64,000 nt of DNA from Phaeobacter sp. J2-8 (lineage in GTDB: Bacteria > Pseudomonadota > Alphaproteobacteria > Rhodobacterales > Rhodobacteraceae): the NCBI RefSeq assembly GCF_022867865.1, contig NZ_JALIEC010000004.1:186001-250000 (forward strand). Direction: 5' to 3'. The position numbers and the translations under genes were made by a program. Positions 1-64,000 of the stretch are shown in pieces. Position 1 is the stretch's first letter. Every line of letters starts with the position of its first letter. Under the pieces are notes generated by a model, which saw nothing but the letters and a program-made list of their open reading frames with translations, was not told the origin of the DNA and searched no databases.

Positions 1-800
1 GCATGTGGTTTCGGGGCGCCGTAACGGCTTGGATCTCCGGCAATGCGATGGACCAAAGCCTCGTCATTCGCGGCCAAGGCAGCCTTGTCATCGCCAAGGC
101 ACAGCGCGGCGCGATCATAGGTAAAGACGAAATATTCCAACGGAACGCCCGTGACCATTTTCGGATTCACATAGCGTTGCCGCCGCTGCGTCAGCCGGAC
201 CGAGGCCGCCCCCAACATCGACAGGTCGGACGCAATCTCAAGCGCCGAGATCGACCCGCCAGCTACGATCACATGACGCCCGCGATACAGGTCCGGGTTC
301 TTGTAATCAAAACTGTGAACAATCCCACACTCACCCGTAAACGCCTCGGCTTCGGGGATCGGCGGGATCACCGGCTTATTGAACCGGCCGCTGGCAATGA
401 CAACGCGGGCAAAGGTTTCGGTCCGCGCCTCGCCGCCCTGCACAAACGTCAGGGCATAGCCCGCGTCTGTCTGTTCCATCATCGTCAAACGGCAACCGAA
501 CTCTGCACGCTCCAACAGCCCATGCGCGTCGGCGTAGCGGCGCATATAGGCCAATACCTGGGCATTATGCGGGAACAGCGGCGTGCCCTCGGGCCAGGGT
601 TGATCGGAAAACCGGGTGCCTTCACCGAAGGTATTTGTGACCATTCCCGGCCAGATACCACTGGCCGGATTGTCATGCGCCCATTGCCCGCCGGGGGCCT
701 CATGCGCTTCGAATATGCGCGGGCAAAAACCTTGCGCCTTTAGCCAGCGGGCGGCGGCAATGCCGCCCGGCCCCGCACCAATGATAGCGACCTCTTCCAT
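1..800 (-). CDS. Flavin-containing monooxygenase-like NAD(P)/FAD oxidoreductase (partial)
   Basis: About 266 residues are visible; the C-terminus lies beyond the window. The N-terminus carries an FAD-binding Rossmann fingerprint, IIGAGPGGIAAARWL, at residues 6-20. A second dinucleotide site (VIVAGGSISALEIASDL) follows near residue 160. Between them is FTGECGIVHSFDY, which resembles the FMO/Baeyer-Villiger signature FxGxxxHSxxY with two extra residues. Such enzymes hydroxylate N or S atoms or oxidise ketones with NADPH and O2; the substrate cannot be read from the sequence. It is the last visible gene of the operon that starts with the sulfatase at 9961, and it begins 7 bases after the SDR stop. 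Family assignment is good; the exact reaction is unknown. Confidence 0.82.
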   Translation of the reverse strand, partial: MEEVAIIGAGPGGIAAARWLKAQGFCPRIFEAHEAPGGQWAHDNPASGIWPGMVTNTFGEGTRFSDQPWPEGTPLFPHNAQVLAYMRRYADAHGLLERAEFGCRLTMMEQTDAGYALTFVQGGEARTETFARVVIASGRFNKPVIPPIPEAEAFTGECGIVHSFDYKNPDLYRGRHVIVAGGSISALEIASDLSMLGAASVRLTQRRQRYVNPKMVTGVPLEYFVFTYDRAALCLGDDKAALAANDEALVHRIAGDPSRYGAPKPH

Positions 801-807
801 GACGGTC

Positions 808-1551
808 TCAGTGGAAATAGATGCCACCACAGACGTTCAACGCCTGACCGGTGACAAAACGCGACTGATCCGAGGCGAAAAAGACGGCTGGGCCGACAAT
901 ATCGTCAGGATCACCCAGACGTTTCAGGGCGGCCACATTGGCCCAGTGGTCCATTGCCTCCTGCGTGCCAAGGTTTTCCTTGCCCATTTCGGTCAGGATA
1001 ATACCGGGGCAGATCGCGTTGACGGTGATACCGTCCATCCCCGCCTCTTGCGCGTAAACCCGTGTCAACGTGATGTCGACGGCCTTTGTCGCGGCATAAT
1101 GGCCTTGGGTCGGCACGCCCTGACGCCCGGCGATTGAGGCGATGTTGATGATCCGTCCGGCCTTGCGCGCCCGCATCTGCGGCAAGACGGCGTTGGTGAC
1201 AAGCAACACGCCCTTGGCGTTCACATCGAAATGCGCATCCCAGGTCTTTTCGTCCAGATCTTCCAACCGGCTGGGGATCAGAATGCCGGCGTTGTTGACC
1301 AGAATATCAATCTGCCCCGCTTCTGCCACGGCCGCTTCGACAGCGGCCTTGTCGGTGACATCCAGATGCAGCACGCGGGCCTTTTGACCCGTCGCCGCAA
1401 TGCGGTCACGCACCTTTTCCAAATCGGAATTCTGCCGTTCCAGATCGCTGATCACGACATCGGCGCCGTTTTCCGCCAGACCAACGGCAACAGCCGCACC
1501 AATTCCGCGCGAGGCCCCGGTAACGAAGGCGGTTTTTCCTGCAAGCATCAT
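808..1551 (-). CDS. SDR family NAD(P)-dependent oxidoreductase
   Basis: A 247-residue classical short-chain dehydrogenase/reductase. It shows the cofactor motif TGASRGIG near residues 12-19, NNAG near residue 85, the catalytic serine region NIASIAGRQG, and YAATK with the Tyr/Lys pair. The C-terminal QALNVCGGIYF is typical. I start at the ATG at 1551, which overlaps the PfkB stop as ATGA; the open frame extends upstream but that part reads as antisense. It probably oxidises or reduces a hydroxy/keto intermediate made by the neighbouring kinase/aldolase module or by the acyl-CoA module. Substrate unknown. Confidence 0.88.
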   Translation of the reverse strand: MMLAGKTAFVTGASRGIGAAVAVGLAENGADVVISDLERQNSDLEKVRDRIAATGQKARVLHLDVTDKAAVEAAVAEAGQIDILVNNAGILIPSRLEDLDEKTWDAHFDVNAKGVLLVTNAVLPQMRARKAGRIINIASIAGRQGVPTQGHYAATKAVDITLTRVYAQEAGMDGITVNAICPGIILTEMGKENLGTQEAMDHWANVAALKRLGDPDDIVGPAVFFASDQSRFVTGQALNVCGGIYFH

Positions 1552-2512
1552 GCCATTTCTCCCAAAGTTTCGCGCAGCGGCCAATTTTCCATTGCGGCGC
1601 AAGTGTCGTCGAATGAGGTCAACCGCCCCTGCGAGCCAAGGCCAAGCGCCACATGGGCGGCAACGGTATTGGCAAAACGGGCGCATTCGCGCAGCGACCA
1701 GCCCTTGGCCAGCCCCACGATGATGCCGGCGGTAAAGCTGTCCCCGCATCCGGTGGTGTCGATCACATCAATCCGGTGCGAAGGCAGATGAAACGGTGTC
1801 CCTTCGGCGGGATCGACATAGACCCCGTCCCCCTCAAGCGTCAGGATCGCGTTCTTGACCCCGCGTGCCTTGAACCAACGCGCGACAGCGGCGGGATCGG
1901 TTTCGCCAGACATCGCCGCGGCTTCGTGGATCGACGGCACGAAATAGTCGATATACGGGAGCAGCGGCAGCACCTTGGGGACGGTTTCGGCATTGGCCTG
2001 GATCAGGTCAAAGACGGTTGTACGCCCCATCGTTTTGGCACGTTTCAACAGATCGACCGATGCCGCGCCATCAAAGGCGTCCAGAAAGCCAGTGCCGCCA
2101 AGATGAATGATGCCTGCGTCCAGAATGCGCGCGATCTCTTCCTCGGTTGGCAGAAAGGTCTTGCTGGTGCCGGGCACAAAGAACGCCGCGCGTGCGCCAT
2201 TGGGCCGGATTGGCAACATGCTGCAAGAGGTCTGCTCGGTATCATCGCGCTGAAGCAGATCAAGGTTCAGACCGTATTTTGCCATGTCTGCTGCCAGAAA
2301 ATCGCCCATGGCGTCGCGTCCGATGCGCGCCGCAATCTGGCCATTCAGCCCGAGGATTGCGCAATCCACCGCAGTCGCGCCGGCGGTTCCGGCCACGGTC
2401 ATGGTAATTTCGTCAATGAATGTGGCCCCGCCGGGGGCGGAAGTTCGTCCGCATAGCGGCCAAGCACATCAAGCACCAAAAAGCCGACGGCGCTGAAATC
2501 ATAAGTTGGCAT
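1548..2512 (-). pseudogene. PfkB family carbohydrate kinase with apparent frameshift near the N-terminus
   Basis: The main frame (2402 down to 1548) encodes a ribokinase/PfkB-type kinase lacking its first strand. It has TVAGTAGATAVDCAILG, IGRDAMGDFL, and the C-terminal anion-hole/catalytic-base motif DTTGCGDSFTAGI. The missing N-terminus (MPTYDFSAVGFLVLDVLG) is encoded just upstream in another frame, from an ATG at 2512 with a GGAGG ribosome site 8 bases before it. The two frames would join in the G5 run at 2433-2437 if one base were added or two removed, restoring a PPxGG motif. The gene is therefore either a recent pseudogene or carries a sequencing error. It would phosphorylate a sugar or keto-sugar before cleavage by the adjacent class II aldolase. 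Confidence 0.8.
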
Positions 2513-2526
2513 TCTGTCGTCCTCCA

Positions 2527-3180
2527 TTATGCGTCGCTCAGGCCGTAGCCAGAGATCTTGTCGATAACGTCTTGAATTTGTTGGTCGCTCAGAAGTGGCG
2601 GTTCGCCCAATTGCAGACAGCCGTGGTATTGCCGCGCAAGGGTTTCCAGTTCTTCCGCCAGCCAGAACGCCTGAGCCAGATCACTGCCCGCCGCGATCAT
2701 GCCGTGGTGCGCCAGAAGACAGGCCTTGCGCCCTTCCATGGCTTGCAGCGCCAGACGGGACAGTTCCGCCGATCCGTAAATCGCATAGGGCGCACAGCGG
2801 ATATCCGGCCCGCCGAACACCGCAACCATGTAATGCAGCGGCGGAATGTCCCGGCCCATGATTGCCAGCGTGGTGCAAAAGGTCGGATGAGCGTGCAGCA
2901 CTGCGTTTTCTTCCGGGCGCGCGGCCAGAATATCGCGGTGAAAGCGCCATTCGCTGGACGGTTTCCACGGTCCATGCGGCGTGCCATCCATATCGAGATA
3001 GACAATATCCTCGGGCGTCAGGCTGTCGTAGGGGCGGCTTGTCGGCGTGATAAGAAGCCCGTCACCGTGACGCAGGCTTACATTGCCAGACGTGCCCTGG
3101 TTCAGCCCCGAGGCATTCATTTTCCGACAGCAATCTATGATTTCCTGCCGTTTGTCGTCTTCGTTTCGATTGTCCAGCAT
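2527..3180 (-). CDS. Class II aldolase/adducin family protein
   Basis: A 217-residue protein of the fuculose-1-phosphate aldolase/ribulose-5-phosphate 4-epimerase family. SGNVSLRHGDGLLITPTS is the usual phosphate-binding start, SSEWRFHRDIL holds the catalytic acidic residue region, and VLHAHPTFCTTLA plus LLAHHGMIA supply the metal-binding histidines. The start at 3180 is chosen because GGGAGGACACGGA precedes the ATG and the protein then matches family length; upstream frame is antisense of the MFS gene. With the PfkB kinase downstream it suggests phosphorylation of a ketose or aldonate-like compound followed by retro-aldol cleavage. The substrate is not determinable. Confidence 0.88.
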   Translation of the reverse strand: MLDNRNEDDKRQEIIDCCRKMNASGLNQGTSGNVSLRHGDGLLITPTSRPYDSLTPEDIVYLDMDGTPHGPWKPSSEWRFHRDILAARPEENAVLHAHPTFCTTLAIMGRDIPPLHYMVAVFGGPDIRCAPYAIYGSAELSRLALQAMEGRKACLLAHHGMIAAGSDLAQAFWLAEELETLARQYHGCLQLGEPPLLSDQQIQDVIDKISGYGLSDA

Positions 3181-3194
3181 TCCGTGTCCTCCCG

Positions 3195-4406
3195 TTATCG
3201 TTTGCCGCCCGCAAGCCGCGCCGCCTCTGGCTGGTTGCGAAGGATAAGCATGGCGGCCAGCCCGATGACCGGACCGGGCACAAGCACCAGAAACGTCCAG
3301 CGCCACCCGCCAAAAGCGTCTGCCACCACGGGCAAAAGCCAAATTGTGAAAATTGTGATCGCGAAACCCACGCCCATCTGAAACGCCAGCCCGGCCCCGA
3401 CCTGTGCCTGATCTGACAACTCGGTCACGGCGGCCGAAAATTGCGCACTGTCGGCCACGATGGTCAGCCCCCAGATCAGCGCGACGGTCAAAAACATCCA
3501 TGTCGGCGCATCAAACAGAAACCCGATCAAAAGCGCGCAACTGCCTGAAATGGCCATCGCCAGGGCTGTTGTAGCGCAGCGCCCGATCCGGTCGGCCAAT
3601 GCCCCTGCCAGAACGCACCCCGGTGCCCCCATTGCGACCACCGCAAAGGCCAGCAACGACGCATTGAGCGACCAGGATCCAGCAGCATTTGCCGCCGTGG
3701 CATAGGCCAGAAACCAGCCCCACATGGCGTAGAGCTCCCACATGTGGCCAAAGTACCCAAGGTTCGCCAGCATCACCGGACGATTGCGCAGGATTGCCCC
3801 GATCTGGCGCAGATCAACACGCGCCCGCGCGAAACCATGCGGCCCCTCGCGCAGTGCCGTTGCGAACACGACCGCCGCGCCGACCGTCGCAAGGCTGCTG
3901 ACGATCAGAACGCCCTGCCACGGAAATGTCGCCCCAAGCGCCCGCACCAGATGTGGCAGCGCCGATCCAAGCGTCAGCGCGCCCACCAAAGTCCCCATGG
4001 CAAGACCACGGCCCTGCACAAACCAGGTGGCAATGAACTTGAGCGCGGGGGGATAAATCCCGGCAAGCGCCACCCCGGTGACGAAACGGGCCGTAACGGC
4101 ACCCGTGATCCCCGGCTCCAGCAACAACACCGCATTTGCCAGCGCCGCCAGTATGGCCGCCCCGGTCATCAACCGCGTCATGGGCCAGACATCCGCCAGC
4201 GACATCACACTTGATGCCAATGCCCCAAGAACAAACCCCGCCTGCACGCCGTTTGTCAGCCAAGCCGCCTCTGCCGGGGTCAGGGACCAGCTTTTGCTAA
4301 GCTCGGGGATGATTGCCGTTGCCGAAAACCAGGTGGTCATCGACAAAACAACAGCCAATCCCGTCAGCGCCAAAGCGCGCCACTTATCGGTGTGGGCGCC
4401 GGTCAC
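3195..4406 (-). CDS. MFS transporter
   Basis: A 403-residue hydrophobic protein with about 12 membrane segments and MFS landmarks (SWSLTPAEAAWLTNGVQAGF early; ADRIGRCATTALA in the central loop). It starts at a GTG (4406) immediately after the MaoC stop (TAAGTG), so it is translationally coupled. Its place inside the catabolic operon suggests uptake of the substrate or export of an intermediate. It is 15 bases upstream of the aldolase gene. Confidence 0.85.
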   Translation of the reverse strand: MTGAHTDKWRALALTGLAVVLSMTTWFSATAIIPELSKSWSLTPAEAAWLTNGVQAGFVLGALASSVMSLADVWPMTRLMTGAAILAALANAVLLLEPGITGAVTARFVTGVALAGIYPPALKFIATWFVQGRGLAMGTLVGALTLGSALPHLVRALGATFPWQGVLIVSSLATVGAAVVFATALREGPHGFARARVDLRQIGAILRNRPVMLANLGYFGHMWELYAMWGWFLAYATAANAAGSWSLNASLLAFAVVAMGAPGCVLAGALADRIGRCATTALAMAISGSCALLIGFLFDAPTWMFLTVALIWGLTIVADSAQFSAAVTELSDQAQVGAGLAFQMGVGFAITIFTIWLLPVVADAFGGWRWTFLVLVPGPVIGLAAMLILRNQPEAARLAGGKR

Positions 4407-4859
4407 TTACAGACCTTCGAGCGGCATGGTATAGGTCGTGGCACTGCCCTCGACACAGATGTCTCCGGCCGCATCGACAACCGAAACCGCAAGTTCGCAA
4501 ATCGGCTTGTCACCCCGAACCGAGGTCACTTCGACCCGTCCGGTGATCTTTTCGCCAACGCCGACGGCCTTGCGGAAATTGAGGTTGGTGTTCAAAAACA
4601 CCGTGCCCGGTCCGGGCAGGTCTTCGGCAACGCAGGCATTGAGAATCCCGGTCGTGACACCGCCCTGCACAATCAGTTTGCCAAAGGGCGTTTTCTTGGC
4701 CAGCGCCTCGTCATAATGCACCGGGTTGCGATCACCGGTCATCGCGGTAAAGGCATGAATATCGCCCATCTCGGTGGTCCGGCTACGCTCGGACTTTTGG
4801 CCGACTGCGGGCTTGCCTGCCGTCACATTGGCCCAGCCGTCTTTTCCTGTGGTGCTCAT
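4407..4859 (-). CDS. MaoC family (R)-specific enoyl-CoA hydratase-like protein
   Basis: A 150-residue hot-dog fold protein. The hydratase-2 motif is intact: FTAMTGDRNPVHYDEALA, with the Asp/His catalytic pair, followed by KLIVQGGVTTGIL. Start at 4859 has GGAGATCAATCA before it and overlaps the DUF35 stop as ATGA. Expected reaction is hydration of an enoyl-CoA. Together with the downstream-coded DUF35 and thiolase-like proteins it resembles the MaoC / DUF35 / Ltp2 module that shortens steroid side chains by hydration and retro-aldol cleavage. That parallel is inference from gene order and family. Confidence 0.85.
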   Translation of the reverse strand: MSTTGKDGWANVTAGKPAVGQKSERSRTTEMGDIHAFTAMTGDRNPVHYDEALAKKTPFGKLIVQGGVTTGILNACVAEDLPGPGTVFLNTNLNFRKAVGVGEKITGRVEVTSVRGDKPICELAVSVVDAAGDICVEGSATTYTMPLEGL

Positions 4860-5281
4860 TGATTGATCTCCTCGGACAGTGTGAAACAAGGCAGCACGCG
4901 GCCACCAATATCTGTGGGGGCAAAAGCCAGCGTTGCACCGACCGTCGGCGTCCGTGCATTGGTCAGGATATGGCTGAGCATCGTTGGCCCTTCGGCCAGC
5001 TCAACAAGCCCGACAACATAGGGGGCCACCGGCGCCCAACCGGGATGCCCCGGCTTGTGAATGACCGAAAAACTTTTCAGCGTCGCGGCCCCGCTTGCCC
5101 GCACCCAGGTCAGCGCATCGGCCCAGCAGTGCGGGCAAATCGGACGCGGGTAGAAAACATAAGCGCCGCAATCGACACAGTTCTGGATCTTCAACACGCC
5201 ATCTGCCGCGCCTTGCCAGAAATGGGCGTTCAACGGTTCGTAAATCGGACCGGGAACCTTGAGTTGTGCAAGATCGTTCAT
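4856..5281 (-). CDS. Zn-ribbon/OB-fold DUF35 protein (acyl-CoA-associated)
   Basis: A 141-residue protein with a rubredoxin-like zinc ribbon, CVDCGAYVFYPRPICPHC (two CxxC pairs), then an OB-fold region containing VAPYVVGLVELAEGPTMLS. DUF35 proteins usually partner a thiolase-superfamily protein coded next to them, and in the steroid pathway are needed for Ltp2-type aldolase activity. The start at 5281 overlaps the stop of the thiolase-like gene as ATGA, supporting a complex of equal stoichiometry. Confidence 0.85.
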   Translation of the reverse strand: MNDLAQLKVPGPIYEPLNAHFWQGAADGVLKIQNCVDCGAYVFYPRPICPHCWADALTWVRASGAATLKSFSVIHKPGHPGWAPVAPYVVGLVELAEGPTMLSHILTNARTPTVGATLAFAPTDIGGRVLPCFTLSEEINQ

Positions 5282-6441
5282 GACGCGCCTCCAAGAACCA
5301 ATGCCACGGCTTCGCTCATCGTGGCGCCGTTGCCGGTGACCAAAGCGGTGTTGCACCCGGCGATCTGTCGTCCGGGCGTGTCACCCCGGATCTGGCGCAC
5401 GGCCTCCACCACATGTGTCATGCCACCCGCCAGATCGGGTTGACCAAAGCCAAGCTGCCCGCCATGTGTGTTGATCGGCTGACGCGCATCCGATCCCATG
5501 CCGCCATTGTCCCGCAGCCACTGCCCGAATTTCCCCGGTGCGCAAAGACCGGCGTCTTCAATCGTGGCGGCCAGCATGATGGTGTAGCAGTCGTAAAAGC
5601 TCAGAAAATCCACCTGAGCCACGTCCATCCCCGCCTGCCCCAACGCGCGGGCAATGGAGGGCTTCAACGGCCCCGAGGTAAGATCCGGCGCTTGGCTGAC
5701 CGCACGGTGGGTGACCTTTTCACCCGCACCCAACAGATGCACGGAACGGTGCGGCCCCTTGGCGGCGCGTTCGGCTGTGGTGACAATCACCGCTTCACCG
5801 CCGGCCACCGGCATGACGATTTCAAACAAATGCAGAGGTGAGGCGATCATCGGCGAGGCCAGAACATCGTCAACACTGGCCGGAGCACCATGGAAAATAG
5901 CCGCCGGGTTAAATTGAGCATTTGCTCGCGATCCAGCGGCCAGGGCGGCATAGTCTTCGGGCTTACATCCGTAGCGGGCCATATGGGCCTGCATCAGCAG
6001 CGCATAGGATGTGTTGGCCCCCGACGCCCCGAACGGCGTGTCGAATTCACGCGCAGGGTTTCGATTTGGCGACCGTGGCGCAACCGGATTGCGATGATTG
6101 CCCAGAACGCAAAGCACGGTCTCGCACTGACCCGCCGCAATCGCCGCCGCCGCGCGCCAGATCATGCCAGGGCCAGAGGCTCCGCCCAGATCGACCATAT
6201 TGGCCATCGTCGGCTGCATCCCGAAATATTCGGCCACGGCTGCGGGCACATGCTGCGGTGTTTCGCCGACCTGCGGACCGACCAGAAGCCCGTCAACCTC
6301 GGACGGCGCAAGTCCGGCATCGGCAATCGCCTCCGCCGATACGCGCATGAGCATATCCATCGTCGCGACATCTTCTGTGCGGCGCTGCGGCGTCAGCTCT
6401 CCTATGCCGCTGATTGCGGCACGCGGGGACAGGTGCCTCAT
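5278..6441 (-). CDS. Thiolase-superfamily (SCP-x/Ltp2-like) protein
   Basis: A 387-residue lipid-transfer/thiolase-like protein. The fold is clear (DGLLVG, FLSFYDCYTIM, GNGATMSEAVALVLG). The segment that normally holds the nucleophilic cysteine reads VDLGGASGPGM (about residues 83-93) with no cysteine, and the usual GHP histidine site reads GFGQP after NTHGG at residues 324-328. These losses argue against true thiolysis and fit Ltp2-type retro-aldolases, which work with a DUF35 partner. ATGA overlaps link it to both the upstream acyl-CoA synthetase and the downstream DUF35 gene. Confidence 0.85.
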   Translation of the reverse strand: MRHLSPRAAISGIGELTPQRRTEDVATMDMLMRVSAEAIADAGLAPSEVDGLLVGPQVGETPQHVPAAVAEYFGMQPTMANMVDLGGASGPGMIWRAAAAIAAGQCETVLCVLGNHRNPVAPRSPNRNPAREFDTPFGASGANTSYALLMQAHMARYGCKPEDYAALAAGSRANAQFNPAAIFHGAPASVDDVLASPMIASPLHLFEIVMPVAGGEAVIVTTAERAAKGPHRSVHLLGAGEKVTHRAVSQAPDLTSGPLKPSIARALGQAGMDVAQVDFLSFYDCYTIMLAATIEDAGLCAPGKFGQWLRDNGGMGSDARQPINTHGGQLGFGQPDLAGGMTHVVEAVRQIRGDTPGRQIAGCNTALVTGNGATMSEAVALVLGGAS

Positions 6442-8390
6442 AGCGATGCCTCCCTGTCCAGCGCGCGGTATTCGTCAAGACATTCGGGATTGGCAAGAGA
6501 ACTCAGGTTTTTCACCACCCCTCCGGCCAGCGCGGTGCGCGCCGCCCCCTCAACGCGCTTGCCGTTGATTGTATAGGGAATATCGGCCACCACATGGACC
6601 CGTGCCGGAACATGGCGGGGCGAGGCTTCGGCGCGGATTTGTGTGCGCAGCTGAGCAACAAGTTCCGCGTTGATTGCAACCCCCGGCACCGGTTTGAGCG
6701 CAAGAACAACCTCTTCATCACCCTCATGCGCCGCGCCGAAGACAAGAAAGTCTTCCAGGGCGCGCTGGCGTTCACACACCGCATAGATTTCGGAAATTCC
6801 GATACGAACGCCGCCGGGCTTTAGCGTGTTGTCTGATCGACCGTGAACAATTGCACCACCCAAGGGCCGGATCTCTGCCACGTCGCCATGTGTCCAAACT
6901 TCGCGGCGATCCCCGAAATAGGTGTCGCGATACCGCGTGTCGCCGCCTTCGCCCCAAAACGTCAGCGGCATGGAGGGAAACGGCTCTGTGCACACCAATT
7001 CGCCCCGACGCCCGACAACCGGCGCGTCACGGTCGTCGAATACGGCTATGGCATGGCCAAGCGCCGGCACTGTCAGCTTGCCGCGCCGCACCGGATGCAA
7101 GGGAGAGCCAATCAGAAAGCACCCAAGAATTTCGGTGCCGCCAGAGATCGACGCAAACATCATGTCCCGTTTGACCGCGTCATACGCCCAGTCGAACTGA
7201 TGCGGCAGACAGGGCGCACCGCACACCATCAACGACCGGAGCGACGACAGGTCATGACGTGCGCCGGGGTGGTATTCCTCGGCCTCCAGCGTGGCGAGGT
7301 ATTTCGGGCTGGTGCCGAAATGCGTAACCTTGACCTGCTCGGCCAATTTCCAAAGCGGCGCGGGGTCAAGCCCATCTGCCGTCTTCAGGATCGGCGCGCC
7401 ATCATACAGAACCACAGCCGCCCCCGCACCCAACGCGGAAACCATCCAGTGATACATCATCCAAGCGGTATTTGTGTACCAGAACACGCGATCCTGCGGA
7501 CGCACATCGCCGTGCAACACGTGTTCTTTGAGGTGCTGCATCAGCACGCCGCCGGCGCGATGGACAATGGCCTTTGGCGCGCCTGTCGTGCCGGATGTGT
7601 AAAGGATATAGGCCGGATGATCGAAAGGCAGCCTTGTGAAATCCGGCTCCATATCGCCCTCGCCTGCACCGAAATCGGCAAAAGCGGTTGCTGTGGCATC
7701 GGCCATTTCGCCTTCGCCGCTAATCACAAGGGTCTTGATTTCAGGCACTTGCGCCAGAACCTCGGCGATCCGCCCGGCAATGTCATGCATCCGACCACCG
7801 TAGCGATAGGTCGGCGCAGCAAAGAGAACCTTTGGCTCGACCTGCCCGATCCGGTCCACAATCGCGGCGGTTCCGAAATCGGGCGAACATGATGTCCAGA
7901 CCGCACCGATGCTAAGGCTGGCAAGCAAAGCCACCAAACCGTCTGCGGTATTTGGCATCACGCCGGCAACCCGATCCCCGGCCACAACACCCGCCGCACG
8001 CAGGCCCGCTGCGACCCGCCCGACCTCTGCGCGCAACGCCCCACGGGTCAACGATGTCACTGCGCCCAGCTCGTCGGATGAATAGACGGCGATATCGCCT
8101 GGCTCACCCTTCAACAGGTTTTCGGCCAAATTCAAACGGGCCTGCGGGAAAAACTGTGCGCCGGTCATCCATGCGGCATCGTCAGGCACAAAGGCTGTTT
8201 CGCCCTTGTCGCCCATAACACCGCAGAAGTCCCACAGCGCCGACCAAAATGCGCCAAGGTCCGAGACCGACCAACGGTGAAGCCCCTCGTAATCCGCCGG
8301 ATCAAACCCGTTGGCACGGGCGAATTTCGCCAGTGCCGTTTGCGTGGATGCTTCGGCGGGGGGTGTCCATAGAATATCTGTATCCGGCAT
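6438..8390 (-). CDS. Acetoacetate--CoA ligase-like acyl-CoA synthetase
   Basis: About 650 residues, ANL superfamily. The P-loop-like AMP motif YILYTSGTTGAPKAIVH lies near residue 260, with FASISGGTEILGCF and the downstream GVRIGISEIY core. The long N-terminal part (SALWDFCGV, ARLNLAENLL) is characteristic of acetoacetyl-CoA synthetases. I prefer the ATG at 8390, which has GGAG 8 bases upstream, over the GTG at 8396 overlapping the sulfatase stop. It would activate a carboxylate liberated after desulfation or import, feeding the thiolase/MaoC/DUF35 module. The true substrate may be a different short or branched acid. Confidence 0.88.
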   Translation of the reverse strand: MPDTDILWTPPAEASTQTALAKFARANGFDPADYEGLHRWSVSDLGAFWSALWDFCGVMGDKGETAFVPDDAAWMTGAQFFPQARLNLAENLLKGEPGDIAVYSSDELGAVTSLTRGALRAEVGRVAAGLRAAGVVAGDRVAGVMPNTADGLVALLASLSIGAVWTSCSPDFGTAAIVDRIGQVEPKVLFAAPTYRYGGRMHDIAGRIAEVLAQVPEIKTLVISGEGEMADATATAFADFGAGEGDMEPDFTRLPFDHPAYILYTSGTTGAPKAIVHRAGGVLMQHLKEHVLHGDVRPQDRVFWYTNTAWMMYHWMVSALGAGAAVVLYDGAPILKTADGLDPAPLWKLAEQVKVTHFGTSPKYLATLEAEEYHPGARHDLSSLRSLMVCGAPCLPHQFDWAYDAVKRDMMFASISGGTEILGCFLIGSPLHPVRRGKLTVPALGHAIAVFDDRDAPVVGRRGELVCTEPFPSMPLTFWGEGGDTRYRDTYFGDRREVWTHGDVAEIRPLGGAIVHGRSDNTLKPGGVRIGISEIYAVCERQRALEDFLVFGAAHEGDEEVVLALKPVPGVAINAELVAQLRTQIRAEASPRHVPARVHVVADIPYTINGKRVEGAARTALAGGVVKNLSSLANPECLDEYRALDREASL

Positions 8391-8395
8391 CACCA

Positions 8396-9961
8396 CTACT
8401 CCGCCGGAACCGCAACAGGGGCCGCAGCCGCCGGCGCGACCGAGGTCAGACCCAATCGGTCCATCTGTTCCTCTGGATAGCCTTCTTCATCCAGCCGCAG
8501 GCGAAGCAAGCGTAGCAGACGGTCACGCTGCTCGGGCTGGGTCTCCCAAAGGTTTGTCAGCTGCTCGGGATCTTCGGCCCGGTTGAACAGGAAGTTTTCA
8601 TAGGTCCGCGGATCAATGGTGATCGGCGTTTTCCACATCGGATACTCTACGGTCGGATCATATTTTCCGGTCGCCTCAGGTTCTGGCGGCAATGCGCCCA
8701 CCCGCCCGTCAATCGGATTATCCACCAGCAAAGGCCGGGTGATCATGGTCGAATAGGTGTTCAGCACCTTGCCCTTCTCGGGCGATTTGAACAGCGTCCA
8801 ATCCCCATCCGAGATACAGGCCCCCTGCCCGAACGTGCCATAGATTGCTTCGTCTCGGATGGCTTCACGGCGTTCCAGAATCGGCAGGAAGCTCCGGGAA
8901 TGGCGCGTGCTGTCCGGCGGTGTGCCGCCCGACGCCTCGATGATGGTCGAAAAGATATCGACGGTTTGCGTGATTTCGGGAATCCGACGGCCGCCGTTTT
9001 CGGCACCGGGGTGCCAGACGATCATCGGAATATTCGCGTGGCTGTCGTAATGTGGATATTGCTTGCCGAAATGCCCGCGCTCACCCAGATCGTGACCGTG
9101 ATCGGTGGTAAAGATCACCAGCGTGTCTTCCCACAGCCCCTTTTCCCCAAGCTTGTCGAGAAGCACGCCCATCCATTTGTCGACCATCGTGGTCTTGCCG
9201 TAATATTGCGCCTTCAGATAGGCGAGCTCTTCTGGCGTGGCTTGCTCCATAAAGGCATCAAGGTCGTCGTAAACCTGATAGGGCGGCCAGATGTTGTGGT
9301 CGTCCGCCGTGCCCTCGATACCGTCGGTGTACATCGAGGCATAGGGCTCGGGCACATGAAACGGCTCGTGCACATCAAAGGTCTCAACCTGAAGGAAGAA
9401 CGGCCCGCGATCCGAATACCGATCAAGCCAATCCGCCGCGGCCGAGAAGGTCTTGGCCGGGAAGAAATCCTCTTCGCCGCCAAATTCCTTAATATTCTCA
9501 TAGTATTGCCGCATGTGGTAAGGTGAGCGGTGCTCGCTCATCTTCTCGACCCATTTTGGCACGTCGCCTTTGGTGTCGGGCAAGCGGTGAAAGTCTGTCT
9601 CGTGGCCACGGATCATTTCAAGCGACTGGAATCCTTGGATGTAACCGTTCGCCGTCTCCTCCCAATAATGGTAGTGATCGGTGACCATGCCCGTGTTGTA
9701 CCCTTGGGCCTGCACTTCGCGCGGCAGGCGCGGGTCGAACACCTCAAGCGGGCCCCAGGGACGCCACATGAATTCCTTGCGCCCGGTAAAGATCTCGCGG
9801 CGGGCGGGCATGCACGGCAGGCTGCCGATATAATGATTGTCGAAGACACAGGCGCGATCGGCCAGAGCATCAATATTGGGCGTCCGGCAGCGCGTCTTGG
9901 GATTGTAGCACCGCAGCGCTTCCTTGTTCAGGCTGTCTACCAGAATCAGGATGATATTCAT
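8396..9961 (-). CDS. Type I sulfatase
   Basis: A 521-residue alkaline phosphatase-superfamily sulfatase. The formylglycine motif is CMPARREIFTG with Cys50, matching CxPxR....G. The N-terminal metal site is ILVDSLN (Asp9, where many sulfatases have two Asp), and the second metal motif TTDHGHDLGERGHFGK spans residues 285-300. No signal peptide is seen, so the enzyme is probably cytoplasmic and acts after import. A formylglycine-generating enzyme must be supplied from outside the window. It is the first gene of the leftward operon and diverges from a sulfonate-type ABC importer, which fits a role in freeing sulfate from an imported sulfate ester. Phosphonate monoester hydrolase activity is an alternative. 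Confidence 0.88.
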   Translation of the reverse strand: MNIILILVDSLNKEALRCYNPKTRCRTPNIDALADRACVFDNHYIGSLPCMPARREIFTGRKEFMWRPWGPLEVFDPRLPREVQAQGYNTGMVTDHYHYWEETANGYIQGFQSLEMIRGHETDFHRLPDTKGDVPKWVEKMSEHRSPYHMRQYYENIKEFGGEEDFFPAKTFSAAADWLDRYSDRGPFFLQVETFDVHEPFHVPEPYASMYTDGIEGTADDHNIWPPYQVYDDLDAFMEQATPEELAYLKAQYYGKTTMVDKWMGVLLDKLGEKGLWEDTLVIFTTDHGHDLGERGHFGKQYPHYDSHANIPMIVWHPGAENGGRRIPEITQTVDIFSTIIEASGGTPPDSTRHSRSFLPILERREAIRDEAIYGTFGQGACISDGDWTLFKSPEKGKVLNTYSTMITRPLLVDNPIDGRVGALPPEPEATGKYDPTVEYPMWKTPITIDPRTYENFLFNRAEDPEQLTNLWETQPEQRDRLLRLLRLRLDEEGYPEEQMDRLGLTSVAPAAAAPVAVPAE

Positions 9962-10046
9962 GAGTTCTCTCTCCCCGGTTGCCCCCGCCCGCTGCGCCTT
10001 TGGCGGCGCGCGATACGCGGGAGGGCTAGCGTTCTTTCTGGCCACA

Positions 10047-10062
10047 TCTGATTATGTCCAGA
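10047..10062. promoter_or_regulatory. Operator-like dyad, site A
   Basis: TCTGATTATGTCCAGA, an interrupted inverted repeat (TCTG-N8-CAGA), lies in the 222-base divergent region between the sulfatase and the ABC importer. A second copy is at 10114. The shared consensus is TCTGRTTATRYYCAGA. The HutC-type GntR at 13258 is the obvious candidate binder; this is inference. Confidence 0.5.
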
Positions 10063-10113
10063 AATCCATGATCCGGTGATATACAAGAATTTTATGTTTG
10101 AAAAGAAAAAAGA

Positions 10114-10129
10114 TCTGGTTATACTCAGA
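10114..10129. promoter_or_regulatory. Operator-like dyad, site B
   Basis: TCTGGTTATACTCAGA repeats the TCTG-N8-CAGA layout of site A and shares most of the spacer. Centres of the two sites are 67 bases apart, about six helical turns, which would allow a looped or cooperative complex controlling both divergent operons. It extends to ATCTG...CAGAT at this copy. Confidence 0.5.
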
Positions 10130-10183
10130 TTTATTCGGCGTCGATGGACGCTGGCCAATGAGGATCACGGGAGGAGAATCCGA

Positions 10184-11221
10184 ATGACGAATTCCAGAAA
10201 CAGCTACATCAGCCGCCGCAGTCTTTTGCGCACCGGCGTTGCCGCCGCAGCCACCACACTTGCCGCGCCTACATTCTTTGCGGGCAAGGCGCATGCCGCC
10301 AATGAGACCCTGAATATCGGCATCATCCCCGCCTATTCCTTCGGCCTTTACTGGCTGATCCAGGATCAGGGTATGGCGCCCGGAATCGACATGAATTTCA
10401 GCGTCTTTCCTTCGGGGCCGCCCGCGATCGAAGCGATGGTGGGCCGGTCGGTTGACGCCATCACAGTGGGGTCCGTGCCGCCGCTCGCAGCGATGCACCG
10501 CAAGGTCGCCGATTTCCGTGAAATCTCGGTCTGTGGGGATGCCAGCGGGCTGTTCACCGTGGTTGGACGCAAGGGAATCAATACCTTGGCCGATCTTGAG
10601 GGCAAGCGGATTGCCGTCACGTCCGGCTCCAACTTTGATTTCTTCCTCGATACCGTGCTCAAGGCCGAGGGTCTTGAAGACATGCCGCTCAACCGAATCA
10701 ACATGGAGCCAATCGACGGCCAGGCCGCGTTGGTCGCCGGGGCGGTCGATGCCAATGTCCCACTGGCAACCTCGCGCAAACTTATCTTTGACGCACTGCC
10801 AGATGCCAGCCTGATCGTCGACGGGCTGAAACTGCCGCTGGCCACCCGGCCAAGCATCATGGACGTCCTGATGACGACCCAACAGACAATGGATGCCAAG
10901 GAAGACGCGCTGAAGCAGGTTGTTGGCGCCTTCCATCGGGAAGCCGTACCGATGCTGCGCAATGACAACGCCACAGTCATCGACCGTATGGTGGCATGGC
11001 AATCCGGGATCGGACGGGCAGGCGTCACCGCATCAGATGTCGAACCGCTGTTGAACAGCTATTTCTACTTCGACACGGACGAAATCAAAGACGTCTATGC
11101 CTCTGGCCAACTGAAGAAATCGCTTCAGGTGCAGTCGGAATTCCTGGTTGCGAACGACCGTATCGGCGGCATTCCCGATCTCGATGCGCTCGTCTCGGAC
11201 CAGATTGTCCGTCAACTCTGA
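10184..11221 (+). CDS. ABC transporter substrate-binding protein, sulfonate/nitrate/taurine type, Tat-exported
   Basis: A 345-residue periplasmic binding protein of the NrtA/SsuA/TauA (NMT1-like) class. The N-terminus has a twin-arginine signal, SRRSLLRTG, a hydrophobic stretch and an AHA cleavage site near residue 37. NIGIIPAYSFGLYWLIQDQG and VDAITVGSVPPLAAM match the ligand-binding lobe of this family. The start at 10184 is preceded by GGGAGGAGAATCCG; an open frame further upstream has no ribosome site. It begins a three-gene importer and diverges from the sulfatase operon, so a sulfonate or sulfate ester is the likely ligand, though aromatic or pyrimidine ligands occur in the family. Confidence 0.85.
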   Translation: MTNSRNSYISRRSLLRTGVAAAATTLAAPTFFAGKAHAANETLNIGIIPAYSFGLYWLIQDQGMAPGIDMNFSVFPSGPPAIEAMVGRSVDAITVGSVPPLAAMHRKVADFREISVCGDASGLFTVVGRKGINTLADLEGKRIAVTSGSNFDFFLDTVLKAEGLEDMPLNRINMEPIDGQAALVAGAVDANVPLATSRKLIFDALPDASLIVDGLKLPLATRPSIMDVLMTTQQTMDAKEDALKQVVGAFHREAVPMLRNDNATVIDRMVAWQSGIGRAGVTASDVEPLLNSYFYFDTDEIKDVYASGQLKKSLQVQSEFLVANDRIGGIPDLDALVSDQIVRQL

Positions 11222-11235
11222 AAAAGGTCACGACA

Positions 11236-11263
11236 CAGGCAGTGGCGGTGAGCGCCCTGCCTG
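11236..11263 (+). other. Intercistronic hairpin between binding protein and permease
   Basis: CAGGCAG-T-GGCG-loop-CGCC-CTGCCTG forms an 11-bp stem with one bulge, 14 bases after the binding-protein stop. There is no T-tract, so it more likely protects the upstream mRNA or partly attenuates, giving more binding protein than permease. Confidence 0.5.
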
Positions 11264-11367
11264 ATCCTGCACGGGCGTCCGGAAATTCCGGCGTGCCCAT
11301 CCGCTGTTTCGGTGCCATGCTGTGCAAAGCGCCGTTTGCGGATCGAACCCACAAGTGGATCTGAGCT

Positions 11368-12186
11368 ATGGATAAAACAGAAACATTGCCACGGGACACA
11401 ATCATGCCACTACGCGGATTGAAAAACCGATTGTCGGGTCGGCTGGTGCTGGGGGCAGCATCGGTGGCCACGGTCATTCTCGCCTATGTCTGGATTACGA
11501 ACCTGCCCAACAACAACCCTGCCCTGCTGCCCCCGATCCGGGACATTGTCGGTGCATTCTTTACCAATGTCGCCAGCGGAAATTTGGCCACCGCACTTGG
11601 GGCCAGTCTGTTCCGGGTCATCATGGGCTTCTTCATTGGCACCAGTTTGGCGGTCCTGATCGGCTGTCTGATCGGCTGGTACAAAGTTGCGGAATACCTG
11701 TTTGACCCGCTGATCGAAGCGGTGCGCCCGATCCCGCCGCTTGCCTATATCCCAATCATCATCATCTGGTTTGGCATTGGCGAATTCAGCCGCATTCTGA
11801 TCATCACGATTGCCTGCTTCATGGTCTGCGTTGTCAACGTGATCGCGGGCATGAAGAACGTGCCACAAGTCTATGTTGATGCCGCATCAACCATGGGCGC
11901 AACCCGGTTGCAGGTCTTTCGGACCGTCGCCGTGCCCGCGGCAACCCCCTTTATCATCACCGGCTATCGCATCGCTCTTGGCGCGGCCTGGACCACGCTT
12001 GTCGCATCCGAACTGATTGCGGCGCAAAACGGTCTTGGCTTCCTGCTGCAGGAGGGGCGGCGCTACTTCCTGACGGATCAGGTGATGATGATCATCGTAA
12101 TAATCGGCGCCTGCGCCTTCTTGATGGACCGAGCTTTCAGGAAGATTCAGGCGCGTCTCATGGTTTGGTCGGAGGCTCGCGAATAA
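11368..12186 (+). CDS. ABC transporter permease, SsuC/TauC/NrtB type
   Basis: A 272-residue BPD_transp_1 permease with about six membrane segments. The EAA loop is DAASTMGATRLQVFRTVAVP (near residues 170-190), and YIPIIIIWFGIGEFSRI is typical for this family. The chosen ATG at 11368 has only a weak upstream GGATCTGAG; an in-frame ATG at 11404 is a possible alternative. The stop overlaps the ATPase start as TAATG. Confidence 0.87.
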   Translation: MDKTETLPRDTIMPLRGLKNRLSGRLVLGAASVATVILAYVWITNLPNNNPALLPPIRDIVGAFFTNVASGNLATALGASLFRVIMGFFIGTSLAVLIGCLIGWYKVAEYLFDPLIEAVRPIPPLAYIPIIIIWFGIGEFSRILIITIACFMVCVVNVIAGMKNVPQVYVDAASTMGATRLQVFRTVAVPAATPFIITGYRIALGAAWTTLVASELIAAQNGLGFLLQEGRRYFLTDQVMMIIVIIGACAFLMDRAFRKIQARLMVWSEARE

Positions 12187-12941
12187 TGTCGGAAATCGTA
12201 GTAGACAATCTAACCCACACGTTCGGCAAGGGCAGCGCGTCACCGCTGACGGTGCTGGACGGTATCAACCTGAAACTGGAATCCGGCAGCTTCAACGCCA
12301 TTGTCGGCACCTCTGGCTGTGGCAAGTCCACATTGCTCAAGATGATGGCGGGCCTGTTCGATCCCTCCGACGGGCAGATGACACTGGACGGCGAAGTCAT
12401 CCAAGGCACCGACCGTCGCCGGGGCATGGTGTTCCAACAGGATGCGGTTTTCCCCTGGATGACCGTCGCGCGCAACGTCAGTTATGGTCCGCGCCTGCGC
12501 GGCGCCAGCCGGGCAGAGCAGGCCGAAATCGAGGAAAAGTGGATCCGCATGGTCGGATTGACCGGGTTTGAGGATCGCTGGCCCCGCGAATTGTCCGGCG
12601 GTATGCGCAAACGGGTCGACATCGGGCGCGTCTATGCCAACGACCCCGACGTGCTGTTGATGGACGAACCGTTTGGCGCGCTTGACGCGCAAACCAAGGA
12701 ACGGATGCAGTCCGACCTGCTTGAAACCTGGTCAGCGACCCGCAAAACCGTCGTCTTCGTAACACATGATCTGGAAGAGGCGATTTTCCTGGCCGACAAG
12801 ATCATCGTCATGTCCGCGCGCCCCGGCCGCGTTCATCATATCGAAGAGGTGTCCCTGCCCCGGCCGCGTACCAATGACATGCGCCTGACCGACGATTTCC
12901 TTGCGATCAAACGCCGTCTCTGGGCGATGCTTGAACATTAA
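12186..12941 (+). CDS. ABC transporter ATP-binding protein, SsuB/TauB/NrtD type
   Basis: A 251-residue ABC ATPase. Walker A is GTSGCGKST, the Q-loop lies in GMVFQQDAVFPWM, the signature is ELSGGMRKRVDIGR, Walker B is VLLMDEPFGALD and the H-loop is VTHDLEEAI. The FPWMTV segment is characteristic of the sulfonate/nitrate/taurine subfamily. It starts at the TAATG overlap with the permease and ends the importer operon. Confidence 0.9.
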   Translation: MSEIVVDNLTHTFGKGSASPLTVLDGINLKLESGSFNAIVGTSGCGKSTLLKMMAGLFDPSDGQMTLDGEVIQGTDRRRGMVFQQDAVFPWMTVARNVSYGPRLRGASRAEQAEIEEKWIRMVGLTGFEDRWPRELSGGMRKRVDIGRVYANDPDVLLMDEPFGALDAQTKERMQSDLLETWSATRKTVVFVTHDLEEAIFLADKIIVMSARPGRVHHIEEVSLPRPRTNDMRLTDDFLAIKRRLWAMLEH

Positions 12942-13257
12942 AAACTGCGCCACGTGCAGTGCTGTTCCAATGTATCTGGTTATGGCACCAAACTTGCATG
13001 GCCGCGAAAAACTGCCCCGGCGCTTCAGCAAATGCGGCGCCGGGTTTAAATTGGCTCACGCCCTGACAGCAACTCCAAGACCGGCGAAATAAAAGCATCG
13101 CGCCGTAAATTTGTTTTCGCCCGCACCGATAAACACCGTTACCGCCCCTTTCCGGCAAGATCGCGTGGACGTCTCAATCCTGAACGCATAAGATCATCGC
13201 GCCGCTGCACCGCGCAGCGTCTTTCTCAGTCTCCTGGACGAATAGGACGGACACCGG
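12942..13257. other. Intergenic region with an operator half-site
   Basis: No convincing gene is seen in these 316 bases. At 12975-12984 the sequence TCTGGTTATG reproduces the left half of the operator-like dyads at 10047 and 10114, which hints at autoregulation of the GntR gene that follows. No clear terminator for the ABC operon was found. Confidence 0.35.
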
Positions 13258-14094
13258 TTGAATGTGAGCAGACCAAATACCAAATCGGGCCGCTCAGGTC
13301 GCCCCAGCTTCGAACAATCGGACGGACTTGCAACCGCAGCATTCCGGCGTGAGGTCAGCCGGATCGTATTGTCGCGCGAAGTCACCTCTCCGCTGTGGAC
13401 CCAGTTGAGCGACCAATTGGAAAACCTGATCCTCAGCGGCAAGCTGGCACCGGAATCCCGCATACCCTCTGAATCCGCCCTCTGCGACATTTTCAATGTA
13501 TCCCGGCCAGTGGTGCGCAGCGCCATCAGCGCCCTGGCGGCCCGCGGTCTGGTCAACAAACTGCCGCGCAAGGGCATGTTCGTCGGCAAACCACCCCGCG
13601 AAAGCAGCTTTGTCACCTCGAACGTCAGCCTGTTTGATGACATGATCGCGCGTGGGGCCAAAATCCGCACCCGCACTTTCGAGCTGGCAAAATCCCTTGC
13701 CAACGACGAGGAACGTGCCGCTTTGCAACTGGGCGACACGGCCGAGGTCGTCCGGGTGTCCCGTGTTTTCTGGGTCGACGAAGAGCCGATTACCTATACC
13801 AATATTTCCTTTCCAGCAGAGAAAGTGCCGGGTTTCGAAAAAACCGATCTGGAAGGGCGATCTGTTCTCGGCATGGTTCAAGAGATGTATCAACGGCAAC
13901 TGGTCAGGGCAGAGCGCTGGTTCTCAGCCGCCATGCCCAACGCGGATGTGTGCGAAAAAATGGACATTTCCGCCGACAAACCGCTTATTTGGATTGAATC
14001 CGTCGGGTATGAAAACGACGGCACGCCACTGGAATATTACCGCGCTTTCTATAACAGCCAGGCCGCGCGGATACACATATCGGTGTCGAACTGA
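13258..14094 (+). CDS. GntR family regulator, HutC/UTRA type
   Basis: About 278 residues. A winged-helix domain (LWTQLSDQLENLILSGKL, then IPSESALCDIFNVSRPVVRS) is followed by a UTRA ligand-binding domain (VSRVFWVDEEPITYTNISFP; PLEYYRAFYN near the C-terminus). The start is uncertain: TTG at 13258, GTG at 13264 or a site further in, and the first 30 residues are low-complexity. It follows the sulfonate-type importer in the same direction and probably senses the imported compound or a derivative to control the divergent operons. Confidence 0.85.
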   Translation: MNVSRPNTKSGRSGRPSFEQSDGLATAAFRREVSRIVLSREVTSPLWTQLSDQLENLILSGKLAPESRIPSESALCDIFNVSRPVVRSAISALAARGLVNKLPRKGMFVGKPPRESSFVTSNVSLFDDMIARGAKIRTRTFELAKSLANDEERAALQLGDTAEVVRVSRVFWVDEEPITYTNISFPAEKVPGFEKTDLEGRSVLGMVQEMYQRQLVRAERWFSAAMPNADVCEKMDISADKPLIWIESVGYENDGTPLEYYRAFYNSQAARIHISVSN

Positions 14095-14192
14095 CCTCGG
14101 AAAAAGCCGCCCAATAAAGCTATGTGCCACTCGGTGATGGCATTGGCGCACTTGTAAGTTCGGCTCAGTCTGATGGGACAGTGCATCCCGGT

Positions 14193-14410
14193 CTATTTCG
14201 GCAGTGCCAGCGCCGGAAGCTCGCCGCCCAGGGCTGAATGAGGGCGCTGGTGGTTATAGAAGGTCATCCACTTCCGGATGGCCGCCTTTGTCTCCGAACC
14301 TGCCTCGCAGGCATGCAAGTAGACACACTCGTATTTTCAGCGTGCGCCAGAGCCGTTCGATAAAGATGTTGTCCGCTGCCCTGTATCCGAGGTCTGGTGT
14401 AAACCCAAAC
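14193..14410 (-). pseudogene. IS3-family transposase (orfB) C-terminal remnant
   Basis: Read leftward, the frames give ADNIFIERLWRTLK, then YLHACEAGSETKAAIRKWM and FYNHQRPHSALGG, ending in a TAG at 14195-14193. This is the C-terminal DDE region of an IS3-group orfB transposase. The frame is broken by one extra base in the A4 run at 14334-14337 (complement), and the rest of the element is absent. The remnant lies between the GntR and LysR genes. Confidence 0.75.
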
Positions 14411-14484
14411 TGCAAAATGCGGCGCCCTGTTTTCACGAAGGAAACTTATTCCAAGCGAGTTCCTCATCGCGCACTTACGCGCCC

Positions 14485-15399
14485 TCACGTGGCACGATGG
14501 TACACTTCTGACAGCGATCCTACCAACTCTCGTACAAACAGATCCATCAACCCGGTTGAGCGCCGACCGATCCGGGTCGCGAGGACGAACTGAGAATTCA
14601 GTACCGCCTCCTCACCCAGTAGGCATCTCAAATTGCCACGGTCCAGGCGATCCATCACAAAGTGGTCGGGAAGGTATCCGATGTAGTCCCCTGAAAGAAT
14701 GAACATGGCCTGCACTTCCATATGATCTGCCAAGGTACCGACATGCGCATTTGGGAAGCGATCCAGTTCGATCAAATTCCCGTAGTTGCGGGCAACGAAG
14801 GTTTGATTTGCCACCAAGCTTTCAGAGATTTCACGATCCGGGACATCAAACAGCACATGACCCTTCGCGCAATATAACGAGTGCCGTTCGACATAGAGTT
14901 TGGACATTTTCACACCGGCGACAGGCCGTGTTTGCGGCATGATGGCCACATCAATATTCCCGCTTGAAACATCGGCCGCCAGCACCTGAGGGTCATCCAC
15001 AGAAATCTGGATCTCAGCTTCAGGGGCCAGTCTGCGCAGCCGATTGATGATCCTTGGCAACGGAAGGCCATCAAAAGATAAGGTGTTGTCGATAATACCC
15101 AGCCGTAGGGTGCCAACCACCCGATCTCTCAAGCTGCCAATCTCGCCTTCAAAGTCGTTAAGGGCAATGAAGAGTTCTGTAGATTTCTGATGAACAAGCT
15201 TCCCGCGTTCCGTCAGGCGAAACCCGCCACGACCGCGTTCACACAATGTAAACCCAAGGCGCGTTTCCAGGGCCTTCATATGGAAGCTGACCGTCGATTG
15301 AGACATGCCAAGCTCCGCCTGCGCCCCCACAAAACCGCCCCGTTCAACAACCGCGCGAAAGACGGCCAGTGATCTTAGATCTGAATTTGCGAAATTCAA
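14485..15399 (-). CDS. LysR family transcriptional regulator
   Basis: A 304-residue LysR protein. The HTH is in the first 60 residues (FRAVVERGGFVGAQAELGMS; STVSFHMKALETRLGF), followed by a substrate-binding domain starting VVGTLRLGIIDN. It is divergent from the amino acid importer at 15505, with 105 bases between them, so it most likely activates that operon. A dyad AATC-C-TTCGATATGAA-GATT sits at 15407-15426 in the gap. Confidence 0.9.
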   Translation of the reverse strand: MNFANSDLRSLAVFRAVVERGGFVGAQAELGMSQSTVSFHMKALETRLGFTLCERGRGGFRLTERGKLVHQKSTELFIALNDFEGEIGSLRDRVVGTLRLGIIDNTLSFDGLPLPRIINRLRRLAPEAEIQISVDDPQVLAADVSSGNIDVAIMPQTRPVAGVKMSKLYVERHSLYCAKGHVLFDVPDREISESLVANQTFVARNYGNLIELDRFPNAHVGTLADHMEVQAMFILSGDYIGYLPDHFVMDRLDRGNLRCLLGEEAVLNSQFVLATRIGRRSTGLMDLFVRELVGSLSEVYHRAT

Positions 15400-15406
15400 T
15401 ACATCT

Positions 15407-15426
15407 AATCCTTCGATATGAAGATT
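15407..15426. promoter_or_regulatory. Possible LysR binding dyad
   Basis: AATCCTTCGATATGAAGATT is an imperfect palindrome with a single extra base, placed just ahead of the LysR start and 80 bases before the divergent importer. The position suits an autoregulatory LysR site; the match is only suggestive. Confidence 0.3.
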
Positions 15427-15504
15427 AACTCATAGCTATTTTACTGATGCTTTAGAAGCCCTACGGTCAACTCAACACTGCTTTGACCATGAAATAGGGA
15501 TTCC

Positions 15505-16320
15505 ATGAAACACCTTCTCCTGACCGCCGCTGCCACCCTGATGCTGAATCCAGTTTCAGCCGTTGCCGAAGATTTGCTATCCCGCATCACAGCGGACGGT
15601 GTCCTGACCGTTGGCACCGAAGCGCGTTTTCCACCGTTCGAATTTGTCGAGAATGGCGAGATCGTTGGCTATTCGGGGGACATCATGGAAATCCTTATGG
15701 ATTCTGCATTGCCCGAGGTGGAGCTGAAGCGTCTGGATCTGCCATGGCAGGGTATTCTGCCGGGTCTTGCGGCAGAGCGTTTTGACTATGTTGTCACCTC
15801 GGTGACTGTGACGCCAGCGCGTCGCGACGCCTATTACCTGTCTGTGCCAATTGCGGATGCAACCATGGCTGTCCTTAAACGCGCAGGTGATGACAGCATT
15901 GGTGCCCCTGCTGATATGGCAGGCAAACCAGTGGGGTCCCAGGCGGGTTCTGCACAGCTGGCTGCTTTGGAAGGGTATGCTGACACTCTGGATGATACGC
16001 CAAAGATTTCGACCTACACCGACTTCTCCGAAGCCTACGCCGATCTTGCCGCAGGCCGCATTGATGCTGTGGTGAACTCGCTGCCAAACCTGCTGGAAGC
16101 CGCGCGCCAGCGTCCTGACATCTTTGAAGTTGTTGCACCGACCTTTGGTGAGCCGACATATTTCTCCTGGGCCGGACGCACCGACGAAGACAGTGCCAGC
16201 TTGAACGCTCTGTTTGACGCGGAACTGAAACGCCTGATTGAAGATGGCACTCTGGCCCAACTGCAAGAAAAGTGGTTTGGCGGTGCGATGAACCTGCCAA
16301 GCGCACTCCCTGCGCAGTAA
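15505..16320 (+). CDS. Polar amino acid ABC transporter substrate-binding protein
   Basis: A 271-residue SBP_bac_3 family protein with a Sec signal peptide (hydrophobic residues 3-20, VAEDL cleavage region). LTVGTEARFPPFEFVENGEIVGYSGDI is split here: VGTEARFPPFEFV binds the ligand amino group and GYSGDIMEIL follows. It heads an ABC operon with two permeases and an ATPase and is followed by a ureohydrolase, so a guanidino amino acid or polyamine precursor is a reasonable ligand. Confidence 0.88.
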   Translation: MKHLLLTAAATLMLNPVSAVAEDLLSRITADGVLTVGTEARFPPFEFVENGEIVGYSGDIMEILMDSALPEVELKRLDLPWQGILPGLAAERFDYVVTSVTVTPARRDAYYLSVPIADATMAVLKRAGDDSIGAPADMAGKPVGSQAGSAQLAALEGYADTLDDTPKISTYTDFSEAYADLAAGRIDAVVNSLPNLLEAARQRPDIFEVVAPTFGEPTYFSWAGRTDEDSASLNALFDAELKRLIEDGTLAQLQEKWFGGAMNLPSALPAQ

Positions 16321-16326
16321 ATCGAC

Positions 16327-16980
16327 ATGCTTGATCTGCTGATCGACAACCAGGCTGTCCTGATCGAAGGCGTGCTGACAACCCTTGGGGTCAGCTTTCT
16401 TGCTATCGCGCTTGGCGCCCCCCTTGGTCTTATTCTGGCGACTGCTAGTCGCCAGAATAACAGGCTGGTGCGTCGATCAGCACGAGTTTACGTTTCGTTT
16501 TGGCGGGGCACGCCAATATTGGTGCAACTCCTGCTGATTTTCTATCTTCTGCCAGCAATTGGCATCAACCTGCCGCCAACACTGGCTGCGGTGGTGGCGC
16601 TCGCCTGCAATACCGCTGCCTTCCAGTCTGAAATCTATCGCGCTGGACTTGCCGCTGTGCCGGAGGGCGAAGTAGAAGCCGCCCAGATGCTGGGATTGTC
16701 CCGCCGCCAAATCCTTGCGAAAATTGAAGCGCCTCAGGCCATCCGCATCATGCTGCCTGCATTGGTTGGTGAAACGCTGGCATTGGTGCGAAATTCCTCA
16801 CTGATTTCCGTCATCGCCGTCACCGACCTGACACGACGTGCGCAGCAAATCGCTTCGTCTACCTTTCAGCCGCTGGACAGCTATATGATCGCATTGATCC
16901 TCTATGTCGCGATCGCCTTGGTTCTATCGGCCATTGGCATGTTGCTAGAGCGCCGCCTGAAACAACAGGAGGCGCATTAA
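16327..16980 (+). CDS. Polar amino acid ABC transporter permease (HisM/GlnP type)
   Basis: A 217-residue permease. FWRGTPILVQLLLIFYLLP and the EAA loop EVEAAQMLGLSRRQILAKIEA region mark the HisMQ family, with GETLALVRNSSLISVIAVTDL following. It starts 6 bases after the binding-protein stop and its last base overlaps the next permease start (TAATG). Confidence 0.9.
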   Translation: MLDLLIDNQAVLIEGVLTTLGVSFLAIALGAPLGLILATASRQNNRLVRRSARVYVSFWRGTPILVQLLLIFYLLPAIGINLPPTLAAVVALACNTAAFQSEIYRAGLAAVPEGEVEAAQMLGLSRRQILAKIEAPQAIRIMLPALVGETLALVRNSSLISVIAVTDLTRRAQQIASSTFQPLDSYMIALILYVAIALVLSAIGMLLERRLKQQEAH

Positions 16981-17625
16981 TGAGCCTTACTTCTACAGAT
17001 TTAGGGCTTCTAATTCAGGGGCTTGGTCTCACTGCATGGATGACGCTGTGGGGCACGCTTCTTGCTCTTGCGCTCGCAGTTCCCCTTGCGTTGTGCCTGC
17101 GTTCCAACCGTTTCTGGATCAGTGCACCCGCACGCGTCTACGTCGAAGTGATGCGCGGGGCTCCGCTCGTTCTTCTATTGTTTTTGCTGTATTACGGGGG
17201 GCCACAGATTGGATTGCGCCTATCTGCACCGGTGGCCGGCATTGTCGGCCTGGGCTTTTTCGGAGCTGGGGCATTCGCGGAAATCCTGCGGGCTGGCCTG
17301 AATGCAGTTCCGACCGGAGATGTCGAGGCGGCATCCATGTTGGGCATCAATCGCTTCAAATGTATTGTGCATATTGAGATCCCACAGGCTGTCCGAACCG
17401 TCATTCCACCGATCTTTGGCCAAACTATTATCCTGGTTAAAGAATTCTGCCGTCTTATCCGTCATAACCATCGCCGAACTCACCAAAGCGGCCAGCGAAT
17501 TGGCGACCCTCACCTTTTCTGTGCAACCGTTTATCGTCGCGGCGCTTCTGTATTGGGCGCTCGTCGAAGCAATTGCACAGGTTGGACTTGCCGCTGAGCG
17601 GCACTACCAAATAGGAGGCCACTGA
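16980..17625 (+). pseudogene. Second polar amino acid ABC permease, apparent frameshift
   Basis: From 16980 the frame encodes a HisM-type permease (VYVEVMRGAPLVLLLFLLYY; DVEAASMLGINRFKCIVHIE; FGQTIILVK). After Lys the frame turns to nonsense, while the neighbouring frame continues with NSAVLSVITIAELTKAASEL and a normal C-terminus, [15 protein letters not shown], ending at 17625. Removing one base near 17442 (GTTAAAGAATTC to GTTAAAAATTC-like register) restores the family sequence. Either the importer is inactivated or this is a sequencing error. The ATPase starts one base after the restored stop, which supports an intact ancestor. Confidence 0.82.
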
Positions 17626-17626
17626 G

Positions 17627-18409
17627 ATGCCCAATACCGAACATGCCATCAGTGCCCGCAAAGTCACCAAGGCCTATGGAACCAAGACCGTTCTTCGCGA
17701 TGTCGATCTGACGGTCGAAGAAGGCGAAGTGGTCTGTATTATCGGCCCGTCCGGTTCAGGGAAATCCACACTGCTGCGAACGCTTGCGTTTCTGGCACCC
17801 CATGACGGTGGAGATATCCACATTTTCGGACGTGAGATCGGCTGGAACGGTGGTGCAGAGCAAAAGGTCAAGCAAAGTGAAAAAGAGCTGGCCGAGGCAC
17901 GTGCGCCTCTGGGTATGGTCTTTCAGCACTTTCATCTATGGCCACATATGAAGGCCATCGACAACGTGGCTTTGGCGTTGAAACTGGTGCACGGAAAATC
18001 TGCTTTGGAAGCAGAGACCATTGCCTTTGATGCGTTGAAAAAGGTTGGTCTTGGCGAACATGCCTACAAACATCCCCATCAATTGTCCGGCGGTCAAAAA
18101 CAACGTGTTGCCATCGCACGTGCACTTGCGGTCTCTCCCAAGGCCATCCTGTTTGATGAGCCCACCTCTGCTCTGGACCCTGAACTGGTGGGGGAAGTTC
18201 TGAACGTCATGCGTGCTCTGGCCGATGACGGTATGACAATGGTGATTGTCACCCACGAAATGGGCTTCGCTGCTCAGGCGGCAAACCGTGTGGTGTTCAT
18301 GGATCATGGCACCATCGTTGAAGACGGCCCACCAGCCGAAATTTTTGGCAATCCCAAAAGCGAACGACTGCGCCAATTTTTGGAAACCTCGCGTGAGCGC
18401 GCGATCTGA
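17627..18409 (+). CDS. Polar amino acid ABC transporter ATP-binding protein (GlnQ/HisP type)
   Basis: A 260-residue ATPase. Walker A is GPSGSGKST, the signature is [16 protein letters not shown], Walker B is [20 protein letters not shown] and the H-loop is [12 protein letters not shown]. There is a short insertion (residues 75-95, [17 protein letters not shown]) before the Q-loop. It belongs to the importer operon that begins at 15505. Confidence 0.9.
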
Positions 18410-18459
18410 ACAGTGTGTCCCACCATTGGGACGTCTTCAACAACAAGAGAAGAATAGAA

Positions 18460-19413
18460 ATGAGCCACGGATACGAAACCGGTCGCTTGGACCTGCCCTT
18501 TGTCGGAATCGCGACGTTTGCAAAATCCCCTTATGAGCCGGATTGGTCCAAAATTGACGCCGATGTCGCCATTTTGGGTGCGCCTTTTGACTTTGGCACG
18601 CAGTGGCGTGCAGGCGCACGATTTGGCCCACGCGGCATTCGTGACGCCTCCACATTGTTCTCGTTTGGCCATGCTGGGGCTTATGATCACGAAGATGACG
18701 TGACCTATCTCGCTGACACACGGATTGTGGACATAGGTGATGCCGACATCGTGCACACCGATACCAAGAGCAGCCATGCCAATATCGAAAAAGGCGTACG
18801 CGCTATTCTGGATGCCGGCGCGTTACCGGTTGTGCTAGGCGGCGATCACTCGATCAATATTCCTTGCGTCGCTGCATTTTCGGACCAGGATCCAATCCAC
18901 ATCGTACAGATCGACGCCCACCTGGATTTCGTCGATGAGCGCCACGGTGTGCGCAATGGTCACGGCAACCCGATGCGCCGCGCCGCCGAGCGCCCCTGGG
19001 TCACGGGCCTGTCCCAAGTCGGCATACGCAATGTCTCTTCCACCGCTAAGGAAGGGTATGATGACGCACGCAAAATGGGTTCAGATATCGTGTCCGTGCG
19101 CCAGTTCCGAACCATGGGCGTGGAGGCGATGCTGGAGCGCATTCCAGAGGGGAAACGGTACTATCTGACGATTGATATTGACGGATTTGATCCTTCGATT
19201 GCGCCAGGAACGGGCACACCGAGTCATGGTGGCTTCTTGTATTATGAGGTCTTGGAATTTGTGGACGGTCTTTCCAAACGTGGGAAAATCGTTGGAATTG
19301 ATCTTGTCGAAGTTGCGCCGGATTATGACCACACCGGAACGACCAGTATTCTGGCCGCACAAATTCTGCTGAATGCCATCGGTCGAATTTTTGAAAACCA
19401 GACAGAAGCGTAA
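18460..19413 (+). CDS. Agmatinase/ureohydrolase family protein
   Basis: A 317-residue arginase-superfamily enzyme. All manganese-binding motifs are present: VLGGDHS, QIDAHLDF (DxHxD) and TIDIDGFDPS. AGARFGPRGIRDAS and APGTGTPSHGG are typical of the agmatinase branch. Start is the ATG at 18460 after AAGAGAAGAATAGAA. It ends the amino acid ABC operon, so the imported compound is probably cleaved to urea plus an amine or acid. Agmatine, guanidinobutyrate, guanidinopropionate or guanidine are all possible; the motif set does not separate them. Confidence 0.88.
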   Translation: MSHGYETGRLDLPFVGIATFAKSPYEPDWSKIDADVAILGAPFDFGTQWRAGARFGPRGIRDASTLFSFGHAGAYDHEDDVTYLADTRIVDIGDADIVHTDTKSSHANIEKGVRAILDAGALPVVLGGDHSINIPCVAAFSDQDPIHIVQIDAHLDFVDERHGVRNGHGNPMRRAAERPWVTGLSQVGIRNVSSTAKEGYDDARKMGSDIVSVRQFRTMGVEAMLERIPEGKRYYLTIDIDGFDPSIAPGTGTPSHGGFLYYEVLEFVDGLSKRGKIVGIDLVEVAPDYDHTGTTSILAAQILLNAIGRIFENQTEA

Positions 19414-19485
19414 CACGGGGCTGCTTCTGCAGCATTCGCACACCAGGCTCAATATGCGGCCTGGGCCGTTGCTGACGGTCTGAGG

Positions 19486-19512
19486 GGCGGGGCTTGCGAT
19501 GCAAGCCTCGCC
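19486..19512. terminator. Strong hairpin between convergent operons
   Basis: GGCGGGGCTTGC-GAT-GCAAGCCTCGCC pairs over 12 positions (one G-U) with a 3-base loop, between the ureohydrolase and tenA stops. No T-tract follows on the plus strand, so termination there may be weak or Rho-assisted. Confidence 0.45.
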
Positions 19513-19663
19513 GCCGCAGGTTGGCTTTGAGCCAAAAGCGACCGACATCGCGCAGTGCGTGAAGGGCGATATTTGTAGTCCCAGTTTAGACCTAGGTCAG
19601 ATGCAATCGGTCACACTTGCAAGCTGACGCATGTGGTTTGGTTCTATGCGTGCTGTTCGGCGA

Positions 19664-20320
19664 TCACCATCCACTCCGATGATATGCGCTGTCCCAGAAC
19701 TTCCACTCATGCCAAGACGCTTTTGCAAAGGCTTTCTGCATGGCGTTTCGTGTTGACGTGTCGGCGGTCTTTCCCAGAACGTCCGTTAGATCAAGCATGC
19801 CTTGAACCGAGGCCTCGAATGCTTCGCTGGCATAGGTATCAATCCAGGCGCGATAGGGATGATCTGCCGCCGCTTGTGCGTGGATCGCGGCGCCAACGCG
19901 TTGATATATCCAAAAGCATGGCAAAAGCGACACGACCGCGATCGGAAACGGATCAACTGCCGCCGTGCGGATGAGAAAGCTGACGTAGTGATCGCAGGCC
20001 CGCGAGGGTGGAGTTGTCGCGAAATCTGCGGGGGAGACGCCGTATAGCTTCATGTATTCACCGTGCAACTGCCGTTCCACCGCAATCGCCCCGTTGGCGG
20101 ACCCTGCCAGTCTTGCTATATTTTCTGCATCCGGCGCACGCGAGGCCGCCAGTGCGAGCGCACGTGCGAAACCTTCCAGGTAATGTGCATCCTGAATGAT
20201 GTATTCACGAAACGTCTCTGGTGGCAGGGTGCCTTGCGCTAATTCAGTATTGAATGGCATCGTGCGGATTGCGTCTTGGAGGTCGGCAGTCATGGACCAC
20301 AGGTCTTGGGTAAAGCTCAT
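19664..20320 (-). CDS. tenA: TenA family aminopyrimidine aminohydrolase (thiaminase II)
   Basis: A 218-residue all-helical TenA protein. YIIQDAHYLEGFARALA carries the conserved aromatic and acidic residues, CFWIYQRVG is the nucleophilic-cysteine helix and YASEAFEASVQGMLDL the conserved glutamate region. It salvages degraded thiamin pyrimidine to HMP. Its ATG overlaps the thiD stop as ATGA and it closes the thi operon. Confidence 0.92.
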   Translation of the reverse strand: MSFTQDLWSMTADLQDAIRTMPFNTELAQGTLPPETFREYIIQDAHYLEGFARALALAASRAPDAENIARLAGSANGAIAVERQLHGEYMKLYGVSPADFATTPPSRACDHYVSFLIRTAAVDPFPIAVVSLLPCFWIYQRVGAAIHAQAAADHPYRAWIDTYASEAFEASVQGMLDLTDVLGKTADTSTRNAMQKAFAKASWHEWKFWDSAYHRSGW

Positions 20321-21123
20321 GTCTGGTTCTCGGCTTGGGGGTGAAAATGATGAACCGGGCCGTGACCACCGCCGACCGAGAGGTCGTCGGCGGCCATAAT
20401 CGCACCCGTGATATAGGCCTTGGCACGACGGGCCGCGTTGGGCAGCGCGTGGGCCAACGCGATTTGTGTCGCTAACGCAGAAGATAATGTGCAGCCGGTG
20501 CCATGTGTGTTTGACGTCTCGAACCGCTTGGCAGGCAGCGCGGTTTCGCCAAGTGACGTGATCAGCAGGTCCGTCGCCATCGCCCCCGCCAGATGCCCGC
20601 CTTTGATCAAAACGGCATCACAGCCCATCGCCCTGAGCTGGAAAGCCTGGTCTCTCATCTCTTCCAGGGTTGTGGCCTCAGTCGTTTGCAAAAGGTCCGC
20701 AGCTTCGGGCAGGTTTGGCGTCAACACGCTGGCGCGCGGCAAAAGGCGTTCGCGTAGGGCCATAACGGCATCTGCCGCCAGCAACCTGTCACCGCCTTTG
20801 GCCACCATGACGGGGTCCAGTACAATGGGTACATCCAATCCTTCAAGCGCGTTCGCCACGGTTTCGATTGTCGCGACATCCCCCAGCATCCCGATCTTGA
20901 CCGCGTGAATGTCGATATCCGCGCGGAGCGCGGCAATCTGGGCTGCGATCATTGGGCCGGACACCATTTCGACCGCTGTTACGCCCTGTGTGTTCTGGGC
21001 CGTCAACGCAGTGATGACCGCCATTGCGTAGCCGCCGTTGGCGGAAATCGCTTTGATGTCAGCCTGAATACCGGCCCCGCCTGAAGGGTCCGATCCCGCA
21101 ATGGTCAGGATATTGGGGATCAT
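20317..21123 (-). CDS. thiD: Hydroxymethylpyrimidine/phosphomethylpyrimidine kinase ThiD
   Basis: A 268-residue ribokinase-fold kinase: NILTIAGSDPSGGAGIQADIK at the N-terminus (given as IAGSDPSGGAGIQADIK), GGYAMAVITALTAQNT next and NTHGTGCTLSSALATQIA at the C-terminal anion hole. It phosphorylates HMP twice to HMP-PP. I use the ATG at 21123, which overlaps the thiE stop (ATGA) and has GGAG 6 bases before it, rather than the ATG at 21135. Confidence 0.95.
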   Translation of the reverse strand: MIPNILTIAGSDPSGGAGIQADIKAISANGGYAMAVITALTAQNTQGVTAVEMVSGPMIAAQIAALRADIDIHAVKIGMLGDVATIETVANALEGLDVPIVLDPVMVAKGGDRLLAADAVMALRERLLPRASVLTPNLPEAADLLQTTEATTLEEMRDQAFQLRAMGCDAVLIKGGHLAGAMATDLLITSLGETALPAKRFETSNTHGTGCTLSSALATQIALAHALPNAARRAKAYITGAIMAADDLSVGGGHGPVHHFHPQAENQT

Positions 21124-21734
21124 ATGTCGCTCCATTGATCAAGAAAGCCACGGGCTGCACGTTCCGGCTCTCGCGCGCGGGAAATAGCCGATACCACTGC
21201 GATGCCTGTGCATCCCGCGCGACGCACGCTGGCCACGTCCGCTGCGGTCAGCCCGCCGATGGCCATGCAGGGCAACGCCGCCGCACGGGTGATATCCGCC
21301 AGACCATCAAAGCCCAACGGGTGGGCGTGGTCGGGCTTGGAGGCTGTTGCGCGCACCGGACCGACGCCCAGATACGTGACACAGCCAAGAGGGACTTCCG
21401 CCATCTGCGCCGGCGTTTCAATCGACAGGCCAAGTACAGCATCCGGCCCGATCCGCGCGCGAATTTCGGCAGGGTCGCCATCAGATTGACCGACATGCAC
21501 GCCAAAACACCCCAAGGTGCAGGCGATCTCCACACGATCATTCAAGATCAACTTCGCACCCAAAGGATCAAGCCGCGCGCGCAGGGCCTTTGCAAGATCG
21601 GCAAAACCTGCGTCGTCAAGTGTCTTGTGGCGCAACTGAACCCAGGCCGCCCCACCGCGCGCGGCCTGTTCGGCTTGATCGACAATGGGCAACGGTGCAT
21701 CGGCATCGGTGATGAAGCAAAGGGGCGGGATCAT
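21120..21734 (-). CDS. thiE: Thiamine phosphate synthase ThiE
   Basis: A 204-residue TIM barrel. WVQLRHKTLDD, LILNDRVEIA, GVHVGQSDGDPAEIR and the phosphate-binding end GIAVVSAI are family landmarks; the usual threonines of the TP-synthase loop are partly kept (GVGPVRATASKPDH). It joins HMP-PP and thiazole phosphate to thiamin phosphate. It overlaps thiM (ATGA) and thiD (ATGA). Confidence 0.93.
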   Translation of the reverse strand: MIPPLCFITDADAPLPIVDQAEQAARGGAAWVQLRHKTLDDAGFADLAKALRARLDPLGAKLILNDRVEIACTLGCFGVHVGQSDGDPAEIRARIGPDAVLGLSIETPAQMAEVPLGCVTYLGVGPVRATASKPDHAHPLGFDGLADITRAAALPCMAIGGLTAADVASVRRAGCTGIAVVSAISRAREPERAARGFLDQWSDI

Positions 21735-22519
21735 GCGGCCTCGATCCGCGCCATTGCGTCCAGCTCGTCGCCGGTCATTGCAAACAAGGCATCCAGAAAC
21801 GCCACCTGAAAACTGCCGGGACCACGGGCAGTTTGCGCCGCCACTTCGCCTGCGGCACCGTAATAGGCCAGCGCGGAAACTGTTGCCTCAAACGGCGGGG
21901 CAACTGCGCAAAACGCGGCCACAACGCCCGTCAACGAACATCCCAAAGCAGTGACGCGGGGCATCATCGGATCGCCGTTCGCGATACGTGCTGACTGTGT
22001 ACCATCCGTGACGAAATCGACCTCTCCTGTCACCGCCACAACGGCGTTTGTGCGTATTGCCAGATCACGCGCGGCAATCTCGGCGGCAGAGACGGGATCA
22101 GCGGCATCGGCACCTCGTCCCTGCGCCGAAGCGCCTGACAAGGCGAGAATTTCAGACGCATTCCCGCGGATCACCGTTGGGCCCAATGCCAGTAAGCGTG
22201 TGCCAAGCTCGCGTCTCAATTCTGTCGCGCCCACGGCAACAGGGTCCAGAACCCACGGTTTTCCGTTTTCACCAGCCGCCTTGGCCGCGATCTGCATGCA
22301 AGCGGCCCATTCATCATCAAGTGTGCCAATGTTAATGCTCAACGAAGACGCCAGACCCGCGAATTCAGCGGCCTCGCCCCGCGCATGGGCCATGGCAGGC
22401 GAGGCCCCCGCCGCCAGCATGATGTTGGCCATCACATTCATGGCCACATAGTTGGTTATGTTTTGCACCAGCGGTGCCGCCGCACGCATGGCGTTCAGAT
22501 CGTGTGAAGGTTGGTTCAT
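21731..22519 (-). CDS. thiM: Hydroxyethylthiazole kinase ThiM
   Basis: A 262-residue kinase. NITNYVAMNVMANIMLAAG is the substrate site, GKPWVLDPVAVGAT follows and the C-terminal TALGCSLTGVVAAFCAV carries the catalytic cysteine motif. It phosphorylates salvaged thiazole. The ATG at 22519 has AAAGGG 6 bases upstream and is preferred to the ATG at 22525. It is the first gene behind the TPP riboswitch, so the whole operon is a thiamin salvage set with no thiC or thiG here. Confidence 0.93.
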   Translation of the reverse strand: MNQPSHDLNAMRAAAPLVQNITNYVAMNVMANIMLAAGASPAMAHARGEAAEFAGLASSLSINIGTLDDEWAACMQIAAKAAGENGKPWVLDPVAVGATELRRELGTRLLALGPTVIRGNASEILALSGASAQGRGADAADPVSAAEIAARDLAIRTNAVVAVTGEVDFVTDGTQSARIANGDPMMPRVTALGCSLTGVVAAFCAVAPPFEATVSALAYYGAAGEVAAQTARGPGSFQVAFLDALFAMTGDELDAMARIEAA

Positions 22520-22566
22520 ATGCATCCCTTTCTAAGACGAAGGGAATCGGTTTGACCCAATAAATC

Positions 22567-22655
22567 ACAGGGGCAAACACAACTTCCTACGCCGGTATGA
22601 GCCGGTTCAGGTTCAAAGGGTACGTCTCAACCCGACCGATGCCGGATGCCCCTGT
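22567..22655 (-). ncRNA. TPP riboswitch (THI element)
   Basis: On the minus strand the leader shows the conserved core TTGAGA, ACCCTTTGAACCTGAACCGG and CGGCGTAGGAA. The closing helix is a perfect 9-bp pairing of TGCCCCTGT (22647-22655) with ACAGGGGCA (22567-22575). It lies 47 bases ahead of the thiM start, so TPP probably blocks translation initiation; no separate terminator is obvious. Confidence 0.93.
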
Positions 22656-22775
22656 TGTGCGCTTGATGCTAACGATTTCGGTTCTAGTGTCAAATGCAGA
22701 GTAAAATTCGACCTCAACATAAAGCCAATCAAAACCAGCCCATTATTCAAAACGGACCGAGGTCGGTAATGTCCT

Positions 22776-23678
22776 CTATTTTCCTGCTGGCGATGCCTTT
22801 GCCATATCCACAAAAGCTCTGAGCCGGCGCGTCATATTGCGCTTGCTGCGATAGTTCAGAGAGTATCGCGGCAATTGAGCGAGGTGATCGCTTAACACTT
22901 CGGTCAAGCCATCTTCGCCCAGATGTGGCACGGCAATTTCTCGATAAAGGTAGGCCAACCCAAGCCCTTGCTTTGCATAGTAGACCAAGGACCGCATATC
23001 ATTCGCCACCATCCGTGGTTTCGGTTGCATCTTATAGGCCCCATCCGGCCCATCAAAGCCCCAGGGCGCGTTTTGTCCTCCCATACCGAAGGCGTAGCAA
23101 ATCGCGTCATGATTCAAGATGTCCTTCGGGTTTTCCGGCCTGCCGTTCTCGTCCAGATATTGCGGCGATGCGACAATGGTCATTGCCAACTCTGGCCCGA
23201 CCGGTACGGCGTGGGTGTCTGGCCCAAGCAGCGTATTCGACCGAATGGCCGCATCAACGCCGGACGCAAGAAGGTCAACTTTCTTGTCGTCATAAATGAG
23301 CTCAACATTGACGCCCGGATACTCAAGCGCAAACCGCGCGACCAGATCATCCAAAAAGAACGGACCTGCGCTATACGGGGCTGTCAGGCGAAGAGTGCCC
23401 GTGACTTCATCCTTCTGTTCATCCAAGTCATTCATCGCCCCTTCAAGCTCGATGATTGCCGGAAGGCTTTTCGCGTAGAACTGTTCGCCAATGGGTGTGA
23501 GTGCAACCGACCGAGATGATCGCTCCAACAGCCGGACGCCAAGACGATCCTCAAATCGTTGCACAGCTTCGCTAACCGATGCCGGGGCCAGTTGAAGGTG
23601 TTCTGCTGCCGCGCGGAAACCGCCGCGCCGCGCCACTTCAACAAAGACGCGGATATCTCCAAAACCACCACGGGCCAT
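22776..23678 (-). CDS. LysR family transcriptional regulator
   Basis: A 300-residue LysR protein of the CrgA-like branch. The HTH is FVEVARRGGFRAAAEHLQLA with VSEAVQRFEDRLGVRLLER, and the effector domain begins VTGTLRLTAPYSAGPFFLDD. It diverges from the small two-gene operon at 23777 (98 bases apart) and likely controls it. Confidence 0.9.
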   Translation of the reverse strand: MARGGFGDIRVFVEVARRGGFRAAAEHLQLAPASVSEAVQRFEDRLGVRLLERSSRSVALTPIGEQFYAKSLPAIIELEGAMNDLDEQKDEVTGTLRLTAPYSAGPFFLDDLVARFALEYPGVNVELIYDDKKVDLLASGVDAAIRSNTLLGPDTHAVPVGPELAMTIVASPQYLDENGRPENPKDILNHDAICYAFGMGGQNAPWGFDGPDGAYKMQPKPRMVANDMRSLVYYAKQGLGLAYLYREIAVPHLGEDGLTEVLSDHLAQLPRYSLNYRSKRNMTRRLRAFVDMAKASPAGK

Positions 23679-23776
23679 TGTTCGATTTTCCGATCACTGC
23701 GTTAGGTATTAGGTGGGTTATCCTTACGGTATCAGCGTCATAAGTTCTCAGCAAGACACAAAACGAGGACAAACCA

Positions 23777-24085
23777 ATGGCGCAAATCACCGAGATTTTC
23801 ATTCTCAAGATGAAAGATGACCCACAAGTCGATGCGATCCGCGAAGCTGCCCGCAAAGACTTTGTCGCCCTTGATGGCGTGACATCATGGGAAACCTTGG
23901 TGACGACAGATGAATCTCGCCAAACCCTCTATGCGGACATCTTCACATTTCCAGATCACGAGACGGCCAAGCGGGTGACGCCGGAGTTCGCCAAACGTCC
24001 TGCGACCCAGGCTTTCCTTGGTCAAATCGAAGAAATCGTCGTTGGGCAATTCTTCACTGCCTATCAACCCAAACCATCGGAGTAA
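23777..24085 (+). CDS. Small ABM-like dimeric alpha/beta barrel protein
   Basis: A 102-residue protein, ITEIFILKMKDDPQVDAIRE at the start and SWETLVTTDESRQTLYADIF in the middle, which suits the antibiotic biosynthesis monooxygenase / dimeric ferredoxin-like fold. No catalytic residues can be assigned. It is followed 4 bases later by the SnoaL-like gene and diverges from the LysR gene. Function unknown. Confidence 0.7.
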   Translation: MAQITEIFILKMKDDPQVDAIREAARKDFVALDGVTSWETLVTTDESRQTLYADIFTFPDHETAKRVTPEFAKRPATQAFLGQIEEIVVGQFFTAYQPKPSE

Positions 24086-24089
24086 GACA

Positions 24090-24476
24090 ATGACTGTACG
24101 TGACGAAATCCAAGCCGCAATTAATGAGTGGAACAATGGCCTCGACAGCGGGGACATCGAGCGCATGGTGGCGTCCTGCCACCCGGACGTTATGACCATC
24201 AACGAACGCCAGCCTGTCACAGTTGGCACGCAAGCCATTCGCGACAAGTACAGCCCGCGCATCGCAGCCGCTGAAATCACCTCGGGCTATGATATCGAAG
24301 AGCTGCAAGACTATGGCGATACTGTCATCGTGTCCGGTCGCTTCTACGGCACGATGAAAATGCGCGATTCCGGCGAAGTCAAAAGCCCCGAAGGCCGGTT
24401 GGTACTTGGCTACAAACGCGATGAAACGGGCGCGTGGAAGATGTTCCTCGACATGGACAACAACGGCCCGACCTAA
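24090..24476 (+). CDS. SnoaL/ketosteroid isomerase-like (NTF2-fold) protein
   Basis: A 128-residue protein with the NTF2-like pattern: EIQAAINEWNNGLDSGDIER, then MVASCHPDVMTINE and GAWKMFLDMDNNGP at the end. The start at 24090 is preceded by GGAGTAAGACA. It forms a two-gene unit with the ABM-like protein; such pairs often modify small aromatic or polyketide-like compounds, but the substrate is unknown. Confidence 0.78.
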   Translation: MTVRDEIQAAINEWNNGLDSGDIERMVASCHPDVMTINERQPVTVGTQAIRDKYSPRIAAAEITSGYDIEELQDYGDTVIVSGRFYGTMKMRDSGEVKSPEGRLVLGYKRDETGAWKMFLDMDNNGPT

Positions 24477-24565
24477 GGCCCGGCAGATCGCGCCAATGGC
24501 GCTGCGGCTTGGCGCACGCCGGTCATCGACGCGCGGCCTGCCGTGGGATTTCGGAAAACAGGGCC

Positions 24566-24590
24566 CCAGACGCGCCATCCGCGCGTCTGG
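24566..24590. terminator. Hairpin at the IS6 remnant boundary
   Basis: CCAGACGCG-N7-CGCGTCTGG gives a perfect 9-bp stem, 90 bases after the SnoaL-like stop and exactly at the edge of the IS6-family remnant. It may serve as the terminator of the small operon or be a scar of the insertion. No T-tract is present. Confidence 0.35.
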
Positions 24591-24815
24591 ATGCCATTGC
24601 AGCCCGTGCCAGGACCGGTGATCGCCACAAGCCCGCCTGCGGATCTCGGGACCGAATTTGCGGACCCAGCGATGGATGGTCGAAACGTCGACCATCATGC
24701 CGCGCTCTGCCAGCATGTCGCGTACATCCTGCACGACAGGGAGCAGCGGCAAAACCGGCGAACTGCCATCAGGATGAATTCCCGCGGAAACCGATGTCGA
24801 TGAACGGATTCTTGC
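24590..24815 (-). pseudogene. IS6-family transposase N-terminal remnant
   Basis: Read leftward in shifting frames: HRFPREFILMAVRRFCRCSL, then DVRDMLAERGMMVDVSTIHR and WVRKFGPEIRRRACGDHRSW, with GLQWHP last. This is the N-terminal HTH half of an IS6-group transposase. At least two frameshifts occur and the catalytic DDE part is missing; similarity ends abruptly at 24590. It is a different lineage from the intact IS copies at 51-56 kb. The remaining bases of the gap 24477-24909 show nothing I can identify. Confidence 0.7.
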
Positions 24816-24909
24816 GCGGTGCGATCTGCGTCATCTGCCCATTGGCTATGGGCAGATATGTACCCCATCAACTTCTGAATCGAAATCATTGATCCAATTG
24901 CTGGACAGC

Positions 24910-26112
24910 TTACCCCCCCGGATGACAGCCCGGTTGTTGCGATACCGGTGTCTTATAGGTTAGCACAAATTCAGCATGACCCAGCTGCTCGGAACGACTA
25001 CGGCTTCCCAGCCCCAATGCCACAAGTTGATCACGGATTTCTTCACCAACTTCAGCTATGGAGGCATGTCCATGCAGGATTCGTCCAGCATTGACATCCA
25101 TGTCTTCACGCATTCTGGAATAAGTATCCGGGTTGGCGCAGACCTTGAGAACCGGCGAGATGGCCGATCCGACCACCGAACCGCGTCCGGTGACAAAGAT
25201 TACGGCATGGGCGCCACAGGCGATCAGTTCAATGATCTCTGCACTGTCATTGATATTGGGGAAGCCGAACCGGGGTTCGCCATCGGGCACCACGTCCAGC
25301 AGCCAGAGCCCACCATTGGCCGGGCGCTGCGCGGGGCGAACGATACCCTGAATGGCGCTGGAGCCGGACTTTGCATAAGCACCCAAAGACTTTTCCTCGA
25401 TGCTGGAAAGCCCGCCCTCGGCGTTGCCGTTTGAAAACGAACCATATCCCATGGCAGCGTAATAATGCGCCGCCTTCTCTACCGTGGCGATGATCTGCGG
25501 ACGCAAGTCGGGATTGGCCACGCGGTCGGCCATGATGTGCTCGCAGCCGATCAATTCACCGGTTTCTTCAAAGATACAGGTTGCACCCTCGGCAACCAGT
25601 CGATCAAAGGCCACACCCGCAGCCGGATTGCCAGCAATACCCGACGTCGCATCAGAGCCGCCGCAGATCGTGCCGACCACCAGTTCCGAAACCGCCATCG
25701 GCACCTTGGGCTGCGCGGCAAGATTGGCGAGTTGCGCGCGGACCCAACCTTGTCCTGCCTCGATCGAGGTTTGCGACCCACCTTCCGACTGGATTGTCAC
25801 GAGGTTGACAGGTCGGCCTGAGGCCTCGATCACTTCGGCCAGACGCCGTTTCTTGAAGTTCTCACAGCCGAGAGACACCAGTTGCACCGCCCCGACATTC
25901 GGGTGAGTGCACAGCGCCTCCATCATCTGCTGGCCATAATCCGACGGGAAACAACCAGAGAAGCCGATCACCTGCACTTCGGATTCATCAAAAGGGCGTG
26001 CGATGCGGGTACAGACATGGTGGGCGCATTCGACGAGATAGGCCACCAATACGACGTTGCGGATTCCCTTACGGCCATCGTCGCGTAGCCAGCCTTGCAT
26101 CTGTGCGGTCAT
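24910..26112 (-). CDS. UxaA family hydrolase/dehydratase, large subunit
   Basis: A 400-residue protein matching the C-terminal part of altronate/galactarate-type dehydratases: GFSGCFPSDYGQQMMEAL, VSLGCENFKK, ELVVGTICGGSDATSGIAGN and FVTGRGSVVGSAISPVLKVC, with cysteines likely holding iron or an Fe-S centre. The N-terminal SAF domain is a separate gene (26109-26408), with an ATGA overlap. Expected reaction is dehydration of a sugar acid to a 2-keto-3-deoxy acid. The final 10 residues (QQPGCHPGG) run close to the decayed IS6 fragment, but the gene appears complete. Confidence 0.87.
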   Translation of the reverse strand: MTAQMQGWLRDDGRKGIRNVVLVAYLVECAHHVCTRIARPFDESEVQVIGFSGCFPSDYGQQMMEALCTHPNVGAVQLVSLGCENFKKRRLAEVIEASGRPVNLVTIQSEGGSQTSIEAGQGWVRAQLANLAAQPKVPMAVSELVVGTICGGSDATSGIAGNPAAGVAFDRLVAEGATCIFEETGELIGCEHIMADRVANPDLRPQIIATVEKAAHYYAAMGYGSFSNGNAEGGLSSIEEKSLGAYAKSGSSAIQGIVRPAQRPANGGLWLLDVVPDGEPRFGFPNINDSAEIIELIACGAHAVIFVTGRGSVVGSAISPVLKVCANPDTYSRMREDMDVNAGRILHGHASIAEVGEEIRDQLVALGLGSRSRSEQLGHAEFVLTYKTPVSQQPGCHPGG

Positions 26113-26408
26113 GCTTGTGTCTCCATGATCTCGATAGGGGTGTAGCGGCTGGTGAGGTTATGCAGGTGCACGTGCTCGCCCCGCGCGATATCGCAAGCCG
26201 CAAAACCGATGGGCATCCCGTATTTCAAGATGTCTTCATCCGTGTGGATGGCACGGCTGGCGATCTTGTGACCCATGCCCAGCGTCTGTGGCACTGTGAT
26301 CAGCTCGCCATCCACCAGCACAGTTTCACCGGTGTGTATTGTTGCGCCGAGAACAACGATGTTGTCTTCGTTGGCCAGGCGGATCAGGCGCGGATCATCT
26401 CTACTCAT
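26109..26408 (-). CDS. UxaA family SAF-domain small subunit
   Basis: A 99-residue SAF domain protein: NIVVLGATIHTGETVLVDGE, then GMGHKIASRAI and GFAACDIARGEHVHLHNL. It corresponds to the N-terminal module of altronate dehydratase and should pair with the large subunit coded immediately downstream. It overlaps both its neighbours by 4 bases. Confidence 0.87.
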   Translation of the reverse strand: MSRDDPRLIRLANEDNIVVLGATIHTGETVLVDGELITVPQTLGMGHKIASRAIHTDEDILKYGMPIGFAACDIARGEHVHLHNLTSRYTPIEIMETQA

Positions 26409-27112
26409 TTCGGCTCCTCTGGTTTGGCAAGGGCCTCGGCATTGTCACGGACCCAGCTAACGACACCGTTCAGGTGACGCCACATTTCACTTTGTGCCGC
26501 CTGCACTGCGCGGCGCTCGATCGCATCTAATATGGCGCCATGTTCGTTGCGCAGATCTTGGTAATCCTGATCTTCCATGCGCTGACGCCAAATTCGCGCC
26601 CGCACGGTTGGGGCTGAAACGATGCGCAACAGGGCTGCGTGAAACGGGTTGGCGCCAATGGCGGCGATCCGATCATGGAAAGCGGCATCCAGCGCCATCA
26701 GACGCTGGGGATCTTCTTCGATCAGGGTGCATTTGTGAATCTCCCGCAGATCGGCCAGATCGGCATCATTGCGACGCGCGGCGGCTTCCTGAACTGCGGC
26801 CAGCTCCAAAACCTGCCGCAACTCCAGGTACCACAGCACCGACCTTGCATCCGATACGTCGACGGCAAAGCTAAGCACCTGCAACATGGCGACGGGGTCG
26901 AGATCGGAGACATAGGTGCCGTCCCCTTGGCGCGCTTCAAGGATTCGCATGGTCTGCATCGCACGGACTGCTTCACGCAGCGAGTTGCGCGAGACATCAA
27001 GTCGCGCAGCCAGCCCGGCCTCGTTGGGCAGCTTGTCACCGGGGCGAAATTCACCCGCGAGGATTAGATCTTTCACGAGGCTTATCGCACGATCGACTTT
27101 CTGGCTACTCAT
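26405..27112 (-). CDS. GntR family regulator, FadR type
   Basis: A 235-residue regulator. The winged helix reads LILAGEFRPGDKLPNEAGLA and LDVSRNSLREAVRAM; the helical FCD effector domain follows with ALDAAFHDRIAAIGANPFH, which includes Asp/His metal ligands. The start is the ATG at 27112 after GGGGGGCTGAT. It heads the leftward UxaA unit and diverges from the ADH-SDR-RraA-TRAP operon, which it probably represses. Confidence 0.88.
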   Translation of the reverse strand: MSSQKVDRAISLVKDLILAGEFRPGDKLPNEAGLAARLDVSRNSLREAVRAMQTMRILEARQGDGTYVSDLDPVAMLQVLSFAVDVSDARSVLWYLELRQVLELAAVQEAAARRNDADLADLREIHKCTLIEEDPQRLMALDAAFHDRIAAIGANPFHAALLRIVSAPTVRARIWRQRMEDQDYQDLRNEHGAILDAIERRAVQAAQSEMWRHLNGVVSWVRDNAEALAKPEEPK

Positions 27113-27132
27113 ATCAGCCCCCCACAAAGATT

Positions 27133-27290
27133 GGATGTTTCGTCGTGTGTAGACCAAGACCGATGCAAATTTCAAGTATCGTGTTGACAAAGGTTGGATG
27201 AATCTGGCACCAAACATCGGATGACAGGCAAACTATCGCGACAAATGACGCATAATACGCGCCCAATCCCACAATAGATGGGATGTTTGG
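27133..27290. promoter_or_regulatory. Repeated ATGTTTGG motifs in divergent promoter
   Basis: CCAAACATC at 27210-27218 is the exact reverse complement of GATGTTTGG at 27282-27290, and GGATGTTT also occurs at 27133-27140. All three lie between the GntR start and the dehydrogenase start, the expected place for FadR-type operators. A possible -35-like TTGACA begins at 27184. Confidence 0.4.
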
Positions 27291-27325
27291 GGCGATTAAG
27301 AGCTTTAAGTGGAGGCGAAGACGCC

Positions 27326-28336
27326 ATGAAGGCGCTAAGGATAGACGAGATTGGCAAAACCAGCCTATGCCAGGTAGAGGCCCAGCCGGTTGGCGAGGGC
27401 CAGGTGCGCGTGCAGCTGACTCATGTTGGACTGTGTGGCAGTGACCTGAACACGTTCAGGGGCCGCAATCCGTTGGTCGAGTTTCCGCGGATTCCCGGAC
27501 ACGAAGCGGTGGGTACGATTGTCGAAACTGGCGCGGGCGTGTCGATGAAACCCGGCACCCCGGTTGTGCTTTGGCCATATTCTGCCTGTGGGGCGTGCTC
27601 CTCCTGTCGCAAGCAACGCGGCTATGCCTGCCGCAACAATCAGACGCTGGGCGTCCAGCGAGACGGAGCGTTGCGCGAGGATATCGTGCTGCCTGCGGAT
27701 GCGGTCATCGCGAATGACAGCCTGCCGCTGCATCAAATGGTTCTGGTCGAGCCACTGTCGGTCGGGTTCCATGCGGCGGGGCGTGGTTCCGTCAAGGCGG
27801 GCGACCGGGTCGTGGTGCTGGGGTGTGGCATGATCGGCCTGGGCGCGGTGATGGCAGCGGCACAGGCGGGCGCCACGGTGATCGCGGTTGATCCGATTTC
27901 GGAAAAGGAACAGATGGCCCGCGATTGCGGGGCGGACGTGTTCCTCTCGGAAACTGGTGACGCGTTGCTTGATGCGGTGTCCACGGCCACAGATGGCGAA
28001 GGTGCCGATGTAGTAATCGAGGCGGTCGGACTGCCGCAAACATTCACCGCCGCCATCGACCTCGCGGCGTTCTGCGGCACGGTGGTCTATGTCGGTTATT
28101 CCAAGGCGCCGGTGACCTATGAAACCAAGCTGTTCAATCTCAAGGAATTAGACATCCTCGGATCACGCAATGCAACGCGACAGGATTTTGACGCGGTTAT
28201 GGCAGCGCTTGAAACCCGGGGCGATGTGGCGGATCGGCTGGTAACGCGGCAAATCCCGCTGTCCGAAGCCGCAACCGCTCTGCCTTATTGGGATGCGAAC
28301 CCGCAAGATGTCCTGAAACTGGTAGTGACATTATGA
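27326..28336 (+). CDS. Zinc-binding alcohol/polyol dehydrogenase (MDR family)
   Basis: A 336-residue medium-chain dehydrogenase. Catalytic zinc motif VGLCGSDLNTFRG and GHEAVGTIVETGAGV, structural zinc loop with CGACSSCRKQRGYAC (four cysteines), and NAD site VVVLGCGMIGLGAVMAAA. The chosen ATG at 27326 has GGAGG upstream and gives the standard family length. It is similar to galactonate/idonate-type dehydrogenases of sugar acid pathways, consistent with its neighbours. It overlaps the SDR start as ATGA. Confidence 0.9.
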   Translation: MKALRIDEIGKTSLCQVEAQPVGEGQVRVQLTHVGLCGSDLNTFRGRNPLVEFPRIPGHEAVGTIVETGAGVSMKPGTPVVLWPYSACGACSSCRKQRGYACRNNQTLGVQRDGALREDIVLPADAVIANDSLPLHQMVLVEPLSVGFHAAGRGSVKAGDRVVVLGCGMIGLGAVMAAAQAGATVIAVDPISEKEQMARDCGADVFLSETGDALLDAVSTATDGEGADVVIEAVGLPQTFTAAIDLAAFCGTVVYVGYSKAPVTYETKLFNLKELDILGSRNATRQDFDAVMAALETRGDVADRLVTRQIPLSEAATALPYWDANPQDVLKLVVTL

Positions 28337-29112
28337 CATTCATGAACATGCAACAGGCCTATTCACTGGACGGGCAGACCGCGCTTGTGACCGGTGGCGG
28401 CAGCGGAATTGGCTTGGCCATTGCCAAATGTCTGGCCGCCTCGGGGGCGCAGGTGATAATCGTTGGCCGGCGACGCGATGTGCTGGAAACTGCCGCTCCT
28501 GAAATCGGCGCAAGCACCGGTATCCATGTTCTCGATCTGGCGGATGTCGCAGGCATGCCCGTTGCCGCTGCTGAAATTCTCGCGGCGCATGGTCCGATAG
28601 ATATCCTGATCAACAACGCGGGCAACACGCTCAAAAAACCATTTGTCGACAGCGACATGGCCGATTTTGACGGCGTGTTTGACGTACATGTGCGCGGGGC
28701 GCTGGAACTGACTCGCGCAGTGGTACGCCAGCAGATCGCAGATGAGGATCGAGGCGGATCGGTGATCTTCACCTCGTCGATGACTGCCTACATCGGGCAG
28801 CCCAACGTGCTGGGCTATACGGTTTCCAAGACGGCGATCTCCGGCGTCATCCGGGGCCTGGCCGCCGAACTTTCGTCACAAGGCGTGCGGGTTAACGGCG
28901 TTGCACCCGGCTGGATTGACACGGATCTTTATCGCAAGGCGACGGATGGCGACCTGCCACGTCAGCAAAAGATCATGTCCCGCATTCCGATGAACGCGCT
29001 TGGCCAGCCAGAGGATATTGGTTGGGCCTGTGCATTCCTGGCGTCCAAGGCGGCCCGCTACGTAACCGGCCAGACCATCCTTGTGGATGGTGGCGGGGCA
29101 ACCGGTTTCTAA
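28333..29112 (+). CDS. SDR family oxidoreductase (gluconate 5-dehydrogenase-like)
   Basis: A 259-residue classical SDR: TALVTGGGSGIGLAIAK, INNAGNTLKKPF, SSMTAYIGQPNVLGYTVSK with the catalytic Ser-Tyr-Lys, and the C-terminal GQTILVDGGGATGF. Similar proteins act on gluconate-type or 2-keto sugar acids. It starts within the ADH stop and is followed after 11 bases by the RraA-like gene. Confidence 0.9.
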   Translation: MTFMNMQQAYSLDGQTALVTGGGSGIGLAIAKCLAASGAQVIIVGRRRDVLETAAPEIGASTGIHVLDLADVAGMPVAAAEILAAHGPIDILINNAGNTLKKPFVDSDMADFDGVFDVHVRGALELTRAVVRQQIADEDRGGSVIFTSSMTAYIGQPNVLGYTVSKTAISGVIRGLAAELSSQGVRVNGVAPGWIDTDLYRKATDGDLPRQQKIMSRIPMNALGQPEDIGWACAFLASKAARYVTGQTILVDGGGATGF

Positions 29113-29123
29113 AGGAGGACAAC

Positions 29124-29795
29124 ATGAAAGACGCTAAACTCTTCGAGCAGATCAAGGCCGATCTGTTCACCGCCGTCGTTGGCGACATTCTGGACGAGAT
29201 GGGCTATCGGCACCAATTCTTGCCACAGGCGATCAAGCCCCTGAACCCGCAAAGCCGGATCGTCGGACGCGCGATGACCGTACTGGAGGCTGATTACGAA
29301 AGCGCCAGCGGTCCCGGGCCATTGTCGGACAAACCGTTTGGCGTGATGTTCGACGCGCTCGATAGCCTGAAAAGCAACGAGATCTACATCGCCAGCGGGG
29401 CGTCACTGTCCTTTGCGCTGTGGGGTGGATTGATGTCGACCCGGGCACTGCATCTTGGGGCGGCGGGCGCGATCCTGAATGGTTATGTCCGCGATACTGC
29501 CGAGATCCGAAAACTGGGTTTTCCGGTGTTCTCGCAGGGCAGCTACGCTCAGGACCAAGGCGTGCGCGGCAAGGTGCTTGATTACCGGGTGCCACTGACC
29601 ATCGGGAACGTGCGGATCACGCCTGGTGATCTGATTTTTGCTGACGAGGAGGGCGTGCTGGTGATCCCGCGCGCTGCCGAAACCGAGGCCATCGAACGCG
29701 CTCTGCAAAAGGTCGCGACCGAAAATCAAGTGGCTGATGCCATCCGAAACGGCATGAGCACAGTCGAAGCCTTTGAAACTTTTGGCGTCATGTGA
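29124..29795 (+). CDS. RraA-like/4-hydroxy-4-methyl-2-oxoglutarate aldolase family protein
   Basis: A 223-residue RraA-fold protein: TAVVGDILDEMGYRHQFLP, GALGILNGYVRDTAE-type core seen as GAAGAILNGYVRDTAEIRKL, and GDLIFADEEGVLVIP with the metal-binding acidic residues. Members are divalent metal-dependent aldolases or oxaloacetate decarboxylases. An AAAGGAGGACAAC ribosome site precedes the ATG. In this operon it may cleave the keto acid formed by the dehydratase. Confidence 0.85.
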   Translation: MKDAKLFEQIKADLFTAVVGDILDEMGYRHQFLPQAIKPLNPQSRIVGRAMTVLEADYESASGPGPLSDKPFGVMFDALDSLKSNEIYIASGASLSFALWGGLMSTRALHLGAAGAILNGYVRDTAEIRKLGFPVFSQGSYAQDQGVRGKVLDYRVPLTIGNVRITPGDLIFADEEGVLVIPRAAETEAIERALQKVATENQVADAIRNGMSTVEAFETFGVM

Positions 29796-29833
29796 CGCCG
29801 CAATTTTGCGCATAAACAGGAGGAGACACAACC

Positions 29834-30811
29834 ATGCGTCGAACATTCAAAACAGCAGCACTCGGGCTGACATTGGTCGCTGGACTTGCCAGCGCCGCAT
29901 TGGCCGAGGTGACGATCAAGGTTGCCTATGAAAACAATCCCGGCGAACCCGTTGACCTTGTGGTGAATAAGTGGGCCGAAACGCTTGCCGAGCGCAGCAA
30001 TGGCGAAATCACGCTGGAACTCTATCCCAGCTCGCAGCTTGGCTCCAAGCAGGACGTGACCGAACAGGCATTGTTGGGTTCCAACGTGGTCACGATTACC
30101 GATGTCGGCTTCCTTGCCGATTTTGTGCCGGATCTGGGCATTCTATTTGGCCCTTACCTCAGTGAAAGCCCCGAAGCCTTGTTCGCGATTTACGAAAGCG
30201 ATTGGTTCAAGGAAAAAGAGCAGGAGCTGGCCGAAAAAGGCGTCCACGTGGTGATGACCAACTATCTCTACGGCACAAGGCATCTCATTGCGACGAAACC
30301 GGTCCGCACCCCCGAGGATCTGAAGGGACTGAAGATCCGCACACCCAACAACGTGATGCAGATCAAGGCAATCGAGGCAATGGGTGGCACAGCTACGCCG
30401 ATGCCATTGGGCGAAGCCTATACCGCTCTGTCGCAGGGCATCATCGACGGGGTCGAAAACCCGCTGGCGGTGATTTATGGGGGCCGTTTCCATGAAGAGG
30501 CCAAGTATCTCAACATGATTGGCTACCTGCTGAATACTTCGGTCTTTATCGGCGGCGAAGCTTTCTTTGCCAGCCTGAGCGAAGAAGATCTTGCGATGAT
30601 CCATGAAACCGCCCACGAGGCCGGCCTCTACAGCCAGCAATTGGCCGAGCAGAACGACGCTGCGGTTATTGCAAAGATGGAAGAGGCCGGGGTTGAAGTG
30701 ATCTATCCCGACGTTGGTCCCTTCAAGGAAGCGGCAGCAGCGGTCTATGACGAATTCCCTGAGTGGAGTGAGGGCTTGTACGAAGAGATCCAGTCGCAAC
30801 TCGGCAACTAG
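29834..30811 (+). CDS. TRAP transporter substrate-binding protein DctP
   Basis: A 325-residue TRAP SBP with a Sec signal (hydrophobic residues 7-24, ASAALAEV). Family marks are SNGEITLELYPSSQLGSK, LKGLKIRTPNNVM with the carboxylate-binding arginine, and EAYTALSQGIIDGVENPLA. It probably binds a sugar acid given the neighbouring dehydratase and dehydrogenases. Confidence 0.92.
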   Translation: MRRTFKTAALGLTLVAGLASAALAEVTIKVAYENNPGEPVDLVVNKWAETLAERSNGEITLELYPSSQLGSKQDVTEQALLGSNVVTITDVGFLADFVPDLGILFGPYLSESPEALFAIYESDWFKEKEQELAEKGVHVVMTNYLYGTRHLIATKPVRTPEDLKGLKIRTPNNVMQIKAIEAMGGTATPMPLGEAYTALSQGIIDGVENPLAVIYGGRFHEEAKYLNMIGYLLNTSVFIGGEAFFASLSEEDLAMIHETAHEAGLYSQQLAEQNDAAVIAKMEEAGVEVIYPDVGPFKEAAAAVYDEFPEWSEGLYEEIQSQLGN

Positions 30812-30820
30812 GTTATCAGG

Positions 30821-30849
30821 CGAGGGGGCCGGTTGGCCTCCTCGTTTTT
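30821..30849 (+). terminator. Intrinsic-terminator-like hairpin after dctP
   Basis: CGAGGGGGCC-GGTT-GGCCTCCTCG followed by TTTTT, just after the binding-protein stop. Placed between dctP and the membrane subunits it should act as a partial terminator, favouring the binding protein in the transcript. Confidence 0.65.
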
Positions 30850-30875
30850 GGTTCGCATTGTAGGAGGAAACGCCA

Positions 30876-31337
30876 ATGATCGGTTGGCTGTTGCGCATCG
30901 CGCTATTTGTTCCGGTGGCATTTCTGGTGATCGCAACCGGATATGCGGTGGTGCTGCGCTACTGGGCCGGGGCCCCATTGCACTGGATGGAAGAGGCGTC
31001 CGGCATCGCGTTGATCTGGATTGTGATGATCGGCGCGATTGCCGCCGAACGTGACAACGAACAGTTGAGCATCCCAATTTTTGTTGAGGCTATGTCCCGT
31101 CGCGGTCAGGTCATCGTGAAATGCGTGATTGGCATACTGTCCGTAGGGCTATTGGCGCTATTGGCCTATTACGGCGTGACGCTTGCGGAAAAGGTCGCCT
31201 TCAAATTGACCGGGGTTCTCAAGATATCCTGGTACTGGATCGACATCGCCGTACCGGTCGGATTTGTCGGGATAATATTGTGCTATATCGCGGGCGCCTG
31301 GCGGATGCTGCGTGCCGACAGGGAGACCCAAGAATGA
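30876..31337 (+). CDS. TRAP transporter small permease DctQ
   Basis: A 153-residue protein with four membrane segments and the typical WMEEASGIALIWIVMIGAI segment. Start has AGGAGGAAACGCC upstream. It overlaps the large permease by ATGA. Confidence 0.9.
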   Translation: MIGWLLRIALFVPVAFLVIATGYAVVLRYWAGAPLHWMEEASGIALIWIVMIGAIAAERDNEQLSIPIFVEAMSRRGQVIVKCVIGILSVGLLALLAYYGVTLAEKVAFKLTGVLKISWYWIDIAVPVGFVGIILCYIAGAWRMLRADRETQE

Positions 31338-32602
31338 GCTGGGCAATCATCTTACCAATCATGTTGGCGTTGTTCGCGCTTAATATGCGACTTTATCTTG
31401 GCATCCTCGCTGCGGTATTGCTGTATTTCCTGTTCTTTGCCAGCATGCCGCTCGAAATCGCGATCCAACGTTTCATTGCGCCGTCTCAAAACGCGTCATT
31501 GCTGGCTATTCCCTTCTTTGTGCTGCTGGGTACACTATTGTCCCGCTCGGGCATTGCCGAACGGGTGGTTGATCTGGCGTTGATCCTGGTTGGGCGAATG
31601 CGCGGGGGCCTGGCCGTAGGCAATATTCTGGTAAGCACTTTGCTCGGCGGGCTGAGCGCATCGAACCTTGCGGACAGCGCCATGTTGACCCGGATGATGG
31701 TGCCCGAAATGGAAAAGCGCGGCTATGGCCGGGCGTTCTCGGCGGCGGTCACCGCGACAGGGGCGCTGGTCACACCTATTATTCCGCCGGGCATCGCGCT
31801 GATTATCTATGCGCTTATTGCGGATGTTTCGGTGGCGGCCATGTTCATGGCGGGTATCGTTCCCGGCTTGATGTGCGCCCTGTTTCTGATGGGCGTGAGC
31901 TATTTCATCTCGGTGCGCCGTGGGTATCGCCCGGCCCGAACAGAGCCATCCAGCGGGCGTGAAACCATCGGCACCATTATCGGTGCCTGGCCGGCGCTGC
32001 TGCTGATCGCGATCATCATTGGCGGCATTCGTTTTGGCGTTTTTACGGCGACCGAAGCCGGCGCCATTGCGGTGTTACTTGTAATCGTGGCCGGTGTATT
32101 CATCTATCGGCAGATGGGCACGCGCGATATCGTCGAAGCCGTGTTCGAGGCCAGCAAATCCACTGCTTCGGTGATGTTGATCATCATGGCGAGCGGGGCG
32201 CTCGGCTGGGTGTTTTCCGTCGAAAAGGCCGGGGTGGCGCTCGCTGATTTCATCACCGCGCAGACTGCGAACCCTTACATGTTTTTCTTGATGGTCAACG
32301 TCATCCTGCTGATGCTCGGGATGTTGATCGAGGGAACTGCCCTGTTGATCATTCTGGTCCCATTACTCAAGCCGACCTTGGCGACGCTTGGTATTGATCC
32401 GGTACATTTTGGCATTGTGATGATTCTGAACCTGTCGATCGGGACGCTTACCCCACCTGTCGGGACCGTCATGTTACTTGTGACCAACTTATCAAAAACC
32501 GGCATTGCCGAGTTTACACGCGAAGCGATTCCATTTTTCGCGGCTTTGCTGCTGGTACTGATCTTGGTAGTCCTGTTCCCGGCGTTGACCCTCCAGTTTT
32601 GA
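31334..32602 (+). CDS. TRAP transporter large permease DctM
   Basis: A 422-residue membrane protein with about 12 segments. IPFFVLLGTLLSRSGIAERV, GLSASNLADSAMLTRMMVPE, ALVTPIIPPGIALIIYA and LSIGTLTPPVGTVMLLV are diagnostic. The start at the ATGA overlap (31334) is clear; an earlier in-frame ATG lies inside dctQ. Last gene of the operon. Confidence 0.92.
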   Translation: MSWAIILPIMLALFALNMRLYLGILAAVLLYFLFFASMPLEIAIQRFIAPSQNASLLAIPFFVLLGTLLSRSGIAERVVDLALILVGRMRGGLAVGNILVSTLLGGLSASNLADSAMLTRMMVPEMEKRGYGRAFSAAVTATGALVTPIIPPGIALIIYALIADVSVAAMFMAGIVPGLMCALFLMGVSYFISVRRGYRPARTEPSSGRETIGTIIGAWPALLLIAIIIGGIRFGVFTATEAGAIAVLLVIVAGVFIYRQMGTRDIVEAVFEASKSTASVMLIIMASGALGWVFSVEKAGVALADFITAQTANPYMFFLMVNVILLMLGMLIEGTALLIILVPLLKPTLATLGIDPVHFGIVMILNLSIGTLTPPVGTVMLLVTNLSKTGIAEFTREAIPFFAALLLVLILVVLFPALTLQF

Positions 32603-32694
32603 GGTGTAGCCACCGCACTGATTGGACGAGGGCCTTGCATATGCCTCTGTAGCAAGGTTCGAGAAACGGGTTTCTACCACCTGCGACAACATAC

Positions 32695-32721
32695 ACCCGC
32701 CTTTTGAATTGGAAGGCGGGT
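32695..32721. terminator. Hairpin 1 between convergent genes
   Basis: ACCCGCCTT-N9-AAGGCGGGT forms a perfect 9-bp stem about 95 bases after dctM. It lies next to a second strong hairpin and probably ends the TRAP operon transcript. Confidence 0.55.
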
Positions 32722-32735
32722 TCAGGGTTAAGAAA

Positions 32736-32775
32736 CCGCCTCGCGCGACTCTACACAAAACTTCGCGCGAGGCGG
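32736..32775. terminator. Hairpin 2 between convergent genes
   Basis: CCGCCTCGCGCG-N16-CGCGCGAGGCGG forms a perfect 12-bp stem, 49 bases before the stop of the leftward regulator. It can fold on either strand and may terminate both convergent transcripts. Confidence 0.55.
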
Positions 32776-32823
32776 TCATCATCCAGCGGCGCAGGTGCAG
32801 AAAATGCTTTTAAAGCAGCCGCA

Positions 32824-33903
32824 TCAAACCGCCACCGGGCCAGAACTCTTGCGAACAAAAACCTCTGGGATGGTGTGCCTGGTACGGCGCGGCGCGGAGG
32901 GGTTATCGGCACGCCAGCGCACAATTTCGCTGATCGCATCCGAGATCGACTGCGTAGACCGGCCAACGGTCGTAAGCACGCCGCCATGCAATGCCTCCAC
33001 GCTGGTTGAACACACGCGCACAATTGAAAGATCGTCAGGAATCGAGATTTTATGCGCCTCAGTCGCGGCATGAACCTGCTCTGCGGTGAAACGGCCCCAG
33101 ATAATCAGCGCGGTTGGGCGCTCTGCTGGGTCCAACGCCCGCCACGCCGCCATACAATCATTCAATTGATCGAGAGAGGTTTGATCGTATGAAAACGCCG
33201 CGCGGCGGGCAAAATGACAGATCGGATCGCGCCGCACGGTGTGGACCCAAAACTCGTAAAGCTGCTCGAAATCAATCGGCGCGCCGTCCAAATCGCGATC
33301 TTCACTGATCAGCCCCACCTGTTGGTGGCCCAACTCAATCAAATGCTCCAGCGCCAGCCGCATACTCTTGATGTGATCGCTGGCCACGAGGTCCACGGCG
33401 AGGCCATCCATATTCTTGCCCTCGACGATCAAATGCCGACTGCACCTCGACGCGACCTCCAAGAGCCGAATCGTCAGCACAGAAAATCGCGGCTGAAGAA
33501 CGCATATATCGAACATTCCCGCCCCAAGAAGCGTCCGAATATCATCATCATTTGAGTAGGATATCGTCACAACACGAAAGCCGCGCGCCGTCAGATCGTC
33601 ATGAAGCTGCGTGGTGATCATCTCGCCGCGCGCGTTTGGCGCAACGTGGTGAAGCAAGAGCACCCGTAAAACACCCGGTCCGGCCTGACCAGCCTCTCCA
33701 ACCGCTTGATCCAGATGAATAACACGCGTGCCATCGCCCACGCGCGACTGAAGGACGCCATCGGCATTCAGCGCCTTGATGGCAGATTGGATCGCATACT
33801 GGGTGGCCCCCAGTTCTTTCACCAACTGACGGACGGTCGGGAACTTCGCCCCATGAGGCAGGTCGGCGGCCTTGCGGCGCAGGTCTTCGACAAGAGTCAT
33901 CAT
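32824..33903 (-). CDS. Hybrid regulator: GntR-type HTH with LacI-type sensor domain
   Basis: A 359-residue protein. The N-terminus is a GntR winged helix (GAKFPTVRQLVKELGATQYA, IQSAIKALNADGVLQSR). From about residue 78 (VLRVLLLHHVAPN) it continues as a LacI/periplasmic-binding-like sensor (HLIELGHQQVGLISEDRD; IPDDLSIVRVCST). This layout is like AraR. It diverges from the dipeptide-type ABC operon at 34060 and probably responds to its substrate, presumably a sugar or sugar derivative rather than a peptide. Confidence 0.82.
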   Translation of the reverse strand: MMTLVEDLRRKAADLPHGAKFPTVRQLVKELGATQYAIQSAIKALNADGVLQSRVGDGTRVIHLDQAVGEAGQAGPGVLRVLLLHHVAPNARGEMITTQLHDDLTARGFRVVTISYSNDDDIRTLLGAGMFDICVLQPRFSVLTIRLLEVASRCSRHLIVEGKNMDGLAVDLVASDHIKSMRLALEHLIELGHQQVGLISEDRDLDGAPIDFEQLYEFWVHTVRRDPICHFARRAAFSYDQTSLDQLNDCMAAWRALDPAERPTALIIWGRFTAEQVHAATEAHKISIPDDLSIVRVCSTSVEALHGGVLTTVGRSTQSISDAISEIVRWRADNPSAPRRTRHTIPEVFVRKSSGPVAV

Positions 33904-33946
33904 GCCTCCTTGACAGAGCGTAAATTCTAATCAATCATACAACCAG

Positions 33947-33962
33947 TCAATCAATCAATCAA
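33947..33962. repeat. (TCAA)4 tandem repeat in promoter region
   Basis: Four exact TCAA units, with related TCAATCA at 33931, in the 156-base gap between the hybrid regulator and the divergent ABC operon. It could be part of an operator or a slippage-prone spacer that changes promoter spacing. Confidence 0.6.
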
Positions 33963-34059
33963 TACAAAAGATGACTGGGTCGCAAATATTATTCTGACAG
34001 TCAGCGAGGAGGCTGACAGCCAGATCGGACCGCAACACTTGGCTACTTAGGAGGAGATC

Positions 34060-35589
34060 ATGGCCTTTCTCTCAAAATTTCTCAAACCGAGCGGCACTCT
34101 CGGATCGCTTTTCGTCGCAACGGCGCTCGTTTCGCCGCTCACGCTCCCCATGTCGGCCGCCGCAGGCCCTGAGGACAACAGCATCGTTTGGGCAAGCCAC
34201 GTTTTGCCCCGCGTCCTGGATGCACGCATCCACCGCCGTCAGGTCGAACAAAGCGTGTTTCTGCAAATCTATGATGCCCTGCTCGACTTCGACAGCGACC
34301 TGAACTACCGCCCCCGGCTGGCGGAAAACTGGGAACAGGTTGACCCGCTGACGTGGCGCTTTCACCTGCGCGAGGGCGTTCATTTCCACAACGGCGAACC
34401 ATTCAACGCCGAGGCTGCCGCATTCTCGATCCAGCAATATGCCGAGCTTGACCCGCCCTATCTGTACATCCCGAACTGGGCTCCTGCCTGGCCACCAACA
34501 GCCGAGGTCGAAGACGACTATACCGTTGTTGTGCGCACACCAGAGCCCCTGCCCAACCTGCCGCGCCTGATGATGCGGATCGGCATGTTGCCACCCAAGG
34601 CAACCCTCGAACCCAGCTACGCTGACAGGCCCGTTGGCACAGGTGCGTTCAAGGTTGAGAACTGGGAACAAGGCGGCGCAATCGACCTTGTTTCCAACGA
34701 AGACTATTGGGATGGCGCGCCAAAAATCGACAGCCTGAAAATCATCGCGATCTCTTCGGCCGCCGCCCGTGTTGCCGCGCTTCAGGCAGGCGAGGTCGAC
34801 TTCATCTGGGAGGCTCCGCTGGACCGTCTTGACGACTTGCGGCAAGATTTCCAGATCATTCAGGTCGACAACCCACAGAGCAACAACTTGATAGCATTCA
34901 ATAATTTGGCCGTCGACTCTCCGATTGCCGACACACGTGTGCGACGCGCCCTCCAGATGACATTCGAGGGGCAAGAGATTATCGACGGATTGTTCGAAGG
35001 CTTCGCAAGCGAGGGCCGCGGCCCCGTACCATCCGGCGCCTACGGCGCTTACAATGGTGACGGCTATCCGGGGCGTGACTTTGACGGCGCGCGCGCACTC
35101 CTCGAAGAGGCCGGTTATGGCGACGGCTTTGATCTCACGTTGATCGCGCAACCCGGCAGCTTCACCAACCTCACGTCGGTTGTCGAATATCTGCAATCGC
35201 AAATGGCAGAGATCGGCGTCACGCTCAAATATGAAGAGCTGGATCAAGGCCAGATGAGCGAGCGCGAACCCACCGCCACGTGGGATTTGCGCACGGACGG
35301 AACGGCGGCCTCAACGGCAGAGGCCAGCTACTACTACAACACCGCGAAACGGAACTTTTCCGTCGATTGCCCGACCTGCGATCAACTTCTCGCTCAGGCG
35401 CAACAACAGGGCGACACGCCCGAGCGCGAGCAGATGATGACCCAGGCGATGCAAACCTGGTGGGACACAAGCCCGTGGTTGTGGAGCTTCGAGTCGCCCC
35501 TCGTGTATGCCGCCGCCCCCAAGTTGCAGAACGTCGAGCTGATCCCGAACAACTGGACCTTGTTCCGCAACGCGTCGTGGTCCGAATAA
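34060..35589 (+). CDS. ABC transporter substrate-binding protein, DppA/OppA family (SBP_bac_5)
   Basis: A 509-residue periplasmic protein with a Sec signal (residues 1-37, cleavage near SAAAGPED). Family marks: RLAENWEQVDPLTWRFHLRE, GVHFHNGEPFNAE, VGTGAFKVENWEQGG and VRRALQMTFEGQEIIDG. It heads the operon that runs to 42964. The downstream enzymes act on sugars or hydroxy acids, so the ligand may be a glycoside, opine or sugar conjugate. Confidence 0.88.
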   Translation: MAFLSKFLKPSGTLGSLFVATALVSPLTLPMSAAAGPEDNSIVWASHVLPRVLDARIHRRQVEQSVFLQIYDALLDFDSDLNYRPRLAENWEQVDPLTWRFHLREGVHFHNGEPFNAEAAAFSIQQYAELDPPYLYIPNWAPAWPPTAEVEDDYTVVVRTPEPLPNLPRLMMRIGMLPPKATLEPSYADRPVGTGAFKVENWEQGGAIDLVSNEDYWDGAPKIDSLKIIAISSAAARVAALQAGEVDFIWEAPLDRLDDLRQDFQIIQVDNPQSNNLIAFNNLAVDSPIADTRVRRALQMTFEGQEIIDGLFEGFASEGRGPVPSGAYGAYNGDGYPGRDFDGARALLEEAGYGDGFDLTLIAQPGSFTNLTSVVEYLQSQMAEIGVTLKYEELDQGQMSEREPTATWDLRTDGTAASTAEASYYYNTAKRNFSVDCPTCDQLLAQAQQQGDTPEREQMMTQAMQTWWDTSPWLWSFESPLVYAAAPKLQNVELIPNNWTLFRNASWSE

Positions 35590-35594
35590 CAGCC

Positions 35595-35620
35595 TGCGGC
35601 CCCGACAAAACGGGGCCGCA
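35595..35620 (+). other. Intercistronic hairpin after the binding protein
   Basis: TGCGGCCCCG-ACAAAA-CGGGGCCGCA is a perfect 10-bp stem 5 bases after the SBP stop, without a T-tract. It likely stabilises the upstream message or attenuates read-through to the permeases. Confidence 0.6.
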
Positions 35621-35643
35621 CCCTGCCCGAGATTGGAAGAAAA

Positions 35644-36597
35644 ATGTTAGCAGACATGTTAGGACGGCGATTGCTGCTGGGTGCGGTGACGCTGTTCTTC
35701 ACCCTGACACTCGTTTTCGTCATCATCCGCATGGTCCCCAGTGACCCCGCCACCGTCTTGATGATGGGTGAAGCCACCCCAGAGCAGCTCGACCGCCTGC
35801 GCGAGTTGTGGGGGCTGGATAAGTCCATCGTCGAACAATTCTTTATCTATTTGGCCAATCTGGTTCAGGGCAATGCTGGCGATTCTTATCAATTTCAACG
35901 GGTCGCGGGGATGCCGGGTGTGCCGGTCTTCGATCTGGTTATGAACCGCCTTCCGGCGACGGGGTATCTTGCACTGGTTGCCATCATCTTTTCGATGCTG
36001 ATCGCCTTGCCGCTCGGGATTCTCGCGGCGCTTTTCCCCGATAGCATCCTCGACAAGCTGGTGTTGATTTTGGCCAGTGTCCTTGCGTCGGTGCCTGCAT
36101 TCTTCTCCGGGATGCTGTTGATGTTGTTCTTCTCACTCACGCTGCGCATTTTGCCGACTGGCGGATATGACAGCCCGCAGTCGGTGATTTTGCCAGCACT
36201 GGCGTTGTCCTTTTCTTTCTCTGCCGTGTTGCTGCGCGTCACACGCACCGAAATGGCGCGGATCATGCGATCCGAGTTCATCCAATCCGCGCGCGCCAAA
36301 GGGCTGCGGTCGTGGCGCATTGTTCTGGTGCATGCGCTCAAGAACGCCATGATCCCGCTTTTGACAATCATCGGATTGCGGTTTGGCGATCTGCTCGCGG
36401 GTTCTGTCGTGGTCGAAACATTGTTTCGCTGGCCGGGCATCGGCGGGCTGATGATCGACTCCATCATCGCCCGTGACTACCCCGTGGTCCAGTTGGTCAT
36501 CCCCTTGGCGGCGCTTGCCTTCATCATCGTGAACATCACGGTCGACGTTTTGTTCGGCGCGCTTGATCCACGTCTGCGCACAGGGGGCCGCTCATGA
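35644..36597 (+). CDS. ABC transporter permease, DppB type
   Basis: A 317-residue permease. N-terminal LLGAVTLFFTLTLVFVIIRM and PSDPATVLMM, EAA loop FIQSARAKGLRSWRIVLVHA and C-terminal VETLFRWPGIGGLMIDSI are typical of DppB. It overlaps the next gene by ATGA. Confidence 0.9.
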   Translation: MLADMLGRRLLLGAVTLFFTLTLVFVIIRMVPSDPATVLMMGEATPEQLDRLRELWGLDKSIVEQFFIYLANLVQGNAGDSYQFQRVAGMPGVPVFDLVMNRLPATGYLALVAIIFSMLIALPLGILAALFPDSILDKLVLILASVLASVPAFFSGMLLMLFFSLTLRILPTGGYDSPQSVILPALALSFSFSAVLLRVTRTEMARIMRSEFIQSARAKGLRSWRIVLVHALKNAMIPLLTIIGLRFGDLLAGSVVVETLFRWPGIGGLMIDSIIARDYPVVQLVIPLAALAFIIVNITVDVLFGALDPRLRTGGRS

Positions 36598-38546
36598 CCG
36601 AACAAGCAACAATGCCCCCGTCCGCCACGGCGTCGCTCCTGTCCCGCGTTCGCCGCACTTGGTCGCGTCGCGGTATGCCACGGGTGATCACCGGTGCCAC
36701 CGTGTTGATCGTGATGTCGATCTTGTGTTTCTTTTCCGCATGGCTGACCCCGCACCCGCCAAACGCTGTGGACCTCTCTGCACGCCTGCAACCACCTGTT
36801 TTTGCCGGCGGAACGTTCAACCACATACTCGGGACCGATGAACTGGGGCGCGACATTCTCAGCCGCGTGATGGTGGGGGGCCGGACGTCGATGGCCATTG
36901 GGGCGTTGGCCGTGGTTGTCAGCCTGACAATCGGCTCCACTCTCGGACTTCTGGCGGGCTACTTCGGCCGTCGTCTTGATGCGGTGGTCACCATGCTCTC
37001 CGAGATCCAGCTGGCGCTGCCGTCGATGTTGATCATCTTCTTCTTTCTCGCCGTCATCGGTCCCAATATCGTTACCATTGCCATCGTCCTGGCCCTTGCC
37101 GATTGGGTGCTCTATGCACGCATGGTTCGGGCGCGGACACTGGTCGAAAAGACCCGCGAATATGTCGATGCCGCACGCGTTCTGGGCGTTTCGACATCGC
37201 GTCTGCTGCTGCGTCACCTTTGGCCGAATGTGTTCCCGACCATCATGGTGCTGGCGATGGTATCGCTTGGCGGTGTGATCTTGTCCGAAAGCGCGCTCAG
37301 CTTTCTGGGTCTTGGCGTTCAGCGCCCGTGGCCATCGTGGGGCCGGATGGTTGCCGACGGGCAAAGCCGTCTGCAAGCCGCCTGGTGGATCGCTGTCTCT
37401 CCTGCGTTCTGTATCGCGATGGTTGTGTTTAGCGCAAACCTGCTGGGCGACGGACTTCCGCCAGATCTGGAAGGTCGAGTAATGTCTCACATAAAGCAAA
37501 CAATCTCTGCCACGGCACAATCGGTGCCTCTGCTCGACATTCGGGGGCTCCGCACGGAATTTCGCTCTGACCACGGGACTGTGCGTGTCCTGAACGACGT
37601 GTCCCTGAGCGTCTCCAGCGGCGAAGTGCTCGGCCTCGTCGGTGAATCCGGCAGCGGCAAGAGCGTCACAGCGCTGAGCCTGCTGGGTCTGGTGCCGCGC
37701 CCCGGTCGCGTGACGCAGGGACAGGTCTTGTTGAATGGTCGTGATCTGATGACCATGGACGAACGCGCCCTGTCTGACCTGCGCGGTCGCGAGGTCGGCT
37801 TGGTGCTGCAAGATGCGATGACGGCAATGAACCCCGTCCTCACCATAGGTCAGCAGATTTGCGAAACCCTGCGTCGCCACCTCGGGCTTGGCCGCGCACA
37901 AGCGCGCCGCCGCGCCATCGACCTGCTCGACCGCGTCGGCATCCCTGACCCGGGCCGTCGTGTCGATGATTACCCCCATCAATTCTCGGGCGGGATGCGA
38001 CAGCGCGCGATGATCGCCATGGCGCTAAGTTGTGAGCCAAAGCTGTTGATTGCCGACGAGCCGACCACCGCGCTGGATGTCACCATTCAGGCACAAGTGC
38101 TCGATCTGCTGAGCAGTCTCAAGGAAGAGATGGGAATGTCGCTGATCATGATTACCCATGATCTGGGCATTATCGCCGGGCTCGCGGATCGCGTGGCTGT
38201 CATGTACGCGGGCAATATCGTAGAGACCGGGCCAGTGCGCCAAGTCTTCAAGGCGCCCGCTCACCCCTACACACAGGGCTTGCTCGCCTCGATCCCCAGC
38301 ATCACCGATACGACGAAATCGGACCTGCAAGCCATCACCGGCCTGCCACCGGATTTGGCCGCATTGCCGCAGGGCTGCGCCTTCGCGCCGCGCTGCCCAC
38401 AGCGTCAAAGACGATGCGAAACAGACCGCCCGCACCTCATTCACCATGACGCCCAAAGCGCCGCTGCGTGCTGGTTGGTCGATCCGCCAAGTGACCGCGC
38501 CGCAAACAGCACAAGCCAAACCACAGAACCGATGAGGAACCGATGA
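36594..38546 (+). CDS. DppC-type permease and DppD-type ATPase read as one fused protein
   Basis: A 650-residue frame. Residues 1-290 are a DppC permease ([23 protein letters not shown] loop [27 protein letters not shown]). Residues 297-650 are a complete DppD ATPase (Walker [10 protein letters not shown], signature [16 protein letters not shown], Walker [14 protein letters not shown]) with the C-terminal oligopeptide domain ([10 protein letters not shown]). A Met at residue 297 (37482) begins the ATPase. In the next frame, removing one T at 37456-37457 would give GDGLRQIWKVE then a TAA overlapping that ATG (TAATG at 37480-37484). The fusion may therefore come from a one-base insertion rather than a true gene fusion. 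Confidence 0.85.
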
Positions 38547-39613
38547 ACACTGCGGCGACCACAAGACCCAAACCCCGCGACCAGGACGCAGGCAACGGGC
38601 ATGATCTCCTCGAAGTGAACGACCTCAAAAAGCACTTCCCAATCCAATCTGGATTTTTCTCCTCGCGAGAGGTCGGGCGCGTGCGGGCTGTGGACGGCAT
38701 CTCTTTCTCGATCAAGGCGGGCAAAACACTCGCACTGGTCGGCGAATCCGGCTGTGGCAAAAGCACCGTCGGTCGGCTGCTGGTCAAGCTGCTGGAACCG
38801 ACAGAGGGCAGTATCGTGCTCAATGGCGTCGACCTTGCGCAGGCCTCTCCGGAACAGATGCAGGCGATGCGCCGTCAAATGCAGATGGTGTTTCAAGATC
38901 CCTACTCAAGCTTGAACCCACGGATGAAAGTTGGCCAAAACATCTCCGAAGCGTTGACCGTCCATCGGCTCGCCTCCGGGAAAGCGGCAATCGCACGGGT
39001 GGAGGAGCTGATGCGCCTCGTCGGGTTGGACCCGAAGCTCGCGAACCGTCTGCCACAGGAGTTGTCCGGTGGGCAACGCCAACGCGTCGGCATTGCGCGG
39101 GCGCTTGCGGTGGAACCCGATTTCATCATCTGCGACGAGGCAATTTCGGCCCTTGATGTAAGCGTGCAGGCGCAGGTCATCAACTTATTGGTGAAACTGC
39201 AACGCGATCTCGATCTGGCCTATCTGTTCATTGCGCATGACCTCGCCGTTGTGCGCCATATCGCGGATGATGTCGCCGTGATGTATCTGGGCCGCATTGT
39301 AGAGCTGGCCAACAGCGCCGAGTTGTTCGCCAAACCACTTCACCCCTACACGCGTGGCCTTATCGCCGCTTTGCCGGTGCCTGATCCCGATCTGGCGCGC
39401 ACGCGCAAGGATGCCGTGATCCGCGGTGAATTGCCAAGCCCCCTCAGCCCACCCTCGGGCTGTCACTTCCACCCGCGATGCCCCTATGCGACGCCGATTT
39501 GCGCGGATTACGTCCCGCGCGCCGAAGTCGCAACACAGGGCCGCCAAGTCGCCTGTCATCATTGGCTCGACATTCAAAAGGCAGACGCAGACACCGAAAG
39601 GACCACTGGGTGA
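38543..39613 (+). CDS. ABC transporter ATP-binding protein, DppF type
   Basis: A 356-residue ATPase with Walker A GESGCGKST, FQDPYSSLNPRMKVG, signature ELSGGQRQRVGIARALA, Walker B FIICDEAISALDVS and the C-terminal motif GCHFHPRCPYATPIC. It completes the dipeptide-type importer and overlaps both neighbours. Confidence 0.92.
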   Translation: MNTAATTRPKPRDQDAGNGHDLLEVNDLKKHFPIQSGFFSSREVGRVRAVDGISFSIKAGKTLALVGESGCGKSTVGRLLVKLLEPTEGSIVLNGVDLAQASPEQMQAMRRQMQMVFQDPYSSLNPRMKVGQNISEALTVHRLASGKAAIARVEELMRLVGLDPKLANRLPQELSGGQRQRVGIARALAVEPDFIICDEAISALDVSVQAQVINLLVKLQRDLDLAYLFIAHDLAVVRHIADDVAVMYLGRIVELANSAELFAKPLHPYTRGLIAALPVPDPDLARTRKDAVIRGELPSPLSPPSGCHFHPRCPYATPICADYVPRAEVATQGRQVACHHWLDIQKADADTERTTG

Positions 39614-40521
39614 GCATTCCAAAAACAGAAGCCAGCGAACTGGCGCAGTTGAAACCGCAATTTAAAAGCCACCCGAAAGAGGCCTCCCCGATCACCGCAT
39701 GCCGCTTTGATCCGCGTTTTTGCTACAGCTTCAGACGCCCGGCCGAAATCACGCCGGACACCCCGATCCTCGTGGCGATCCACGGCAATATGCGCAGCCT
39801 GGAACGGACACGCGATGCCTTTGCCGATTTCGCGCGCTGGAACGATTGCGTCGTGATTGCGCCGCTGTTTCCCGTCGGCGTCTTGGGCGACAACAACAAG
39901 GACGGGTTCAAGTTCCTGATCGAAGGGGACATTCGCTACGATTTGGTTTTGTTGCAGATCGTAGAAGAGGTGACCACCCGGCTGGGCCTGTCTGCGGAAC
40001 GGTTTGGCCTGTTCGGATTCGCCGGCGGCGCGCAGTTCACGAACCGCTTCATGCTCTTGCACGCACAGCGCCTTTGGGCGGCGTGCATCGCCGCGCCGGG
40101 GTCCGTGACGCTGTTGGACTTCGAGCGCCTGTGGTGGCTGGGCGTGGCCGATCTCGAGGCACAATTCGACACCTCCGTCGATCTTGCTGCGCTGCGCGAC
40201 CTGCCAATCCAGCTCTTGGTCGGCACGGCGGATGTCGATCCCGGAACCGATCAAACCAGCCTGTCCTGGATGCCCGGCGGACGCGACGCAGGCGAAACCG
40301 CCTATGCACGACTGCTGTCTCTGTCCCAATCGCTGGAGGCACAGGGCATATCGCCAGACCTATGTCTGGTGCCGCGCAAGGGCCATGAGCTGCTTGATCT
40401 CGTTGACAGCGCAAAACACTTTTTCCGCCGCCACCTCGACCACGCCCGCCACCCGCATGTTGCGCAGAGCGACCCCCATTCCCAAACCAAAGAAAGCGCC
40501 AATGTCACATCAACCCTCTGA
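39610..40521 (+). CDS. Alpha/beta hydrolase-like protein
   Basis: A 303-residue protein starting at a GTG that overlaps the DppF stop (GTGA). VAIHGNMRSLERTRDAF suits an oxyanion-hole HGN motif; the expected nucleophile elbow reads GLFGFAGGAQFTNRF, where GFAGG replaces the usual GxSxG serine with alanine, so hydrolase activity is uncertain. A C-terminal acidic/histidine pair (PRKGHELLDLV) is present. It could process the imported compound or be a non-catalytic relative. Confidence 0.7.
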   Translation: MSIPKTEASELAQLKPQFKSHPKEASPITACRFDPRFCYSFRRPAEITPDTPILVAIHGNMRSLERTRDAFADFARWNDCVVIAPLFPVGVLGDNNKDGFKFLIEGDIRYDLVLLQIVEEVTTRLGLSAERFGLFGFAGGAQFTNRFMLLHAQRLWAACIAAPGSVTLLDFERLWWLGVADLEAQFDTSVDLAALRDLPIQLLVGTADVDPGTDQTSLSWMPGGRDAGETAYARLLSLSQSLEAQGISPDLCLVPRKGHELLDLVDSAKHFFRRHLDHARHPHVAQSDPHSQTKESANVTSTL

Positions 40522-41107
40522 TCCCGCTGACCTGAGCCCCGAGCTCCGGAACGTTGTCCGCAACACCATTGGCGCCGAGATCCAAAACCTGACGGCGTTG
40601 CAATCGGCCATCATTCCCGAACGCGTCGCCGCGTGCATTCACGCCCTGGCCGCCGCCGACCGCATCGTTGTCCAGGGGATTGGCACCTCTGGTGCCCTTG
40701 CCAGCTACGCCGAAACCCGTTTGGTACGGCGCGGCATTCAGGCCATTTCTACGGACATCACCGGGCTGAGGCTGGCTGATTTTCTGATCCTGATGCGCCC
40801 CGGCGACGTGTTGCTGGTGACTTCGCGCGTGACGGGCCATCGCGACATCGACGTGACCCAGCGCCACGCCAACAGCCTCGGCGTGCCATGCTTCTCGCTG
40901 CCCGACCTCATTGACGGCGACCTTAGTCGCGCGGGGGCATTGGTTCTGATCGACATGATCGCCAGTGCACTTGCGGTGCTCAACCCGCCAATGGTCGAAG
41001 AAGCCAACAGCACGCTCAACGCGCTGCGGGCCGAACTTGCCGGACGGCCGATGGATATCTTCGGCGCCATCAGAGATCTCGACAGCGCACGCCCGGAACC
41101 CCACTGA
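40502..41107 (+). CDS. SIS domain protein
   Basis: A 201-residue protein with the sugar isomerase fold: RIVVQGIGTSGALASYAETR and GDVLLVTSRVTGHRDIDV. It resembles the effector domain of RpiR regulators but has no HTH, so an enzymatic or sensor role on a phosphosugar is likely. The start at 40502 overlaps the previous gene by 20 bases. Confidence 0.75.
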   Translation: MSHQPSDPADLSPELRNVVRNTIGAEIQNLTALQSAIIPERVAACIHALAAADRIVVQGIGTSGALASYAETRLVRRGIQAISTDITGLRLADFLILMRPGDVLLVTSRVTGHRDIDVTQRHANSLGVPCFSLPDLIDGDLSRAGALVLIDMIASALAVLNPPMVEEANSTLNALRAELAGRPMDIFGAIRDLDSARPEPH

Positions 41108-41150
41108 CGCCCCCCCACAACACGCAAAGATATCGACTTCAGGACCACGT

Positions 41151-42212
41151 ATGACACATCAGAATATCGACCACGCGGAACTCCAACGTTTTGCCACCGA
41201 CGCGTTCCAAAGCGCAGGACTGTCTGCGGCCCATGCCGCTGTGATCGGCGCAGACCTGGTCAAGGCAAATCTGCGCGGGCTGGACTCGCACGGGGTCTCG
41301 CGCATCCCGATGTATCTCGAACGCCTGGAGCGCGGCCTCGTCAATCCAAACCCCGACATGAAGGTCACAAAAGTCGCCGGGGCGGTGGCGCATCTGGATG
41401 CTGATAACGCGATGGGTTTCCTGCCCTCGCACCTTGCGATGGACACGGCGATGGACCTCGCGGAAACCGCGGGCATCGGCATGGTTGGGGTGCATCGCTC
41501 CACCCACTTCGGCATGGGCGCGCTTTACGCCTTGCAGGCCATCGAACGCGGCTATGTGTCGATGGTGTTCACCAATTCGTCCCCTGCAATCGCCATGTGG
41601 GGGGGCCGTTCGACCTTCCTCGGCGCGAGCCCGATTGCCGCCGGTGTGCCCGGCGGGACCTCCGCCCCTTTCGTCATGGATATGGCCATGACCGTCATCG
41701 CGCGCGGCAAAATTCGCCTCAAAGCGATGCGCAACGAGCCGATCGAAGAAGGCCTCGCACTCGACTCAGACGGGCACCCAACCACAGACGCCAATGCCGC
41801 CTTTGAAGGTGTTTGCCTGCCTTTCGGTGGCGTGAAAGGGTCTGTTTTGGGCACGATGATGGACCTGATGTCGGGTCTTTTGACGGGGGCGAACTATGGC
41901 GGCGATGTCAAATCGCTCTATTTCGACCACTCCGAACCGCAAAATGTGGGCCATATGTTTATCGCCATTCGGCCCGATCTGTTCATGGCCATGACCGACT
42001 TCGAGGCCCGCATGGCGGAGTTCAACCGTCGGATCAAGGCACTCCCGCGTGCCGCAGGATGTGACGAAATTCTAATGCCCGGCGAACCAGAGGAACGGAC
42101 CGAGGCGAAGCGGCGTGCATCAGGCATCCCCGTCACCGACAATGTCCTGGCCGATCTTCGAACGGTCGCCACATCTCGAAACATCACCGCCATTTCACAG
42201 GACACTCTGTAA
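41151..42212 (+). CDS. Ldh family (YiaK/malate-lactate type) oxidoreductase
   Basis: A 353-residue member of the L-lactate/malate dehydrogenase 2 family. LRGLDSHGVSRIPMYLERL, GVHRSTHFGMGALYALQAIE, TNSSPAIAMWGGRSTFLGAS and the later FGGVKGSVLGTMMDLMSG are diagnostic. It reduces or oxidises 2-keto/2-hydroxy acids (for example 2,3-diketogulonate, ureidoglycolate or malate). AGGACCACGT precedes the ATG. Confidence 0.88.
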   Translation: MTHQNIDHAELQRFATDAFQSAGLSAAHAAVIGADLVKANLRGLDSHGVSRIPMYLERLERGLVNPNPDMKVTKVAGAVAHLDADNAMGFLPSHLAMDTAMDLAETAGIGMVGVHRSTHFGMGALYALQAIERGYVSMVFTNSSPAIAMWGGRSTFLGASPIAAGVPGGTSAPFVMDMAMTVIARGKIRLKAMRNEPIEEGLALDSDGHPTTDANAAFEGVCLPFGGVKGSVLGTMMDLMSGLLTGANYGGDVKSLYFDHSEPQNVGHMFIAIRPDLFMAMTDFEARMAEFNRRIKALPRAAGCDEILMPGEPEERTEAKRRASGIPVTDNVLADLRTVATSRNITAISQDTL

Positions 42213-42964
42213 TGGCCACTCTTTCCGCGCACCTCGGCTATCTCTTCCCGGACCTCCCCCTGGAACAAAGATTTCCGAGGGCGCGGGATTCAGGGTTCAC
42301 TTGTGTCGAGCACCCTGCCCCCTTTGCGATCCCCGCCGCCACATTGCGCGGCATTCTCGACGACACCGGCTTGAAGATCGCGCAAATATCCTCTGGCATG
42401 GGGCAGCAAGGCGAAAAAGGCCTCGCGAGCCTTCCGGGGCGCGAAGCAGAGTTTCACGACGACTTCGCACGCGCGCTGGATTACGCCGAAGACATCCATT
42501 GTCCTTTCGTGCACGCGATGGCAGGGGTGAATGGCACCATGGCGACCTACCTCAACAATCTGGACGTGGCACAGAAACTCAGCGAAAACAGAGCTCCCAA
42601 TCTCCTGATCGAAGCCATCAGCGACGCGACAGTGGCGGGGTATTTCATGTCCGATATCGCAACTTTGATTGCACTGGCACAGGAACGCGGGTTCAAGGTG
42701 TTGATCGACACGTTTCATACCTGCGCCACGGGCTACGACCCTGCCGAGGCACTCCTGCGCGCGGGCGCATCTCTTGGGCATGTCCACATAGCGGACTTTC
42801 CCGGCCGCGCGGAACCTGCGACCGGAACGATTGACTTTGCCGCCGTGCATGACGCCCTTCACAACCTTTCTTACGCCGGCGCCATCGGCTTTGAATATGT
42901 TCCGAGCGGGCCAAACCACCTCGATTGGCTCCCACAGTGGGGACAAATGTTTGGTGGCGCGTAA
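42212..42964 (+). CDS. Hydroxypyruvate isomerase-like TIM barrel protein
   Basis: A 250-residue AP-endonuclease-2-like TIM barrel. HLGYLFPDLPLEQRFPRARD matches the Hyi/OtnI N-terminus, LLIEAIS the first metal glutamate, VLIDTFHTCATGYDP and HVHIADFPGRAEP the metal histidines, and AIGFEYVPSG the final glutamate. It starts in the Ldh stop (TAATG). Together with the Ldh-type enzyme it points to catabolism of a 3- or 4-carbon hydroxy acid or keto sugar. Confidence 0.85.
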   Translation: MATLSAHLGYLFPDLPLEQRFPRARDSGFTCVEHPAPFAIPAATLRGILDDTGLKIAQISSGMGQQGEKGLASLPGREAEFHDDFARALDYAEDIHCPFVHAMAGVNGTMATYLNNLDVAQKLSENRAPNLLIEAISDATVAGYFMSDIATLIALAQERGFKVLIDTFHTCATGYDPAEALLRAGASLGHVHIADFPGRAEPATGTIDFAAVHDALHNLSYAGAIGFEYVPSGPNHLDWLPQWGQMFGGA

Positions 42965-43012
42965 GGCGGGTCAAAGCCACTCGCGCCTCTAAACCACGGC
43001 AAAAGGCAGGAA

Positions 43013-43040
43013 AAACCACGCCGCAGGCATGGTTTGTTTG
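43013..43040 (+). terminator. Terminator-like hairpin after the operon
   Basis: AAACCACGCC-GCA-GGCATGGTTT (one mismatch) followed by GTTTGTT, 50 bases after the isomerase-like stop and ahead of the convergent IMPase gene. Confidence 0.5.
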
Positions 43041-43127
43041 TTCCTTGCGTTTTTGCCAACCGGGCCATCGCGCGTGACTTTGCGCCATTGGCCCTTTTCG
43101 TTGGAAAGCATCCGCGCAGAACCAACC

Positions 43128-43928
43128 TTACTCGGGCAGAAAGACGTTTTTCCGCAACACCGGGGCCAGTTCGTGATCCGCGCGCGCCATGGCAAGCAAC
43201 GGGGCCGGTGCCGCCAGCGACGCGGTAAAATCTGGTGCCTCGACGACACCCCCAGCGGCCTTGATGATCGCAATGCCGGCGGCAGCATCCCAAAGGTTCA
43301 GACAACGCTCCATATAGGCATCGACCCAGCCGGCCGCGACGCCGATCAACCCGATGGTGGCCGCGCCAGAGCGGCGGTATTCCCCGCCTGCGTCAATGAT
43401 CTGTTCCAAAAACACCGCGTGTTCGCCAAACGCGGTGCGGGGGGACCATCCGACGGCGATCAAGGCCCCGGCGGCCTCACGGCCGGTCGCGACCTTCAGA
43501 TCGGTGCCATTCTTGCGCGCCACCGGCGTGTCGCCCAACATGCCTTCGAACATCAAATCAAGATCCGGGGCAAAGATCGCGCCCAGCACGATCTCGCCTT
43601 CGCTGGCACAGGCGATGGAAATGGCCCAATCCGGCAACCCGCGCATGAAATTTGTCGTGCCGTCAATCGGATCGACGATCCAGACCTCACCAGACGTCGC
43701 ATCGCCCTCACGCCCGCCTTCTTCGCCGACAATGGCATCGTTGGGGAAATGTTCCGAGAGCCGCTGACGGATCAACGTTTCAACGGCCAGATCAGCGCCG
43801 GTCACAAAATCCTGCGGCCCTTTGACATCAATCGTCAGCCCATCCTGTGCGGCGCGCATGTCAAGCGCAAGGCGGCCAGCTTCGCGGGCGAGAGAAACAG
43901 CAAAGGACAGTCGATCGTGCAAATTCAT
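43128..43928 (-). CDS. Inositol monophosphatase family protein
   Basis: A 266-residue Li-sensitive phosphatase-fold protein. Metal motifs are complete: IVGEEGG, WIVDPIDGTTNFMRG and LNLWDAAAGIAIIKAAGG. It hydrolyses phosphate monoesters such as inositol-1-phosphate or histidinol phosphate. It is last in the Ugp-like operon, where it could remove the phosphate from products of the GDPD. Overlaps the LacI stop (ATGA). Confidence 0.9.
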   Translation of the reverse strand: MNLHDRLSFAVSLAREAGRLALDMRAAQDGLTIDVKGPQDFVTGADLAVETLIRQRLSEHFPNDAIVGEEGGREGDATSGEVWIVDPIDGTTNFMRGLPDWAISIACASEGEIVLGAIFAPDLDLMFEGMLGDTPVARKNGTDLKVATGREAAGALIAVGWSPRTAFGEHAVFLEQIIDAGGEYRRSGAATIGLIGVAAGWVDAYMERCLNLWDAAAGIAIIKAAGGVVEAPDFTASLAAPAPLLAMARADHELAPVLRKNVFLPE

Positions 43929-44947
43929 GATATTTCGGTCTTTCCGGTGGTGCCGCGCAGAATTGCCTGCAATGGCGGATGTTTCAGCAAGCTGGGGGCG
44001 TCAGGCGTTTGCAGGCGATACCGCATGACTTCGACCGCCATTGCCGCCTGGGTATCGGCGTCTTGCCGCACTGTGCAAAGGTCATAGGCCGCCCAACCGG
44101 CCTGTTCAATGTCATCGAACCCCACAACCCGCATGTCCTCGGGCACGCGCAGGCCCAGATCGCGCCGCAGCCCGTCCAACGCGCCACAGGCCAACAGGTC
44201 GTTCGCCGCAAACAGCCCGTCACATTGGCGCAAAGTGACATCGTGGCGCTGCATCGCCGCGCGCCCGGCGTCATAAGATTGCCCCTCGCAGGGCAGGACG
44301 TCACAGGTCATCCCGTGCGCGCGCACAAGCTCACAAAAGCTGTTGACCCGACCAAGCACGGAATAGGTTCGATCCTCCGGGCGCAGCACGGCAAAGCGGC
44401 GCGCCCCGGCGCCGTGCAGCATATTGAATACGATGTTTGCAGCGGCGGTGACGTCCAATTGCACCCGATCCCCCCCGCTTGGCCCCGGATAACGGTTGAT
44501 CAGAACAACCGGCACACGCAGTCGCTGACATTCCTCGATCACGGCGGCGGGGGGCGTGTCCGAGGTCACGATCATCCCGGCGAGATTATAGTCAAGCATG
44601 GAGGACAGCAGAGGTTCCAGATCATCACTGCCCTCGGCGGTCAGCAACAGCGGGCGAAACCCCTCTGAAATCAGCGCGCGAGACAGATGTTTGACCTGCC
44701 GCGCCCGAAACGGGGTGTCCAGCCGCGAGGCAAGCATGGCAACCAGCTGGGATTGCTGTGATTTCAGGTTTCGCGCCAGCGCATTGGTGCGATAGCCCAA
44801 ATCCGCAGCGGCGGCCATGATCTTGGCGCGGGTTTCATCGGCAATGCTTGCGCCGGGCGTGAAACACCGCGACACGGCAGAGCGCGACACCCCCGCCTTT
44901 CGGGCCACATCATAAGAGGTCGGTCGGCGGTGGTCAGTCATCGCCAT
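43925..44947 (-). CDS. LacI family transcriptional regulator
   Basis: About 340 residues. HTH at the N-terminus: TSYDVARKAGVSRSAVSRCF; hinge region ALARNLKSQQSQ; sensor domain with RFAVLRPEDRTYSVLGRVNS and CDGLFAANDLLACGALDG. Start is ATG 44947 or ATG 44941, both inside the GDPD stop region. It is within the operon it likely controls; a perfect 14-bp palindrome lies in the operon promoter at 50983. Confidence 0.88.
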   Translation of the reverse strand: MAMTDHRRPTSYDVARKAGVSRSAVSRCFTPGASIADETRAKIMAAAADLGYRTNALARNLKSQQSQLVAMLASRLDTPFRARQVKHLSRALISEGFRPLLLTAEGSDDLEPLLSSMLDYNLAGMIVTSDTPPAAVIEECQRLRVPVVLINRYPGPSGGDRVQLDVTAAANIVFNMLHGAGARRFAVLRPEDRTYSVLGRVNSFCELVRAHGMTCDVLPCEGQSYDAGRAAMQRHDVTLRQCDGLFAANDLLACGALDGLRRDLGLRVPEDMRVVGFDDIEQAGWAAYDLCTVRQDADTQAAMAVEVMRYRLQTPDAPSLLKHPPLQAILRGTTGKTEIS

Positions 44948-46358
44948 GTGCCTGCCGCGCAAGGGCAAAAGGCTGATCCACATTGGCAAGATCCGGCGCG
45001 GCAGCGACAACCGCCGCCAATGTCTGGGCATCGCCCGCCATGGCCGCAATCATGACCGAAACCCCCGCCGCGCGCACCGCTGCAAAATCTTCCGTGCCTT
45101 CGGGCATGGTGAATTCGACGATCTGCGGCGACAGATCGGCCAGCGTGTCCTGCAGGCTGGAATAATCCTGGCGCCGGGCCATGATATGCGCCTCTGGTGC
45201 AAGGGCGCGCAAATCCTTTAGCGCCGCATGATTGAAGGACCAAAAGAACACCCGATCTTGCAGACCCGCCGCACAAACGGCCTGCCATACCGGTGCGGGC
45301 GGGGCGGATTTGAATTCCAGATAGGCACGCCCGTCGTAACGTTGCAGCAGGTTCAAAACCTCGTCCAGCGTCGGAATTTGCGTCCCGGCGAAATGCGGGC
45401 TGAACCAGACGCCCGCATCCAACGCCCGCAATTCCGCCAGGGTTTTCTCGGTAATAGGCCCCTTCCCGGTGGTGGTCCGATCCAACGTCGGATCATGATG
45501 AACGACAATGGCCCCGTCGGCCGTCTGATGCAGATCGCATTCGATGAAATCAAAACCCGCCGCCAAGGCACATTCAAAAGCCGGCAGGGTGTTTTCCGGT
45601 GCAATCTTGTTGGCCCCCCGGTGGCAAACCGTCTTGAACGGCAATCCACGACCCGGTTGATTGACCAGCTCGGGCCGGTCAGAACAGATGCCGATCACCG
45701 GTCTGGTGCGAATATCGGCCATCCGCCGGGGATCTTCCTCGTGCCAGATGGCGATGCGCTGGCCATTGGCAAAAGCCTGTTCAAACAACGCATCGGTCAG
45801 CGTGTCTTGCGGGCGGTCCATATGTTCCCAACACAGATGGATCACATCCGCGCCCTCGGCATAGGCAAAGGGTTCGGCGCCCAGTGGCACCAGCACAGAG
45901 CGGGGATAGGGGCTGTTCGCCTCGGCCAGAAGTTTCGCCGCCTCTCGGTCAAAGGCCCCAAGGATCGCACGGGTGATACCATGTTCGCGCAACATCTGAA
46001 GCACCGGCAGGGTGGCACGCGTATCCTTGATATCCGCATAGAACCCTGCGTCCAGCTTTGCAGCTTCGGCCACCACATCCCGCAAGAGCGGACAGGGCCG
46101 GTTCTGGTCGGTGGTGTGGGCCAGGATTTCGGCAAAGGTGGTATCGACGATCTTGCGCCCGTCCGACAGGATCTTGTCGTGGAAGGCAACGATCTGGCCG
46201 TCTGATGTCATGCGAATGTCGACCTCCCACATCTCGGCGCCAAGCGCGCTGGCGATGCGAAACGCCTCTAACGTGTTGTCGGGGGCATAGGCCGATGCGC
46301 CACGATGGGCGATGGCATAGGGGCGTGCGGGGCGGGTCCAGTCGTCAGATGCGGTCAC
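44934..46358 (-). CDS. Tandem-domain glycerophosphodiester phosphodiesterase
   Basis: A 474-residue protein with two GDPD domains. Domain 1: AHRGASAYAPDNTLEAF (His18, Arg19), WEVDIRMTSDGQIVAFHD (Glu45, Asp47, His60). Domain 2: CHRGANKIAPENTLPAF (His246, Arg247, Glu255), ECDLHQTADGAIVVHHDPTL (Glu273, Asp275, His288). Both retain the HR, ExD and second His of the active site; usual single-domain GDPDs are about 250 residues. No signal peptide, so it acts on imported diesters in the cytoplasm, releasing glycerol-3-phosphate and an alcohol. It sits between the Ugp-type ATPase and the LacI/IMPase genes. Confidence 0.9.
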   Translation of the reverse strand: MTASDDWTRPARPYAIAHRGASAYAPDNTLEAFRIASALGAEMWEVDIRMTSDGQIVAFHDKILSDGRKIVDTTFAEILAHTTDQNRPCPLLRDVVAEAAKLDAGFYADIKDTRATLPVLQMLREHGITRAILGAFDREAAKLLAEANSPYPRSVLVPLGAEPFAYAEGADVIHLCWEHMDRPQDTLTDALFEQAFANGQRIAIWHEEDPRRMADIRTRPVIGICSDRPELVNQPGRGLPFKTVCHRGANKIAPENTLPAFECALAAGFDFIECDLHQTADGAIVVHHDPTLDRTTTGKGPITEKTLAELRALDAGVWFSPHFAGTQIPTLDEVLNLLQRYDGRAYLEFKSAPPAPVWQAVCAAGLQDRVFFWSFNHAALKDLRALAPEAHIMARRQDYSSLQDTLADLSPQIVEFTMPEGTEDFAAVRAAGVSVMIAAMAGDAQTLAAVVAAAPDLANVDQPFALARQAHGDD

Positions 46359-47401
46359 AGGCGGGCTCCTTCGGCGTCAAACAGATGCACACGGTCAAGA
46401 TCGACCTGCCAGGAGATCTCTTGTCCCAGCGTGATGTCATGGCCAGCGGGCACAATGGCGCGCAACCGCTGATCATCCGGCAGGATCACATCAATCAGGT
46501 CTTCGCGGCCCTGCGGTTCAATGAAACTTACCCGCCCGGCAACGGATGACCCGCGATGCTGGGGCCCGAAATGTTCGGGTCGCACCCCCAGCGTCACAGG
46601 GCCGGTGGCCGTGATCCCATTTGGCAACGCCAGCGCATTGCCACCGCCAAGGGCAAGCTGGCCATTGGCCTCGGCCTGCAAAAAGCTGATCGGGGGGTTG
46701 CCCAAAAATCCCGCCACATAGCGCGATGCGGGGCGTTCGTACATCTCGGACGGGGTGCTGATCTGTTCGATGTTGCCGTCTTTCATCAATGCGATACGGT
46801 CGCACATCGACATGGCTTCGATCTGGTCATGGGTCACGAGGATTGCGGTAATACCCGTTTCGCGCTGAAGCCTGCGGATCTCGGATCGCATTTCCAACCG
46901 CAGCTTGGCATCAAGATTGGCCAGCGGTTCATCCAGCAACAGCACATCCGGTTTGCGCACCAGCGCGCGGGCCAATGCCACACGCTGTTGCTGACCACCA
47001 GAAAGCTGTTGCGGTTTGCGGCTGAGCAGATTGCCGATCTGCACCAGATCGGCCATTTCACTCACCCGGCGCTTGATCTCTGACGACGACAGCTTCTGCA
47101 CTTTCAGCGGAAAGCCGATGTTTTCAGCCACGCTCATATGCGGGTAAAGCGCATAGTTCTGAAACACCACACCGACGGGACGGTCCTGCGGTGGCAGGGC
47201 GGTCACATCGCGGTCCCCGAAATGCAGCGTGCCACCGTCAATCCGGTGAATGCCGCTGATGGCAAACAGCGTCGTCGATTTGCCACAGCCCGACGGCCCC
47301 AGCAACGCAACCATCTCGCCAGAGGCGACAGACAGCGACATGTCCTCGATCACCGTGGTGTCGCCAAAACGCTTGGTAAAGTTTTGCAGTTCGATCCGCA
47401 T
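46355..47401 (-). CDS. ABC transporter ATP-binding protein, UgpC/MalK type
   Basis: A 348-residue ATPase. Walker A GPSGCGKST, FQNYALYPHMSVAENIGFPL, signature QLSGGQQQRVALARAL, Walker B VLLLDEPLANLDAKLR, H-loop VTHDQIEAMSMCDRI, then the TOBE domain (VTLGVRPEHFG). Start at 47401 overlaps the permease stop (TGATG). An upstream in-frame extension is antisense of the permease and rejected. Confidence 0.93.
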   Translation of the reverse strand: MRIELQNFTKRFGDTTVIEDMSLSVASGEMVALLGPSGCGKSTTLFAISGIHRIDGGTLHFGDRDVTALPPQDRPVGVVFQNYALYPHMSVAENIGFPLKVQKLSSSEIKRRVSEMADLVQIGNLLSRKPQQLSGGQQQRVALARALVRKPDVLLLDEPLANLDAKLRLEMRSEIRRLQRETGITAILVTHDQIEAMSMCDRIALMKDGNIEQISTPSEMYERPASRYVAGFLGNPPISFLQAEANGQLALGGGNALALPNGITATGPVTLGVRPEHFGPQHRGSSVAGRVSFIEPQGREDLIDVILPDDQRLRAIVPAGHDITLGQEISWQVDLDRVHLFDAEGARL

Positions 47402-48225
47402 CAGCCTTTCGTGCCTCCGCCATAAATGTTCATGAGCCGTTTCTGGAACAGCAGGTAAACGGCGATGACGGGCAATGCGTAGAACATGCCGATCGCCTTG
47501 AAGAGCCCATAGTCGGGGCGTGTGTCGTCCGCGATGACCGCGTTCATATAGGTGGCCAACACCTGGGCATCTGCGCCGGGGGCCAGCACCAACGGCAGGA
47601 TGAATTCCGACCACCCCGCCAGGAAGGAAAAGATCAGCAGCGCCGACAGCCCCGGTTTGACCTGTGGCAGGATCAATTCGCGCCAGACGCGAAACCGCGA
47701 GGCCCCGTCCTGAACACCGGCCATTTCGATTTCCCAAGGGACGGAATCATAGAAACCCTTCATGATCCAGATCCCAAAGGGCAGTTCCAGCGCCGCTTTC
47801 ACCAGGATCACCCCCATCAAGCTGTCATAAAGCCCGAGAAATTGCAGCACGATGAAAATGGCGATGATCAGGGTGATTGTCGGAAACGCATGCAGCATGA
47901 TCAACCCGGCCAGAAAGAACCGCCGCGCCGAAAAGTTCAGTCGCGACAGCGCATAGGCCGCAGTGATCGAAAAGGCGCACACCAAAAGCGCGGTCGAGCT
48001 GGCAAAAACAAAGGTGTTGAAGGTCACCCGCCAGATAGACGGCCGCGCACTGTCGATGCTTGTCCATAGAAAGCGCCAGTTTGTCAGTTCCCATTCCTGC
48101 GGAATGATCCCGCCCGGCGCAGGGCGTGAGATGCTGTCAATCAGCTGAAAGCCATACATGATGACCAGCGGCGCCGATATCAACGACAGCGCGAGGATCA
48201 GGATCCAGTTGCCTTTGGTGTTCAT
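47401..48225 (-). CDS. ABC transporter permease, UgpE/MalG type
   Basis: A 274-residue carbohydrate-type permease with six membrane segments. FVFASSTALLVCAFSITAAY and the EAA loop EIEMAGVQDGASRFRVWREL are typical. ATGA overlap with the larger permease upstream. Confidence 0.9.
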   Translation of the reverse strand: MNTKGNWILILALSLISAPLVIMYGFQLIDSISRPAPGGIIPQEWELTNWRFLWTSIDSARPSIWRVTFNTFVFASSTALLVCAFSITAAYALSRLNFSARRFFLAGLIMLHAFPTITLIIAIFIVLQFLGLYDSLMGVILVKAALELPFGIWIMKGFYDSVPWEIEMAGVQDGASRFRVWRELILPQVKPGLSALLIFSFLAGWSEFILPLVLAPGADAQVLATYMNAVIADDTRPDYGLFKAIGMFYALPVIAVYLLFQKRLMNIYGGGTKG

Positions 48226-49523
48226 TGTTCGATCCTCGGCTTGGCGACGAGTTCGCGGAAGTTGAAGAAACGCAGGTAAAGGGCCGACAACAGGATGCCG
48301 ATTATCACCAGCCCCAGCGCATAAGCCGCGCCCAATCCATATTCGAGGTTCCCGCCGTAGTTCGACAGAGCGGTGTGATAAGCGGCCAGGGCCCAGACCT
48401 CGGTTTGTCTGCCGGGGCCGCCATCGGTGGCCAGCAGGATGTATTCAAACGATGTCAGCAACGACAACGTCTGATACGAGGTGATGAACAGGATCGGCCA
48501 ACGCATCTGCGGGAGCAGAACGTAACGCGCCTGTTGCCAACGGTTGGCCCCATCGACCTGTGCCGCGAACAATTGTGTCTCGGGGATTGCGCGCAGCGAC
48601 GAGGAAAACAGGATCATCCCCAGTGACGCACCGACGCAGCCGTTGATCAACACAATGAAGATCCATGCATGGGTGGCGGTGTGGCGCATCCAGTTGATCG
48701 GTTCGATCCCGAAGGGACGCATCATGGCCGAGATAAAGCCCTGATCCCAGGTCAGCCATTGCCACATCAACACATATAGAACAGGGGGCAGAATGCGGGG
48801 CAAAAACCAGATGGCCCGAAAAGTCTGGGCCGTGCGGGTCGGCAGATAAAAGGTCGACAGAGCCAGAAATAGTCCGAAACTTACGTTGAACCCCAGTGTC
48901 AGCACCACATAGAGCACCGTATTCAGCGCATAGCGCCAGGTTGCGGGCAATTTCCACAACAGCTCGAAATTCTGGGTGGTGAAGGTCCAGCCGGTATATG
49001 CCGCCGTGGTCAATGCGGCGCGATCCGGGTCCGGCACGCCCAGATCGGCGATGGCGGTCTGGAATTCCGCTTCGGTGGCAAATCTCTGGCCAAGGATCGA
49101 AACCCGGAACAACTCTGCCGCGGTCTTGCGATCCCGCACCTTGCGCAGCGGGTTGCGGCGCAACTCCTTGAGCGCGCGCTCCATGGCGCGACGGTCATCG
49201 AATGTCGCACCGCCATGCAGCTTTTCCAGCTCGCTGGCGCGGTCTTCGCCGAATTCAGCGGCAAACAACGCCAGTGTTTCCGGCTGTACCGCATATCCGG
49301 CACCCTCCAGAAGCGTCACGGCCTCGTCGCTCACCCCGGCCGCGGGCAGACGCCGCAGGTCGCTTTCACTGATCTGATACGCGCCGCCAAGAATGCCGGT
49401 CGATGTACTCATATTGGTGAAGGCAAAAACGACGGTCAGCACAACCGGCAGCAAAAAGAACATTACCACCGCCAGCAGTGCGGGGCTGAGAAAGCCCAGG
49501 CCCAGAAGGGTCTGTCGGGTCAT
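48222..49523 (-). CDS. ABC transporter permease, MalF-like with large periplasmic insertion
   Basis: A 433-residue permease, about 130 longer than UgpA. After the first membrane segment (residues 7-35) comes a charged soluble segment of about 125 residues (ISESDLRRLPAAGVSDEAVT through TAIADLGVPDPDRAA) before the remaining segments resume at WRYALNTVLYVVLTLGFNV. The EAA loop is AAQVDGANRWQQARYVLLPQ. The layout recalls the P2 loop of MalF, which contacts the binding protein, but the sequence is different. Start at 49523 has GAGGTGTGAC upstream. Confidence 0.88.
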   Translation of the reverse strand: MTRQTLLGLGFLSPALLAVVMFFLLPVVLTVVFAFTNMSTSTGILGGAYQISESDLRRLPAAGVSDEAVTLLEGAGYAVQPETLALFAAEFGEDRASELEKLHGGATFDDRRAMERALKELRRNPLRKVRDRKTAAELFRVSILGQRFATEAEFQTAIADLGVPDPDRAALTTAAYTGWTFTTQNFELLWKLPATWRYALNTVLYVVLTLGFNVSFGLFLALSTFYLPTRTAQTFRAIWFLPRILPPVLYVLMWQWLTWDQGFISAMMRPFGIEPINWMRHTATHAWIFIVLINGCVGASLGMILFSSSLRAIPETQLFAAQVDGANRWQQARYVLLPQMRWPILFITSYQTLSLLTSFEYILLATDGGPGRQTEVWALAAYHTALSNYGGNLEYGLGAAYALGLVIIGILLSALYLRFFNFRELVAKPRIEQ

Positions 49524-49595
49524 GTCACACCTCGTATTAAATCGGGGCGACGGCGCACAGGAGGCGCGCCGTCGCGGGATGTTCAATGCCGCAGA

Positions 49596-50939
49596 TCAGC
49601 GGATGATCAGCTCGTCGCCAAGGGTGGCTGTCAGTTGGGCCTCCACTTCTGCCACGGCTTCTTCCGGGGTCTGGATGCCGGTCCATGCCGCTTCGAGACC
49701 TTTGAACATGGCCTCGGAGAAAGCACCGTAGGACGGGTGGTTCGGCTGTGCATTTGCATGGGGCAACAGCACTTCGGTTGCCTCGGATGCCCAGCGATCG
49801 CCGGCGTAAAGGTCCAGACCGGATTCGGCCTTGCCGATGGCCAGATGCGAAGATTTGATCGCATGCAGGGTGTTCAGGCGCGGCTCGGACGCGATGGCGA
49901 CCAGTTGAGCGGCGATTTCCTCGGCGCGGTCGTCTTCCTGATCTGTCAGAAGATAAACCAGCGGATGGGTCACAGTGTTGGCGCGGCCCGCATCATTGCC
50001 CGCCGGGATCAGGGTAAAGCCGATGGTGCCAAAGAAATCTTCGTTGCCCTCTTTGCCGGTGTAACGGCCATAATGCCATGTGCCACCGTGCCAGAATGCG
50101 GCTTTGCCGTTGGCAACTTCGGAATACCACTGGTCCCATTCGGTGCCGATGTGGTTCTTGCGGGTCACGCCTGCTTCGACCGCATCAACAAAGAATTGAT
50201 ACATTTCGGTCATCGCGGTGCGGTCAAACAGCAGCTTGCCGGTTTCGGGGTCCGTCAGCTCGCCGCCGAAGGATTGATAGAACTGGGCATAATCCGGTCC
50301 GTTGGACACGCGCGGATAGAAACCATAGCCTTCTTCGACCAGCCCCATGTCCACGGCTTTTTTCGCATCGGCCAGCATGTCGCGCAGGGTGTATTCACCG
50401 GCTTCGACGCGGGCCGACATTTCGGCCATGTCCGCATCGGTGTAACCCAGCTGCGTGAATGTGTCTTTCCAATAGAAGAACGGGCGGCTTTCGGCATCTT
50501 GGGGCACGCCCCATTGCACGCCGTCATAGGCCGCAATATCCATCAGGTTGCTGTAAATGTTGTTCAGCGGCCAGGCATCCAGATCGACATAATCTTCGAC
50601 CGGCACGATGTAACCTGCACTGGCCCAGGGGGCGATATCCAGGTGCGACGTGACAACGATATGCGGTGCATTGTTCGCTTCGGCGCCCAGGGTCACGGCC
50701 TGTTTAAAGCCATCCCAACCGTCAAAGTCGCGCTTGCCTTCTACGGTAATGTTCAATTCTTCGCCGTGAATGGCGGCTTCGCGCGACAAAAGGTCGGCGG
50801 CAATTTCGATGTTTTCGATGCGGTAATGATCACCCTCATTGGACCCGCCTGCCCAGACTGTGATGGTGATATCTTCTGCCAAAACCGGCATTGCGGCGGT
50901 GGCGGCGATCAGCGCGGTGGCGCAGGTCATCTTTATCAT
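49596..50939 (-). CDS. ABC transporter extracellular solute-binding protein (family 1)
   Basis: A 447-residue SBP with a Sec signal (ATALIAATAAMPVLAEDI). It contains the charged lobe features of SBP_bac_1 proteins, WAGGSNEGDHYRIENIEIAA near the N-terminus and NGKAAFWHGGTWHYGRYTG mid-protein. The ATG at 50939 follows GGAGAGATAGATTC. It starts the Ugp-like operon; the ligand is probably a glycerophosphodiester or other phosphorylated polyol given the GDPD and IMPase downstream. Confidence 0.88.
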   Translation of the reverse strand: MIKMTCATALIAATAAMPVLAEDITITVWAGGSNEGDHYRIENIEIAADLLSREAAIHGEELNITVEGKRDFDGWDGFKQAVTLGAEANNAPHIVVTSHLDIAPWASAGYIVPVEDYVDLDAWPLNNIYSNLMDIAAYDGVQWGVPQDAESRPFFYWKDTFTQLGYTDADMAEMSARVEAGEYTLRDMLADAKKAVDMGLVEEGYGFYPRVSNGPDYAQFYQSFGGELTDPETGKLLFDRTAMTEMYQFFVDAVEAGVTRKNHIGTEWDQWYSEVANGKAAFWHGGTWHYGRYTGKEGNEDFFGTIGFTLIPAGNDAGRANTVTHPLVYLLTDQEDDRAEEIAAQLVAIASEPRLNTLHAIKSSHLAIGKAESGLDLYAGDRWASEATEVLLPHANAQPNHPSYGAFSEAMFKGLEAAWTGIQTPEEAVAEVEAQLTATLGDELIIR

Positions 50940-50982
50940 GGAATCTATCTCTCCAAGCTGTAGGGCGCGCGCGGTGAGGTTT

Positions 50983-50996
50983 TGCACACGTGTGCA
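50983..50996. promoter_or_regulatory. LacI-type operator palindrome
   Basis: TGCACACGTGTGCA is a perfect 14-bp palindrome 44 bases ahead of the SBP start; TGCACA recurs as a half-site at 51003-51008. The local LacI regulator at 43925 is the expected binder. Bases 51009-51132 up to the IS hold an AT-rich stretch suitable for a promoter but no gene. Confidence 0.6.
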
Positions 50997-51132
50997 TAGT
51001 AGTGCACATTTTTTACAACAGAAGATTACAAGCTTTGTGTCAGTTTTGTAAAAACATCACTTTTATCGAAAAATCTTTGACTTCTCTTGCCAGAAAAAAG
51101 CGTCCGGAAAACCGATGAACAGCAGGGCAATT

Positions 51133-51941
51133 GGGATTGCCAAGTTGTTGTTCTTGGATTTTAAAGTTCTGATGTTCGGTCGATCACGTCACCATTTCGG
51201 CGGTGTAGTCGGCCCAGAGGCTGAACGCGTCGTGACGAGCGTGGCGGTATGATGTTGCGGTGAGTCTGTAACGGCGGGGACGAAAGATCAGGTTGATCGG
51301 GTCATGTGCGGTCAGGAATCTCTGTGCTTGCCGGTGAGATTTGAACCGCCCGAGTATCTTCTCTCGCTTTCGTGTCGGCCTGTGAGCCCCTTCAATTGCG
51401 TTATTCAATCGCTTGTGAGCGCGGTGGTCAGCGTCCGGCGCCAGCGTTTTGATCGGCTTGATGTAGCTGCGTAATTTATCCGTGATCACGACCCTCGGCG
51501 CGCCGAACTGAACTACCAGCCTTTTGAAAAACCTCTTTGCTGCCTTTCCACTTCTGCGCGTTTGCACAAGTATATCGAGAACCTCGCCGTTCGCGTCCAT
51601 TGCGCGCCACAGCCAGTGCTTCTTGCCGCGGATCGGAACAACGACTTCGTCGAGATGCCATTTGTCGTTGGGACGAGGGCGATCACGCCGGATGCAGTTC
51701 GCGAAATGGCGACCAAACCGATTGACCCACAACCGGACGGCTTCCCGGCTGACAATCACGCCCCGCTCAGCCAGCAAGTCTTCAACGTCAGCCGTGCTCA
51801 GCGCGAAGCGGTGGTACGCCCAAACAGCGCAAGCGATGATCTCGCGAGGGTAGCGGAAGCCCTTAAGGCGAGGCAAACTGGTCGGAATTCTCATACCGCT
51901 AAAAAAGCCCGGTCATGTCTGACGAACAAGTTGGCAATGCC
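51133..51941 (-). mobile_element. IS6-family insertion sequence, copy 1 (809 bp)
   Basis: Bounded by imperfect inverted repeats GGGATTGCCAAGTTGTTGTTC (as read from 51133, first 20 bases matter) and GGCATTGCCAACTTGTTCGTC at the other end (complement of 51921-51941). One transposase gene fills it. Inverted relative to copies 2 and 3. The 8-base flanks (gggcaatt, catgggcc) are not duplicated, so the insertion was followed by deletion or recombination. Confidence 0.9.
51184..51894 (-). CDS. IS6-family transposase (copy 1)
   Basis: A 236-residue DDE transposase. An N-terminal HTH region (FALSTADVEDLLAERGVIVS) precedes the catalytic core: WHLDEVVVPIRGKKHWLWRA (first Asp), VVITDKLRSYIKPIKTLAPD (second Asp) and LNNAIEGAHRPTRKREKILG (Glu). 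Copy 1 has Cys (EIIACAVWAYH) where the other two copies have Tyr. The gene looks intact. Confidence 0.93.
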   Translation of the reverse strand: MRIPTSLPRLKGFRYPREIIACAVWAYHRFALSTADVEDLLAERGVIVSREAVRLWVNRFGRHFANCIRRDRPRPNDKWHLDEVVVPIRGKKHWLWRAMDANGEVLDILVQTRRSGKAAKRFFKRLVVQFGAPRVVITDKLRSYIKPIKTLAPDADHRAHKRLNNAIEGAHRPTRKREKILGRFKSHRQAQRFLTAHDPINLIFRPRRYRLTATSYRHARHDAFSLWADYTAEMVT

Positions 51942-52643
51942 CATGGGCCTCATCAAAGGCCAGCACGCCTTCAAAGTCTTCACCCATCCAGGCGAGGATC
52001 TGGCTCAGTCGCGTGGTGCCGCATTTGCCCGCGGACCGCAGCGTGGCGTAGGTGACGAAGAGGATACCGTCACCCATAGGGACGGGCTGGTCCGGTTTCC
52101 ATTTGGAGAGCGGCTGGATGTCGGCGGGCGAGCCGCCGAGATCGGTCCAGTCGCGGATCGCGTCCTCGATAAGCGTTGCGGATTTGGAGACCCAGATGGC
52201 CTTTCTGCGTCCGGCCAGCCAGTTCACAAGGATGAGCCCCGCGCATTCACGCCCCTTGCCGCAACCGGTGCCGTCGCCGAGGAAATAGCCAAGGCGATAG
52301 GCACGTGCATCCGGATCATCATCGGCGCGCGTCAGCTTGGTCTGGTCGTCATCGATGGTAAACCGACCGGGCAGATCACGCCCATGGGCGTCATGCGCCA
52401 TGATGGTGGTCTCGAGCTGCGCCTCGGAGAGATCTCCCTCCTCGATCAACCGTGTGGGCAGGCGCAAGTCATCACTGCCCGTGTTTGAGGGCATGGGCGG
52501 GGCAACCGAGGCCATGGCGATGCTTTCGACGAGCGGGGTGGGATGTTCCTGCGCACCCGCGATCTCGATCCGCTGCGGCCGGTAGCGCGCATAGATGTCC
52601 GAGACAGGCGTGTTGTCGCGCGGGACATCGAAGCTCGTGAAAC
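51942..52643 (-). pseudogene. Strawberry-notch-type helicase/methylase gene, internal fragment
   Basis: An open 234-codon stretch with no start or stop of its own. FTSFDVPRDNTPVSDIYARY, RPQRIEIAGAQEHPTPLVES and MASVAPPMP are typical of plasmid strawberry-notch family proteins. FLGDGTGCGKGRECAGLIL holds Walker A, and the fragment ends in VLAFDEAH, the Walker B/DEAH box, four bases before IS copy 1. IS copy 2 cuts the other side. The rest of this usually 1,400-residue protein is missing on both sides. An in-frame ATG at 52515 is internal, not a real start. Confidence 0.82.
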
Positions 52644-53451
52644 GGCATTGCCAACTTGTTCGTCAGACATGACCGGCTATTTTAGCGGTATGAGAATTCC
52701 GACCAGTTTGCCTCGCCTTAAGGGCTTCCGCTACCCTCGCGAGATCATCGCTTACGCTGTTTGGGCGTACCACCGCTTCGCGCTGAGCACGGCTGACGTT
52801 GAAGACTTGCTGGCTGAGCGGGGCGTGATTGTCAGCCGGGAAGCCGTCCGGTTGTGGGTCAATCGGTTTGGTCGCCATTTCGCGAACTGCATCCGGCGTG
52901 ATCGCCCTCGTCCCAACGACAAATGGCATCTCGACGAAGTCGTTGTTCCGATCCGCGGCAAGAAGCACTGGCTGTGGCGCGCAATGGACGCGAACGGCGA
53001 GGTTCTCGATATACTTGTGCAAACGCGCAGAAGTGGAAAGGCAGCAAAGAGGTTTTTCAAAAGGCTGGTAGTTCAGTTCGGCGCGCCGAGGGTCGTGATC
53101 ACGGATAAATTACGCAGCTACATCAAGCCGATCAAAACGCTGGCGCCGGACGCTGACCACCGCGCTCACAAGCGATTGAATAACGCAATTGAAGGGGCTC
53201 ACAGGCCGACACGAAAGCGAGAGAAGATACTCGGGCGGTTCAAATCTCACCGGCAAGCACAGAGATTCCTGACCGCACATGACCCGATCAACCTGATCTT
53301 TCGTCCCCGCCGTTACAGACTCACCGCAACATCATACCGCCACGCTCGTCACGACGCGTTCAGCCTCTGGGCCGACTACACCGCCGAAATGGTGACGTGA
53401 TCGACCGAACATCAGAACTTTAAAATCCAAGAACAACAACTTGGCAATCCC
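52644..53451 (+). mobile_element. IS6-family insertion sequence, copy 2 (808 bp)
   Basis: Same element as copy 1 in opposite orientation, one base shorter because of a G lost in the leader (gaccggctatt versus gaccgggctatt). Ends are GGCATTGCCAAC... and ...GTTGCCAATCCC-type (GGCAATCCC). Flanks cgtgaaac and ctgcggcc differ. Both flanks belong to the strawberry-notch gene. Confidence 0.9.
52690..53400 (+). CDS. IS6-family transposase (copy 2)
   Basis: 236 residues, identical by eye to copy 3 and one residue different from copy 1. All three acidic catalytic residues are present (see copy 1). The ATG at 52690 is the natural start; the frame extends upstream into the leader without a ribosome site. 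Confidence 0.93.
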   Translation: MRIPTSLPRLKGFRYPREIIAYAVWAYHRFALSTADVEDLLAERGVIVSREAVRLWVNRFGRHFANCIRRDRPRPNDKWHLDEVVVPIRGKKHWLWRAMDANGEVLDILVQTRRSGKAAKRFFKRLVVQFGAPRVVITDKLRSYIKPIKTLAPDADHRAHKRLNNAIEGAHRPTRKREKILGRFKSHRQAQRFLTAHDPINLIFRPRRYRLTATSYRHARHDAFSLWADYTAEMVT

Positions 53452-53458
53452 CTGCGGC

Positions 53459-53605
53459 CTACATCAGGTCGTAGGCCATCCGCCAGTCCCAGGCACCGCT
53501 GGCATCACTGCCGTTGAACGTCTCGCGCATGATGCGCGCGAGGGCAGAGGCGAGGTCAGGGTGGGAGATCGAAGGAGCCGAGTTTGCCGGTTTGGGCTTG
53601 GTCAT
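53459..53605 (-). pseudogene. N-terminal remnant of the strawberry-notch-type gene
   Basis: 48 codons from an ATG at 53605: TKPKPANSAPSISHPDLASA then LARIMRETFNGSDASGAWDW and RMAYDLM, ending in TAG. The SDASGAWDW..AYD pattern resembles the start of strawberry-notch family proteins, where the next residues are normally EAA. Here TAG-GCC-GCA follows, so a GAG to TAG nonsense change is likely. IS copy 2 lies 8 bases further. About 400 codons between this piece and the fragment at 52643 are absent. Confidence 0.6.
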
Positions 53606-53644
53606 GGGGGTTTCCTTTGGATCAGGGTCTGAGTTCCAAAGGAC

Positions 53645-53682
53645 AAAAAGCCCGCTCTACACTTTGAAGGCGTAGAGCGGGC
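53645..53682 (-). terminator. Intrinsic terminator downstream of the toxin gene
   Basis: On the minus strand GCCCGCTCTAC-N11-GTAGAGCGGGC (perfect 11-bp stem) is followed by TTTTTG. It ends the toxin-antitoxin transcript 30 bases after the toxin stop. Confidence 0.8.
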
Positions 53683-53711
53683 AATTTCTTAGCGGAGGGC
53701 CTGCACGCCGA

Positions 53712-53987
53712 TCATGGCCACTGCTGCGCAGCATGAAGAACGCGTAAAATGGTCACCATCTCAGGGCTTTCCGCATAAACCACGATGTAGTTCGGCCGAA
53801 TAACCATCTCCCGGGTCCCATCGACACGGCCCGCGCGGTACATTTGAGGGCGTTCTGGAAGGAGGGACGTCTTGTGTTCAATCTCATCTTTAAGAACTTG
53901 GGCGGCATCCGGGTTGTCGTCGGAAATGTAGTCAATGATTGCCAACAAGTCGGCGATGGCCGTGGCTTTCCATTCAAGATTTGGCAA
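53712..53987 (-). CDS. RelE/ParE family toxin
   Basis: About 91 residues: LEWKATAIADLLAIIDYISD, LLPERPQMYRAGRVDGTREM and VIRPNYIVVYAE then VTILRVLHAAQQWP. This is a RelE/ParE-fold toxin, expected to cleave ribosome-bound mRNA or poison gyrase. I choose TTG at 53987 because GGGAAGCGCC precedes it; TTG at 54002 is also possible. It overlaps the antitoxin by 14 bases. Confidence 0.85.
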   Translation of the reverse strand: MPNLEWKATAIADLLAIIDYISDDNPDAAQVLKDEIEHKTSLLPERPQMYRAGRVDGTREMVIRPNYIVVYAESPEMVTILRVLHAAQQWP

Positions 53988-54273
53988 GGCGCTTCCCGTC
54001 AATCAATGCCTGGGCGTCTTGCATCGCCTTGGCATGGGGCGTTGTGGGCCTTGGATCGTCCAGCGCTTCCTGTACCTTCGCCCGGAACCAGGCGTCATAG
54101 GCATCCGGATCAGCGGTCAATCCGGCAGGCAAGCCGCCTTCTGCGGCCACGCGGGTCAGAAGAATACGCACCGCGTCGGAGAGCGTCAGACCGACGCCCG
54201 CAAGTGCGTCAGAAGCTTGTGCTTTCAGCTGATCGTCAACACGAACATGAAGCATGGATGTTTGGGCAGGCAT
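53974..54273 (-). CDS. RelB/DinJ family antitoxin
   Basis: A 99-residue protein. The ribbon-helix-helix DNA-binding start MLHVRVDDQLKAQASDALA and LTLSDAVRILLTRVAAEGG are followed by a C-terminal toxin-neutralising tail (PHAKAMQDAQALIDGKRL). ATG 54273 follows GAGGACTATCC. A perfect palindrome at 54301-54320 lies 27 bases upstream and should be its autoregulatory operator. Confidence 0.87.
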   Translation of the reverse strand: MPAQTSMLHVRVDDQLKAQASDALAGVGLTLSDAVRILLTRVAAEGGLPAGLTADPDAYDAWFRAKVQEALDDPRPTTPHAKAMQDAQALIDGKRLAKS

Positions 54274-54300
54274 GGATAGTCCTCTAATTGATGGAAGTGA

Positions 54301-54320
54301 TGTATCTCATTTGAGATACA
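54301..54320. promoter_or_regulatory. Toxin-antitoxin operator palindrome
   Basis: TGTATCTCA-TT-TGAGATACA, a perfect 9-bp inverted repeat, immediately upstream of the antitoxin gene. It suits binding of the RelB/DinJ ribbon-helix-helix dimer. Confidence 0.8.
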
Positions 54321-54375
54321 ATTTCAAGTCGGCAGTATGCGCGCGCGTGCCTGTGGTGTTGTCTCAGCGGGAAAC

Positions 54376-55032
54376 TCAGCCACCCTGCCCCGCGAGATAC
54401 TCCGCCAGCACGGGACTGGCCGCGCCCTTCGCGGAGCTGAGCAGCTCCGAGCCCGCGAGCGTCGCTTTAGACAGGCGCACGAGCCCGCCGGTTTCCTCAA
54501 TGCGGTAGCAGCGGCGGTTTTGCCGCCCCCGCCTGTAGTGGGTCGCGGTGACGATCTGGCAGGTGCTGCCGTCGGTGAGCGTCACCGGTGTTGCGAGCTT
54601 GATCTTGTCGCCTTCCTGGTAGTCCGGGATCGCAGCCCAGTCCCGGCAACGCTGGCGCCAGGCATGGGCGTAGCTGGCCGGGTCTTTCAGGTCGGAGAGG
54701 AGCTCGATCAGCCCAAGGGGAGCACGAGACTCGTTCGGGCCAGCGCTTTCCTCCATGTCCTTGTAGCCCCAGCAGCCGTCATCGTATCTGGTGAGGAAGA
54801 CAGCCCCGAAAGTAATCGAGCCATCAGGATCGGTGACATAGGTTGCGTCTTCGACAGCGGTGCCGTCGAGATTGGTGACCCTTGCCGCCGCATACCAGGT
54901 GGAGGCGACCTTGCAGGCCTTGACCAGTTCGGTTTTGCGCCTGTCGCCCTCGAAAGTGCAGAGCCGGGCGATTTCCGCTTTCTCATCCGCGTAGGTCTGG
55001 ACGCGGCGGTCTGTGTAGAAGAGCCAACCCAT
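54376..55032 (-). CDS. Conserved plasmid/ICE hypothetical protein (DUF6927-like)
   Basis: 218 residues starting MGWLFYTDRRVQTYADEKAE, with STWYAAARVTN, TRYDDGCWGYKDMEESAGP and SYAHAWRQRCRDWAAIPDYQ. I recognise the type from mobile regions next to strawberry-notch genes, but no catalytic function is known to me. The start at 55032 overlaps the stop of an upstream gene fragment (TGATG). Appears intact. Confidence 0.7.
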   Translation of the reverse strand: MGWLFYTDRRVQTYADEKAEIARLCTFEGDRRKTELVKACKVASTWYAAARVTNLDGTAVEDATYVTDPDGSITFGAVFLTRYDDGCWGYKDMEESAGPNESRAPLGLIELLSDLKDPASYAHAWRQRCRDWAAIPDYQEGDKIKLATPVTLTDGSTCQIVTATHYRRGRQNRRCYRIEETGGLVRLSKATLAGSELLSSAKGAASPVLAEYLAGQGG

Positions 55033-55089
55033 CACGCCACCCTCCGGTCGTCGATTTCCATCAGCGCATCGAGCGGCACGCGGTAAGGC
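55032..55089 (-). pseudogene. C-terminal stub of an unknown backbone gene cut by IS copy 3
   Basis: Only the last 18 residues remain, YRVPLDALMEIDDRRVA and a TGA that overlaps the next start. IS copy 3 replaces the rest. Identity of the gene cannot be told. Confidence 0.45.
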
Positions 55090-55898
55090 GGCATTGCCAA
55101 CTTGTTCGTCAGACATGACCGGGCTATTTTAGCGGTATGAGAATTCCGACCAGTTTGCCTCGCCTTAAGGGCTTCCGCTACCCTCGCGAGATCATCGCTT
55201 ACGCTGTTTGGGCGTACCACCGCTTCGCGCTGAGCACGGCTGACGTTGAAGACTTGCTGGCTGAGCGGGGCGTGATTGTCAGCCGGGAAGCCGTCCGGTT
55301 GTGGGTCAATCGGTTTGGTCGCCATTTCGCGAACTGCATCCGGCGTGATCGCCCTCGTCCCAACGACAAATGGCATCTCGACGAAGTCGTTGTTCCGATC
55401 CGCGGCAAGAAGCACTGGCTGTGGCGCGCAATGGACGCGAACGGCGAGGTTCTCGATATACTTGTGCAAACGCGCAGAAGTGGAAAGGCAGCAAAGAGGT
55501 TTTTCAAAAGGCTGGTAGTTCAGTTCGGCGCGCCGAGGGTCGTGATCACGGATAAATTACGCAGCTACATCAAGCCGATCAAAACGCTGGCGCCGGACGC
55601 TGACCACCGCGCTCACAAGCGATTGAATAACGCAATTGAAGGGGCTCACAGGCCGACACGAAAGCGAGAGAAGATACTCGGGCGGTTCAAATCTCACCGG
55701 CAAGCACAGAGATTCCTGACCGCACATGACCCGATCAACCTGATCTTTCGTCCCCGCCGTTACAGACTGACCGCAACATCATACCGCCACGCTCGTCACG
55801 ACGCGTTCAGCCTCTGGGCCGACTACACCGCCGAAATGGTGACGTGATCGACCGAACATCAGAACTTTAAAATCCAAGAACAACAACTTGGCAATCCC
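55090..55898 (+). mobile_element. IS6-family insertion sequence, copy 3 (809 bp)
   Basis: Direct repeat of copy 2, 1.6 kb away, same ends (GGCATTGCC / GGCAATCCC). Flanks ggtaaggc and gatgcaac differ. The right end falls inside a LysR gene. Copies 2 and 3 bracket the toxin-antitoxin and DUF6927-like genes like a pseudo-compound transposon. Confidence 0.9.
55137..55847 (+). CDS. IS6-family transposase (copy 3)
   Basis: 236 residues, same sequence as copy 2 by eye, with catalytic D-D-E motifs intact. The start ATG is at 55137, 47 bases inside the element. Confidence 0.93.
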   Translation: MRIPTSLPRLKGFRYPREIIAYAVWAYHRFALSTADVEDLLAERGVIVSREAVRLWVNRFGRHFANCIRRDRPRPNDKWHLDEVVVPIRGKKHWLWRAMDANGEVLDILVQTRRSGKAAKRFFKRLVVQFGAPRVVITDKLRSYIKPIKTLAPDADHRAHKRLNNAIEGAHRPTRKREKILGRFKSHRQAQRFLTAHDPINLIFRPRRYRLTATSYRHARHDAFSLWADYTAEMVT

Positions 55899-56379
55899 GA
55901 TGCAACATCTGGCTATCTCCCAGGCGGCCCAGACGAATGGCGACATCCGCATGACTGCCGATCAGGTCAACCAGCGTATCCGTCATATCAATCGACAGCT
56001 GAATACCCGGGTATGTCGCATGAAATTCGGCAAGATGCGGGGCGAGAACATGCAGGACGTAAGGAACCGGTGCGTTGACCCGCAGTGGCCCGGCGGGGGC
56101 CTGTCCGCTGGTTGCGATTTCTTGCAGCGCTTCACTGCGGTCCAGAATTTCGCGCGCCTCGGCCAGAACTGCGGCGCCTTCGGGGGTGATCTCGATGGAT
56201 CGTGTGGTGCGGCGCAACAATGTGACTTTCAACTGTTCTTCCAGCCGCGTGACTGACCGGCTGAGCGTCGAGGCCGACACGCCACGCCGCCGTGCGGATT
56301 CCGCAAAACCGCCATCATCGACGATCCCGACAAAGGCAGCCAAATCCCCCATGCGCAGCAATTCGTGCAGTTTCTGCAA
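55899..56379 (-). pseudogene. LysR family regulator truncated by IS copy 3
   Basis: About 160 residues remain: HTH (FVGIVDDGGFAESARRRGVS; LSRSVTRLEEQLKVTLLRR) and the first part of the effector domain (GPLRVNAPVPYVLHVLAPHL). The protein stops at the IS border after GDSQMLHR, missing about 130 C-terminal residues. Start may be TTG 56379 or ATG 56352. It diverges from the MFS operon at 56464, which it presumably regulated. Confidence 0.85.
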
Positions 56380-56463
56380 TGATCCATTCCAAACTTGTCC
56401 GTTCCCGCAATAGATAACGGCAGGCATATGTGGCGTCGACATCAAATTTATTGGAGAAACCCG

Positions 56464-57645
56464 ATGCCACTTGCCCTTTGGGCGCTGACCATCAGCGCCT
56501 TTGCCGTTGGAACGACAGAGTTCGTTATCGTCGGCCTGTTGCCCACCATCGCCGCCGATCTGGGGGTGTCTATCCCTTCCGCTGGTCTGTTGGTCAGCCT
56601 CTATGCGCTTGGCGTGACCATCGGCGCGCCGGTGCTGACCGCCATGGCCGACCGGGTGCCGCGCAAAACGCTGCTTCTGCTCTTGCTGGCGCTGTTCACG
56701 CTCGGCAATGCCTACGCCGCCTTTGCGCCGGATTACGGCAGCCTTGTCGCTGCGCGTTTCATTACTGGTCTGGCGCACGGTGTGTTCTTCGCCATCGCGT
56801 CGACCATCGCGACCGATCTGGTGGAGCCCGAAAAGGAAAGCTCGGCCATTGCTTTGGTGTTCCTTGGCTTGACCGTCGCGCTGGTGACGGGGGTGCCGCT
56901 GGGGACCTTCATCGGCCAGAACTTCGGCTGGCAGTCGACCTTCCTTGGCGTTGTCGCGTTGGGTGTGATCGGCTTTGTCGCTTCTGCCATTTTGGTGCCC
57001 GCCAATCTGACCAAGACCGCCTCGGCAGGGATCAAGGCACAGTTGCAGGTGCTGACTTCGCCGCGGCTTCTGCTGGTCTATCTGATCACGGCTGTCGGCT
57101 ATGGCGGTAACTTCATCGCCTTCACCTTCCTTGCGCCGATGTTGAACGAGGTCACCGGCCTGTCGGCGGGTGCGGTCAGCCTTGTGCTGCTGCTCTATGG
57201 TGCATCTGTTGCCGTGGGCAACATTGCGGGCGGCAAACTGGCGGATCGGATTGGTGCGGTGGCGTCCCTGACGGTGATCTTTGCTGGCCTTGCGATATCA
57301 CTGGTCGCACTTGGTGCCTTCCTTACACACCCGATTGCAGCCATCGCGGTTGCGGCCTTCTGGGGCGGCTTTGCCTTCGCCAACGTGCCGCCGCTGCAGT
57401 CTTACGTCGTGCAAATCGCACGCGAAGTATCTCCGGGTGCGGTGGATGTGGCGTCCGGCCTGAACATTGGTGCGTTCAACCTTGGCATTGCCGGGGGCGC
57501 ATGGGCCGGGGGGCTTGTAGTCGAAGGCATCGGCCTTGCCGCTGCTCCCTACATCGCCGCAGGTGTAGTCGTCGTTGGGATTGTTCTGGTGCGCCTGTCT
57601 GGTCGCTTGAACGCAACAGCACCCCAAACTGTTGCTGCTGAATAA
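56464..57645 (+). CDS. MFS transporter, DHA1 family (AraJ/NepI-like)
   Basis: A 393-residue, 12-segment carrier. VGTTEFVIVGLLPTIAADLG is the typical DHA1 start and ALGVTIGAPVLTAMADRVPR holds motif A; PPLQSYVVQIAREVSPGAVD lies near segment 10. Start 56464 follows TTGGAGAAACCCG. Likely an efflux carrier for sugars, nucleosides or drugs. First gene of a three-gene operon next to the truncated LysR. Confidence 0.9.
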   Translation: MPLALWALTISAFAVGTTEFVIVGLLPTIAADLGVSIPSAGLLVSLYALGVTIGAPVLTAMADRVPRKTLLLLLLALFTLGNAYAAFAPDYGSLVAARFITGLAHGVFFAIASTIATDLVEPEKESSAIALVFLGLTVALVTGVPLGTFIGQNFGWQSTFLGVVALGVIGFVASAILVPANLTKTASAGIKAQLQVLTSPRLLLVYLITAVGYGGNFIAFTFLAPMLNEVTGLSAGAVSLVLLLYGASVAVGNIAGGKLADRIGAVASLTVIFAGLAISLVALGAFLTHPIAAIAVAAFWGGFAFANVPPLQSYVVQIAREVSPGAVDVASGLNIGAFNLGIAGGAWAGGLVVEGIGLAAAPYIAAGVVVVGIVLVRLSGRLNATAPQTVAAE

Positions 57646-57708
57646 CCTCATTTGCCCCGCCGTATCTAACGTGCGGCGGGGCAGACCAATGAACAGGAAG
57701 TTCGTAAC

Positions 57709-58680
57709 ATGTCTGCCCTAAATCTGATTTACAAAGACCGCATGAGTTTTGGCGTTGAATTGCCACTGGACCGCGACTGGTCCGAAGCCGGGCAACGCCG
57801 TGCCCGTACCGAGGGTCGCCCCTTTGGCGTGCCTGACATCACAAACCCCGAAAGGGGCGTGGAGCTGGCAGAGTGCCTTGGCTTTGATGCGGTCTGGCTC
57901 CGGGATGTGCCGGTCCACGATCCAAGCTTCGGGGATGCGGGGCAGGTCTTCGACCCCTTCCCTTATCTCGGCTTTCTTGCGGGCCGCACGCGACGGATCG
58001 CACTTGGCACCGCCGGTATCGTCCTGCCCCTGCGCGACCCGATCCTGCTGTCCAAAATGACGGCCAGCTTGCACCATCTGTCTGGCGGGCGGTTCATCCT
58101 TGGCATAGCGTCGGGGGACCGCCCGGTGGAATACCCGCTTATGGGGCTCGACTACGAGGCTCGCGGGGCCACCCTGCGCGATCGCGTCGAACAGATGCGC
58201 ACCCTCTGGTCAGGGGATGCGCTGCAAGGACCACAAGGCCCCGTCACCGTGCGCCCCTATGTGCCGGAAGGTATCCCGATGGTCATGGCCGGGATGGGCC
58301 AGCAAAGCCTGCAATGGATCGCCCGCACATTGGACGGCTGGTTCACCTATCCCGGCCCTCCTGAGCAGGCCGAACGCCGTCTGTCGATGTGGCGGCAGGC
58401 GCGCACCGATGCTGGCCTTCCCCCTGCGCCGGTCTTGACCGCCATGCACTTGGACCTTGACCCTGATCCCGATGCGCCCTCCCGGCCAATCCAGTTCGGG
58501 AGCCGTATCGGTCGCAATGCGCTCATCACACATGTTCAATCGCTGCACGCTGCAGGGGTCGCCCACATCGCCTTTAACCTGCGCCAATCACAGCGCGATA
58601 TTGAAGACGTTCTGGCCGAGCTGGCCAAGCACGTCATCCCTGAGTTTGCACAAGAAAACACAATGGAGACAGAACAATGA
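57709..58680 (+). CDS. LLM class flavin-dependent oxidoreductase
   Basis: A 323-residue luciferase-like monooxygenase. GVELAECLGFDAVWLRDVPV, RTRRIALGTAGIVLPLRDPI and SGGRFILGIASGDRPVEYPL are the usual FMNH2-barrel strands. Uses reduced flavin and O2 on an unknown substrate. It overlaps the next gene by ATGA. Confidence 0.9.
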   Translation: MSALNLIYKDRMSFGVELPLDRDWSEAGQRRARTEGRPFGVPDITNPERGVELAECLGFDAVWLRDVPVHDPSFGDAGQVFDPFPYLGFLAGRTRRIALGTAGIVLPLRDPILLSKMTASLHHLSGGRFILGIASGDRPVEYPLMGLDYEARGATLRDRVEQMRTLWSGDALQGPQGPVTVRPYVPEGIPMVMAGMGQQSLQWIARTLDGWFTYPGPPEQAERRLSMWRQARTDAGLPPAPVLTAMHLDLDPDPDAPSRPIQFGSRIGRNALITHVQSLHAAGVAHIAFNLRQSQRDIEDVLAELAKHVIPEFAQENTMETEQ

Positions 58681-59501
58681 GTATCACCCTGATAGGCCCT
58701 GCCCAAATTCCGTCCATGGGTTTCGGCACCTTTCAACTTGAGCAAGATACGGTAGCCGACATGGTGGCCGCGGCGCTTTCCGAAGGGTTCTGCCATATTG
58801 ATACGGCGCAGGCCTATGAGAACGAAGAGCAAGTTGGCGAAGGTTTGCGCCGCGCCGATGTCCGCCGCGATGATGTGTTCCTCACCACCAAAATCCTGCC
58901 CGAGCACTTCTCGCCTGAAGCCTTCATCGCTGCCGCCGACGCTTCTTTGAAACGACTGGGGACGGACTATGTCGACCTGCTACTCTTACACTGGCCCTCA
59001 AAGGAAGTCCCGATTGCCGACACCATTGACGCCCTGAATACTTTGATTGCTGCGGGCAAAGCCCGTCATGGGGGCGTGTCTAATTTCACCATGGCTATGG
59101 TCGATCAAGCACAGTCTGCTTTGAACACGCCATTGGCCGCCAACCAGATCGAACTGCATCCGCTGATTGACCAAACACGGATGATCGCTCACCTCGCCAG
59201 CAAGGGCATTCCGGTTGAGGCCTACTCGCCGCTGGCGCAAGGTAAGGTCATGGAGAACGCCACGCTGCGCGAGATTGCCTACGCGCACGATGCCAGCCCC
59301 GCTCAGATTTCCGTCGCTTGGGCATTGACCCGACCAATGGGAATCGCGTTGCCCCGGACCGGCAACCCGAGCCGGCTTGCCGCCAATCTCCGTGCAACAG
59401 AAATCGTGCTGAGCGCAGAGGAAATCTCCCGAATTGATGCCCTTGGAACAGCCGAGGGTCGGTTGGTAAGCCCGGAGACACTCGCCCCAGCTTGGGATTG
59501 A
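58677..59501 (+). CDS. Aldo/keto reductase (2,5-diketogluconate reductase-like)
   Basis: A 274-residue TIM barrel AKR. HIDTAQAYENEEQVGEGLRR has the catalytic Asp and Tyr, FLTTKILPEHF the Lys, YVDLLLLHWPS the His, and ALPRTGNPSRLAANLRA the NADPH-binding end. Expected to reduce carbonyls. Last gene of the operon. Confidence 0.92.
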   Translation: MSITLIGPAQIPSMGFGTFQLEQDTVADMVAAALSEGFCHIDTAQAYENEEQVGEGLRRADVRRDDVFLTTKILPEHFSPEAFIAAADASLKRLGTDYVDLLLLHWPSKEVPIADTIDALNTLIAAGKARHGGVSNFTMAMVDQAQSALNTPLAANQIELHPLIDQTRMIAHLASKGIPVEAYSPLAQGKVMENATLREIAYAHDASPAQISVAWALTRPMGIALPRTGNPSRLAANLRATEIVLSAEEISRIDALGTAEGRLVSPETLAPAWD

Positions 59502-59510
59502 TCATTCACT

Positions 59511-59535
59511 GGTCCTGCAAAAACACTGCAGGACC
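59511..59535 (+). terminator. Hairpin after the AKR gene
   Basis: GGTCCTGCA-N7-TGCAGGACC is a perfect 9-bp stem 10 bases after the stop, followed by TATATACC rather than a T-run. Likely the operon terminator. Confidence 0.55.
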
Positions 59536-60037
59536 TATATACCCGTCGTCTTCGGCCTTCGGCCCTCACCGGCCAATCAACAAACCATCGCAACGCTGAG
59601 GTGCGGCCCACCGAAACGGCCGTTAGCTGCGCACGCCAAAAGCGTTGGGGGCGAACTCACAGTGTGCGGACGATCCGGACTTTTGCGGTCGCTGCCGTTG
59701 CTGACGCAGAAAACCCTCGTTTCAGCAGCGCGGCGAACTTCCCGTTTCCGGTCATTAGGGCCCGCGGAAATCGGCGGAACTCAGACCGCTCCTTCGCTGC
59801 GGCTTGGTTGGGCAGACGAAACGCGCAAACAAGCCGGACATACCAATATGCAGCGTATCCGTCAGATAAAGTTTGAAGTCTGAAAATTCTAACACTGTTT
59901 CATCAGCGCAAGGATGACAGTCGGGTGCAAACCTTCTCTTGGTCGAAACCAGGCTTCGTGCCAAGCCGATTTCCATCGTAGATGCCTGTCTGAATTACGA
60001 CCGGCACCCGGATGTGAAAACCCTTTGTCACCACGGT
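59536..60037. other. Non-coding gap between convergent operons
   Basis: About 500 bases with no supported gene. Short open frames here have no ribosome site and no recognisable family. The GCGGCGAA/CGGAAAT-rich section at 59700-59830 has the patchy look of a degenerate intergenic repeat, which I cannot confirm. Confidence 0.4.
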
Positions 60038-60694
60038 CTAGACAAGCGCCTCCATTTGGCGCTGGGTAAAGACCCTCAAATAGGTCATGAGTTCTGACGA
60101 TTTCTTTATCGGCACTGCTGCGTCGCCCGACAACAGACCCTGCAACAATGCGCAGTAGAGTTCAGTGCAGAACTGCTGATCTTCGTCTGTTGAATAATAG
60201 CGCCAGAAACGGCGAGAAAGACCTTGGGTCGTTTTCATTGTCGAAAGGATGAATTCGTTTTTTGAAGCCTCGGCCAGCGCAGCATGAATTTGGCGCAAGA
60301 GGTCCATGAAACCCGTCCGGTCAGTGTTGGGAAGCGGTTCCAGTTGGGCGAGGATTTGCGCGAACCGCTCCATGTCAGCGCTGTTGTGGCGCTGAACGGC
60401 TTTCTCGATGCTCAGCCGCTCGATCGGTTCGCGCAGTTCCAGCAATTTGAGCATCGTCATGGCGTTGAGTTCAGGAATGAGAATGCCCGCGCGACCCAGC
60501 CTGACGAGGTTCTCGCTGGAAAGCCGGACCAAAGCCTCGCGCACCGGGGTCCGGCCCAAGTCCAGCAATTCCATGAGATCCGCTTCGGCAACGATGCTGC
60601 CCGGTTCAAGATCACAGTTGACGATCGCCGCCTCCAGCATCTCAGCTGCGGTTTCTGCCTTGGTCTTGCGGAAAGAAGTGCTGTTTTGCGTCAC
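60038..60694 (-). CDS. GntR family regulator, FadR/VanR type
   Basis: A 218-residue regulator: AAIVNCDLEPGSIVAEADLM and LDLGRTPVREALVRLSSENL form the winged helix, followed by an all-helical FCD domain (LLELREPIERLSIEKAVQRH). The conserved FCD metal histidines are only partly evident. It is coded last in the operon with the two enolase-superfamily genes and the BCCT carrier and overlaps its neighbour by ATGA. Confidence 0.88.
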   Translation of the reverse strand: MTQNSTSFRKTKAETAAEMLEAAIVNCDLEPGSIVAEADLMELLDLGRTPVREALVRLSSENLVRLGRAGILIPELNAMTMLKLLELREPIERLSIEKAVQRHNSADMERFAQILAQLEPLPNTDRTGFMDLLRQIHAALAEASKNEFILSTMKTTQGLSRRFWRYYSTDEDQQFCTELYCALLQGLLSGDAAVPIKKSSELMTYLRVFTQRQMEALV

Positions 60695-61827
60695 GCCGTT
60701 GCTCTTGTTGCCTCAACCAGTTGCCTGTTCAAGGTCAGGCCAAGCCCCGGCGTGTCTGGAACGTAGAGTGTACCATCACTGTTGATCGGAGCCAACCCGG
60801 CCGCAAGTTCACGGCGCACACGCGATGGGCTTGTTGAATACTCGATCAGGCCGCCCTGGGGCAATGACGCCAGGAAATGCAGGTTGGCCGCAATTGTAAT
60901 GTCGGTGTTGTAGCCATGTGGCACGATTTGGCGTCCGGTCGGGGCCAGCATGGCGACCAGTCGCCTTGCCTCGGTTATGCCGCCAAACATGGTCAGGTCG
61001 GGCTGCGCGATGTCAAAAGCGCCTGCGGCAAGATAGGGGGCGAACTCCCGGCATGTGGTCATCCCCAGGTCACCAACCCCGATCGGGATCGCAGTTGCAG
61101 CCTTCAACCTGACGTGATCCTCCAGATTGCCAAGCGGAAACGGCGCCTCGATCCAGGCAAAATCAAGTTCCTCAAGAAGTGGCAGGAACGGGGCGAAATC
61201 CTCGAACCGTTGAAATTCCTGCGCTACATCCAACATAAGGCGGCGATCAGACCCAACAACCGCGCGCAGATGCGTCAGGTTGCGCCGCACCAGCTGCATG
61301 TCCCGCCAATTGGCGTCGGCACAGACCTTCAGGTTTTGGAACCCGCCCGCAAGCAATGGTGCGACCTGATCGGTTATCTTTTCAAAGCTGGTTTCAAGAG
61401 GGTAAATTGTGGCGTAGACCGGCAACCGGTCATGATGCCTGCCGCCAAGAACCTCATGCAGCGGTTTGGATTGTGTGCGTGCAAACAGGTCCCAAAGGGC
61501 AATATCAAGCGCACTGATCGCATGGATCACGACGCCATGGCGCCCGAACCATTGCGTGCGATCATACATCTCCTGTGTCAGCCGGCTTGGATCGTCCAAG
61601 CTTTGCCCAACCAAAATCCCCGCCAGCCCGCAAGCAAGCGAATTGTAATCCGGCATTTCGATAATCGCCTTGATCACACTTGGCGGTGTGTCACTTTCTC
61701 CGATCCCGATTTCACCGTTATCCCCGTGAACCAGCACGAGGGCATTCTGGTAGCTGCCCTCGAACTGATGGTCACCCGCCCGCGCGTCGCGCAGGCAGAT
61801 CACTTCAACCTTTTGAATTTTTATCAT
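60691..61827 (-). CDS. Enolase-superfamily (mandelate racemase-like) protein with atypical active site
   Basis: A 378-residue MR/MLE-fold protein (WFGRHGVVIHAISALDIALW; AHAISALDIALWDLFART). Metal ligands can be placed at Asp200 (MLDVAQ), Glu227 (WIEAPF) and Asp253 (GVGDLG, where Glu is usual). The base motif KxK reads Lys167-Val-Cys169, so the second lysine is cysteine. QPDLTMFGG (Asp277) and VPHGYN (His304) are kept, favouring a His-Asp dyad mechanism, i.e. a dehydratase. Start is ATG 61827 in a TGATG overlap. Substrate probably an imported acid or betaine. Confidence 0.85.
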   Translation of the reverse strand: MIKIQKVEVICLRDARAGDHQFEGSYQNALVLVHGDNGEIGIGESDTPPSVIKAIIEMPDYNSLACGLAGILVGQSLDDPSRLTQEMYDRTQWFGRHGVVIHAISALDIALWDLFARTQSKPLHEVLGGRHHDRLPVYATIYPLETSFEKITDQVAPLLAGGFQNLKVCADANWRDMQLVRRNLTHLRAVVGSDRRLMLDVAQEFQRFEDFAPFLPLLEELDFAWIEAPFPLGNLEDHVRLKAATAIPIGVGDLGMTTCREFAPYLAAGAFDIAQPDLTMFGGITEARRLVAMLAPTGRQIVPHGYNTDITIAANLHFLASLPQGGLIEYSTSPSRVRRELAAGLAPINSDGTLYVPDTPGLGLTLNRQLVEATRATA

Positions 61828-62954
61828 CACGTGTCCTGGAACGTTCTGCGCGCATAGACGAAGGGTTCAATCGCATCCCAGTCCATTTCAATGCCCAACC
61901 CCGGCAAGCCGCTGGGATGGACAAACCCCTGCTCATCGGGACGGATCACCTGTTTGGCGCCGAATTCGTACTTCTCGAACGGCGCGGCCTGTTCGAAGAA
62001 GTCGCAGTTCTCGTTGGCCAGCATCAGGTGCAGGTTGGCGGCTTGGGTCAAGGTGTAGCCCCAGCTTTGCACCTCGGATTTCATGCCGTGCGCCCGGGTG
62101 ATCGCCATCGCTTCGTTGCCGCCGGTGAAACCACCGATGCCGGTCACGTCAAAGCGGCTGCGGTCCCAGGATCGCATCTGAAGGGCCAGCTGGATCAGCC
62201 GCAGGTCGGGCACGGAATTGCCGCCACAGATCACGTCGGTGTCCAGCGCGTTGGACAGGGCCTGATAGCCGGACAGGTCGCTGTCCGGAATCGGCGCTTC
62301 GAAGAATTCCCAGCCCGAGGCATCGAGCACGCGGCCCATGCGCAACGCCTGGTTAAGGCTGTAATTGGCGTCGGCGTCGAGGATCCAGCCGATCCCCTGT
62401 CCCGCGAATTCCTCGCGCAGGCGCAGCACCAGCCGCATGTCATCGTGGAACCGGCAATAGGGATGCACCTTGATCGCGCGATAGCCCCGGTCGAGCATGC
62501 TCTGACAATAGGCGACATAGGCATCGTCGTCGGGCAGAAGCGGGCTCGAAGCATAGGCCATGATCTTGTCTCGCACCGCGCCCAGCATCTGGTAGATCGG
62601 CAAGCCCAGCGTCTTGGCCTTGCCGTCATGCAGCGCAATGTCGAAGAGCGAGGTCGCCAGATGGTTCAGCGGCACGTAGCGGCTACGCATCATGGCGTAG
62701 ACCTGCGGGGTTTCGAGAATGTTACGGCGCAACACGAAGGGCGCCATCAGCGAGACGGCGGAGAAAACGGTGTTGTCGAATTCGTGCTCGGTATAGACTG
62801 TCATGCCTGAGATCGCCTCGACGCCGTTCGACAGCTTCAGGCGCGCGATGATCAGGGCCTCGTACATCTCGCCCAGATGCGAGGACCAGGTGACGCGTTC
62901 GCCGTCGGGACCGACGGCCAGGAGTTCGATTTCTTCAACCAGTGCTGCAGACAT
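61827..62954 (-). CDS. Second enolase-superfamily protein, divergent active site
   Basis: A 375-residue MR/MLE-fold protein. Metal-site candidates are Asp193 (LDADANY), Glu219 (FFEAPIP) and Asn246 (CGGNSV) in place of the usual third Glu/Asp. The base motif reads Lys162-Val-His164 (AIKVHPYC). The position that usually has a catalytic His reads EVQSWGYTLTQAANLHL, Gln instead of His. PLNHLATSLFDIALHD supports the family. Likely works with the neighbouring homologue in one pathway, as epimerase then dehydratase for instance; that is inference. Confidence 0.83.
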   Translation of the reverse strand: MSAALVEEIELLAVGPDGERVTWSSHLGEMYEALIIARLKLSNGVEAISGMTVYTEHEFDNTVFSAVSLMAPFVLRRNILETPQVYAMMRSRYVPLNHLATSLFDIALHDGKAKTLGLPIYQMLGAVRDKIMAYASSPLLPDDDAYVAYCQSMLDRGYRAIKVHPYCRFHDDMRLVLRLREEFAGQGIGWILDADANYSLNQALRMGRVLDASGWEFFEAPIPDSDLSGYQALSNALDTDVICGGNSVPDLRLIQLALQMRSWDRSRFDVTGIGGFTGGNEAMAITRAHGMKSEVQSWGYTLTQAANLHLMLANENCDFFEQAAPFEKYEFGAKQVIRPDEQGFVHPSGLPGLGIEMDWDAIEPFVYARRTFQDT

Positions 62955-62986
62955 GATGCGTATCCGGAAAGGAATGGGGTGAGAGA

Positions 62987-63016
62987 ACCGGCGGTGGCCG
63001 GGGGGCCGCCGCCGGT
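62987..63016 (-). terminator. Strong hairpin between BCCT and enolase-superfamily genes
   Basis: ACCGGCGGTGGCC-GGGG-GGCCGCCGCCGGT pairs over 13 positions (one G-U), a very stable stem 9 bases after the BCCT stop. Downstream on the minus strand the bases are TTCTCTC, so partial termination or mRNA protection is likely. Confidence 0.6.
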
Positions 63017-63024
63017 GTCGAAAA

Positions 63025-64000
63025 TCAGGCCTGGTCCTGTTTCAGGAACCGGACGGTGGTGATCATCATGAAGACCATGATGACGATGACCGGAAGACCC
63101 ACCAGCACCACCGCGGTCTGCATGGTCTTCAGCCCGCCGAGAAAAAGCAGCGACATCGGCAGGACGGCGATGGCCCCGCACCAGAACAGCCGATTGCCCC
63201 GGGCCGGCTCTTCGCCTTCGTCCAGCTCCTTGGTCGAGGCGCAGGCCATCACGTAGGCCGCGGAGTCGAAGGTGGTGGCCAGCATCACGATGCCTGAGAC
63301 CGCGACCGCGACAAGGACCAGCGAACTGCCCGCCAGGGTCTTGAACATCTCGATGATCGCCGGGGCAACACCCCGATCGTTCACCAGGTCGACCATTGGC
63401 AGGGTGCCGTTGATCTGCTGGTCGATGCCATAACCGCCCAGCACCACGTAGAACAGAACGCAGCCCGAGGAGCCGAAGGTCAGGAGACCGATGATGACCT
63501 CGCGGATCGTGCGCCCCATCGAGATACGGGTCACGAAGAGGCCCATGAACGGGGCGTAGGCGACCCACCAGGCCCAGTAGAACACGGTCCAGGCTTGCGG
63601 AAAGCCGGACTGGCCCACCGCGTCGGTCCAGAGGCTCATGGTGACGTAGTTGCTCAGCGTGTAGGCAACCGAGTCCATGCCAAGCTCGACGATGAAGGCG
63701 CTCGGGCCTGCAAAGAACACGTAGACGATAATTGCGAGGGTCAGCAACGAGCCGGCATAGGACAGCCGCTTGATCCCGTCGTCGAGGCCGAGGCCGCTGG
63801 AAATCGAAAAGACCGCAGTGCAACACAGGATGATCGCCACGTCGAGCCAGACGTTAGGTGCGATCCCCAGCACGTTGGCCAGCGCGCCGCCGATCATCGG
63901 GGTTCCGAGCCCCAGAGAGGTCGCCGCCGCGCCAAGAATGCCGAAGATGAACATGTAGTCGATCACCTGGCCCACCGGCCCGTCGACGATGTTCCCCAGC
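63025..64000 (-). CDS. BCCT family transporter (partial)
   Basis: About 325 C-terminal residues of a betaine/carnitine/choline transporter; the N-terminus lies beyond the window. The signature WTVFYWAWWVAYAPFMGLFV and GLFVTRISMGRTIRE is exact for the family, followed by FDSAAYVMACASTKEL. It imports a quaternary ammonium compound or related zwitterion with Na+ or H+. With the two enolase-superfamily proteins it suggests catabolism of a betaine-type acid. Confidence 0.92.
   Translation of the reverse strand, partial: LGNIVDGPVGQVIDYMFIFGILGAAATSLGLGTPMIGGALANVLGIAPNVWLDVAIILCCTAVFSISSGLGLDDGIKRLSYAGSLLTLAIIVYVFFAGPSAFIVELGMDSVAYTLSNYVTMSLWTDAVGQSGFPQAWTVFYWAWWVAYAPFMGLFVTRISMGRTIREVIIGLLTFGSSGCVLFYVVLGGYGIDQQINGTLPMVDLVNDRGVAPAIIEMFKTLAGSSLVLVAVAVSGIVMLATTFDSAAYVMACASTKELDEGEEPARGNRLFWCGAIAVLPMSLLFLGGLKTMQTAVVLVGLPVIVIMVFMMITTVRFLKQDQA

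Follow-up and report, generated by a model that had tools for sequence, protein, structure and literature searches.

A probable catabolic operon for a small sulfated sugar-like compound in Phaeobacter sp. J2-8 with a predicted Sal-type acyl-CoA aldolase

Ten leftward genes and a divergent importer of Phaeobacter sp. J2-8 probably encode a single pathway for the catabolism of a small, sulfated, sugar-like compound. The genes lie in a 64-kb stretch of DNA (the window), are co-inherited among relatives, have a palindrome in common with them and encode proteins with conserved catalytic residues; from these data we infer the reactions, their order, the role of the regulator and the substrate. Small organic sulfates are a little-known share of marine organic matter, and the pathways by which they are taken up and degraded are, as far as we know, few. 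The gene set recurs in isolates, in metagenome-assembled genomes and in SAR116 assemblies, and the operon supplies testable proteins and a candidate operator for a substrate hunt.

In the proposed pathway, the Ssu-type ABC importer would take up the sulfated compound (step 1) and the sulfatase would remove its sulfate in the cytoplasm (step 2). The SDR would make or trim a ketose (step 3), which the PfkB kinase would convert to a ketose-1-phosphate (step 4) and the FucA-like aldolase would split into DHAP and an aldehyde (step 5). An aldehyde dehydrogenase, in some strains also the flavin monooxygenase (FMO), would oxidize the aldehyde to an acid (step 6), from which the acetoacetate-CoA-ligase-type enzyme would form a CoA thioester (step 7). 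MaoC would then hydrate, the Sal-type/DUF35 aldolase would cleave the 3-hydroxyacyl-CoA to acetyl-CoA and a shorter aldehyde (step 8), and a thiolase would complete the breakdown of 3-oxoacyl-CoA (step 9); the MFS carrier may provide additional uptake of the free acid. The prediction is that two aldolases with unrelated folds act in turn, the first on a sugar phosphate and the second on a CoA thioester. Should the steps run in this order, the compound would probably contain at least seven carbons, because three are lost as DHAP and the acid entering steps 7 to 9 probably has four or more. No acyl-CoA dehydrogenase was noticed among the genes examined, so the enoyl-CoA for MaoC would need another source.

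The preliminary description of this DNA proposed a single leftward ten-gene operon diverging from an importer, and all of these genes were verified in the window (Table 1). With the start codons that we picked, the intergenic gaps from the sulfatase to the aldolase are 5, -4, -4, -4, 0 and 14 bp, and the ligase, Sal, DUF35 and MaoC genes overlap one another. Given these overlaps and gaps of 0 to 14 bp, the stretch from sulfatase to aldolase reads as a putative single transcription unit. The leftward unit extends 3.3 kb past the window's left edge, where the fetched locus (L085) completes the FMO and continues with genes for an aldehyde dehydrogenase and for a true thiolase (acetyl-CoA acetyltransferase).

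Table 1. Predicted genes and operator-like sites of the operon region, in window coordinates.
Feature	Position	Strand	Basis
Flavin monooxygenase (FMO)	1..830	-	Pfam FMO-like PF00743 E 6.6e-25; truncated by window edge, full length 488 aa in L085
SDR oxidoreductase (SDR2), 247 aa	808..1551	-	Pfam adh_short_C2
PfkB-family sugar kinase, apparently frameshifted	1548..2512	-	Pfam PfkB
Class II (FucA-like) ketose-1-phosphate aldolase, 217 aa	2527..3180	-	PDB FucA E 2e-62
MFS carrier of cassette	3195..4406	-	Pfam MFS_1
MaoC-type hydratase	4407..4859	-	Pfam MaoC_dehydratas E 5e-18; motif GDRNPVHYD
DUF35 / ChsH2-C protein	4856..5281	-	Pfam OB_ChsH2_C, zf-ChsH2; C-x2-C-x10-C-x2-C zinc ribbon
Predicted Sal-type retro-aldolase (thiolase fold)	5278..6441	-	Closest solved structure 9MYR (CtSal) E 4e-85
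Acetoacetate-CoA-ligase-family acyl-CoA ligase	6438..8390	-	NCBIfam NF002937, TIGR01217
Predicted cytoplasmic formylglycine-type sulfatase	8396..9961	-	Pfam Sulfatase E 1.8e-38; site C50-M-P-A-R54
Operator-like palindrome site 1	10047..10062	.	3 mismatches to TCTGGTTATAACCAGA
Operator-like palindrome site 2	10114..10129	.	2 mismatches
SsuA/TauA-like substrate-binding protein	10184..11221	+	NCBIfam TIGR01728 E 3.8e-25, below cut-off; twin-arginine leader
SsuC/TauC-like permease	11368..12186	+	NCBIfam scan
SsuB/TauB-like ATPase	12186..12941	+	NCBIfam scan
GntR/UTRA-like regulator	13258..14094	+	NCBIfam scan

The sulfatase carries a Sulfatase domain with the C-x-P-x-R site (CMPAR) and by eye has no signal peptide, in keeping with the cytoplasmic location first suggested. 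Two proteins of the window's own genome (G000) match the FGE family above cut-off, and an FGE relative is found in 18 of the 80 sulfatase loci kept (the best 80 of 106 collected with the sulfatase as query). Domain, site and maturation enzyme together predict a formylglycine (S1) type enzyme, and from its presence we infer a sulfated substrate; the choline-sulfatase model, at 115 bits, falls far short of its 433-bit cut-off. In the binding protein of the importer the twin-arginine leader SRRSLLR is recognizable by eye, which agrees with the Tat export proposed for it. The protein misses the SsuA cut-off (TIGR01728, 88.7 vs 163.5 bits). The earlier label of a sulfonate-type importer holds for the Ssu/Tau transporter superfamily only.

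The ligase had been called acetoacetate-CoA ligase-like, and it passes both relevant NCBIfam cut-offs (NF002937, 743 vs 639 bits; TIGR01217, acetoacetate--CoA ligase, 693 vs 521 bits). The protein described as a cysteine-less thiolase does have glycine (Gly87) at the nucleophile position, but it retains Cys285 within a YDCY motif. Aligned to 9MYR and compared with the available part of PMC12329534, it shows Gly87, Y283-D-C285-Y, Gln329 and Gln334; that text gives the YDCY cysteine as catalytic in CtSal. With its YDCY motif, the glycine replacing the thiolase cysteine and the activating glutamine pair, the thiolase-fold protein is a predicted Sal-type retro-aldolase. The Ltp2-like assignment was rejected: the Ltp2 motif YDHF is absent, and YDCY and the 9MYR alignment give the Sal type. 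The Sal residues are identical, and the DUF35 cysteine pattern (C4 zinc ribbon) is present, in all 14 other cassettes (ligase-Sal-DUF35-MaoC-MFS or part of it). The sequence GDRNPVHYD, which we take to be the MaoC-hydratase motif, has a counterpart in 13 of these 14, the unmatched one being L006. An MFS gene comes after maoC in G251 too, as it does in eight plasmids described below.

On the sugar side, Glu73, His92, His94 and His155 of the aldolase align with FucA; we take Glu73 to be catalytic and the histidines to be the zinc ligands of a FucA-type aldolase. The protein scores below the FucA equivalog cut-off (TIGR01086, 228.6 vs 400.25 bits). The pfkB gene is apparently frameshifted in this assembly: its ORF (284 aa) is without the first ~36 codons, which sit just upstream in another frame, and a kinase search gives two split matches. 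Eight PfkB orthologues counted in the sulfatase loci are uninterrupted. Other kinases of the window's genome are 25-31% identical to PfkB, or 43% across merely 58 residues, and on the truncated frame PfkB scores 99.6 vs 300 bits against IolC (5-dehydro-2-deoxygluconokinase, TIGR04382). The best NCBIfam match of the FMO is ArsO (80 vs 425 bits); an arsenosugar sulfate, considered as substrate from this match, is unsupported.

The same core recurs in sulfatase loci, whole genomes and plasmids, so that the check on co-occurrence beyond one genome came out in the operon's favour; synteny and whole-genome co-occurrence led us to reject a single-genome accident. Among the best 80 of 106 sulfatase loci, an Ssu-type binding protein is present in 19, a FucA-like aldolase in 9, a GntR relative (at least 39% identical) in 9 and the cassette in 3, all three within the nine aldolase-bearing loci. 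Six of these nine loci have no cassette in the locus; a Sal orthologue (69-82%) is encoded in six of the nine genomes, in the locus in three and elsewhere in three. The L005 genome has ligase-Sal-DUF35-MaoC-MFS and thiolase away from the sulfatase, probably on one 83,699-base contig with it; elsewhere in the L012 genome are ligase, Sal, DUF35, MaoC, MFS, thiolase and a 79% identical aldolase, and elsewhere in the L010 genome ligase-Sal-DUF35. Against these six of nine, the Sal orthologue is rare in genome samples: of 292 from the order, 4 give a match at E<=1e-60 (G000 and G251 at 82-100%, two others at 36-39%), and at class level, with E<=1e-75, the window's own genome is the sole match among 385; the sulfatase matches in 3 of the 292 at E<=1e-130. 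In SAR116-type loci (4 of the best 80 of 106, one probably a mis-binned copy) the sulfatase is accompanied by a ligase/DUF35/thiolase-fold set that is not orthologous and by a different kinase and aldolase. The isomerase of this variant has SftI as its best NCBIfam match, far short of cut-off (118 vs 700 bits).

We searched 72,556 plasmid records with Sal, aldolase and SDR; loci were first collected by Sal, and the other two queries remove that bias. Eight records carry a Sal orthologue (69-73%), and the same eight rank first for the aldolase (59.7-67%), followed by a ninth plasmid without a listed Sal (59.1%); they are also eight of the nine records found with SDR. These core plasmids span five genera, some being near-duplicates, and all eight encode ligase-Sal-DUF35-MaoC-MFS, thiolase (61-64% identical), GntR (43-50%), aldolase, PfkB and SDR, with a ribose-type ABC sugar importer flanked by the core. 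No sulfatase was found in their fetched stretches.

Both palindrome sites of the window lie in the gap between sulfatase and importer and are imperfect (2-3 mismatches); two are found vs 0.02 expected. Of 8 places in the window's genome, site 2 alone has 2 mismatches. Pairs at 66-67 bp spacing, matching the window, occur in L005, L006, L007 and L048, and each of the eight core plasmids has a single site between gntR and SDR1, ahead of its core sugar genes. The palindrome also precedes the ligase in Mesorhizobium, as a variant word does in L048. At 2 mismatches the strict word occurs at 5 places in the L005, L006, L007 and L048 genomes, one alone at the operon, and the reversed control word at 3; unrelated loci hold 4 sites in 556 kb. 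The two words used have no match in L008, L012, L014, L021, L031, G251 and both Rhodococcus loci, nor in the three cassettes away from the sulfatase (L005, L012 and L010 genomes). The palindrome is perhaps a GntR operator, and the operon is probably under GntR control.

The acyl-CoA cassette can be separated from the sugar genes: in three relatives its place is elsewhere in the genome. In L007, L011 and L014, whose genomes encode the aldolase, a Sal search at E<=1e-60 gives nothing. Neither the 20 kb fetched from G251 nor the fetched stretches of two of the three Rhodococcus plasmids matched show a match to aldolase or PfkB beside the cassette; in G251 the five genes adjoin a TorT-like binding protein, MTHFR and two GcvT-like demethylases. 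Its presence on the aldolase tree is patchy (tree rows are a chosen subset, 46 sulfatases and 18 aldolases). The three genomes lacking a Sal match, the cassettes without sugar genes and the patchy tree speak for two independent modules in one operon. One would handle the sulfated sugar (importer, sulfatase, aldolase, kinase, SDR), and the other (ligase, Sal, DUF35, MaoC, MFS) would degrade an organic acid that it imports itself. We nevertheless think this unlikely, since both halves occur in 8/8 core plasmids, Sal accompanies the sulfatase-linked aldolase in six of nine genomes, three times from another place, and in Mesorhizobium the palindrome precedes both the ligase and the sugar genes. 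Of the proposal of one pathway for a sulfated molecule with an acyl and a sugar-like part, the single pathway for a sulfated sugar-like molecule and the acid-yielding part are supported, with the cassette as a module that can be parted from the rest.

The acid branch could instead dispose of acetoacetate, the ligase and thiolase yielding acetyl-CoA and Sal, DUF35 and MaoC being minor. The ligase's family cut-offs fit this, as do the conservation of the thiolase in the core plasmids and, in Sulfitobacter, an adjoining TIGR00366 protein, presumably of a short-chain fatty-acid carrier family. It is quite improbable given the intact Sal residues and DUF35 cysteines in 14/14 other cassettes, the MaoC motif in 13/14 and the overlap of these genes with the ligase gene and each other. 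The whole cassette elsewhere in the L005 genome raises the single-pathway reading and lowers both this rival and that of two modules. A steroid or bile-acid sulfate pathway, hinted at earlier by the MaoC-DUF35-Ltp2 resemblance, can hardly be credited: the bile-acid aldolase CtSal is the closest solved relative of the thiolase-fold protein, but the ligase is of the acetoacetate family, importer and kinase suit a small hydrophilic molecule, and no steroid-CoA ligase, acyl-CoA dehydrogenase or ring genes were found among the 16 window proteins scanned or, by eye, the L085 ORFs. The DUF35 zinc ribbon is of C4 type; in the available part of PMC12329534 it is the C3H1 type that is credited with shaping bile-acid binding. 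Nothing that we saw favours a steroid substrate. The gene set suggests that Sal-type/DUF35 aldolases act outside steroid catabolism.

We found no description of this gene set in the literature searched, among the matches listed. Like CtShy-CtSal of the Comamonas testosteroni bile-acid side-chain pathway, as presented in the available text of PMC12329534, the operon has a Sal-type aldolase with YDCY and glycine for the nucleophilic cysteine, a DUF35 partner and a MaoC hydratase. It differs in its separate MaoC and DUF35 proteins, its C4 zinc ribbon, and its acetoacetate-type ligase, sugar-kinase/aldolase and sulfatase partners. In L-fucose and 5-deoxypentose (DHAP shunt) routes, a kinase and a class II aldolase yield DHAP and an aldehyde. 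The operon shares the FucA-like aldolase and sugar kinase with them, but its kinase is PfkB-type, no isomerase was recognised in it, and it adds the sulfatase, Ssu importer and acyl-CoA cassette. Choline-O-sulfate and other cytoplasmic S1 systems join a cytoplasmic formylglycine-type sulfatase to a small-molecule importer; unlike in choline-O-sulfate systems, the downstream enzymes here are sugar-type. Sulfoquinovose pathways (sulfo-EMP, sulfo-TK) follow an isomerase/kinase/aldolase logic, whereas the presence of a sulfatase argues for a sulfate-ester substrate rather than a sulfonate.

Type B loci contain split transketolase genes, and L009 has a gene resembling ketol-acid reductoisomerase. 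Such genes have a parallel with apiose-like sugars, and an apiose-like branched sugar was considered. A sulfated sugar with a methylthio, methylsulfinyl or dimethylsulfonium group is a rather improbable substrate, hinted at by the operon FMO and by several neighbouring genes. These are BisC-type S/N-oxide reductase relatives in 20 of the best 80 of 106 sulfatase loci (one member at 820 vs 1018 bits cut-off), SBP56 in L007 and L014 (Pfam 692 bits in L014; MtoX, methanethiol oxidase, merely 160 vs 650), an O-acetylhomoserine sulfhydrylase above cut-off in L014 (581 vs 495), and the G251 GcvT proteins, whose resemblance to DMSP demethylase gives 143 and 167 against a cut-off of 410. If true, it would mean a new branch of marine organosulfur cycling, with sulfate and methanethiol freed together. 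For the G251 cassette, gonyol, as the available part of PMC7221440 presents it, is only an idea for the substrate.

The ten leftward genes and the divergent ABC importer claimed in the preliminary description were all found in the window (contig C12 of the source genome, positions 186001-250000). With the starts chosen, the intergenic gaps from the sulfatase to the aldolase are 5, -4, -4, -4, 0 and 14 bp, and the operon extends past the left edge of the window, where the flavin monooxygenase (FMO) is completed and followed by an aldehyde dehydrogenase (ALDH) and a true thiolase. The window pfkB is split across two frames, and the gene is either truly lost or misassembled; its orthologues are uninterrupted in 8/8 counted. 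For the downstream LysR gene, no conserved counterpart was seen near the sulfatase in close relatives. Across the whole source genome (contigs C3, C10, C11, C12, C14 and C17), 38 stretches match the window sulfatase (E≤0.001), several of them clustered; given these many sulfatase-like genes, the strain may also attack sulfated polysaccharides.

Side features of the window and of fetched loci, with positions
Locus	Positions	Features
Window	14485-18409	LysR regulator and polar amino-acid type ABC importer, downstream
L014 (sulfatase locus)	1677-4955; 13089-14875	SBP56, 2Fe-2S ferredoxin and CoA-binding protein, adjoining the sulfatase operon
L007 (sulfatase locus)	15315-17500	SBP56, 2Fe-2S ferredoxin and CoA-binding protein, adjoining the sulfatase operon
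L094 (G251:C10, cassette locus)	3269-19321	Five-gene ligase-Sal-DUF35-MaoC-MFS cassette, adjoining MTHFR and two GcvT-like demethylases

The nearest relative of the thiolase-fold protein (Sal) is CtSal (9MYR), which is reported (PMC12329534) to use Tyr302 and Cys304 of a YDCY motif, along with Gly89 and Gln347/Gln352. In the alignment these correspond to Tyr283, Cys285, Gly87, Gln329 and Gln334 of the window protein, and this set is identical in 14/14 other cassettes. Conservation of the CtSal residues thus predicts retro-aldol cleavage releasing acetyl-CoA, rather than thiolysis. MaoC keeps the hydratase motif in the window and in 13/14 other cassettes. The ligase scores above acetoacetate--CoA ligase cut-offs; the aldolase falls under the FucA equivalog cut-off and keeps the catalytic Glu and three His of FucA. 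No acyl-CoA dehydrogenase was seen among the examined genes. The substrate would probably have seven or more carbons.

Conservation around the sulfatase was scored with fixed identity thresholds in the best 80 of 106 loci. The importer binding protein is present in 19/80, the FucA-like aldolase in nine, PfkB in eight, the SDR in ten and the FMO in five, while the ligase-Sal-DUF35-MaoC cassette occurs in three (L006 from Roseibium, L031, and L048 from Ruegeria), all within the nine aldolase-bearing loci. Among the 46 loci with a sulfatase at least 54% identical, 27 carry the FucA-like or a second class II aldolase; the importer is absent from all 34 loci with a more distant sulfatase (<54%). 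An O-acetylhomoserine sulfhydrylase gene lies by the sulfatase operon in L014.

When the nine aldolase-bearing genomes were searched for Sal, six gave one match each (69-82%), and no match reached E≤1e-60 in those of L007, L011 and L014; the background rate is an orthologue in 2/292 genomes of the order, the window's own included. Three of the six are the genomes of the cassette-bearing loci L006, L031 and L048; in the other three, Sal lies away from the sulfatase. The L005 genome has a thiolase with ligase-Sal-DUF35-MaoC-MFS on a contig equal in size to that of the sulfatase, the L010 genome has ligase-Sal-DUF35 close to a contig end, and the L012 genome holds ligase, Sal, DUF35, MFS, MaoC, thiolase, FMO and an aldolase inside 19 kb. 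This last stretch (L137), where the cassette genes stand with the FMO (52%), a relative of the SAR116 FucI/SftI-like isomerase (48%) and the second aldolase (79%), joins parts from different locus variants.

The core also occurs on plasmids. Among 72,556 plasmid records, eight have a Sal orthologue (at least 69% identical), all of them alphaproteobacterial and spread over five genera; the aldolase and SDR searches each rank these eight first. Aldolase and cassette, together in 3/80 sulfatase loci and both in these eight plasmids, hence co-occur beyond this genome, so the case that the preliminary description named as refuting its single-pathway idea, co-occurrence in this genome only, does not hold. 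Annotation (5/8) and protein matches (8/8) place on them ligase-Sal-DUF35-MaoC-MFS, thiolase, GntR, aldolase, PfkB, SDR and, between aldolase and kinase, a ribose-type ABC importer; the Sulfitobacter dubius core includes FMO and ALDH too, in the same order as the window. Since the fetched stretches of these plasmids gave no sulfatase match and carry the ribose-type importer, the core appears to act there on an unsulfated compound, and the window lineage has the sulfatase and Ssu importer in place of the sugar importer. In an unrooted tree of 18 chosen aldolases, one branch (support 98/96) divides the plasmid group from the sulfatase-linked group, within which the cassette is patchily distributed. 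The eighth plasmid aldolase is 59.7% identical and the next record, in a nucleoside-type cluster, 59.1%. In L112 (Rhizobium lusitanum p_3), a sugar kinase, RpiB, a nucleoside hydrolase and an ABC importer of the BMP family accompany a 59% aldolase relative; this set may lead from (deoxy)nucleoside ribose to DHAP.

Other gene families accompany orthologous sulfatases. In type B loci the sulfatase is accompanied by a different class II aldolase (19/80) and an alcohol dehydrogenase (19/80); across all 80 loci an FGGY kinase occurs in 21, a transketolase half in 16, an FGE relative in 18 and a BisC-type reductase in 20. SAR116-type loci (4/80) combine the sulfatase with a non-orthologous ligase/DUF35/thiolase-fold set, DhaK/DhaL, a distantly SftI-like isomerase and a LacD-like aldolase. 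One of these four is probably mis-binned: the L015 record is labelled Flavobacteriales, yet the genes of its cluster share 95-100% identity with those of SAR116 locus L016. The same steps thus seem to be supplied by different families, which supports a sugar-like desulfated product.

A palindrome, presumably bound by GntR, links several of these loci. TCTGGTTATAACCAGA lies between gntR and the first SDR in 8/8 core plasmids (0-2 mismatches) and upstream of the ligase in Mesorhizobium (2 mismatches). With up to three mismatches allowed to it or to the variant TCTGATTATAATCAGA, the gap separating importer from sulfatase holds a pair of sites 66-67 bp apart in L005, L006, L007, L048 and the window, and L010 and L011 have single sites; L048 has an extra site before the ligase, matching TCTGATTATAATCAGA only. 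The window has those two sites alone, versus 0.02 expected, and 556 kb of unrelated loci contain four. The whole source genome has eight places versus five for the reversed word, its only 2-mismatch place being at the window operon. The strict word at two mismatches gave five places (one at the operon) versus three for the control in the L005, L006, L007 and L048 genomes, and in three plasmids four, every one at the core locus, versus none. Neither word matched in L008, L012, L014, L021, L031, G251 (a genome with the cassette) or the Rhodococcus loci, nor at the trans-located cassettes; related palindromes are present in L014 and L021. Given the control counts and missing sites, the evidence rests on the pair shared with four relatives and on the sites in the plasmids.

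The cassette also stands without sugar genes. At L094, where the 20 kb fetched gave no aldolase or PfkB match, it is also near a TorT-like binding protein and ribose-type ABC importer, possibly in a pathway for a methylated acid, e.g., the sulfonium compound gonyol. Two Rhodococcus plasmids (L104, L100), with no aldolase or PfkB matches in the examined stretches, carry an operon of Sal (61%), DUF35, MaoC, MFS carrier, thiolase and a ligase just 30% identical to that of the window, perhaps a free-acid pathway in Actinobacteria.
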